A stretch of DNA of 32,444 bases from the NCBI GenBank assembly GCA_016183775.1, contig JACPDY010000156.1, positions 1 to 32,444 on the forward strand, in the 5' to 3' direction. The stretch comes from Bacteroidota bacterium (lineage in GTDB: Bacteria > Bacteroidota > Bacteroidia > JABDFU01). This document shows, in pieces, positions 1-32,444 of the stretch; the first letter of the stretch is position 1, and each line of letters begins with the position of its first letter. The translations under genes and the position numbers were made by a program. The notes under the pieces were generated by a model that did not search any database, was not told where the DNA came from, and was given only the letters and a program-made list of their open reading frames with translations.

Positions 1-55
1 GCTGGGATAATTCCTTCACACTCTCTTTGATGTGTATTGTTTTTGCGAATGACAT
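1..55 (-). CDS. Partial ORF at left edge, N-terminus only (possible HTH transposase)
   Basis: An ATG on the minus strand at 55 opens a frame that runs off the window, giving 18 codons beginning MSFAKTIHIKESVKELSQ. A promoter-like TATATTTG (79-86, minus) lies upstream, which supports a real gene start. The short basic/helical start is reminiscent of the N-termini of Bacteroidota helix-turn-helix proteins of IS630-type elements, but 18 residues are far too few to assign a family. It follows the PiT gene in the same direction, 120 bp downstream of it. The function is unknown. Confidence 0.4.
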   Translation of the reverse strand, partial: MSFAKTIHIKESVKELSQ

Positions 56-73
56 ATTGTTATATTTATAGTT

Positions 74-119
74 TAGTCCAAATATAATAAAAAAATCTAT
101 TCTGCAAATATTGGACTTA
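74..119 (-). promoter_or_regulatory. Candidate promoter inside an inverted repeat
   Basis: On the minus strand TATATTTG (79-86) fits the Bacteroidota -7 consensus TAnnTTTG, with a TTG 18 bp further upstream (105-107). Both elements sit in an inverted repeat, AGTCCAA (75-81) against TTGGACT (111-117), extended by AT pairs. A repeat covering both promoter elements could be an operator or the end of a mobile element. The promoter reading is an inference from the motif only. Confidence 0.35.
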
Positions 120-175
120 ATTTTATTTATAATTGGTATAAGGTAATTGTAAAGCAGGGAAGGAACTTTGAACCC

Positions 176-1162
176 TTACATCAATCCATTCATTATATAA
201 AAAATAATCGCAGCAAGTGCAGCCGAAACGGGAATTGTAAGCACCCATGCCCAGACAAGGTTAATTGTCACTCCCCATTTAATGGCAGATGTACGTTTAG
301 CAACCCCGGCCCCTACGATTGAGCCGGTAATAGTATGTGTTGTACTAACAGGTATTTTAAAATACTGAGTAATTAACAAGGTAATTGCTCCTCCCGTTTC
401 AGCACTGAAACCTTCAAATGGGGTAAGTTTTGTTATTTTTTGTCCCATTGTTTTAACAATCCTCCAGCCGCCAAACATAGTACCCAAAGCTATTGCGCTG
501 TAACAGGCTATCGGCACCCATCCCGGTATATGTTTAATATCGCTTATCATTCCGTTTGAAAGCAACGCGGCAGCGATGATCCCGATCACTTTTTGCGCGT
601 CGTTACCTCCATGGCCAAGGCTATAAGCAGCGGATGACACAAGCTGGAGCCTCCTGAATACCGTATCTACTTTGGATGGTCTCATCCGCTTGCAAATATT
701 TATAGTAATTATATTAATTATAATTGTGATCAACATTCCTATTACCGGTGCTAAAACAATAAAGTATATTACCGGCATAACCTTTCCCCAATGAATTGCA
801 CTAAAGCCGCCCGCATTTGCAATTCCCGCACCGGCAAACCCTCCGATGAGTGTATGCGATGAGCTGGAAGGTATCCCCCACCACCAGGTAAGCAGGTTCC
901 AGATGATCGAAGCAACAAGACCGGCACAAACAACAATTAATGTTACGAATTCGGGTTTCACTGTTTTTGAAACCGTATCCGCGACCTTTAATTCAAATAT
1001 CCAGTAAGCAACCAGATTAAATGCTGCAGCCCATATTACAGCGGTAAGGGGAGAAAGCACTTTTGTAGATACCACTGTAGCAATTGAGTTAGCGGCATCG
1101 TGAAACCCGTTGATGAAATCGAAAACGAGCGCGAGAATGATTACGATTATAAGAAGGTTCAT
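176..1162 (-). CDS. pit: PiT-family inorganic phosphate transporter
   Basis: This 328-residue inner-membrane protein takes up inorganic phosphate (or metal-phosphate) by cation symport. It has the two inverted halves of the PiT family: the N-terminal signature GFHDAANSIAT near residue 20 and the second-half signature GHGGNDAQK near residue 185, with about ten hydrophobic segments. A serine run (GIPSSSSHT, near residue 100) and its C-terminal counterpart (PVSTTHT) are typical PiT re-entrant motifs. It lies 81 bp downstream of a DUF47 gene on the same strand, the usual pit accessory arrangement, so the two probably form an operon driven from the Pho-type promoter at 1917-1960. The gap contains an imperfect palindrome. 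Transport of phosphate rather than sulfate is inferred from family and context. Confidence 0.93.
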   Translation of the reverse strand: MNLLIIVIILALVFDFINGFHDAANSIATVVSTKVLSPLTAVIWAAAFNLVAYWIFELKVADTVSKTVKPEFVTLIVVCAGLVASIIWNLLTWWWGIPSSSSHTLIGGFAGAGIANAGGFSAIHWGKVMPVIYFIVLAPVIGMLITIIINIITINICKRMRPSKVDTVFRRLQLVSSAAYSLGHGGNDAQKVIGIIAAALLSNGMISDIKHIPGWVPIACYSAIALGTMFGGWRIVKTMGQKITKLTPFEGFSAETGGAITLLITQYFKIPVSTTHTITGSIVGAGVAKRTSAIKWGVTINLVWAWVLTIPVSAALAAIIFYIMNGLM

Positions 1163-1170
1163 GATCGTCA

Positions 1171-1239
1171 GTTGTTGGTTGTCAGCTATCAGTTGTCAGT
1201 TGTGGCTATCCAAACAACTAACAACTGACAACCGATAAC
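1171..1239. repeat. Imperfect palindromic GTTGTCAG repeat between DUF47 and pit genes
   Basis: The left arm has several copies of GTTGTCAG/ATCAGTTGT (1171-1203). The right arm (1214-1239) carries the complement, AACAACTGACAACC and neighbours. Aligning 1184-1203 with the reverse complement of 1214-1233 gives 16 matches in 20. It fills most of the 81-bp gap and could fold in the transcript, damping readthrough into pit, or be a small interspersed repeat. Confidence 0.7.
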
Positions 1240-1243
1240 TTTC

Positions 1244-1891
1244 TTATGCGTTTTTAACAATAATTGATTCTAACACATTCGCTGCGTCTTCGCATTTGTC
1301 CGTCGCAGTTTCAAGTGCAGCCAATACTTCTTTTATTTTAATAATAGCAATTGCGTCTTTCTCATTCTCAAATAAACTGGCAATAGCAGTATTAAACACA
1401 TCATCCGCGTGATTTTCGATACTGTTAATGCGGACACATGCTTCTTTTATTTTGTGAATATTTTTTTTATTCCCCAGTTCCGAAACAGCGGTATGCAGTT
1501 CCCTGGAAGATGTTTCAATTAATTCGGCCAGCTTAATGATCGCCGGCGACATCGTTTCAATTTTGTATAACTCAATGCGCTTGGCGGATCCATGAATAAA
1601 ATCGGCTATGTCATCGATGGAACTTACAAGTTCGTGAATGTCTTCCCTATCAAACGGCGTAATGAAATTGGCACTGAGCTCATTGAATATTTCGTGTGTG
1701 ACATTATCACCCACATGCTCCATACGTTCAATTTCTTTTATTAACGTACGCCGTTGATTTGCATCAACGGAATTGACCATTTGAACCAGTGTATTGGAAA
1801 TAACAACCAGGTTTTGGGTAGCTTTTTCAAAAAGCGGGAAAAACGTTTTGTCCTTAGGAACAAAAAGCTGTAACACATTGCTGAAGCTCAT
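1244..1891 (-). CDS. PhoU-like DUF47 protein, pit accessory
   Basis: This 215-residue cytosolic helical protein of the DUF47/TIGR00153 family is distantly related to PhoU and normally encoded next to a PiT transporter. It shows PhoU-type repeated acidic helices: IERMEHVGDNVTHEI near residue 54, RINSIENHADDV near 153 and TDKCEDAANVLESI near 192. Such acidic residues bind metal in PhoU proteins. The length is normal for the family. It is first in a two-gene minus-strand operon with pit. Its promoter region carries three Pho-type units and a perfect TACATTTG -7 element, so phosphate starvation control is likely. Its role as regulator or partner of the transporter is a family inference. Confidence 0.9.
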   Translation of the reverse strand: MSFSNVLQLFVPKDKTFFPLFEKATQNLVVISNTLVQMVNSVDANQRRTLIKEIERMEHVGDNVTHEIFNELSANFITPFDREDIHELVSSIDDIADFIHGSAKRIELYKIETMSPAIIKLAELIETSSRELHTAVSELGNKKNIHKIKEACVRINSIENHADDVFNTAIASLFENEKDAIAIIKIKEVLAALETATDKCEDAANVLESIIVKNA

Positions 1892-1916
1892 AATTTTAAT
1901 ATTAATTTAACATTGG

Positions 1917-1960
1917 CAAATGTAAGAGTAAACAGTAAGCCAATGTTAAGTTAATGTTAA
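1917..1960 (-). promoter_or_regulatory. Pho-box-like operator and promoter of the DUF47-pit operon
   Basis: Read on the minus strand there are units TTAACAT (1960-1954), TTAACAT (1949-1943) and TTACTGT (1938-1932), spaced exactly 11 bp. A perfect -7 element TACATTTG (1924-1917) follows, its TTTG starting 18 bp after the last unit. An 11-bp direct-repeat period is how PhoB/PhoP-type regulators bind in other bacteria. No -33 TTG at the usual spacing is seen, as expected for an activator-dependent promoter. Confidence 0.7.
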
Positions 1961-2092
1961 GCAAATTTGCAAACTGCTAACCGCCAGGAATGCTCTTTTC
2001 AAATCAAAACTTCAGATCGTGAAGCTGAGCAAATAACATATTGATATTCACGTATTTGTTTTATTATTAAGGCCTATCGTGATCTGCTCTTT

Positions 2093-2123
2093 TTGAAAAT
2101 ACTGGATATTATTTGTATTTTCG
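2093..2123 (+). promoter_or_regulatory. Promoter of the small ORF and probably the SulP-Dab operon
   Basis: TTG (2093-2095), a 20-bp spacer and TATTTTCG (2116-2123) match the spacing seen at the HU and PKD-protein genes in this window and the Bacteroidota -33/-7 pattern. Transcription would start near 2128-2131. The element overlaps the upstream-most possible TTG start of the next gene (2113) and so argues against that start. Confidence 0.5.
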
Positions 2124-2145
2124 CAACAAGTTGATTCAACAATTT

Positions 2146-2475
2146 TTGAAACACGCGGTTACATATATCTTAATTTCAATCGTTTCACTGGCCTGCAGCT
2201 ATGAAACAATTGAATATTTTTCAAAAACTGTGGTTGATTACCATTTTACTATAATTGATGACTTTCAGGACGAAGGGAAAAACACGGAATCTGAAAATTC
2301 GAATGAAAAAAATGAAAAAGCAGACCTTTCTGATGATCTTTATCATAGCGATAAATATGCTAACGAGCTGATCTCGGCTCATACAGAACATAAAGGCCTG
2401 GTATCTGACCGGCACAACCCCTTTTCCCCATCAGATCATAGCAAGGAAGTTTACTCACCACCCGAAATACTGTAG
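2146..2475 (+). CDS. Small membrane-anchored, His/acid-rich hypothetical protein
   Basis: I do not recognise this protein. There is no ATG start. The frame is open from TTG 2113, but that codon lies inside a promoter element, so TTG at 2146 is preferred, giving 109 residues (TTG 2131 is also possible). It begins with a hydrophobic export or anchor segment ending VSLACS. The cysteine could be a lipidation site, but the lipobox is poor (S at -3). The remainder is polar, rich in Asp, Glu, Asn and Ser, has scattered histidines, and ends SPPEIL. It would face the periplasm. It lies 119 bp ahead of the SulP gene and is probably its first operon member. Metal or proton handling would be speculation. 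Confidence 0.55.
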   Translation: MKHAVTYILISIVSLACSYETIEYFSKTVVDYHFTIIDDFQDEGKNTESENSNEKNEKADLSDDLYHSDKYANELISAHTEHKGLVSDRHNPFSPSDHSKEVYSPPEIL

Positions 2476-2594
2476 CCGGTATTTCAGCATCTCAGGGCAT
2501 TTACCCTTGAAGTTTACCTGTAATTTTTATTCAAATCGATTCTCATTGATGTTGATCTGTTTTGGACCTAACCAATGATCATATTGTTTATTTT

Positions 2595-4172
2595 ATGGAT
2601 ACTGAAAACAAAAAAATAAAAGGTCTGTCTTTTAAATACCTTAAAAATGATCTGCCGGCCGGCCTGGTGGTATTTCTCGTAGCATTACCACTTTGTTTAG
2701 GCATTGCACTGGCATCAGGCGCTCCTTTATTTTCAGGGATCATTGCAGGAATGGTCGGCGGCATTGTTGTAGCGTTTGCGAGCGGTTCATCCCTGAGTGT
2801 CAGTGGCCCTGCTGCCGGACTTACAGTAATTGTACTGAATGCTATCACTCAGCTGGGAAGTTACGAGGTCTTTTTATCCGCCGTTGTTTTGGCAGGATTG
2901 ATCCAGATAATACTGGGCTTTTTAAAGGCCGGAATTATCGGGTACTACTTCCCTTCAAGTGTTATTAAAGGAATGTTGGCCGCTATCGGTATTATTTTAA
3001 TACTAAAACAATTCCCTCATGCAATAGGATACGACAAAAATAACGAAGGAGATTTTGATTTTATTCAAACTGACGGACAAAATACATTTTCGGAAATTTT
3101 CAACGCCATCAATTATATTCATCCCGGCGCGATAATCATCGCCGCGATTTCACTTTTTATCCTGATAATTTGGGAGCGACCCTTTTTGAAAAAATTCGCC
3201 TTTTTTAAAATTGTCCCAGGTGCATTATTAGTGGTCGTAATCGGCATTGTTATTAATGAATTATTTAAAATAAACAATTCTGCGCTTCAGTTATCCGGCG
3301 ATAAACTGGTACAATTGCCCGTAGCAACTTCCGCAACAGGATTCATAAATCAATTTACACTACCTGATTTTTCAGCGTTTAAGAATTACAATGTATATGT
3401 AGTGGCTGTTACTATAGCGATCATCGCCAGCCTGGAATCACTCCTCAGCATTGAGGCTGCTGACAAGCTGGATCCGTATAAGCGGGTTACCCCGACCAGT
3501 CGTGAATTAAAAGCGCAGGGGCTGGGTAATTTTATTTCGGGATTAATAGGAGGTTTGCCTTTAACAGCAGTTATTGTCCGCAGCTCTGCGAATATCAATG
3601 CGGGAGGTAAAACCAAATTATCTGCCATAATTCACGGTCTGCTTTTATTACTTAGCGTGATCGGCCTTGCTTCAGTTCTTAACAAAATACCACTTGCCTG
3701 TTTGGCGGCGTTGTTGCTGGTTGTTGGCTATAAACTCGCTAAGGTTTCACTGTTTCAATCCATGTACAGGCTAGGCTGGAACCAATTTTTGCCATTTATT
3801 ATTACAGTTGTTGCCATTCAGTTTTCTGACCTGTTAAAAGGAATAGGAATTGGCATGGTTGTTTCTGTTTTCTTCATTCTGCGCAGTAATTATAAGCGGG
3901 CCTATTTCTATCATAAGGAGAAACAAGGTGAAGAAGAAAGGATCAGGATCGAACTGGCTGAGGATGTTACATTCCTCAACAAAGGCAGCATTGCGCTTAC
4001 ACTTGATCAATTACCCGATAATTCTAATGTAGTGATTGACGGCACAAGATCGCACAATATTGATCTCGACGTACTTGAGATCATTCACAATTTTAAAAGC
4101 AATGTGGAATTAAAAAACATAAAACTGGAGTTGAAAAATATTCCCGACTTCAACGGGGTTGCAGGACATTAA
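2595..4172 (+). CDS. SulP-family anion (probable bicarbonate) transporter
   Basis: This 525-residue inner-membrane SulP/SLC26 transporter shows the N-terminal motif LVVFLVALPLCLGIALASGAP, the family segment SVSGPAAGLT near residue 80, and NxNAGGKTKLSAIIHG near residue 340. A C-terminal STAS-like region starts near residue 440 (RIELAEDVTFLNK). ATG 2595 is preferred over TTG 2562, since the extra residues are not membrane-like. The stop overlaps the longest possible DabA frame. It is a close paralogue of the SulP half of the gene at 8705 but has no carbonic anhydrase domain. Family members carry sulfate, bicarbonate or other anions. The DabAB and carbonic-anhydrase neighbours make bicarbonate the best guess, but substrate cannot be read from sequence. 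Confidence 0.85.
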   Translation: MDTENKKIKGLSFKYLKNDLPAGLVVFLVALPLCLGIALASGAPLFSGIIAGMVGGIVVAFASGSSLSVSGPAAGLTVIVLNAITQLGSYEVFLSAVVLAGLIQIILGFLKAGIIGYYFPSSVIKGMLAAIGIILILKQFPHAIGYDKNNEGDFDFIQTDGQNTFSEIFNAINYIHPGAIIIAAISLFILIIWERPFLKKFAFFKIVPGALLVVVIGIVINELFKINNSALQLSGDKLVQLPVATSATGFINQFTLPDFSAFKNYNVYVVAVTIAIIASLESLLSIEAADKLDPYKRVTPTSRELKAQGLGNFISGLIGGLPLTAVIVRSSANINAGGKTKLSAIIHGLLLLLSVIGLASVLNKIPLACLAALLLVVGYKLAKVSLFQSMYRLGWNQFLPFIITVVAIQFSDLLKGIGIGMVVSVFFILRSNYKRAYFYHKEKQGEEERIRIELAEDVTFLNKGSIALTLDQLPDNSNVVIDGTRSHNIDLDVLEIIHNFKSNVELKNIKLELKNIPDFNGVAGH

Positions 4173-4185
4173 AAAACTGAACAAA

Positions 4186-6810
4186 ATGCCGGTTGAAATT
4201 ATTGATACAGAAAAAAAACTGAACAAATCTTTAAATATGTCTGTTCCGCAAGGTCATACAACGAATTCCACATTTAAAAATATCCGGGACTGTTCATTTG
4301 ACGAAAACCATACGTTACATGAATTGAAACACTATTTGCCTTCACAAACTCCGCTGAAAGATTTTATTCACCACAACTCTCTCCATGCATTTCAAAATCT
4401 AAAATTTTATGAAGCCATTTTTAAGTCTTCCGGAATATTCGGGTACCAGGTTACTCTCCAACTGAGTGAATACAGGGAATTGTACAAAACAGGACGAATA
4501 AAAAATGATATTCTTGAAAGAATTATCACTCAACAAAAAGGACCTGAAAATGCAGAAAAGTGGAAGCAAAACTTAATCTCAAAAGAATATAATACATGTA
4601 ATTCGCCGAAAATCGGATCATTGAGGTCGAACTGGAAAAGTCAATATAAAATTGACCTTGATTCCTTTGTTCAGCCCCTTCTATTCCGGATTCTTTGCAG
4701 CTATCTTGACCAGGGTATTTCCATATGGAATTTCCCTTCCGACAACAAAGGTTTTCTTTCTTCAATAAAAGAATTGGAGAAAAACAGTTTTGCCAGTTTC
4801 TTTAAAACAAAAAGAGCCAAAGACCTTCTGTTAAGCGAAGACCACAGCGTTAAAAGTCTGCTCAAAATCATTGTTGGGAACGAATCCTTTTATGAGCAAT
4901 ATTTGTTCGATCAGCAGTTCAGTCATCATGGGTGGTCGGGCATTGTATCTGCAATAGAGGACCTCCCCCATTCGCTGCTTGATCGTAAAAATATTACACT
5001 TTATGATCTCATCGTATTCGAACTGCTGCTTGAAATTGACGCGCTTGACAGCCAATTGGGAAAAAACTGGGAACCGATTTGTAACAACCTGCAAAATGAA
5101 CCTGCGGAATTATTTGCCGAAACTCCGCTTACAGAATTAAATGAGGTTTTTATACTATGGCAGGACGCTTTTGAATGGAGTTATTACGATGAAGTGCTTG
5201 CAGGGATTTTATCGGAAAAAAAAAGAACCCCGACAGCTCCTGCTAATAAGTCTTTCCAGGCTATGTTCTGTATTGATGAACGGGAATGTTCACTGCGGCG
5301 ACATATTGAAAATATTGATCCCGCCTGCGAAACATATGGCACCCCTGGATTTTTCGGGGTTGAATTTTATTTCCAACCCGAAAATGGAAAATTTTATGAC
5401 AAGCTTTGTCCCGCCCCGGTAACTCCAAAATACCTTGTCAAAGAATATGAAGTGAAAGAAAAAAGGAAGCATGAATTATTGTACACCAATAAAACGCATA
5501 CACTCCTGACGGGTTTTGTTATTGCCATCTGCCTTGGCATTTGGGCAGGTGTTCAGCTATTCCTGAATATATTCAGGCCAAAGATGAGTCCCGCGATTTC
5601 GAATGCATTTACTCACATGCATAAAAATTCAAAACTCATCATTGAAAATAAAAATACAGGGGATCGCGAAAATGATCTGCAGGTAGGATTTACCGTCGAA
5701 GAAATGGCGGCAAGGGTTGAAGGTCTTTTACGTGGGATCGGGTTGATCAAAGATTTTGCCCCGATCATTTATGCTGTTGCACATGGTTCAAGCAGTGCTA
5801 ATAATCCGCACCATGGCGCGCACGACTGCGGCGCCTGCAGCGGAAGACCCGGATCGGTAAATGCAAAAGTGTTTTCTTTTATGGCTAACCATCCTGAGGT
5901 AAGAGAGCTGTTGCGGAAGCGGGGGATTGATATACCGGGCGAGACACAATTTGTAGGAAGTTTGCATGACACCGCAGGTGATGAAATGGAGTTCTACGAT
6001 GAGCAAGTGCTGAACGATACGAACGCGAAAAACCACAAAAAAAACAAACTCGCATTTGAAAGAGCGTTGGACCTGAATGCCAAAGAAAGATCCAGGAGAT
6101 TTGCCTCTATCAATACGAAAAATAAATTGCAGGTAGTGCGTAAGGCTATTAAGGACAGGTCTGTTTCATTGTTTGAGCCACGGCCGGAACTCGGACACGG
6201 AACCAACTCTCTTTGTATTGTGGGAAGCAGGAACATTACGAAGAACCTGTTTTTAGACAGGCGCGCATTTCTGAATTCTTACGATTACAAAACTGATCCT
6301 GAAGGTAAAATTCTATCAGGTGTTATGAAGCCACTCGGGCCTGTTTGCGGCGGCATTAATCTTGAATATTATTTTTCAAGAGTGGATAATCATAAGGTCG
6401 GCGCGGGAACCAAGCTGCCACACAATGTGATGGGACTAATTGGTGTTGCCAACAGCAGTGATGGCGACCTGAGGGCCGGCCTTCCGTTACAAATGATCGA
6501 AGTTCATGATCCTGTCCGTTTATTGATCATTGTTGAACATTTCCCTGCGGTGGTTTTAAAAACAATTCAAGCCGTTCCGGAAATGTATGAATGGTTTATA
6601 AACGACTGGGTTCATTTAATTGTTATCGATCCGGAAACCAATAAGTTCAACTACTTTAAAAATGGAGTATTCACAGAGTACATTCCGCTTACAAAAGAAA
6701 CAGGTGTTGTTAAAGAAATGAATACCCTGATAGAATCGGCCAATGAAATGGAAACCAATTACATTGTAGATGCCACAAAAGAAAATTTGCCCGTTTATTC
6801 ATTAAAATAA
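4186..6810 (+). CDS. dabA: DabA, inorganic-carbon uptake subunit (DUF2309)
   Basis: DabA is the cytoplasmic, zinc-containing, beta-carbonic-anhydrase-like subunit of the DAB/Mps system. It is thought to hydrate CO2 to bicarbonate in a one-way manner coupled to cation flux through DabB. Counting from ATG 4186 (874 residues), the zinc and catalytic residues are present: C362 and D364 in FCIDERE, H533 in VAHGSSS and C548 in HDCGACSG. The H-to-C spacing of 15 matches the characterised Halothiobacillus protein (H524/C539). The family segment LKDFIHHNSLHAFQ is near residue 57, and a single hydrophobic stretch near residue 450 may sit on the membrane partner. TTG 4159 would extend it into the SulP stop. 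It is followed after 7 bp by dabB. No disruption is seen. Confidence 0.93.
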   Translation: MPVEIIDTEKKLNKSLNMSVPQGHTTNSTFKNIRDCSFDENHTLHELKHYLPSQTPLKDFIHHNSLHAFQNLKFYEAIFKSSGIFGYQVTLQLSEYRELYKTGRIKNDILERIITQQKGPENAEKWKQNLISKEYNTCNSPKIGSLRSNWKSQYKIDLDSFVQPLLFRILCSYLDQGISIWNFPSDNKGFLSSIKELEKNSFASFFKTKRAKDLLLSEDHSVKSLLKIIVGNESFYEQYLFDQQFSHHGWSGIVSAIEDLPHSLLDRKNITLYDLIVFELLLEIDALDSQLGKNWEPICNNLQNEPAELFAETPLTELNEVFILWQDAFEWSYYDEVLAGILSEKKRTPTAPANKSFQAMFCIDERECSLRRHIENIDPACETYGTPGFFGVEFYFQPENGKFYDKLCPAPVTPKYLVKEYEVKEKRKHELLYTNKTHTLLTGFVIAICLGIWAGVQLFLNIFRPKMSPAISNAFTHMHKNSKLIIENKNTGDRENDLQVGFTVEEMAARVEGLLRGIGLIKDFAPIIYAVAHGSSSANNPHHGAHDCGACSGRPGSVNAKVFSFMANHPEVRELLRKRGIDIPGETQFVGSLHDTAGDEMEFYDEQVLNDTNAKNHKKNKLAFERALDLNAKERSRRFASINTKNKLQVVRKAIKDRSVSLFEPRPELGHGTNSLCIVGSRNITKNLFLDRRAFLNSYDYKTDPEGKILSGVMKPLGPVCGGINLEYYFSRVDNHKVGAGTKLPHNVMGLIGVANSSDGDLRAGLPLQMIEVHDPVRLLIIVEHFPAVVLKTIQAVPEMYEWFINDWVHLIVIDPETNKFNYFKNGVFTEYIPLTKETGVVKEMNTLIESANEMETNYIVDATKENLPVYSLK

Positions 6811-6817
6811 ATATTTT

Positions 6818-8689
6818 ATGCCGGAGTTATTACAGCTTTTTATATGGATCCCCTTATTGGGTTTTATAGCCAGCCTGTTCATCCCAAAAAAAAACGAATC
6901 CGTTATATCGTTTATTACTATTTCAACTTTGGGGATACATTTATTGGGAATTTTGCTTTTTATAACATATTGGGCAATAAATCATTTTCCAATATTGGAT
7001 ATAAAACATATCACCATTTTTCAGACAGAAAATATTGAAATTTTTATTGATTATTATTTCGATAAGGTAACCGCTGTATTCACAGCTATAGGCTCATTTC
7101 TTGCTTTTCTGGTAGCTATTTTCAGCCGCTATTATATGCACAGGGAGGAAGGTTATAAACGCTTTTTCAGTACAGTGCTTCTGTTCTTTTTGGGATACAA
7201 TCTCATCATCATTTCAGGAAATTTTGAGACCATGTTTGTCGGATGGGAACTTTTGGGGGTATGTTCATTTTTACTTATTGCATTTTACAGGGACCGGTAT
7301 CTGCCGGTAAAAAACGCTTTAAAAGTTATTTCCTTTTATCGCTTCAGTGATATATGCCTGATACTTGCCATGTGGATGAGTCATCACTTATGGCATGAAA
7401 ACATTACCTTTTTAAAACTTAACGATCTGCCATTAGTGGAAGAACACCTGCGGGAACATAATTGGTATGGTGTTTTTATTTCACTAATGATCATAATTGC
7501 GGCGGCGATTAAATCCGCGCAGCTCCCCTTCTCTTCCTGGCTGCCCAGAGCCATGGAGGGGCCAACCACTTCCAGCGCCATTTTTTATGGCTCGCTTTCT
7601 GTTCACATAGGTGTTTTTCTTTTACTGCGGACTTTCCCTTATTGGGAAAGCCTCAGCACTATTAAAGCGCTAGTGATCATAACAGGTATCTCAACAAGTA
7701 TTATCGCGACGAGCACCGCGAGGGTTCAATCAACCGTTAAAACACAAATTGCATATTCCTCCATCGCGCAGATCGGATTGATCTTTGTTGAGGTCGCACT
7801 CGGCTTTCATGGTCTTGCCTTGCTGCATTTTACCGGGAATGCCCTTTTAAGAACCTACCAGCTGCTGGTCTCCCCTTCCGTGTTAAGTTATCTGACACAT
7901 GATATGGTTTTCAACTTTATACCTAAAAAGAGCAATGGCAATAATTCCGTCTTTAGTTATATAAAAAATTCGTTTTATATTTTATCAGTAAAAGAATGGA
8001 ACCTGGATCATTTACAAACCCGTATTTTATGGAATCCTTTTAAATGGATAGGAAAAAAACTACACTTTCTCACCCATCAGATATCTCTTATTCTATTAAC
8101 TGTCATTTACATGATGGGGGTATATCTTGATCTCATCCAGGAAAAAATTCCGATCGACTTATTTGAGCTTTTGCCATTCCTGTATTCTTTTCTTGGCTTA
8201 CTGTTAATATTAAAGGCCTTTGCAGAAAGCGGAAGTGCTATCCGGGCCTGGCTCTTTGTCATAGCGGGTCAATTATTTATCACCCTTGCCATTGTATTGT
8301 TAAATGAAAACTTCGGACAAAACCATATTCTCATTTACTTAAGCGGCTCTGTTATTTCTGCTATAGCGGGGTACATTTGTTTAAAAAAAATAAAAGCGAT
8401 AGATAATAACATTGACCTGAACCGATTTCATGGCTATACGTACGAGCAGCCAAAACTTGGTTTTATTTTCCTGCTTTCCTGTTTGGGTTTGATCGGGTTA
8501 CCTCTTACTCCTACGTTCATAGGCATCGATCTTTTGTTTAGTCATATTCATAAACACCAGGAAATATTAATAATTTTTACATCCCTGAGTTTTGTGTTTT
8601 TAGAATTGTCCATTTTGAGGATCTATGCCCGCATTTTTCTTGGCCAACATAAGAAGGCCTATCACCCAATCGCTTACAGATCATCCTAA
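6818..8689 (+). CDS. dabB: DabB, NuoL/MrpA-like membrane subunit of DAB carbon uptake
   Basis: This 623-residue polytopic protein of the proton-translocating NADH dehydrogenase/Mrp antiporter family (PF00361) is the likely membrane partner of DabA. It keeps the family glutamate (E144 in GWELLGVCSF, the same number as NuoL E144) and the TM7 lysine (K232 in KSAQLPFSSWLPRAMEGPT). The NuoL HAATM histidine region reads AIFYGSLSVH, and the HAFFKALLFL-type lysine segment reads FTGNALLRTYQLL, so K is replaced by R. These changes are consistent with DabB rather than a respiratory subunit, and no other nuo or mrp gene is nearby. It sits between dabA (7-bp gap) and the SulP::CA gene (15-bp gap), clearly in one operon. 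Confidence 0.92.
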   Translation: MPELLQLFIWIPLLGFIASLFIPKKNESVISFITISTLGIHLLGILLFITYWAINHFPILDIKHITIFQTENIEIFIDYYFDKVTAVFTAIGSFLAFLVAIFSRYYMHREEGYKRFFSTVLLFFLGYNLIIISGNFETMFVGWELLGVCSFLLIAFYRDRYLPVKNALKVISFYRFSDICLILAMWMSHHLWHENITFLKLNDLPLVEEHLREHNWYGVFISLMIIIAAAIKSAQLPFSSWLPRAMEGPTTSSAIFYGSLSVHIGVFLLLRTFPYWESLSTIKALVIITGISTSIIATSTARVQSTVKTQIAYSSIAQIGLIFVEVALGFHGLALLHFTGNALLRTYQLLVSPSVLSYLTHDMVFNFIPKKSNGNNSVFSYIKNSFYILSVKEWNLDHLQTRILWNPFKWIGKKLHFLTHQISLILLTVIYMMGVYLDLIQEKIPIDLFELLPFLYSFLGLLLILKAFAESGSAIRAWLFVIAGQLFITLAIVLLNENFGQNHILIYLSGSVISAIAGYICLKKIKAIDNNIDLNRFHGYTYEQPKLGFIFLLSCLGLIGLPLTPTFIGIDLLFSHIHKHQEILIIFTSLSFVFLELSILRIYARIFLGQHKKAYHPIAYRSS

Positions 8690-8704
8690 AAAAAAATCGA
8701 AAAC

Positions 8705-10870
8705 ATGACAACCGCAAAATCCGGGAATGATATTCCGGCAAGTATAGTTGTTTTTCTGGTGGCACTGCCGCTTTCATTGGGGGTGGCTTTGGCTTCCGGC
8801 GCGCCTTTGATATCGGGAGTGATTTCCGGGATCATCGGAGGAATAGTTGTTGGCCTTTTAAGCGGCTCACAAACAAGCGTAAGCGGCCCGGCTGCCGGAC
8901 TTACCGTAATTGTCCTGGGCTGCATCACTCAGTTAAGTTTTGACGTGTTTCTTATTGCTGTTCTATTATCCGGTATAATTCAGATCATTATGGGGGTCTT
9001 GAAGACCGGAATGATAGCCAGTTATGTTCCTTCAAACGTTATTAAAGGTTTATTAGCGGCCATAGGTATTATACTTATTTTTAAGCAACTACCTCATGCT
9101 GTGGGGTATGATATAGATGCCGAAGAAGATTTTTCATTTTTACAACGTGACAATGAAAATACCTTTTCTGAACTCCTGAAAATGGTAAACTACATTACCC
9201 CCGGAGCAATCGTTATCAGCACAGTATCGGTTATCATTTTATTTTATTGGGATAAAACTCCTTTAAAAAAATTAAAAAATGTTCCGGCCTCTCTTTTTAT
9301 AGTGATCCTGGGAGTAGCGCTCAACTATCTTTTTATTAACTTTTTCCCATACCTGAGTATAGAATCGTCTCACCTGGTTAATATCCCTCAACTCAATATC
9401 GACAACCCACAGTCATACCTTCATCTCCCCAACCTTGAACATATAAAAGATTATCGCGTTATAACTGCCGCCTTCACAATTGCCGCTGTAGGGTCATTGG
9501 AAACTCTTTTAAACATTGAAGCCGTTGATAGAATAGACCCTCATAAAAGAGAATCTCCCCCTAACCGTGAATTGGTTGCGCAAGGTGTTGGCAATATGAT
9601 GGCAGGGCTTTGGGGAGGGATCCCTATAACATCTATTATTGTACGAAGCTCGGTAAATATTAACGCCGGAAACGAAACAAAACTATCGGCAGTTCTGCAT
9701 GGTGTGTTTATGCTCATAAGTGTATTGACATTAACTCACGTATTAAATCTGATACCGCTGGCATCACTGGCCGCTATACTCTTAATAACCGGCTATAAAC
9801 TTACAAAGGTGCCCTTGTTTAAAGAAATGTACCGGAAAGGCTGGCATCAATTCATTCCATTTGTCGTTACAATTATTGCCATTGTTTTCACCGATCTGTT
9901 GGTTGGAGTTTTGATCGGACTTACAGTCAGTGTTTTCTATTTAATGCACAGCAATTACAAGAATCCGTTCACAATGGATAAGGATAAATTACATATCGGC
10001 GAAGTGGTACGATTAGAATTAGCTGATCAGGTTTCATTTCTTAATAAACCCTCCATTAAAGATACGCTATGGCAAGTGCCCGAAAATTCAAAAGTGATTA
10101 TTGATGCGACTTATTCCGACTTTATTGACAACGATGTTTTAGAAATAATACACGATTATAAGACCACGGTAGCTCCTGAACGAAATATTCAATTAAATAT
10201 ATTGGGTCTAAAGGAAAAATACGAATTATCCGATCATATACAATTCGTAAATGTTCTCGATAAAAAAACTCAGCAAAATCTATCACCTGCCGAAATTTTA
10301 AACTTACTGAAAGCCGGCAATGAACGATTTATAAACGGCAAATGGAATGAAAAATATTTCCGTCACCAGGTAAATGCCACATCCATGGGGCAAAACCCAA
10401 TGGCGGTAATTATCAGCTGTATAGATTCAAGAACCTCACCCGAAATAATTTTTGATGCAGGGATCGGGGATCTGCTTATTATCCGGATTGCAGGAAACAT
10501 CATTAGCCCCGAAATTATCGGGAGCATTGAGCTCTCTGTCAAAAAAATAGGCGCGAAATTAATCCTGGTAATGGGACATTCGAATTGTGGCGCCGTAAAT
10601 GGGGCTATTCAACAAATACGTGAAGGCAATATAGGAACAGTAACATCCAAAATAGATAAAGCAATTGCAAAATGCGGACACAAGCATTCAGAAATAGACA
10701 CAAATAACATTCACATTATAAAAGAAATAACGTGGATGAATGTTGAAAATTCCATTTCGGAAATACTGGAACAAAGCAGTTATCTGAAAAACCGGTTTTT
10801 AAACAATGAGATAGGGATCGTATCGTCCTATTATGACACCTCTTCCGGAAAAGTATACTACAGCAGATAA
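8705..10870 (+). CDS. SulP transporter fused to beta-carbonic anhydrase
   Basis: This 721-residue fusion has a SulP membrane domain at residues 1-420 (LVALPLSLGVALASGAP near 16, SVSGPAAGLT near 60) and a STAS-like domain at about 430-520. A complete beta-carbonic anhydrase domain runs from about 525 to the end. Zinc ligands and the Asp-Arg dyad are present: C572, D574 and R576 in SCIDSRTS, then H625 and C628 in GHSNCGAV. The likely role is import of bicarbonate with immediate CO2/HCO3- interconversion on the cytoplasmic face. It is the last gene of the SulP-dabA-dabB operon and converges on the phosphatase-like gene 40 bp away. The SulP half is plainly paralogous to the gene at 2595. The frame is unbroken across the junction. 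Confidence 0.92.
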   Translation: MTTAKSGNDIPASIVVFLVALPLSLGVALASGAPLISGVISGIIGGIVVGLLSGSQTSVSGPAAGLTVIVLGCITQLSFDVFLIAVLLSGIIQIIMGVLKTGMIASYVPSNVIKGLLAAIGIILIFKQLPHAVGYDIDAEEDFSFLQRDNENTFSELLKMVNYITPGAIVISTVSVIILFYWDKTPLKKLKNVPASLFIVILGVALNYLFINFFPYLSIESSHLVNIPQLNIDNPQSYLHLPNLEHIKDYRVITAAFTIAAVGSLETLLNIEAVDRIDPHKRESPPNRELVAQGVGNMMAGLWGGIPITSIIVRSSVNINAGNETKLSAVLHGVFMLISVLTLTHVLNLIPLASLAAILLITGYKLTKVPLFKEMYRKGWHQFIPFVVTIIAIVFTDLLVGVLIGLTVSVFYLMHSNYKNPFTMDKDKLHIGEVVRLELADQVSFLNKPSIKDTLWQVPENSKVIIDATYSDFIDNDVLEIIHDYKTTVAPERNIQLNILGLKEKYELSDHIQFVNVLDKKTQQNLSPAEILNLLKAGNERFINGKWNEKYFRHQVNATSMGQNPMAVIISCIDSRTSPEIIFDAGIGDLLIIRIAGNIISPEIIGSIELSVKKIGAKLILVMGHSNCGAVNGAIQQIREGNIGTVTSKIDKAIAKCGHKHSEIDTNNIHIIKEITWMNVENSISEILEQSSYLKNRFLNNEIGIVSSYYDTSSGKVYYSR

Positions 10871-10910
10871 TTTAGCTAAACAAAATTTAAATTCGGGCTA
10901 CCACTTTCCA

Positions 10911-11591
10911 TCAATGATAGTCTCCCTGATCACTCATTATAATGCCCCTTGCTTTCTCAGCCAGGTATAACATTTCAACAGCTATCTGCTTATTCAGATC
11001 GGAATATTTTGATTTTTCCTGCGGGGTTTTCTCAAACACTGTAGGACTCTGATAGGGCAAGTTCATTGCATCCGAACTCAAACTGCTTACCGGTTCGCCC
11101 GCGAAACATATACTTACCACAACACTATTACTTGTATCTATTGTTCCCGATATTGTCTTTGGATAAATGCCATGCTTCTGGTATTGTTCGCTGATATAAA
11201 ATACATAGGCCTTTGGCTTAGTAGTGGACTCCGAGAAGGCAAATCCGGATTTTTTTAAAACAGAAATGACCTCCGGATAGACCTCTGAAACAGTATCTCC
11301 ATATGAAAATGCCATCTTATTAAAAATACCATAATAATAAAAAGCGGTTTGCATCCACGTTTGAAGAAACTGCGTACGCCTGGTATTAGTGCGGCATGTA
11401 AAAATGATATTTCTTTTGTGCGCGATTTCATCTGCCAGTTTGTCTAATATTTCCTTTCTACCGGCCGGAATAGCGAAGTATTCCCTTGTCGCGGTCTCAC
11501 AAAACCGGTTCAGACTTTTATTGAAGCGCAGCTTTTGTGAGTAAGTAACCACAGTCGCAGTTAAAGCAAATAACATCAATATTCTTTTCAT
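10911..11591 (-). CDS. Exported low-molecular-weight phosphatase/ArsC-like protein
   Basis: This 226-residue protein has a clear signal peptide (MKRILMLFALTATVVTYSQ), so it is probably periplasmic. The P-loop of the LMW tyrosine phosphatase/thioredoxin-type arsenate reductase fold is present: C66-R-T-N-T-R-R72 fits C(x)5R, followed by TQ. Near the C-terminus the family region with an Asp-Pro general acid appears to read YQSP (S182-P183), so the acid may be lost. The region QEKSKYSDLNKQIAVEMLYL resembles the C-terminal helix of Bacteroidota homologues. Family members are normally cytosolic, so export is unusual. The gene is divergent from the TonB receptor and has its own Pho-type operator. 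It could be a phosphatase or a phosphate/arsenate binder; activity is uncertain. Confidence 0.6.
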   Translation of the reverse strand: MKRILMLFALTATVVTYSQKLRFNKSLNRFCETATREYFAIPAGRKEILDKLADEIAHKRNIIFTCRTNTRRTQFLQTWMQTAFYYYGIFNKMAFSYGDTVSEVYPEVISVLKKSGFAFSESTTKPKAYVFYISEQYQKHGIYPKTISGTIDTSNSVVVSICFAGEPVSSLSSDAMNLPYQSPTVFEKTPQEKSKYSDLNKQIAVEMLYLAEKARGIIMSDQGDYH

Positions 11592-11596
11592 AAACG

Positions 11597-11641
11597 TGAA
11601 ACTACAGGCTTTAGGTTTTAGAAATGTTAATTAATCATTAA
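11597..11641 (-). promoter_or_regulatory. Pho-box-like operator for the exported phosphatase-like gene
   Basis: Minus-strand units TTAATGA (11641-11635), TTAACAT (11630-11624) and the weaker AAAACCT (11619-11613) are spaced 11 bp. TAGTTTCA (11604-11597) stands in the -7 position with 6 of 8 consensus matches, 18-19 bp after the start of the last unit, as in the other Pho-type promoters here. Two good units and a weak third make this the least certain of the set together with the pstS one. Confidence 0.5.
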
Positions 11642-11679
11642 CAAACGATTATGGTATTTCCCAAAAATAATTCACTTTA

Positions 11680-11735
11680 CTAACATTGTATTAATATTTT
11701 GATAAGGTTAAAGTTACATCATTGGACTTCCTTTG
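11680..11735 (+). promoter_or_regulatory. Pho-box-like operator and promoter of the TonB receptor gene
   Basis: Four units lie at an exact 11-bp period: CTAACAT (11680), TTAATAT (11691), ATAAGGT (11702) and GTTACAT (11713). The -7 element TTCCTTTG (11728-11735) has its TTTG 19 bp after the last unit start. The third unit is poor. The transcript would start near 11740, a few bases before ATG 11756, so the leader is very short. Confidence 0.6.
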
Positions 11736-11755
11736 CATCAATATAATATCCAAAT

Positions 11756-14659
11756 ATGCGACTTAAAAAAATATTGCTATTACTGTTTGTTTACTTATCC
11801 ACAATACATATGTATGGACAAACGGGCAACGAAACCAATAAGCCAAAAAGTGATGCCAAAGGAATTATACAAGGGCAGCTGATCGACAGCAAAACAGGAG
11901 AAACATTGCCGGGTGCAATTGTAACCATCGATGGTACTACTATAGCCGCAATAACTGATATAGATGGAAATTTTCATTTAAGAAACGTGTCACCCGGGAC
12001 ATATAAATTAAATTTCAAACTTATTTCATATGCTACAAAAGTGGTGAGCGATATAACAGTTACCGGGAAAGAGGCCAGGGTTGTGAATATTTCACTTGAC
12101 GCCTCAAGTTCAGAATTGATGGAAATTGTTGTGGAGGCAAAAGTAAACAGGGAATCGAATGTTTCACTTATAATACAACAAAAAAATAACGCGTCTGTTT
12201 CAGATGGCATTTCCGCCGAAACGATCAAACGAACCCCCGACAGAACAACCAGTGATGTATTGAAACGTGTTAGCGGAACCACTATCCAGGAAAATAAATT
12301 TGCAATTATACGCGGGTTAAATGACCGTTATAATTTCGCGTTGATCAATGGCGCTCCTCTTCCCAGCTCCGAAAGCGACAGGAAAGCATTCGCGTTTGAC
12401 ATTTTTCCGGCCAATACGTTAGATAATATTATTATTGTTAAAACCGGAACCCCCGATATGCCGGGTGAATTCGCCGGAGGAATCATTCAGCTGAATACAA
12501 AAAGCATACCTGATGAAAATAAACAAACCGTTTCCATCTCCGGTTCATTTAACTCATTCACAACATTCAAAGAATTTCAAACCTACAAGGGCGGAAAATC
12601 AGATTGGATAGGAGTTGACGATGGGACAAGAGCGTTATCGGGATCAATACCAACATCCGCTGGAATGGGCAGTGCAAGTGTTGATGAAAAGGCCAGGCTT
12701 GCCAAACATATGAGTTATGACTGGGGTATAATTTCAAAAACTGCAATGCCAAATACAAATTTTCAATATAGCTGTGCGCGAAACACAACCATTTTTGGTA
12801 AAGAATTCGGCATACTTGGCGCCCTCACCTACCAGAAAAATTTCAGTACAAACTATACAATACGCAAAGACTTTGAGGGAGAGAACGGGGATATCATAGT
12901 TCCTAAAGTTGCTTTAAAAGATACCTCTTATAACGAGAACACTTTATCAAGCGCACTTCTTAATTTTTCATATAAAATTAACCAGAATAACCTGTTGAGT
13001 TTTAAAAATTTATACAGCATAAACTCCGACGACAGACTCACTATAAGAGCCGGCGCCAGAGATCTTGATCAGACCGACAAAACATGGGAGCGATCATCCG
13101 CCAGGTGGTTTACACAAAATATGTTTTACTCAAACCAACTGAGCGGAGACCACCTTGTTTTTCAGAACAAATGTAAATTCAACTGGAACATTGCATTCAG
13201 CAATATCAACCGAACAGTTCCTGCTTTAAGAAAGAATGTATATCAAAAGGTAGCCCAGGAAGAAAGCGATGCCAATACTCCTTACGTAGCTGTTATACAA
13301 CAAAACGGAGTTTCTACCTTTGGAGGCGGAAATATGTTCTTCTCCGGGTCGGATGAGCAAATGCGCAGCGTAAAATATGATCTATCCATTCCTTCTGATA
13401 TAACAAAATGGGGTATTAAAAACACCATTAAAATAGGTGCCTACCATCAACTCAGGGATCGCGATTTTACTGTCCGGAGCTTTGGATTCTCAAAATACCG
13501 GAAAGGCAGCAGCATTAAATTTGTTGACAGCCTGCTGTTGCTGTCCGACAACCAGATCTTCTCTGAGGCTAACCTTGGGCAAATGAACCTCGCGGCACCT
13601 TATAACGGAGGATTTAAACTGGAAGAATCCACAAAGATCTCAGATAATTACCAGGCGTCTTCACAATTACATGCGGGTTATTTTATGCTGGATACACGCG
13701 TGTTTGAAAAAATCAGGTTAGTGTGGGGCGCAAGGGTCGAATCATACAACCAGGTGTTCAGCTATATTGAGTTTGGAAGCAATTCTTCCAAACACATCGA
13801 CACCACAGTTATAGACATATTGCCATCTGCCAACGTCATCTATTCATTAAATGAAAAAATGAATCTTCGTTTTGCCTATTACAAAACAGTTTCGAGACCT
13901 GAATTCCGTGAGCTGGCACCTTTCTCATTCTACAATTTTATTCTTGACAATATTTGGAACGGCGACCCCACGCTTAAACGTGCCGAAATATATAACTATG
14001 ATTTCCGGTATGAATGGTATCCATCAGGAGTGCAGATGATCTCCGTCTCAGCCTTTTATAAAGACTTTATTAATCCTATTGAAACCGTTAACAGGCATGC
14101 GGTTTCGGGAGCACCAGAATTGTATTTCACCAATATTCCCAAATCAATCAACTACGGTGCGGAGCTGGAATACCGGATCAATCTCGGCATATTCACAAAA
14201 AATGATTCCAACATTCTTCTTTCAAATACAAGCCTTTTCTCCAATATCGCTTTTATCAAATCAGAAGTGGATAACAAAAATGTTGTGGGGGCCACCTCCC
14301 GACCGCTACAGGGACAATCACCCTATGTTGTCAACGGGGGCATTTCGTTTATGCATCCCAAATATGATTTCAGTATAAGCGTAGCATATAATATAGTCGG
14401 AAGACGGATATGGATCGTTGGAAACACACAGGAACCTGATATCTGGGAAAATCCAAGACATGTTTTAGACTTTCAACTGACTAAAACGTTTAAAAAGAAA
14501 TTCGAAATGAAAATCAATGCGCGCGACCTTCTTGCTCAAAATCAGATTTTCTACCAGGACATTAATAAGAACGGGAAGGCCGACAAGAATACGGACAACT
14601 ACATGATAGAAACCAGGTACGCTCCTACCTGCTCTGTTTCTCTTTCCTATAAATTTTAA
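11756..14659 (+). CDS. TonB-dependent outer-membrane receptor, phosphate-locus type
   Basis: This 967-residue protein has a signal peptide (to about residue 22), a carboxypeptidase-regulatory-like beta domain at about 35-123 (IIQGQLIDSKTGETLPGA) and a plug domain at about 140-250 (RTPDRTTSDVLKRVSG, IIRGLNDRYN). A large beta-barrel ends SLSYKF with the terminal aromatic used for barrel assembly. It imports a ligand across the outer membrane using TonB energy. No SusD-type lipoprotein gene follows; the next gene encodes a T9SS-sorted beta-helix protein. Pho-type operator units upstream and the pst genes downstream suggest a phosphorus-containing ligand, which is inference. The length is usual for SusC-independent receptors with this N-domain. 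Confidence 0.9.
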   Translation: MRLKKILLLLFVYLSTIHMYGQTGNETNKPKSDAKGIIQGQLIDSKTGETLPGAIVTIDGTTIAAITDIDGNFHLRNVSPGTYKLNFKLISYATKVVSDITVTGKEARVVNISLDASSSELMEIVVEAKVNRESNVSLIIQQKNNASVSDGISAETIKRTPDRTTSDVLKRVSGTTIQENKFAIIRGLNDRYNFALINGAPLPSSESDRKAFAFDIFPANTLDNIIIVKTGTPDMPGEFAGGIIQLNTKSIPDENKQTVSISGSFNSFTTFKEFQTYKGGKSDWIGVDDGTRALSGSIPTSAGMGSASVDEKARLAKHMSYDWGIISKTAMPNTNFQYSCARNTTIFGKEFGILGALTYQKNFSTNYTIRKDFEGENGDIIVPKVALKDTSYNENTLSSALLNFSYKINQNNLLSFKNLYSINSDDRLTIRAGARDLDQTDKTWERSSARWFTQNMFYSNQLSGDHLVFQNKCKFNWNIAFSNINRTVPALRKNVYQKVAQEESDANTPYVAVIQQNGVSTFGGGNMFFSGSDEQMRSVKYDLSIPSDITKWGIKNTIKIGAYHQLRDRDFTVRSFGFSKYRKGSSIKFVDSLLLLSDNQIFSEANLGQMNLAAPYNGGFKLEESTKISDNYQASSQLHAGYFMLDTRVFEKIRLVWGARVESYNQVFSYIEFGSNSSKHIDTTVIDILPSANVIYSLNEKMNLRFAYYKTVSRPEFRELAPFSFYNFILDNIWNGDPTLKRAEIYNYDFRYEWYPSGVQMISVSAFYKDFINPIETVNRHAVSGAPELYFTNIPKSINYGAELEYRINLGIFTKNDSNILLSNTSLFSNIAFIKSEVDNKNVVGATSRPLQGQSPYVVNGGISFMHPKYDFSISVAYNIVGRRIWIVGNTQEPDIWENPRHVLDFQLTKTFKKKFEMKINARDLLAQNQIFYQDINKNGKADKNTDNYMIETRYAPTCSVSLSYKF

Positions 14660-14751
14660 TTTCCGTTTACACATTTTTAACATGGCATGTCACCCTGCAA
14701 TCGGAATTAAACAAAGAGTTTGATCCCCATACAATTCCTCAATATCTATTA

Positions 14752-14807
14752 ATAATGTTTGCTTAATCCTGTATTAATTACAAGGTAACATTGCCTTTAC
14801 ACTTTTG
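14752..14807 (+). promoter_or_regulatory. Pho-box-like operator and promoter of the beta-helix gene
   Basis: Units ATAATGT (14752, weak), TTAATCC (14763), TTAATTA (14774) and GTAACAT (14785) lie at an exact 11-bp period. CACTTTTG (14800-14807) is in -7 position, with TTTG 19 bp after the last unit start. The start codon at 14833 is 26 bp downstream. This gives the gene its own promoter besides any readthrough from the TonB gene. Confidence 0.62.
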
Positions 14808-14832
14808 CAGTGTAATTAAAACTGAAAAGAAA

Positions 14833-16479
14833 ATGAAAATGAAAAAAATTTACCTCGCATGTATGAGTGGCTTAATGGTAATCTCCATAAGCGCGCAAAC
14901 CAAATTCTGGAACAATGTGCCTTACCAGGGCGCCTTTCCCATAACCGACAACACCCCTGCAACGGACTGGACAAGCGGCTGGGCAAACTTCGATCCGGAG
15001 AATACGGTTTATCCGGCTATAACCATGACAGTCAGTGCGGATATAACTGCAAATACAACCTGGACCACAGGTAGTATAATATTGCTTCAAAATAAAATAT
15101 ATGTTAAGAACGGCGCTACCCTTACCATTCAACCCGGTGTTATTATCCGCGGCGATAATGCAACCGCGGGAACGCTGATCATTACACAGGGTGCTAAAAT
15201 CAATGCCCAGGGAACCGCCTCCAATCCCATTGTGTTCACATCTAATGAAGCTATTGGGAACAGGGCCGAAGGCGATTGGGGTGGTGTAATCATTCTTGGC
15301 AAAGCTGTTTCTAACCAGGGAACTTCTAATATTGAAGGTCTTGCCGCTACAACTGACACACAATTCGGAGGTTCTGACGACCAGGATTCTTCAGGTGTAC
15401 TTTCGTATGTGCGAATTGAGTTTCCTGGTGTGGAATTCCAGCCCACTAAAGAAATTAATGGATTAACAATGGGCGCTGTGGGTTCAAAAACACAGATCGA
15501 TCATATTCAGGTGTCATTTTCCGGTGATGATTCTTATGAATGGTTTGGCGGAACGGTATCTGCAAAGTACCTCATCGCCTTCCGGGGTCTGGATGATGAT
15601 TTTGATACTGATTTTGGTTTCAGGGGACGCATACAGTTCGGACTGGCCATTCGCGATAAAGATCTTTCCGATGCTGCCGGCGATTCCAATAGCTTTGAAT
15701 CTGATAATGATGCGAGTGGTTCTAACATGCAGCCTCTTACTGCAGCTGTATTTTCTAATATTACCATTGTTGGCCCTAAGAGGGATGGCTTGACTGCCCT
15801 TCCTGTAGGCGAGAAGTTTGAGAAAGCTTTCCGCATCAGGAGAAACAGTTCTGTTTCCATATTTAACTCGCTCATCATTGGTTGGGAAAAAGGATTATCT
15901 GTTGAAGGCTCTGCTACCGAAAATAACTTTACAGGTGATACCGCTTATTTTTCAAACAATCTCCTGGTTGATCTCCCTGCAGGGGTTAATGTCGTTACGG
16001 CTGCAAGTTCCTTTTACGCTACCTTCTTTGGAAGCGACATGAACGATTCTACTAAAACAAAAACGCAGGTGAATTGGGTGAATCCGTTCCCTTCTAATTT
16101 GTACGACAGTCCTGACTTCAGATTAAATACGGGATCTGTAGCGGCAACTGGCGCTGATTTTAACAACATAAAGTTTGCAGGCCAGATAACCTCAGTCAGC
16201 AAAGGGAAAGATTCTGAATTTTCGGGAGTATCTGTATATCCTAACCCGGCTCAAAATAATTCCTCACTTACTTTTGAGCTGAACAACCCTTCTATGGTAA
16301 ACATTTCTTTACATAGTGTTACAGGACAAGAAGTGGTTTCCATACTCAAGAATATTCAGATGCCTGCAGGAGTTCAACAGGTAAATATAAACACAGAGGA
16401 GTTTAGTTCTGGAATTTACTTTCTGAATATAACAGTTCTGGAATTAACCAAAACGATAAAACTGGTGGTAAATAAATAA
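14833..16479 (+). CDS. T9SS-secreted right-handed beta-helix surface protein
   Basis: This 548-residue protein starts at ATG 14833 with a signal peptide (KKIYLACMSGLMVISISAQ). The TTG at 14791 lies in the promoter and is rejected. The body contains short beta-helix-like rungs (NGATLTIQPGVIIRG, then GDWGGVIILGKA) and many Asp/Gly turns such as RGLDDDFDTDFGFRG. From about residue 463 a type IX sorting domain begins (SVYPNPAQ) and ends KTIKLVVNK, so the protein is exported and attached to the cell surface. It lies between the TonB receptor and the OprP-type porin and has a Pho-type operator, so it may bind phosphate or an organic phosphorus compound at the surface. No catalytic motif was recognised. 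A strong terminator follows. Confidence 0.82.
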   Translation: MKMKKIYLACMSGLMVISISAQTKFWNNVPYQGAFPITDNTPATDWTSGWANFDPENTVYPAITMTVSADITANTTWTTGSIILLQNKIYVKNGATLTIQPGVIIRGDNATAGTLIITQGAKINAQGTASNPIVFTSNEAIGNRAEGDWGGVIILGKAVSNQGTSNIEGLAATTDTQFGGSDDQDSSGVLSYVRIEFPGVEFQPTKEINGLTMGAVGSKTQIDHIQVSFSGDDSYEWFGGTVSAKYLIAFRGLDDDFDTDFGFRGRIQFGLAIRDKDLSDAAGDSNSFESDNDASGSNMQPLTAAVFSNITIVGPKRDGLTALPVGEKFEKAFRIRRNSSVSIFNSLIIGWEKGLSVEGSATENNFTGDTAYFSNNLLVDLPAGVNVVTAASSFYATFFGSDMNDSTKTKTQVNWVNPFPSNLYDSPDFRLNTGSVAATGADFNNIKFAGQITSVSKGKDSEFSGVSVYPNPAQNNSSLTFELNNPSMVNISLHSVTGQEVVSILKNIQMPAGVQQVNINTEEFSSGIYFLNITVLELTKTIKLVVNK

Positions 16480-16493
16480 CAAACCGCGAAAAC

Positions 16494-16531
16494 AAAAAAA
16501 GCCTTTTCATTTCTATGGAGAGGCTTTTTTT
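16494..16531 (+). terminator. Rho-independent terminator after the beta-helix gene
   Basis: AAAAAAAGCCT (16494-16504) pairs with AGGCTTTTTTT (16521-16531). The inner bases continue the stem with G-U pairs to a TTCT loop, and the U run follows directly. It separates the TonB/beta-helix unit from the porin-pst unit. The A run on the 5' side could make it work in both directions. Confidence 0.85.
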
Positions 16532-16700
16532 ATGAGATAAGACCCTCCAGATATTTCCGATAAAGCCTTTGAAATAAATGGCCTGTTTAACACAAATCTG
16601 TTTTTTGAAGATTTTCTGCCTATTGATATTATACCTGATCCGATCCAACAATCGAAAATCAATACGCCGCCTAAAGGCCTTTTACACCCGAATCCGGCAA
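16532..16700. other. Non-coding part of the beta-helix/porin gap
   Basis: The gap between the beta-helix and porin genes is 324 bp. It holds the terminator (16494-16531) and the Pho-type promoter (16701-16756). Between them short open frames exist on both strands (for example a 64-codon minus frame), but none has a recognisable product or plausible start context. I see no RNA gene. Confidence 0.5.
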
Positions 16701-16756
16701 TTAACAATTATTTAACATTGAATACGCATTTAATTAACGTCACTGAAAGTTCTTTG
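16701..16756 (+). promoter_or_regulatory. Pho-box-like operator and promoter of the porin gene
   Basis: Units TTAACAA (16701), TTAACAT (16712), TACGCAT (16723) and TTAACGT (16734) lie at an exact 11-bp period. GTTCTTTG (16749-16756) follows, its TTTG 19 bp after the last unit start. This is the clearest four-unit example in the window. The start ATG is 48 bp downstream at 16804. Confidence 0.7.
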
Positions 16757-16803
16757 TCGTGTTAAATGTAAAATATTTGTTAATTAATTGTAATTGTAAA
16801 CTT

Positions 16804-18015
16804 ATGAAAGTTAAACTATTGTTAATTTCATTCGGACTGAGTTGTATTCAATTAAATGCACAAGTACCAGCTGATACGTCCAAAGCAAAACCAACAGAAG
16901 AAAAAAAGAAACAATGGTATGAAACCATTACAATACGCGGATACTCACAAGTGCGATATAATAGACTGTTGGAAACAAATGATTCATTAAAATGTGAGCA
17001 ATGTGATAAGTCATGGGGCAGCGGCGGGTTTTTTATCAGACGAATGCGCTTAATATTTTATGGAAATGTTCACGACAGGGTATATATATACATCCAGCCC
17101 GATTTTGCATCATCACCTTCTACCGGAAGTAATCATTTTGGGCAGCTCCGGGACGCCTATTTTGATCTTTCATTAGACAATAAGAAAGAATTCCGATTCC
17201 GCGTTGGTCAAAGCAAAGTGCCATTTGGCTTTGAAAATCTACAGTCAAGCCAAAACAGGTTACCCCTTGATCGTAACGATGCATTAAACAGTGCTCTTTC
17301 AAACGAACGTGACCTTGGAGTGTTTTTTTATTGGGCGCCGGAGAAGATCAGAAAAAGATTTGCTTCGCTGGTGAATGATGGATATAAAGGATCGGGCGAC
17401 TATGGCGTTTTTGGTTTAGGTGCCTATAATGGACAAACCGCAAATAAGACTGATGTAAACAAAGACCCGCATATTGTTGCCCGTCTATCATACCCGTTTG
17501 AAATTAAAGGGCAAACAATTGAAGCAGGTATTCAGGGATATGCAGGTCAATACGTTGTTGAAAGTCGCACTACAGGTGTAAAGGGTCCAAATAAAGAGTT
17601 TTCATTTACAGACGAAAGGGTTGCCGCCAGTTTTGTCCTTTTTCCAAAACCGCTAGGCATTCAGGCTGAATACAATGTCGGTCGCGGACCGGAATTCAAT
17701 AAAGTGACGGATTCTATTGAAACACGTGATCTGAAAGGAGGGTATATTACTGTTTCGTGTATGCTGAAAATGAAGAAACAGCTCATTATTCCATTTGTAA
17801 GAACGCAATTCTATGAAGGGGGTAAAAAACACGAAACCGATGCAAGAAGCTATAGAGTTAAGGAACATGAATTCGGCATTGAATGGCAACCGATAAAAAA
17901 TTTCGAATTGGTAGCTATGTATACAATATCGGAAAGAAAATTTGAAGATTTTAAATTACAAAACAATGATCAAAAGGGAAGTCTGCTGCGTTTGCAGGCG
18001 CAGTTTAATTTTTAA
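16804..18015 (+). CDS. OprP/OprO-type phosphate-selective porin
   Basis: This 403-residue outer-membrane beta-barrel begins at ATG 16804 with a signal peptide (MKVKLLLISFGLSCIQLNAQ). GTG 16759 is rejected because it adds residues before the signal and falls next to the promoter. It has the family pattern of an early IRGYSQVRYNR strand, FFIRRMRLIFYGN, a segment FRVGQSKVPFGFENLQSS and a C-terminal strand ending LRLQAQFNF. In the OprP family this barrel is a trimeric channel for phosphate or pyrophosphate. The gene lies 70 bp before pstS and has its own Pho-type promoter, supporting phosphate as substrate. Bacteroidota members are diverse and the lysine ladder of OprP was not verified. Confidence 0.83.
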   Translation: MKVKLLLISFGLSCIQLNAQVPADTSKAKPTEEKKKQWYETITIRGYSQVRYNRLLETNDSLKCEQCDKSWGSGGFFIRRMRLIFYGNVHDRVYIYIQPDFASSPSTGSNHFGQLRDAYFDLSLDNKKEFRFRVGQSKVPFGFENLQSSQNRLPLDRNDALNSALSNERDLGVFFYWAPEKIRKRFASLVNDGYKGSGDYGVFGLGAYNGQTANKTDVNKDPHIVARLSYPFEIKGQTIEAGIQGYAGQYVVESRTTGVKGPNKEFSFTDERVAASFVLFPKPLGIQAEYNVGRGPEFNKVTDSIETRDLKGGYITVSCMLKMKKQLIIPFVRTQFYEGGKKHETDARSYRVKEHEFGIEWQPIKNFELVAMYTISERKFEDFKLQNNDQKGSLLRLQAQFNF

Positions 18016-18025
18016 AAAAAATATA

Positions 18026-18070
18026 TTAACCCTATGTTAACATTCAAGTGCAACAAGTTAACTTACTTTA
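18026..18070 (+). promoter_or_regulatory. Pho-box-like operator and promoter of pstS
   Basis: TTAACCC (18026), TTAACAT (18037) and a degenerate unit GTGCAAC (18048) lie at an 11-bp period. TTACTTTA (18063-18070) is in the -7 position, again 19 bp after the last unit. A further TTAACTT lies out of register at 18058. It fits the set but the last unit and -7 element are weak. pstS may also be read from the porin promoter. Confidence 0.5.
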
Positions 18071-18085
18071 AAAAAAAATAAATTT

Positions 18086-19060
18086 ATGATGTCGAAATCA
18101 TTTTCAACTCTATTAATCATTGGAGCAGGATTAACTATCGTCTCTTGTGGTGGTGGTTCAAAGCAAAACGAAGGCTCAGAAGCCGGAAAAATACAGGGCG
18201 AGGTTAAAATTGACGGATCAAGTACGGTTTATCCGATCACAGAAGCGATCGCTGAAGAATTCAAAAAAACATTTCCGGATGTTAAGGTTACCGTTGGCCT
18301 TTCAGGAACAGGTGGTGGATTTAAAAAATTCGGAAGGAACGAAATAGATATCAATGACGCTTCCCGCCCTATTACACATTCTGAAGATAGTATTTGCAAA
18401 GCGAACAACATAAATTATCATGAAGTATTGGTTGCATATGATGGCCTTGCTGTTGTTGTCAATCCCAAAAACGATTGGGCAAATGACATTACTGTAGCCG
18501 AACTAAAGAAATTATGGGCTCCGGAAGCGCAAGGAAAAATAACAAAATGGAGCCAGGTGCGCGCAGGCTGGCCTGATGAAGAAATTCGTTTGTATGGGGC
18601 CGGTGTTGAATCGGGCACCTATGATTACTTCACCGAAGTTGTTGTCGGCAAGAGCCACTCAAGCAGAGGTGATTATACGGCAAGCGAAGATGACAATGTA
18701 TTAGTGCAGGGAATATCTACTGATAAAAACGCGTTGGGTTTCTTCGGCCTGGCCTACTTCGAAGAAAATGCGGATAAATTAAAACTTTTGCCTGTTGATG
18801 ACGGCAAAGATGATAACGGAAAAGGTCCCATTGCGCCATCAATTGAAACTGTGAAAAACAAAACGTATGTGCCCCTGGGCCGTCCATTGTTCATCTATAT
18901 AAATGACAAAGGAGTCCAGCGTAAAGAAGTTCAGGAATTTGTTAAATTTTATATTGACAATGCCGGCACTCTTAGCAAAGAAGTCGGATATGTGCCGCTA
19001 ACTGATGAGGAAACCAAATCCGAAATGGAAAAATTCAACAGTTTCATGGGTAAAAAATAA
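18086..19060 (+). CDS. pstS: PstS, phosphate-binding lipoprotein of the Pst ABC importer
   Basis: This 324-residue protein has a lipoprotein signal (lipobox IVSC, Cys21, then GGGS) and so is tethered in the periplasm. Phosphate-contact motifs of the PstS family are visible: [29 protein letters not shown] and [12 protein letters not shown]. It captures phosphate and hands it to PstC/PstA. ATG 18086 and 18089 are equivalent choices. A 12-bp hairpin lies between it and pstC, suggesting pstS is made in excess. The length is normal. Confidence 0.95.
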
Positions 19061-19098
19061 TTATTTTCGTGACTGATTTGTTTAGTGAAGATTGCTTT

Positions 19099-19131
19099 AA
19101 CTGGTCCCGGCATAAATATCCGGGATCAGTT
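19099..19131 (+). promoter_or_regulatory. Intercistronic hairpin between pstS and pstC
   Basis: AACTGGTCCCGG (19099-19110) pairs with CCGGGATCAGTT (19120-19131) across a 9-base loop. All pairs are Watson-Crick except one G-U. A short T-rich tract follows. It may act as a partial terminator or a 3'-end stabiliser that raises pstS mRNA above pstCAB. Confidence 0.75.
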
Positions 19132-19150
19132 ATTCTTATGTTAAATTACT

Positions 19151-20026
19151 TTGAAAACAAAAGAGAAGATAATTGAATATACTCTTGCCGCATGTGCCGG
19201 CATTACTGTACTTGTAACAATTGGAATTATTTGGGTACTTGTTTCAGAAACAATAGTTTTCTTTAAGGACGTATCCCTTTTTAATTTTCTGACCGACACA
19301 CAATGGACACCCCTTTTTGCAGATAAACACTTCGGCATTATGCCGCTCTTAAGCGGGACGCTGTTAACGGCATTCATTGCTATTGCGGTTGCTTTGCCGA
19401 TCGGACTTTCAATAAGCATTTACCTGAATGAATATGCTCCACGCAATTTCAGGACTGTAATTAAGCCCATACTGGAGATACTTGCCGCCGTTCCAACTAT
19501 TGTATATGGTTTTTTTGCATTAACGGTAGTAACTCCATTTCTGCAAAAATTTATTCCAGGCCTGGCCGGTTTTAATGCACTTTCACCAGGCATCGTAATG
19601 GGCATTATGATAATCCCACTTATATCCTCATTAAGTGATGATGCAATTTCGGCTGTTCCAAAATACCTCCGGCAAGGATCTCTTGCTTTAGGGGCCAATC
19701 GTTTACAAACTGCCTTTAAAGTAATATTACCTTCCGCCTTTTCTGGCATTGTTGTTTCTGTTATCTTGGCTATTTCAAGAGCCATTGGCGAAACGATGAT
19801 CGTGGCAGTAGCTGCAGGACAACAGCCTCGTCTGACAGCGAATCCGCTTGTACCGGTAGAAACGATCACAACTTATATAGTTCAGGTAAGCCTTGGAGAT
19901 GTTCCCCAGAATTCCCTTGAGTATCGTACAATCTTTGCTGCCGGCATGACATTATTTGTGTTCACCTTTATTCTGAATAATATAAGTTATTGGTTTAAAA
20001 AAAGGTATCAGCAGCGTTATGAGTAA
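19151..20026 (+). CDS. pstC: PstC, phosphate ABC importer permease
   Basis: This 291-residue inner-membrane permease has about six membrane segments. The ABC-permease EAA loop reads LALGANRLQTAFKVILPSA near residue 178, followed by AISRAIGETM, which is typical of PstC. The only workable start is TTG 19151: the nearby ATG 19138 opens a different frame that stops quickly, and an in-frame stop precedes the TTG. Its stop overlaps the pstA start by 8 bp, suggesting coupled translation. It pairs with PstA to form the membrane channel for phosphate. Confidence 0.93.
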   Translation: MKTKEKIIEYTLAACAGITVLVTIGIIWVLVSETIVFFKDVSLFNFLTDTQWTPLFADKHFGIMPLLSGTLLTAFIAIAVALPIGLSISIYLNEYAPRNFRTVIKPILEILAAVPTIVYGFFALTVVTPFLQKFIPGLAGFNALSPGIVMGIMIIPLISSLSDDAISAVPKYLRQGSLALGANRLQTAFKVILPSAFSGIVVSVILAISRAIGETMIVAVAAGQQPRLTANPLVPVETITTYIVQVSLGDVPQNSLEYRTIFAAGMTLFVFTFILNNISYWFKKRYQQRYE

Positions 20027-20876
20027 TTCATTATACAAAAAAATAAGTGATATTCTGTTCAAATATTTTGGACTAGCCTGCACTTTTTTCGGATTAATCA
20101 TTCTATGTATTTTTATCCAGAATATTCTTTCTGCCGGAATAGGCCGGCTTGACTGGAATTTCCTGAACAGTTTCCCTTCCCGGGTCGCTTCAAAGGCAGG
20201 TATCTTGTCGGCCTTGGCCGGAACTCTCTGGATCATTTGCCTTACAACAATTATAATTGTACCTGTGGGCATTGCTGCCGGCATTTACCTGGAAGAATAT
20301 GCAAAAAAAAGCACGATCGGTTCTCTGATAGAGATTAATATCACAAACCTCGCAGGCATTCCTTCAATTATTTATGGATTGCTCGGGCTTGAAGTGTTCG
20401 GGCGTTTATTGGGAATGGGTGGAAGTATTCTTGCAGGCAGTTGCACATTGTCTTTACTTGTACTTCCTATTGTAATTGTATCTACACGCGAATCATTAAA
20501 AGCCGTTCCGAAAACATTGCGGGAAGCATCATTCGCACTCGGAGCAAGCAAGTGGCAAACCATTTGGAATGCAACCTTGCCGGCCTCTTTAGGAGGAATA
20601 CTCACCGGAATAATTCTGGCAATATCCAGGGCAATAGGAGAAGCGGCACCTCTTATTTTAGTGGGCGCTCTTGCGTATGTACCCTTTGTCCCCAACAGCC
20701 TTTCCTCTGAATTCACGGTTTTACCAATACAGATATTTAATTGGGTCTCTCGTCCCCAGAAAGCTTTTATGATCAACTCATCGGCTGCTATTATTGTATT
20801 ACTCGGTATTACATTTTTATTGAATGGAATCGCAGTATACCTGCGTTTAAAACAAGAAAAGAGAGTGAAATGGTAA
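20019..20876 (+). CDS. pstA: PstA, phosphate ABC importer permease
   Basis: This 285-residue permease partners PstC. It has about six hydrophobic segments, the EAA loop EASFALGASKWQTIWNATLP near residue 170 and AISRAIGEAAPL just after, the PstA form. It begins inside the end of pstC (8-bp overlap) and ends 55 bp before pstB. No anomaly was seen. Confidence 0.94.
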   Translation: MSNSLYKKISDILFKYFGLACTFFGLIILCIFIQNILSAGIGRLDWNFLNSFPSRVASKAGILSALAGTLWIICLTTIIIVPVGIAAGIYLEEYAKKSTIGSLIEINITNLAGIPSIIYGLLGLEVFGRLLGMGGSILAGSCTLSLLVLPIVIVSTRESLKAVPKTLREASFALGASKWQTIWNATLPASLGGILTGIILAISRAIGEAAPLILVGALAYVPFVPNSLSSEFTVLPIQIFNWVSRPQKAFMINSSAAIIVLLGITFLLNGIAVYLRLKQEKRVKW

Positions 20877-20931
20877 CCGGAACAATGGCCATTTGTAATC
20901 CTTTGGTTCAATCCGATCCTATTATAAAAGA

Positions 20932-21804
20932 ATGGGAATTCTAATTGATAGTGGCATGGAACTTATCGAAAAAACAAAACGTGATTCTTCGGTTGACACA
21001 GAATTATTAAAAAAATACGAAACAAACAGCATGGCAACAGATTATGTAAAGAAACCCAAGATAGCCGTAAAAGACATCAATCTCTACTACGGTGACTTCC
21101 ATGCGTTGAAAGGCATTACAATGTCAATGGAAGAAAATACAGTGATTGCACTCATTGGTCCATCGGGCTGCGGCAAGTCTACTTTTTTAAGACTATTTAA
21201 CCGGATGAATGACCTGATCTCAAATGTAAAAGTTTCAGGCTATGTGATGATTGATGGAAAAGACATTAACGACAGGTCAACGAATGTTGATGAGCTAAGA
21301 AAAAATATTGGCATGGTTTTTCAAAAACCAAATCCTTTCCCAAAATCAATTTTTGAGAACGTTGCTTATGGCTTACGGGTAAATGGTATAAAAGACAAAA
21401 AATTCATCGAAGGGCGCGTTGAACGCTCCCTCAGGCAATCTGCATTATGGGATGAGGTAAAAGATAAACTGAAAAAATCTGCATTTGAACTATCCGGCGG
21501 TCAGCAGCAGCGTTTGTGCATTGCACGCGCATTAGCAATTGAGCCGTCGGTGATCCTTATGGATGAACCTGCATCAGCACTTGATCCTATCTCGACAGCT
21601 AAAATTGAAGAGCTGATCTATGAGTTAAAAAATCAATACACCATTATTATTGTAACACATAATATGCAGCAAGCAGGCAGGGTGAGTGACAAAACTGCTT
21701 TTTTTTACATGGGTGAGCTGATCGAATATGATACAACAAAAACTATATTCACCAATCCTGCCAATGCAAGAACACAAAATTATATTACAGGAAGGTTTGG
21801 GTAG
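20932..21804 (+). CDS. pstB: PstB, phosphate ABC importer ATPase
   Basis: This cytoplasmic ATPase powers PstCA. Visible motifs are Walker [10 protein letters not shown] (K82 from this start), the signature LSGGQQQR, Walker [14 protein letters not shown] and the H-loop [11 protein letters not shown]. PstB specificity segments such as [19 protein letters not shown] are present. The frame from ATG 20932 gives 290 residues, about 35 longer than usual. ATG 21031 (MATDYVKK) gives the standard 257 and may be the true start, though the intervening codons look like ordinary coding sequence. It is followed by phoU after 103 bp containing a perfect palindrome. Confidence 0.95.
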
Positions 21805-21817
21805 AAAAAAATGGTTT

Positions 21818-21871
21818 GAAGTCCGAAGACAGGAGTCCGAAGTTCACTTCCAACTTCAGTCTTCGGACTTC
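21818..21871. repeat. Palindromic GTCCGAAG repeat between pstB and phoU
   Basis: GAAGTCCGAAGAC (21818-21830) is perfectly complementary to GTCTTCGGACTTC (21859-21871). Inside, another GTCCGAAG copy and a GAAGTT/AACTTC pair give nested folding. It occupies about half of the 103-bp gap. It may be an intercistronic stem-loop or a copy of a small interspersed palindromic repeat; the repeat number in the genome cannot be seen here. Confidence 0.8.
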
Positions 21872-21907
21872 CGACCTAACTTTACACATTATTAAATATA
21901 CACACCA

Positions 21908-22576
21908 ATGACCACTCATCTTGAATCGGAATTACAACTTCTGAAAACTGACACATTGAATATGTGGAAACTTGTTTGTCTGCAGCTCACAAATGGAAAA
22001 GAGGCCCTGGTTAATTTCGACAAAGACCTGGCCAGGCAAATAGTCGCGACTGAAAAACGGGTAAATGCTTATGAGTTAAAAATAGATCGTGACTGTGAAA
22101 ACATTTTCGCTTTGTTTAATCCTGTAGCCATTGATCTTCGTTTTGTACTGGCGGTTTTAAAGATCAATTCCAACCTTGAACGAATTGCAGATATCGCAGA
22201 AAGTATTGCCCGTTTTGTGATTGACATTGAAAAAAGCTTTGACCCGGAACTTCTTCAAAGCACAAAAGTTATAGAGATGTTCGATCTGTCAAATGAAATG
22301 CTTCTCGATGCTGCACATGCGTTTGAAAAGGAAGACACAAAAATGGCACGTTATCTCTTTAAAATAGACGAGAAATTAGACGAAACGAATAATAACGCAA
22401 GCTATGTAGTTACAGATTATATTAGATCCCATCCGAACAATATACGCGAAAGCTTACATATACTATCTATGATGCGTAAACTGGAACGCGTAGGAGATCA
22501 AACAAAAAACATAGCGGAGGAAATTATTTTTTTTATTGAAGCTAAAGTACTTAAACACAAAGGAGGGAAACAGTAA
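21908..22576 (+). CDS. phoU: PhoU, phosphate uptake regulator
   Basis: This 222-residue, all-helical cytosolic protein has two PhoU three-helix bundles. The metal-binding helices read NLERIADIAESIA near residue 95 and KLERVGDQTKNIAEEI near 195. PhoU represses the Pho response when phosphate is plentiful by linking Pst to the sensor kinase PhoR. No phoR or phoB gene lies in this window. It is last in the pst operon, converging with the YdeI-type gene 12 bp away, and no dedicated Pho box was found in front of it. Confidence 0.95.
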   Translation: MTTHLESELQLLKTDTLNMWKLVCLQLTNGKEALVNFDKDLARQIVATEKRVNAYELKIDRDCENIFALFNPVAIDLRFVLAVLKINSNLERIADIAESIARFVIDIEKSFDPELLQSTKVIEMFDLSNEMLLDAAHAFEKEDTKMARYLFKIDEKLDETNNNASYVVTDYIRSHPNNIRESLHILSMMRKLERVGDQTKNIAEEIIFFIEAKVLKHKGGKQ

Positions 22577-22588
22577 CTATCCCGATGA

Positions 22589-23098
22589 TCACATCCTGTT
22601 ATTTTTTAACGACCTCATCATTTCAGGAAACCCCTGCTTCCGGCACATTGCTGTAACAGTTTGCGCAATACGCTTTGTTTTTGTAACATCCGTTTTAGCA
22701 CTTTCGATCCATTTGGAAAAATAATTCTGGTGTGACGCGGCAAGACTTTTGAAAAATCTCAAAGCATCCGGATCATCCGCCAGGCACTCCATCAGCCCGG
22801 CATTAAGTTTTAAAGGAGTTTTGTCTTCCTGTAACTGAACGTGAAGCATAGCACCATGTTTTTTACCTATGCCCTTTCTCAGCATTGCATTGAGAGGCAT
22901 AATAAAATCGCCCTCTCCCATTGGCAACAAGGCAATACCCTTTATTGAGAAATTGTCAAGTTTTCCTTTTACACGGAAAGATCTTTTATTTCCGGGTTTC
23001 AATTTGCGGGCAACATCAGCAGGAACATCAATATAGGTCCAGCCGGTCTTTTCGCCCTTCTTCTCAAACTTAAAAATAGTGGTGGTATATTTTATCAT
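22589..23098 (-). CDS. DUF1905/YdeI-domain protein
   Basis: In this 169-residue cytosolic protein, residues 1-95 fit the DUF1905 beta-barrel domain (WTYIDVPADVARKL, then KGIALLPMGEGDFIMPLNAMLRKGIGKKHG). Residues from about 110 fit the YdeI/OmpD-associated helical domain (LADDPDALRFFKSLAASHQNYFSKWI, AQTVTAMCRKQ). This pairing is common in Bacteroidota, but the biochemical role is not known; 'bacteriocin protection' annotations rest on weak evidence. It is 43 bp downstream of the yitT-type gene and probably cotranscribed. Confidence 0.8.
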   Translation of the reverse strand: MIKYTTTIFKFEKKGEKTGWTYIDVPADVARKLKPGNKRSFRVKGKLDNFSIKGIALLPMGEGDFIMPLNAMLRKGIGKKHGAMLHVQLQEDKTPLKLNAGLMECLADDPDALRFFKSLAASHQNYFSKWIESAKTDVTKTKRIAQTVTAMCRKQGFPEMMRSLKNNRM

Positions 23099-23141
23099 GG
23101 CAACCCGGCAAATTTCTGAATTGAATAAAAATTTGCAAGTA

Positions 23142-24116
23142 CTAATGCAAAGGTCTTTTCTTGATCATTCCTCCTTTAGTATCTTTTACACTGCTCATCA
23201 CAATAAATGCATTGGGATCGATCTTATCCACTTCCGCCTGTAGTTTTGCTATTTCAAGACGGGTAACCACTGTATAAACAATGTCAATGGTATTCTTATT
23301 ATCACCGCGTTTACCGAATCCGCGTTTACCGTTATAGATAGTAACGCCCCGTCCCAATTTTTCAACAAGCATCAGGCGAACTTCCTCACTATGCGATGAA
23401 ATTATAGTAACTCCTGTATATTCTTCAACTCCCTCAATAATAAAATCAACCGTTTTTGCCGCCGAAAGGTAAGTCAGGATGGCGTAAAGAGCGATCTCAA
23501 CCGAGAGCAGGTAAGTAGCGGCGGAAAAAACAAGGATATTAAATACAAGAACCACATCGCCGATCGTCAATCCGGTTCTTTTACTGAGATAAATGGCAAG
23601 AACTTCTGTGCCATCCAGCACTCCCCCGCCCCTCACAGTAAGGCCAATTCCCGCACCAAGAAAAAAACCTCCGAATACTGCAATCAGCAATTTGTCTGAA
23701 GTAATAACAGGGTAACTGATAACGAGAATCGCGAGAGCTAAGCCACTGATCGCTATTGTACTCTTAAAGGCAAACGAACTTCCTAATTGCGTATATCCCA
23801 ATACAATAAACGGCACGTTTATAAGCACGATCAATAATGCTAATGAAATACCGGTAAGCTCATTAGTTAATAGCGATATACCGGTTACCCCTCCGTCAAT
23901 AAATCCATTGGGCAACAAGAAACCCTTAAGACCAAATCCGGCTGAAAGTATTCCCAAAGATATCAGGCTTACATCCTTTGCCAGGTGAATCGCCGCGACT
24001 TTAAGTTTGTGAAACTCCCTTGCAAGTTCATAAGCAGATATTTCCTTCCCTTTCCCGCCCTTTTCCCTGGACCCTATTACCGTTTTAATTATGAGCTTCT
24101 GGAAGAATGGAATCAT
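23142..24116 (-). CDS. YitT-family membrane protein
   Basis: This 324-residue protein has a polar N-terminus, about five or six membrane segments (DUF161-type; GFLLPNGFIDGGVTGIS near residue 65, GGGVLDGTEVLAIYLSKRTG near 163) and a C-terminal cytosolic DUF2179 domain (about 235-324, TGVTIISSHSEEV). The family is widespread but its transported substrate is not established. It is first in a minus-strand pair with the YdeI-type gene. ATG 24116 fits the family length. Confidence 0.88.
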   Translation of the reverse strand: MIPFFQKLIIKTVIGSREKGGKGKEISAYELAREFHKLKVAAIHLAKDVSLISLGILSAGFGLKGFLLPNGFIDGGVTGISLLTNELTGISLALLIVLINVPFIVLGYTQLGSSFAFKSTIAISGLALAILVISYPVITSDKLLIAVFGGFFLGAGIGLTVRGGGVLDGTEVLAIYLSKRTGLTIGDVVLVFNILVFSAATYLLSVEIALYAILTYLSAAKTVDFIIEGVEEYTGVTIISSHSEEVRLMLVEKLGRGVTIYNGKRGFGKRGDNKNTIDIVYTVVTRLEIAKLQAEVDKIDPNAFIVMSSVKDTKGGMIKKRPLH

Positions 24117-24165
24117 TCTAATTAATTATTATGTATTGATAAACTATGATAGCTACCGGTTTTTC

Positions 24166-24233
24166 CAAAAATAGCAATTATACCTCGTTTGCCGAGTCTC
24201 AAAATCCTTAAAATCAAGTCCCCTCGGTATAAT
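24166..24233 (-). promoter_or_regulatory. Possible promoter/operator region of the yitT-type gene
   Basis: TATTTTTG on the minus strand (24173-24166) fits the -7 consensus. Upstream, GGTATAAT (minus 24184-24177) is matched by its inverted copy (24226-24233), giving 8-bp inverted repeats around a GC-richer core. No TTG at the proper -33 spacing is seen, so the promoter call is weak. Confidence 0.3.
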
Positions 24234-24327
24234 AAAAAATAACTGCCATCCGAAAAGCTGTTTTTGGAATATCCGCTTAAGTTCAATCTATTAAGACGCT
24301 TCCGCCGCTAAAAGAACCACAATTTAG

Positions 24328-24358
24328 TTGACAGGTACCTGTTTTTAGTTTACATTTG
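24328..24358 (+). promoter_or_regulatory. Promoter of the PKD/SprB-repeat protein gene
   Basis: TTG (24328-24330), a 20-bp spacer and TACATTTG (24351-24358) are a perfect fit to the Bacteroidota -33/-7 pattern. The ATG is 50 bp downstream of the -7 element. Confidence 0.75.
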
Positions 24359-24408
24359 CCCCTCCCTAACAGAAAATACTCATCAATATTAACTTAAATC
24401 AATATACT

Positions 24409-27400
24409 ATGAACAAATCACTACTTTATTGTAAACTCACAACAATTTTCGCACTTGCGTTTTTTCCTTTATTAAGCAGTGCCCAGGTAAGTTTTACTTC
24501 AAATCCCAGTAATGGATGCGCCCCTCAGCTGGTAAATTTTACATACACCGGCAACCCAAGTGGGAATTATTTCAGGTGGTATTTCGGTGATGGAGATTCA
24601 AGTCATGCTAAGAATCCATCACACACCTATGTGAACCCGGGTTGGTTTAGCGTAAGTCTTTCTGTATGGGACACCACAAATAAAGGGATGATCTCTATGG
24701 GCGGAACAAATAGCAACATACAAATTGATGGAGCAACTACCTTTGATGTGTCTACTCCTTCGGCTTGTCCCGGCGAATCTGTAAGGTTTGGTTTTAACCA
24801 GGGAAGTTATAGCAATATCACATGGGATTATGGCGATTCCACTCAAAATGACAACTGGAACAACACAAGCCATTCATTTAAGTATGCAGGCATTCACACC
24901 GTAAAAATGACAGTTAATACTTCCTGCGGAACTAAAATAGTTACAAGACAAATAACAGTAAGCAATTCAGCCAAACCCGTTTTTTCGATCGGGGTTAATC
25001 AAAATGATGCATGTATAAACGATGTATTTTATTTTTCAGCTAATTACCCTGCTACTTCGTATCTGTGGGATTTTGGAGATGCTACTTCATCCACTGTTGA
25101 AAATCCTTCGCATTCCTATACAACCCCTGGCAACAAACGGGTTATACTCACCGCTACCAATCCTTGCGGCGGCTCGAATAAAGACACCATTTTTGTTAAT
25201 GTTGTAAGTTCGGGATTAAATGCAAACGCGAATTTTAATTTGTGGCCAAATCCTGCATGCCCCAATTCTATAGTGTCAATTGACTGTTCATCTTCCGGCT
25301 CCTCCTACCTGTTGGACCTGGGGGATGGAACCACTTCTACTCAACGGTCTGTTCAGAATTTTTACCCGGCAAACGGAAACTATAATGTAAAACTTATCGT
25401 AACCAACGGCTGTGGCGACAAAGACACAGTCACGCAGGTGCTTACTGTTTCAGTATCCGGCGGGATGAATAATTATGTAAACATTTCGTTCGATAATAAT
25501 AACGGAAACCAGGATACGATGAAAGTTTGCCCGGGCACAACTGTTGATCTCAGGAACAATAGCAACTCAGGTGATGGCAAGTATGGTTTTCTGTGGAAAT
25601 TCGGAGATGGAAGTACAGCCACCACAAAAAATGCTTCGCATAAATATACCGCTGTGGGAAATCACAAGGTTGTATTGATAGTAACAAATGGCTGCGGCAA
25701 ATCCGACAGTGCGTCAAAAGTTGTTGTTGTAGATGCAAACCTGAAGCCTGATACCCAGCTTCAATCGTTACCTGACTCGGTTTGCCCTGGCGGCAAAGTA
25801 TATTTCTTTGATGAAGGAAATCATGATAATAATTCAGGAAACATTTATTCGATCGATTTTGGCGATGGCAATGTATTGAATAACATTACCGGCCCAACTG
25901 ACACTATTGTACAGGTATTGGCCACTCACGCTTATGCCACAACAGGAACATATAACTTCAAGTTTTATGTGACCAATCTTTGCGGCAAGAAAGATTCACT
26001 GAAGAAAAGTATAGTTGTACTTAATGGAGGGCCTAAAAACAAATTCTATTATGTAGATAACTCCACTACTAATGATGGCGGAGGGAGCAATGACAATTCC
26101 CGGTGTCCCGGCGATCTTGTGAAATTTACAGCTGTGGGCGGAGCTGTTTACTCATGGGATTTTGGTGACGGTCAATCCGGATCAGGCCAGGTTGTGTACC
26201 ACAGTTATACATCAGCGGGTACTTACACAGCCAAAGCCATGATCGTTAATAATTGTGGTCAGAGTGATACAGTACCCACAACAGTAGATATCAAAATGAC
26301 CAACAAACCCCAGGCCTGGTTTGATCTTGATAAATCCTTTACCTGTTCGGGCGACACCATCCATTTTGCCGCTGAGGGTTATTATGGAGATGGCCCGGAT
26401 AACAACAGTCATCTGTGGGATTTTGGAGATGGAAATACATCCACACTTAAGAACCCCGCTCATGCTTATTCTCTAAAGGGAGTATTCAAAGTAACACATA
26501 CTGTTACCAACGGCTGTGGCAGCAGTATGCAATATACCAGCATTATAATTGACAAGCCTGTCGTAACGATCAGTGGTCTCGCGTCTGCCTATTGCAGTTA
26601 CGATGCAGCCGTAACACTTGCAGGAATACCTTCAGGAGGAACCTTTAAGATTGACGGGGTAAGTGCAGTATCCTTTAATCCTTCAGTGCAGACTCCCGGC
26701 CCACACACGGTAACCTATACTTACACCAATACAAACGGATGTTCTTCAACTGACAGCAAATCTGTAACAGTTAATCAGACAACTGCAAATGCAGGTGTCG
26801 ACGCATCGGTATGCGCAGGAGGCAGCGCTCAATTGAATGCTACCGGAGGCGGTACTTATGCATGGCTGCCGGCAACAAATTTATCAAACGCTGCAATTGC
26901 AAATCCGGTTGCTTCACCCTCTTCAACAACAAACTACACGGTAACTGTAACTAAAAATGGTTGTGTTGCTACAGATGATGTTCAGGTTGCTGTGGCCGCT
27001 TCACTTACTGCGAATGCGGGAAGCAACACCTCCGTATGTAATGGTAATAGTGTTACGCTTAACGGTTCAGGTGGCGGTAATTACTCATGGGCTCCTTCAG
27101 CAAGTCTTGACAATCCGGCTGTTGCTAACCCTGTGGCATCCCCAACTGCCACCACCACCTATACACTTACGGTATCAAGCGGCTCTTGCAGCAATACAGG
27201 TACTGTAACAGTAACTGTTGATCCTGCGGTAACCATAAGCAGCATCTCTCCTGTCAATGTATTATGTAACGGTACTTCAACCGGATCCGCCAGTGTCAGC
27301 GCAACCGGCGGCACAGGAACTAAAACATATTCCTGGAGCAATGGGGGAACAGCGCAAACGATCAGCTCACTTTCAGCTTCAACATATACAGTAACAGTTC

Positions 27401-28185
27401 TTGATTCCAAGGGTTGCAGTAGCACCAGCGCAGTTGCTATTATCCAACCGGCGAAAGTAAATGCGTCAGCATCGGTTGGTCAGAACATAGGATGTAATGG
27501 CGGGAATAATGGCAGCGCTTCAGTAGCGGCATCCGGAGGATCCGGCGCATATACATACAACTGGAATACAGGAGCAACCGGACAAACCATCTCAGGATTG
27601 ACCGCTGCAACTTATACAGTTACGGTAAAAGACGCAAATAATTGTATCGCTACTTCTGTTGCCGCAGTTACTCAGCCCGCTGCACTTACTTCAACATCAG
27701 TTAAGCAGGACGCCAGCTGCATAGGCTGCAACGATGGAAGCGCCTCGGTATTTGCAAACGGAGGAACACTACCTTATACCTATTTATGGACTCCCGGCAA
27801 TAAAACAACTGTTTCTGTTAGTGGGCTATCTGCTAACACATACACAGCTTGCGTTACAGATGCAAAAGGCTGCACCACCTGCACTACAATTAACATTGGT
27901 CAGCCAACCGGTATTATCACAGCCGGCAAGGATGCCGGGAATATTTTTATGTATCCCAACCCGTCTCACGGCTCGTTTGTAATTTCCATAACTGAATTAA
28001 ACACATCAGCAGAGCTTTCAGTAATGGATGTAACAGGGAAAAAAATATACAGCAGGTCAGTACCGAATACAAGATCATTCACCGAAACCATTGACCTTTC
28101 CGGATCCGCTAACGGCACGTATTATGTACGGCTTATCACAAGCACCGGAAGTGTGAGTGTAAAAAGGGTTATGATCAGCAGATAG
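24409..28185 (+). CDS. PKD/SprB-repeat T9SS surface protein, 1258 residues
   Basis: A signal peptide (to about residue 25) is followed by about eight PKD domains (about 26-720; core WDFGDG/WYFGDG variants and a TNGCG end). Next come a PKD-like module (about 721-790), two related ANAG-x-VC Ig-like modules, and three SprB repeats (about 944-1165; LCNGTSTGSASVSATGG, GCNGGNNGSASV, SCIGCNDGSASV). A T9SS type A sorting domain begins at about 1177 (MYPNPSHGSF). Most PKD units have one Cys near the start and one in the closing NGCG, suggesting disulfides. SprB repeats occur in the gliding adhesin SprB, so adhesion or surface motility is a possible role, but no gliding genes are nearby. It is alone in its transcription unit, with its own promoter and terminator. 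Confidence 0.9.
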   Translation: MNKSLLYCKLTTIFALAFFPLLSSAQVSFTSNPSNGCAPQLVNFTYTGNPSGNYFRWYFGDGDSSHAKNPSHTYVNPGWFSVSLSVWDTTNKGMISMGGTNSNIQIDGATTFDVSTPSACPGESVRFGFNQGSYSNITWDYGDSTQNDNWNNTSHSFKYAGIHTVKMTVNTSCGTKIVTRQITVSNSAKPVFSIGVNQNDACINDVFYFSANYPATSYLWDFGDATSSTVENPSHSYTTPGNKRVILTATNPCGGSNKDTIFVNVVSSGLNANANFNLWPNPACPNSIVSIDCSSSGSSYLLDLGDGTTSTQRSVQNFYPANGNYNVKLIVTNGCGDKDTVTQVLTVSVSGGMNNYVNISFDNNNGNQDTMKVCPGTTVDLRNNSNSGDGKYGFLWKFGDGSTATTKNASHKYTAVGNHKVVLIVTNGCGKSDSASKVVVVDANLKPDTQLQSLPDSVCPGGKVYFFDEGNHDNNSGNIYSIDFGDGNVLNNITGPTDTIVQVLATHAYATTGTYNFKFYVTNLCGKKDSLKKSIVVLNGGPKNKFYYVDNSTTNDGGGSNDNSRCPGDLVKFTAVGGAVYSWDFGDGQSGSGQVVYHSYTSAGTYTAKAMIVNNCGQSDTVPTTVDIKMTNKPQAWFDLDKSFTCSGDTIHFAAEGYYGDGPDNNSHLWDFGDGNTSTLKNPAHAYSLKGVFKVTHTVTNGCGSSMQYTSIIIDKPVVTISGLASAYCSYDAAVTLAGIPSGGTFKIDGVSAVSFNPSVQTPGPHTVTYTYTNTNGCSSTDSKSVTVNQTTANAGVDASVCAGGSAQLNATGGGTYAWLPATNLSNAAIANPVASPSSTTNYTVTVTKNGCVATDDVQVAVAASLTANAGSNTSVCNGNSVTLNGSGGGNYSWAPSASLDNPAVANPVASPTATTTYTLTVSSGSCSNTGTVTVTVDPAVTISSISPVNVLCNGTSTGSASVSATGGTGTKTYSWSNGGTAQTISSLSASTYTVTVLDSKGCSSTSAVAIIQPAKVNASASVGQNIGCNGGNNGSASVAASGGSGAYTYNWNTGATGQTISGLTAATYTVTVKDANNCIATSVAAVTQPAALTSTSVKQDASCIGCNDGSASVFANGGTLPYTYLWTPGNKTTVSVSGLSANTYTACVTDAKGCTTCTTINIGQPTGIITAGKDAGNIFMYPNPSHGSFVISITELNTSAELSVMDVTGKKIYSRSVPNTRSFTETIDLSGSANGTYYVRLITSTGSVSVKRVMISR

Positions 28186-28200
28186 AAACGATCTGACTAT

Positions 28201-28241
28201 AAAAAATCCCCTTATGAATAATTTTCATAAGGGGATTTTTA
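28201..28241. terminator. Bidirectional terminator
   Basis: AAAAATCCCCTTATGA (28202-28217) pairs perfectly with TCATAAGGGGATTTTT (28225-28240), and one more A-T pair leaves a 5-base loop. Flanking A and T runs let it stop the plus-strand PKD gene and, from the other side, the minus-strand kelch-like gene ending at 28345. Confidence 0.9.
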
Positions 28242-28344
28242 ATTCAAATAAAACCAGGGTAATAGTTTAGCCAGGTTATACCAATGATATAATGCCGATT
28301 GAAAAGAGAACACGATTTTTAATTGGATTCCTATAGCATAGGTA

Positions 28345-29946
28345 TTATTTCTTAGTCACTTTCACTGTTCTCCGAAATGAAGAATTGCGGACAATAAAAA
28401 AATAATTCCCGGGAGAAAGACCTTTGGTGTCGATAGTAAAATGAACCTTTTCTTTATTGACGGGTCCTGCAAAAACAGGTTGAACCAATTGTCCCTGCAT
28501 ACTGAACAGATCTATTTTAACCGATTGCTGTTTGCCGGAAATAAATTGCAAAGTGACATTGTCGGTCACGGGACTGGGAAATGCCGCAAGGTCGAGTATT
28601 GAATTATCTGTAACATTTACGGTTCGGACTCCTGTGGATGCTTTATTCAACCACACTTCGTAAACAAGTGAGTTGGCAGAACTTAAACTGGGGTCACTTA
28701 AACTGATGTTCGGATCGGGTGTATCTATCCCTCCTGTTATATAGCCTATAAGGCGGTTGCCGGACAAATTCGTATAATCAATAATCTCATTAGATATCAT
28801 TTGGATACCCGGTGCAGGGAAAAAGTAAGCATTAGTTCCCAGTAAAGCAGGCATTGTTGTATTACTGTTGTATTCTGTATAAGTATTGTTCTTGTCACGC
28901 ACAACTATGCTCACAGTATTTACGAAAGGAACTGTAGTATCCTTAACCTGCGCATTAGAAAGAGTGTCAATATAATATAAACTTATACCGCCAAAAAAGA
29001 TATTATACTGTTTACCGGGAACCGAATCATAAATGGCAGTATATGCCGAATGATATTGCGACAGGTTTTGGTTAAATGACTGATCGACCGTATTGCCGTT
29101 TTTTGAAATATTTATACATGTCAGGTAGGGCAAATTTACGTCATATTGAAACACCCCACTGAATGCTGTAAGGCCCTTCTCACCGCTAAAGTAACGCTGC
29201 GGGATTATATTCAGGTCGCGGCGGTGAAAATTAACCGAATCATGATCGGCACTGTAATTGGTTATGGAAAGATTTGTCCCATTGTCGGCAATATTGAACT
29301 TACGGATCTCATTACTATATCTCTGAACATGAAACCCGGTTGTTGAACTTCTGTCATACCGCCCGTCAAACCGATGACCGAATACAAGATAATAAGTGGA
29401 ATCAATCTTTTGGACATGCGTACCGCAAATCGCCAGGCGCTCATCCTTTACCTGCCGGAAATAACCGCCAATTGGGTTCCCCTGTATTACAGCATTCATG
29501 AGCCCCTTGATATTGACAGCAGTAAGTGTCGGAAATGTTATAAAGTCAGCTATCGAATCTTTCCATCCATAACCACCTATCATATACAATGTAGTATCTG
29601 ATAAATAAAATTGCATGTTTGAAGAGTTGATTGGTTCACTGATGTTCTTCGGAAGAGTTGAAGTTGAAACACTCCAGCTTTGATCAGTAAGAGGATCAAC
29701 GACATAAATTTTATCATTTACACTGCTGGCAGGGAATGCGAAGGGCGGCTGAAAGCCATGCAGTCCGTTCTTTCTGCCTCCAATGAATATCCATTTATTA
29801 TTGTAAGAAATAAACACACCCGAATGTAATGCGGGAGCATTTGTTATGGATAGTGATTGCTTAATTTGAATTGAAAAAGGAACCTGGGCGAAAACATTCG
29901 TCAATATTAAATAAAACAAGAAAATGGTTCCTGGTACAATTTTCAT
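28345..29946 (-). CDS. Kelch-like T9SS-secreted protein
   Basis: This 533-residue protein starts at ATG 29946 with a signal peptide (MKIVPGTIFLFYLILTNVFAQ). TTG 29955 lies inside the -7 element and is rejected. The body has kelch/beta-propeller-like blades (NKWIFIGGRKNGLHGF, TTLYMIGGYG, YYLVFGHRFDGRYDRS). A type IX sorting domain starts near residue 455 (AAFPSPVTDNVTLQF) and ends TVKVTKK. It is predicted to be exported to the cell surface or medium. No enzyme motif was seen and the function is unknown. It is monocistronic by its surroundings. Confidence 0.8.
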   Translation of the reverse strand: MKIVPGTIFLFYLILTNVFAQVPFSIQIKQSLSITNAPALHSGVFISYNNKWIFIGGRKNGLHGFQPPFAFPASSVNDKIYVVDPLTDQSWSVSTSTLPKNISEPINSSNMQFYLSDTTLYMIGGYGWKDSIADFITFPTLTAVNIKGLMNAVIQGNPIGGYFRQVKDERLAICGTHVQKIDSTYYLVFGHRFDGRYDRSSTTGFHVQRYSNEIRKFNIADNGTNLSITNYSADHDSVNFHRRDLNIIPQRYFSGEKGLTAFSGVFQYDVNLPYLTCINISKNGNTVDQSFNQNLSQYHSAYTAIYDSVPGKQYNIFFGGISLYYIDTLSNAQVKDTTVPFVNTVSIVVRDKNNTYTEYNSNTTMPALLGTNAYFFPAPGIQMISNEIIDYTNLSGNRLIGYITGGIDTPDPNISLSDPSLSSANSLVYEVWLNKASTGVRTVNVTDNSILDLAAFPSPVTDNVTLQFISGKQQSVKIDLFSMQGQLVQPVFAGPVNKEKVHFTIDTKGLSPGNYFFIVRNSSFRRTVKVTKK

Positions 29947-29952
29947 TGCCTG

Positions 29953-29981
29953 CAAAGATATAATAGCCTCCTGTACAACAA
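29953..29981 (-). promoter_or_regulatory. Promoter of the kelch-like gene
   Basis: On the minus strand TATCTTTG (29960-29953) is a perfect -7 element, with TTG 18 bp upstream (29981-29979), slightly shorter than the usual 19-20. The -7 ends only 6 bp before ATG 29946, so the mRNA leader would be nearly absent. Confidence 0.55.
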
Positions 29982-30092
29982 TAGAATGGCTTAATCATAT
30001 TTACCCTTTGTTATGAATCCAACTGAGCATAGTTTTGAAATATCCAACTTTCAGTGAGTGCTTCATTCCTGTGATAAGGTGGTGTTTAAAGA

Positions 30093-30130
30093 GAAAAATC
30101 CCGCCCTGGTTAACCAGAACGGGATTTTTC
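30093..30130 (-). terminator. Terminator of the HU gene
   Basis: GAAAAATCCCG (30093-30103) pairs with CGGGATTTTTC (30120-30130), with an inner CTGGTT/AACCAG stem. Read on the minus strand the second T run gives the terminator tail. It sits 15 bp past the HU stop. Confidence 0.85.
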
Positions 30131-30145
30131 TTTAAAAAGCAAAAA

Positions 30146-30421
30146 TTACTTATTCACTGATTTTTTAAGATCAGCTCCGGCTTTAAATTTCGCTACTTTT
30201 TTAGCAGCAATTTTAATTGCTTTTCCGGTTTGTGGATTACGGCCTGTTCTTGCAGCGCGTTTTGCAACACCGAAAGTACCGAAACCTACAAGCGCCACTC
30301 TGTCGCCTTTTTTAAGCGCTTTGGTAGTAGCGTTAATAAATCCATCAAGAGCACGACCTGCGTCAGCCTTTGTTAATTTTGCCTCTCCGGCAATAGCATC
30401 AATTAGTTCAGCTTTGTTCAT
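30146..30421 (-). CDS. HU-family DNA-binding protein
   Basis: This 91-residue nucleoid protein bends and coats DNA. It has the family dimer helices ([22 protein letters not shown]), GFGTF at about 47-51, and the DNA-contact arm with [11 protein letters not shown] near residue 61, including the intercalating proline. The C-terminus is Lys-rich. The length is typical (90). It has its own promoter and terminator, as expected for an abundant protein. Confidence 0.96.
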
Positions 30422-30461
30422 TTTGTTTTTTGTTAAGGGTTAAACATTTATTATAACGCTG

Positions 30462-30492
30462 CGAATATAGTCGAAACCCTTATCCGACGCAA
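30462..30492 (-). promoter_or_regulatory. Promoter of the HU gene
   Basis: On the minus strand TTG (30492-30490), a 20-bp spacer and TATATTCG (30469-30462). The TTCG form of the -7 element also occurs at 2116-2123, with the same spacing. It lies 41 bp before the start codon. Confidence 0.65.
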
Positions 30493-30646
30493 GTTTTAAG
30501 GCATAAACTTTCTGAAATTGTTGATAAATAAGGCTTTTGTTGATAACTATGTCTGAAATGCCCTGTTTAATAGCCTTTCGAATATACATAGTCGGCTATT
30601 CCAACACCCGCTATCGTTTTAAACAAATTAATTATAATTTTACTTT

Positions 30647-31279
30647 ATGAACAAGTTAGGTAAACAGGCTGCAATTCTGATCATGTTATCTGTTGCATTA
30701 CATATAAGCCATGCACAGCCTGTATTTAACGTATATAAATATTACCTTGAAAAAGGCATTAATTACGATACCATCAACCGCTTCGACTCCCTTCACAAGC
30801 CGTATGGTTTCTGGATCATACTGAATAAAGACCGTAAGCCCAAAGTATATGGTTATACCGACACACAAATAGTGGAAGAAGGATATTACACCAACGGAAA
30901 AAAAACAGGCGTATGGACCGCCTATTTTCCCGAAGGCAATAAAAAGGAAGAAATAACTTTATTGAATGGCAAACCAAACGGCCCCACAACCACCTATTAC
31001 TCCAATGGAAATATTAAAGAGAAAAGAAACCGGGACGGGCCAAAGATAAAAGGCGAACTCCTTATGTATGCCGAAAACGGGCAATTGACATACAAGGGTA
31101 TATATGATGGGGCTGGCAAGTCTATAAGCAATGAGCGTTACACCGATGGCATTAAAAGTACCGAGACCAAACGTGTGAACGACTCCACCGAGGTGATAAC
31201 CGAATTTGACAAAACAGGCAAGATCATAAAAACTACTGCCGAGCCTGTTGTTAAGGAGAGGTCGAACAGTAAATTCTAA
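30647..31279 (+). CDS. MORN-repeat (YwqK-like) exported protein
   Basis: This 210-residue protein has a signal peptide (MNKLGKQAAILIMLSVALHISHAQ) and MORN_2-type repeats: EEGYYTNGKKTGVWTAYFPEG, NGKPNGPTTTYYSNG, IKGELLMYAENGQLTYKGIY. Such proteins are often labelled 'toxin-antitoxin antitoxin YwqK', but there is no toxin gene here and the export signal argues for an envelope role. Its stop overlaps the stop of the convergent START-like gene by 3 bp. The function is unknown. Confidence 0.75.
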   Translation: MNKLGKQAAILIMLSVALHISHAQPVFNVYKYYLEKGINYDTINRFDSLHKPYGFWIILNKDRKPKVYGYTDTQIVEEGYYTNGKKTGVWTAYFPEGNKKEEITLLNGKPNGPTTTYYSNGNIKEKRNRDGPKIKGELLMYAENGQLTYKGIYDGAGKSISNERYTDGIKSTETKRVNDSTEVITEFDKTGKIIKTTAEPVVKERSNSKF

Positions 31280-31653
31280 TCAAAAAACTCCGCCAAACTC
31301 CCGAAATAAACCGTATCCCACCCATTCCTGATATCATTATATGCTTCATCGGGGATGTTAGCATGATGCAGTTCTACCGATGTTCCTTCTTTATGCGGGT
31401 GAAGTTGAATAGTAACAATTGAAGGCGCCGGCTGTTCACCAAAATACCATTCCTGCACAATTTTTTTGTTCTCACTGAATTCTAAATTTTTTCCTTCAAT
31501 GCTTCCGTCCATAATGGAGAATTCCGTTCCGGGCACTGCGCTCATCACGGCATCTTCGTTGGTCCACAGTTTAATGGTAAAGGGATTTGTAAGTGCAATG
31601 TACACCTCTTCGGGAGCAGCATTTAGTATATAATATTTTTTGTAGTCCTTCAA
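31276..31653 (-). CDS. START-like/SRPBCC (AHSA1-type) protein
   Basis: This 125-residue cytosolic protein has the helix-grip pattern YYILNAAPEEVYIALTNPFTIKLWT, then VPGTEFSIMDGSIEGKNLEF, QEWYF and GTSVELHHANIP, ending with an amphipathic helix. It probably binds a small hydrophobic ligand; the ligand is unknown. The start is TTG 31653: the nearest upstream ATG frame stops at once. It lies 17 bp downstream of the acidic hypothetical gene, so the two form an operon. Confidence 0.8.
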   Translation of the reverse strand: MKDYKKYYILNAAPEEVYIALTNPFTIKLWTNEDAVMSAVPGTEFSIMDGSIEGKNLEFSENKKIVQEWYFGEQPAPSIVTIQLHPHKEGTSVELHHANIPDEAYNDIRNGWDTVYFGSLAEFFD

Positions 31654-31670
31654 TTAACTTTCCTGGTTTA

Positions 31671-32174
31671 TCATTTTTTTATAAATAAGCCCCATTCATC
31701 TTCGTAACCTTCATCATCCAGCTTATCGAGCGAACGCACCCATTCTTTAAAAAGGGTCTGAAATTCGGTCATTTCCCTTCTCAGCAGTTGAGTATAATTA
31801 ACATCCACATCATCAAACATCTTCAACCCGGAAGTTGCGGTTTTTAAATACTCCGCATGATACCGGATGATCGCCGCATTCTGCATACTCAGCAGCCAGG
31901 AGTCCGTGCCAAGTGCTCCTGCTAATTTAGGAGCCAGCATCATGGAGGATTCACGCAGGATAGAGCCATACATTTCACCCGCCTGCTCAGGTAAACTTTC
32001 TATTAAAGCCGCAACCATTTCATCAACCGCTTTGGCTTTTTTAAAAAGCGGATGCTGATAGATACGCTTATGGCGTTCTTTCATTTCTTTATCCAACTCT
32101 TCCTTCTCCTCCGGGCTCATATTATCCGGATCAAAATCAAAATCGTCATCATTATCATCGTCGTTCCAGGCCAT
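31671..32174 (-). CDS. Acidic helical hypothetical protein
   Basis: Not recognised. It has 167 residues, ATG start at 32174. The N-terminal tail (residues 2-30) is almost entirely Asp/Glu/Asn. The rest is predicted helical (KAKAVDEMVAALIESLPEQAGEMYGSIL, RREMTEFQTLFKEWVRSLDKL) with no signal peptide or membrane segment, so it is cytosolic. It is the first gene of a pair with the START-like gene. Codon use and ORF quality look like a real conserved gene. Confidence 0.75.
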   Translation of the reverse strand: MAWNDDDNDDDFDFDPDNMSPEEKEELDKEMKERHKRIYQHPLFKKAKAVDEMVAALIESLPEQAGEMYGSILRESSMMLAPKLAGALGTDSWLLSMQNAAIIRYHAEYLKTATSGLKMFDDVDVNYTQLLRREMTEFQTLFKEWVRSLDKLDDEGYEDEWGLFIKK

Positions 32175-32388
32175 GGTATTTACCTTTTTGTATTCTTAAC
32201 TATCTATCATGGATATTTATGGGGATGCAAATTAAAAAAACTTCCGATATGATTAAACCTTTGCTATATTTAATAGTCAAAACAGGCAGAAATAATCATA
32301 AACTATATACACATGAAATGGTCATGAGCTAGAATGAAGCACACCAACCGAGGATGAATATTTAACTTCGTGCAAAACATGAAACGTA

Positions 32389-32444
32389 ATGCAAGAAATA
32401 AAATTCAAACAGGTTGTAACAACCGGTTGCGGTATAGATGTCCA
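32389..32444 (+). CDS. IS110-family transposase, N-terminal fragment (runs off window)
   Basis: From ATG 32389 the frame reads MQEIKFKQVVTTGCGIDV and then leaves the window. The GCGIDVH-type start is characteristic of IS110 transposases, whose first catalytic Asp of the DEDD RuvC-like domain lies in G-[IL]-D-V-H. Another ATG at 32379 is in a different frame and gives a basic, unconvincing peptide. Only 18 codons are visible, so completeness is unknown. Confidence 0.6.
   Translation, partial: MQEIKFKQVVTTGCGIDV

Follow-up and report, generated by a model that had tools for sequence, protein, structure and literature searches.

A predicted exported ArsC relative that has lost its general acid and resolving cysteine is linked to phosphate genes in Bacteroidota

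The 32,444-nucleotide stretch of Bacteroidota DNA analysed here in full (the window; contig JACPDY010000156.1 of assembly GCA_016183775.1) carries at 10911-11591, on the reverse strand, a gene for an acid-less protein of the ArsC/LMW-PTP fold. The open reading frame starts with an ATG at 11591, ends in TGA and encodes 226 amino acids, predicted to be exported. Its divergent neighbour is a TIGR01782-like TonB-dependent receptor (11756-14659, forward strand), followed on that strand by a T9SS-sorted repeat protein (14791-16479; a beta-helix by inspection only), a porin of the phosphate-selective O/P family (16759-18015) and pstS, pstC, pstA, pstB and phoU (18086-22576). A PiT phosphate transporter and a DUF47/PhoU-like protein are encoded at 176-1891 on the reverse strand, and together these genes bear out the original prediction of a phosphate locus. 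Most neighbour names used in this work derive from the cluster to which a gene belongs, whose representative was scanned with Pfam. Positions 2562-10870, which lie between the PiT and Pst genes, also hold an inorganic-carbon uptake cluster of SulP, DabA, a DabB-like Proton_antipo_M protein and a SulP-carbonic anhydrase fusion; at the same position in the same-genus genome G002 (locus L069) only SulP and a carbonic-anhydrase-like ORF, named by eye, are found.

The N-terminus of the acid-less protein, MKRILMLFALTATVVTYS-Q, combines two positive charges with an 11-residue hydrophobic core (mean Kyte-Doolittle 2.45), and residues 1-19 (11535-11591, reverse strand) are predicted to form a signal peptide with cleavage near YS-Q. 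An SQ or AQ after the hydrophobic core is a clade-wide pattern in the alignment of relatives, and in a 38-sequence alignment the canonical cytosolic relatives begin downstream of this hydrophobic segment. This pattern agrees with the export signal proposed earlier, a candidate Sec-type signal peptide by which the protein is predicted to leave the cytosol. A search of the window genome itself finds a single copy of the gene.

Searched alone, the window protein matches no Pfam family even at E 10, has no significant match in a PDB sequence search and reaches ArsC in NCBIfam only below threshold. Because single-protein Pfam and PDB searches were unusable, family alignments and profiles were used instead. 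Relatives, partly from MAGs, were gathered by searching related genomes and samples drawn across the class and across the phylum, and by one GTDB scan; when the class was searched a second time, the genomes drawn were almost all those of the first search. In the phylum-wide draw the acid-less clade occurs in 1/395 genomes, that of the window. Eleven carrier genomes are known from all searches. Clade II, acid-less and with predicted export, comprises the window protein, G008, G122, G181 and G208 (these four from one genus), G033, G106 and the MAG locus L025; clade I, likewise with predicted export, comprises G095, G157 and G186 from one genus. The two form one clade with support of 100/99, the canonical exported proteins falling outside it, and a third tier of relatives consists of canonical ArsC-like proteins that are cytosolic or exported. 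A different, membrane-linked variant is seen at L014 (G057) and L022 (G013), where open frames of 391-419 aa carry a canonical ArsC-like domain behind an N-terminal region resembling several membrane helices.

The 38-sequence alignment contains 10 exported acid-less and 28 canonical sequences, the protein of G157 being left out as its frame is broken. Its profile matches B. subtilis ArsC at E 5e-16 and also S. aureus pI258 ArsC, placing the family's DPK motif on the GFDDPA loop of both enzymes and its CP motif on Cys89. At E 0.01, TIGR02691 (thioredoxin-type ArsC) matches 28/38 family members and PF01451 (LMWPc) 15/38, the window protein being in neither set. An AlphaFold model from the same alignment (pLDDT 88, pTM 0.86) replaced a poor earlier one from four sequences (pLDDT 60); since it was built on the family alignment, it is not independent evidence for the position of the acid. 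The top PDB structure matches of the model are ArsC 1jl3, pI258 ArsC and DiArsC2, with LMW-PTPs ranking lower. By profile and by predicted structure, then, the closest match of the window protein is thioredoxin-type ArsC. The LMW-phosphatase/ArsC-like fold named in the original prediction was right as to lineage and too broad as to the nearest relative.

In ArsC and LMW-PTPs an aspartate serves as general acid/base, and in ArsC a resolving cysteine hands the disulfide on to thioredoxin. The ArsC cysteines act as a Cys10-Cys82-Cys89 relay, in which the role of Cys89 has been described (PMC2714181). The P-loop of the window protein, C66-RTNTR-R72 (11376-11396, reverse strand), holds the equivalents of Cys10 and Arg16. 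It is intact at the residue numbers first given for it and is kept in 38/38 sequences with C66, N69, R71 and R72 invariant; followed by T73, it reads as the LMW-PTP-type C-x5-R-(S/T). C162 (11106-11108, reverse strand), equivalent to Cys82, is also kept in 38/38. The Cys89 equivalent expected after it is absent, a second loss that had escaped notice. The first loss, recorded in the original prediction as Ser-Pro where Asp-Pro was expected, lies at S182-P183 (11043-11048, reverse strand), with S182 aligned to the invariant Asp of DPK, the general acid of ArsC Asp105 type.

Canonical members keep the C-T-[HS]-N-[SA]-R-R-S loop, the CP resolving cysteine and the DP acid without exception (28/28), whereas the exported acid-less proteins have the acid Asp in 0/10 and the resolving cysteine in 0/10. 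S, T or N stands at the acid position in 10/10, with S or T in clade II and Asn in clade I (G095 and G186 in the alignment, G157 by eye). Both losses are clade-wide and not due to chance. Misalignment of the DP motif is ruled out by the Y/F180 flank and the following residues, which are gap-free in all 38 sequences, and no other Asp takes the acid position, so the alignment result that would have overturned the original prediction does not occur. As relocated acids, neither Asp99, invariant in clade II only and absent from clade I, nor Glu187, at whose position canonical rows have Asp, is a clear replacement. At position 192 every exported acid-less protein has Glu, whereas the canonical rows vary. 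Cysteines 31, 66 and 162 are invariant in the clade, and most members have no others.

Pairwise dN/dS within genus g4, the only genus compared, is 0.12-0.30, which indicates purifying selection on the gene there, and a four-member alignment has about 60 invariant columns. Loss of a catalytic residue throughout the clade, in a gene under selection (as measured in one genus), is the signature of a pseudoenzyme. Two copies are damaged. In G002 a frameshifted, stop-containing remnant (L069 8889-9078) lies between the porin and the carbonic-anhydrase-like ORF, and neither the receptor nor the T9SS protein is found at that site. In G157 the clade I gene (L062 8757-9422) has one in-frame TAG at a conserved Trp codon and an otherwise open frame; the stop may be real or a sequence error. 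The remnant and the stop suggest that the gene is dispensable in some strains.

Phosphate genes recur beside the gene in other genomes. For instance, the G008 locus combines it with porin, PstSCAB, PhoU, DUF47, PiT and a histidine kinase, and the G122 and G181 loci with porin, DUF47, PiT and a histidine kinase; DUF47 and a histidine kinase lie near it in L025, and PPK1 and Ppx in G033. L025 and G208 likewise have homologues of the receptor and the T9SS repeat protein near the gene, and the pair travels together beside it (window 11756-16479, L025 8862-13596, L058 3023-12464). No phosphate neighbours are found at G106 or at the clade I loci, where the genes adjoin ftsZ, ftsA and mur genes. If six lineages are distinguished (the window, genus g4, L025, G033, G106 and clade I), 4/6 are linked to Pst/PiT/porin or ppk-ppx loci. 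Chance linkage is rejected, the probability of at least 4/6 being about 1e-7 to 1e-5 if 1-3% of a genome is assumed to be close to a phosphate locus.

Canonical exported members, by comparison, sit in operons of the ArsR-DUF6428-gene-ACR3 type. A periplasmic location had been regarded as an oddity for this family; these exported relatives with complete active sites remove that ground for surprise. In one ACR3-type operon (L068 6451-8844, G094) two canonical ArsC-like paralogues occur together, one of cytosolic type and one exported. Above-cutoff ACR3 is absent from 10/11 genomes carrying the acid-less gene, G106 being the exception and the L025 genome having a sub-cutoff match, and ArsB is found in none of the 11. 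The phosphate context and the missing exporters lead us to reject an arsenic function as the main role, and the arsenate discrimination once suggested for the window protein finds no positive support beside phosphate genes and Pho-type boxes.

These boxes are TTAACA direct repeats with an 11-bp period, the geometry of the E. coli Pho box, and occur upstream of porin and PiT-DUF47 genes. A matrix was trained on five porin/PiT sites, none of them at an acid-less gene, and then scanned over all loci. One training site precedes the window porin (16700-16719, forward strand; score 24.5). The acid-less gene of the window has a repeat, GTTAATGATTAATTAACATT (11623-11642, reverse strand), 31 bp upstream of its ATG and 113 bp upstream of the divergent receptor; it scores 15.0, just above the 14.2 maximum of 20 shuffled windows. 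With a threshold of 15, set after the scores were seen, boxes lie directly upstream of 5/11 acid-less genes and 0/35 canonical genes, whose best score is 12.3. The window box has the lowest score among them; the others are those of G008 (24.7), G095 (24.2), G157 (22.8) and G186 (15.4). All three clade I genes thus have a box, beside ftsZ and away from phosphate neighbours. Fisher's test gives p 3e-4 by gene, a count that includes boxes from close relatives, and 0.002 by lineage (3/6 lineages). A box of 19.9 in G208 precedes the receptor gene, which lies just before the acid-less gene. In G106, G122, G181, G033 and L025 the stretch immediately upstream of the gene contains no strong box.

Elsewhere, repeats of this kind occur at 1942-1961 (upstream of the PiT and DUF47 genes), 16700-16719 and 18025-18044 of the window and in L055, L056, L059 and L069. 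They sit upstream of porin, DUF47-PiT and, more weakly (13.7), PstS, and some porin promoters have two. The TTAACA box resembles the TTTAACA core obtained by DAP-seq for PhoP of Riemerella anatipestifer, a member of the Bacteroidota in which PhoP is reported to be up in phosphate starvation (PMC9603813). From its geometry, the porin and PiT genes that carry it and the Riemerella site, the repeat is a candidate PhoB site.

The sequences therefore describe a protein of ArsC ancestry with two clade-wide losses, a retained loop, purifying selection (in one genus), linkage to phosphate genes and Pho-type boxes shared with porin and PiT genes. With the acid and the resolving cysteine gone and a predicted non-cytosolic location, turnover should be crippled, while the oxyanion-binding loop is untouched. 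A role changed from that of the parent family, as the original prediction had it, is very likely, and phosphate linkage combined with ArsC ancestry suggests an enzyme turned into a phosphate-handling or sensing protein. The explanation we favour, at about an even chance, is a periplasmic protein under Pho control, descended from ArsC and crippled as a catalyst, that binds phosphate or a phospho-ligand, its export, induction and binding being what we infer.

Such a descendant of thioredoxin-type ArsC would be able to complete neither parent reaction: loss of the acid Asp would abolish phosphatase or reductase turnover, and loss of the resolving cysteine recycling by thioredoxin. It would retain the whole oxyanion-binding loop with a reactive Cys66, and a second cysteine, Cys162. 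Under phosphate starvation the protein would be co-produced with Pst, PiT and the phosphate porin and reside in the periplasm, where inorganic phosphate or some phosphorylated ligand may occupy its P-loop, possibly as a persistent phosphocysteine. Occupancy, or the redox state of Cys66-Cys162, could then assist or report phosphate acquisition. There is a precedent in the PRL phosphatases, pseudophosphatases acting on transporters, in which the loss of an Asp, together with the presence of a second cysteine, stabilises phosphocysteine for weeks (PMC12192612). Crippled turnover, an intact loop and this analogy together favour a starvation-response protein that holds phosphate or a phospho-ligand. 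Against it stand G106, which has neither box nor phosphate neighbours, the small number of lineages (six), and the retained nucleophile and S/T after the Arg, which also fit residual catalysis. A narrower proposal is put forward tentatively: in Bacteroidota, arsenate reductase gave rise to a periplasmic protein that senses or captures phosphate, its P-loop having become, through loss of the acid and the resolving cysteine, a long-lived holder of phosphate or phosphocysteine that signals to or feeds Pst/PhoR.

A slow phosphatase or a thiol switch is possible. The former ranks next after the phosphate-holding explanation, as a minority possibility: a slow periplasmic phosphomonoesterase or phosphotransferase for activated substrates with low-pKa leaving groups, in which Ser182, another acid (Asp99, Glu187 or Glu192) or solvent stands in for the Asp. 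C66, N69, R72 and S/T73 are all kept, clade II has gained its invariant Asp99, Glu192 is fixed in the clade, exported phosphatases are part of how Flavobacterium responds to phosphate starvation (PMC8115612), and the first PRL step proceeds without Asp (PMC12192612). Yet the Asp is gone in every member, and three different replacements argue against a new acid at that site; Asp99 does not extend to clade I, and position 187, acidic in canonical rows too, offers no compensation. Hydrolysis of phosphorylated compounds, as first suggested, is disfavoured.

A single-turnover periplasmic arsenate reductase or scavenger, in which a Cys66-As adduct would give way to a Cys66-Cys162 disulfide re-reduced by another thiol system, is improbable. 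It could draw on ArsC ancestry, on the retained Cys10 and Cys82 equivalents and on canonical exported cousins in ArsR-ACR3 operons. The structure matches also include 1lk0, titled as the disulfide intermediate of a C89L ArsC mutant; this artificial counterpart of the naturally Cys89-less window protein would represent its natural state. The loss of both the resolving cysteine and the Asp and the linkage to phosphate rather than arsenic genes tell against it, and with ACR3 mostly missing and ArsB absent, the arsenite product would have no known ArsB/ACR3 exit. Quite unlikely, too, is a periplasmic thiol/disulfide switch in which Cys66-Cys162 is oxidised and the P-loop merely tunes thiol reactivity: the three invariant cysteines invite it, but a pure redox role does not explain why N69, R71 and R72 are kept or why the gene is linked to phosphate. 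That the gene is a functionless, decaying relict of an exported ArsC is very improbable, for despite the G002 remnant, the G157 stop and the rarity in the phylum, the low dN/dS, the invariant columns and the conserved linkage and promoter boxes speak against decay.

Compared with thioredoxin ArsC (B. subtilis 1jl3, S. aureus pI258), the window protein shares the fold, the P-loop Cys10 and Arg16 and the second cysteine, Cys82; it differs in its predicted export, the absent Cys89, the change of Asp105 to Ser, extra N-terminal helices and the lack of an arsenic operon. Its direct relatives are the ArsC-like family of Bacteroidota ArsR-DUF6428-ACR3 operons, about 20-35% identical, with the same N-terminal helical extension and some of them exported; of the residues that these conserve, only those of the P-loop and the first two cysteines survive in the acid-less clade. 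With LMW-PTPs (LMW-PTP, YwlE, Wzb) it shares the superfamily fold and C-x5-R loop, whereas the match is weaker, the general acid is missing and the protein is predicted to be exported. The PRL/PTP4A pseudophosphatases resemble it in their intact P-loop Cys and Arg, and their phosphocysteine state, second cysteine as a switch and transporter target (PMC12192612) make a functional analogy only, since they are eukaryotic and of another fold family. In the Flavobacterium Pho regulon, phosphate-regulated TonB-dependent transporters lie beside FI/FII/FIII exoproteins (PMC8115612), an arrangement that 11756-16479 of the window resembles; the main text of that paper contains neither 'tyrosine phosphatase' nor 'arsen'. 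In the open-access literature we found no description of an exported acid-less ArsC.

It appears that an old protein of the arsenate-reductase type is exported by a small and scattered set of Bacteroidota. A family of enzymes for arsenic detoxification has here clearly given rise to a protein linked to phosphate, and matched controls exist in the complete-site exported cousins of arsenic operons and in acid-less cousins that carry Pho-type boxes. Confirmation of the TTAACA box would provide a simple means to map the phosphate regulons of uncultured Bacteroidota. Should the protein prove to bind phosphate, the periplasm would contain a phosphate handler unlike PstS, and nature would have provided a test of what a P-loop does once its acid is gone.
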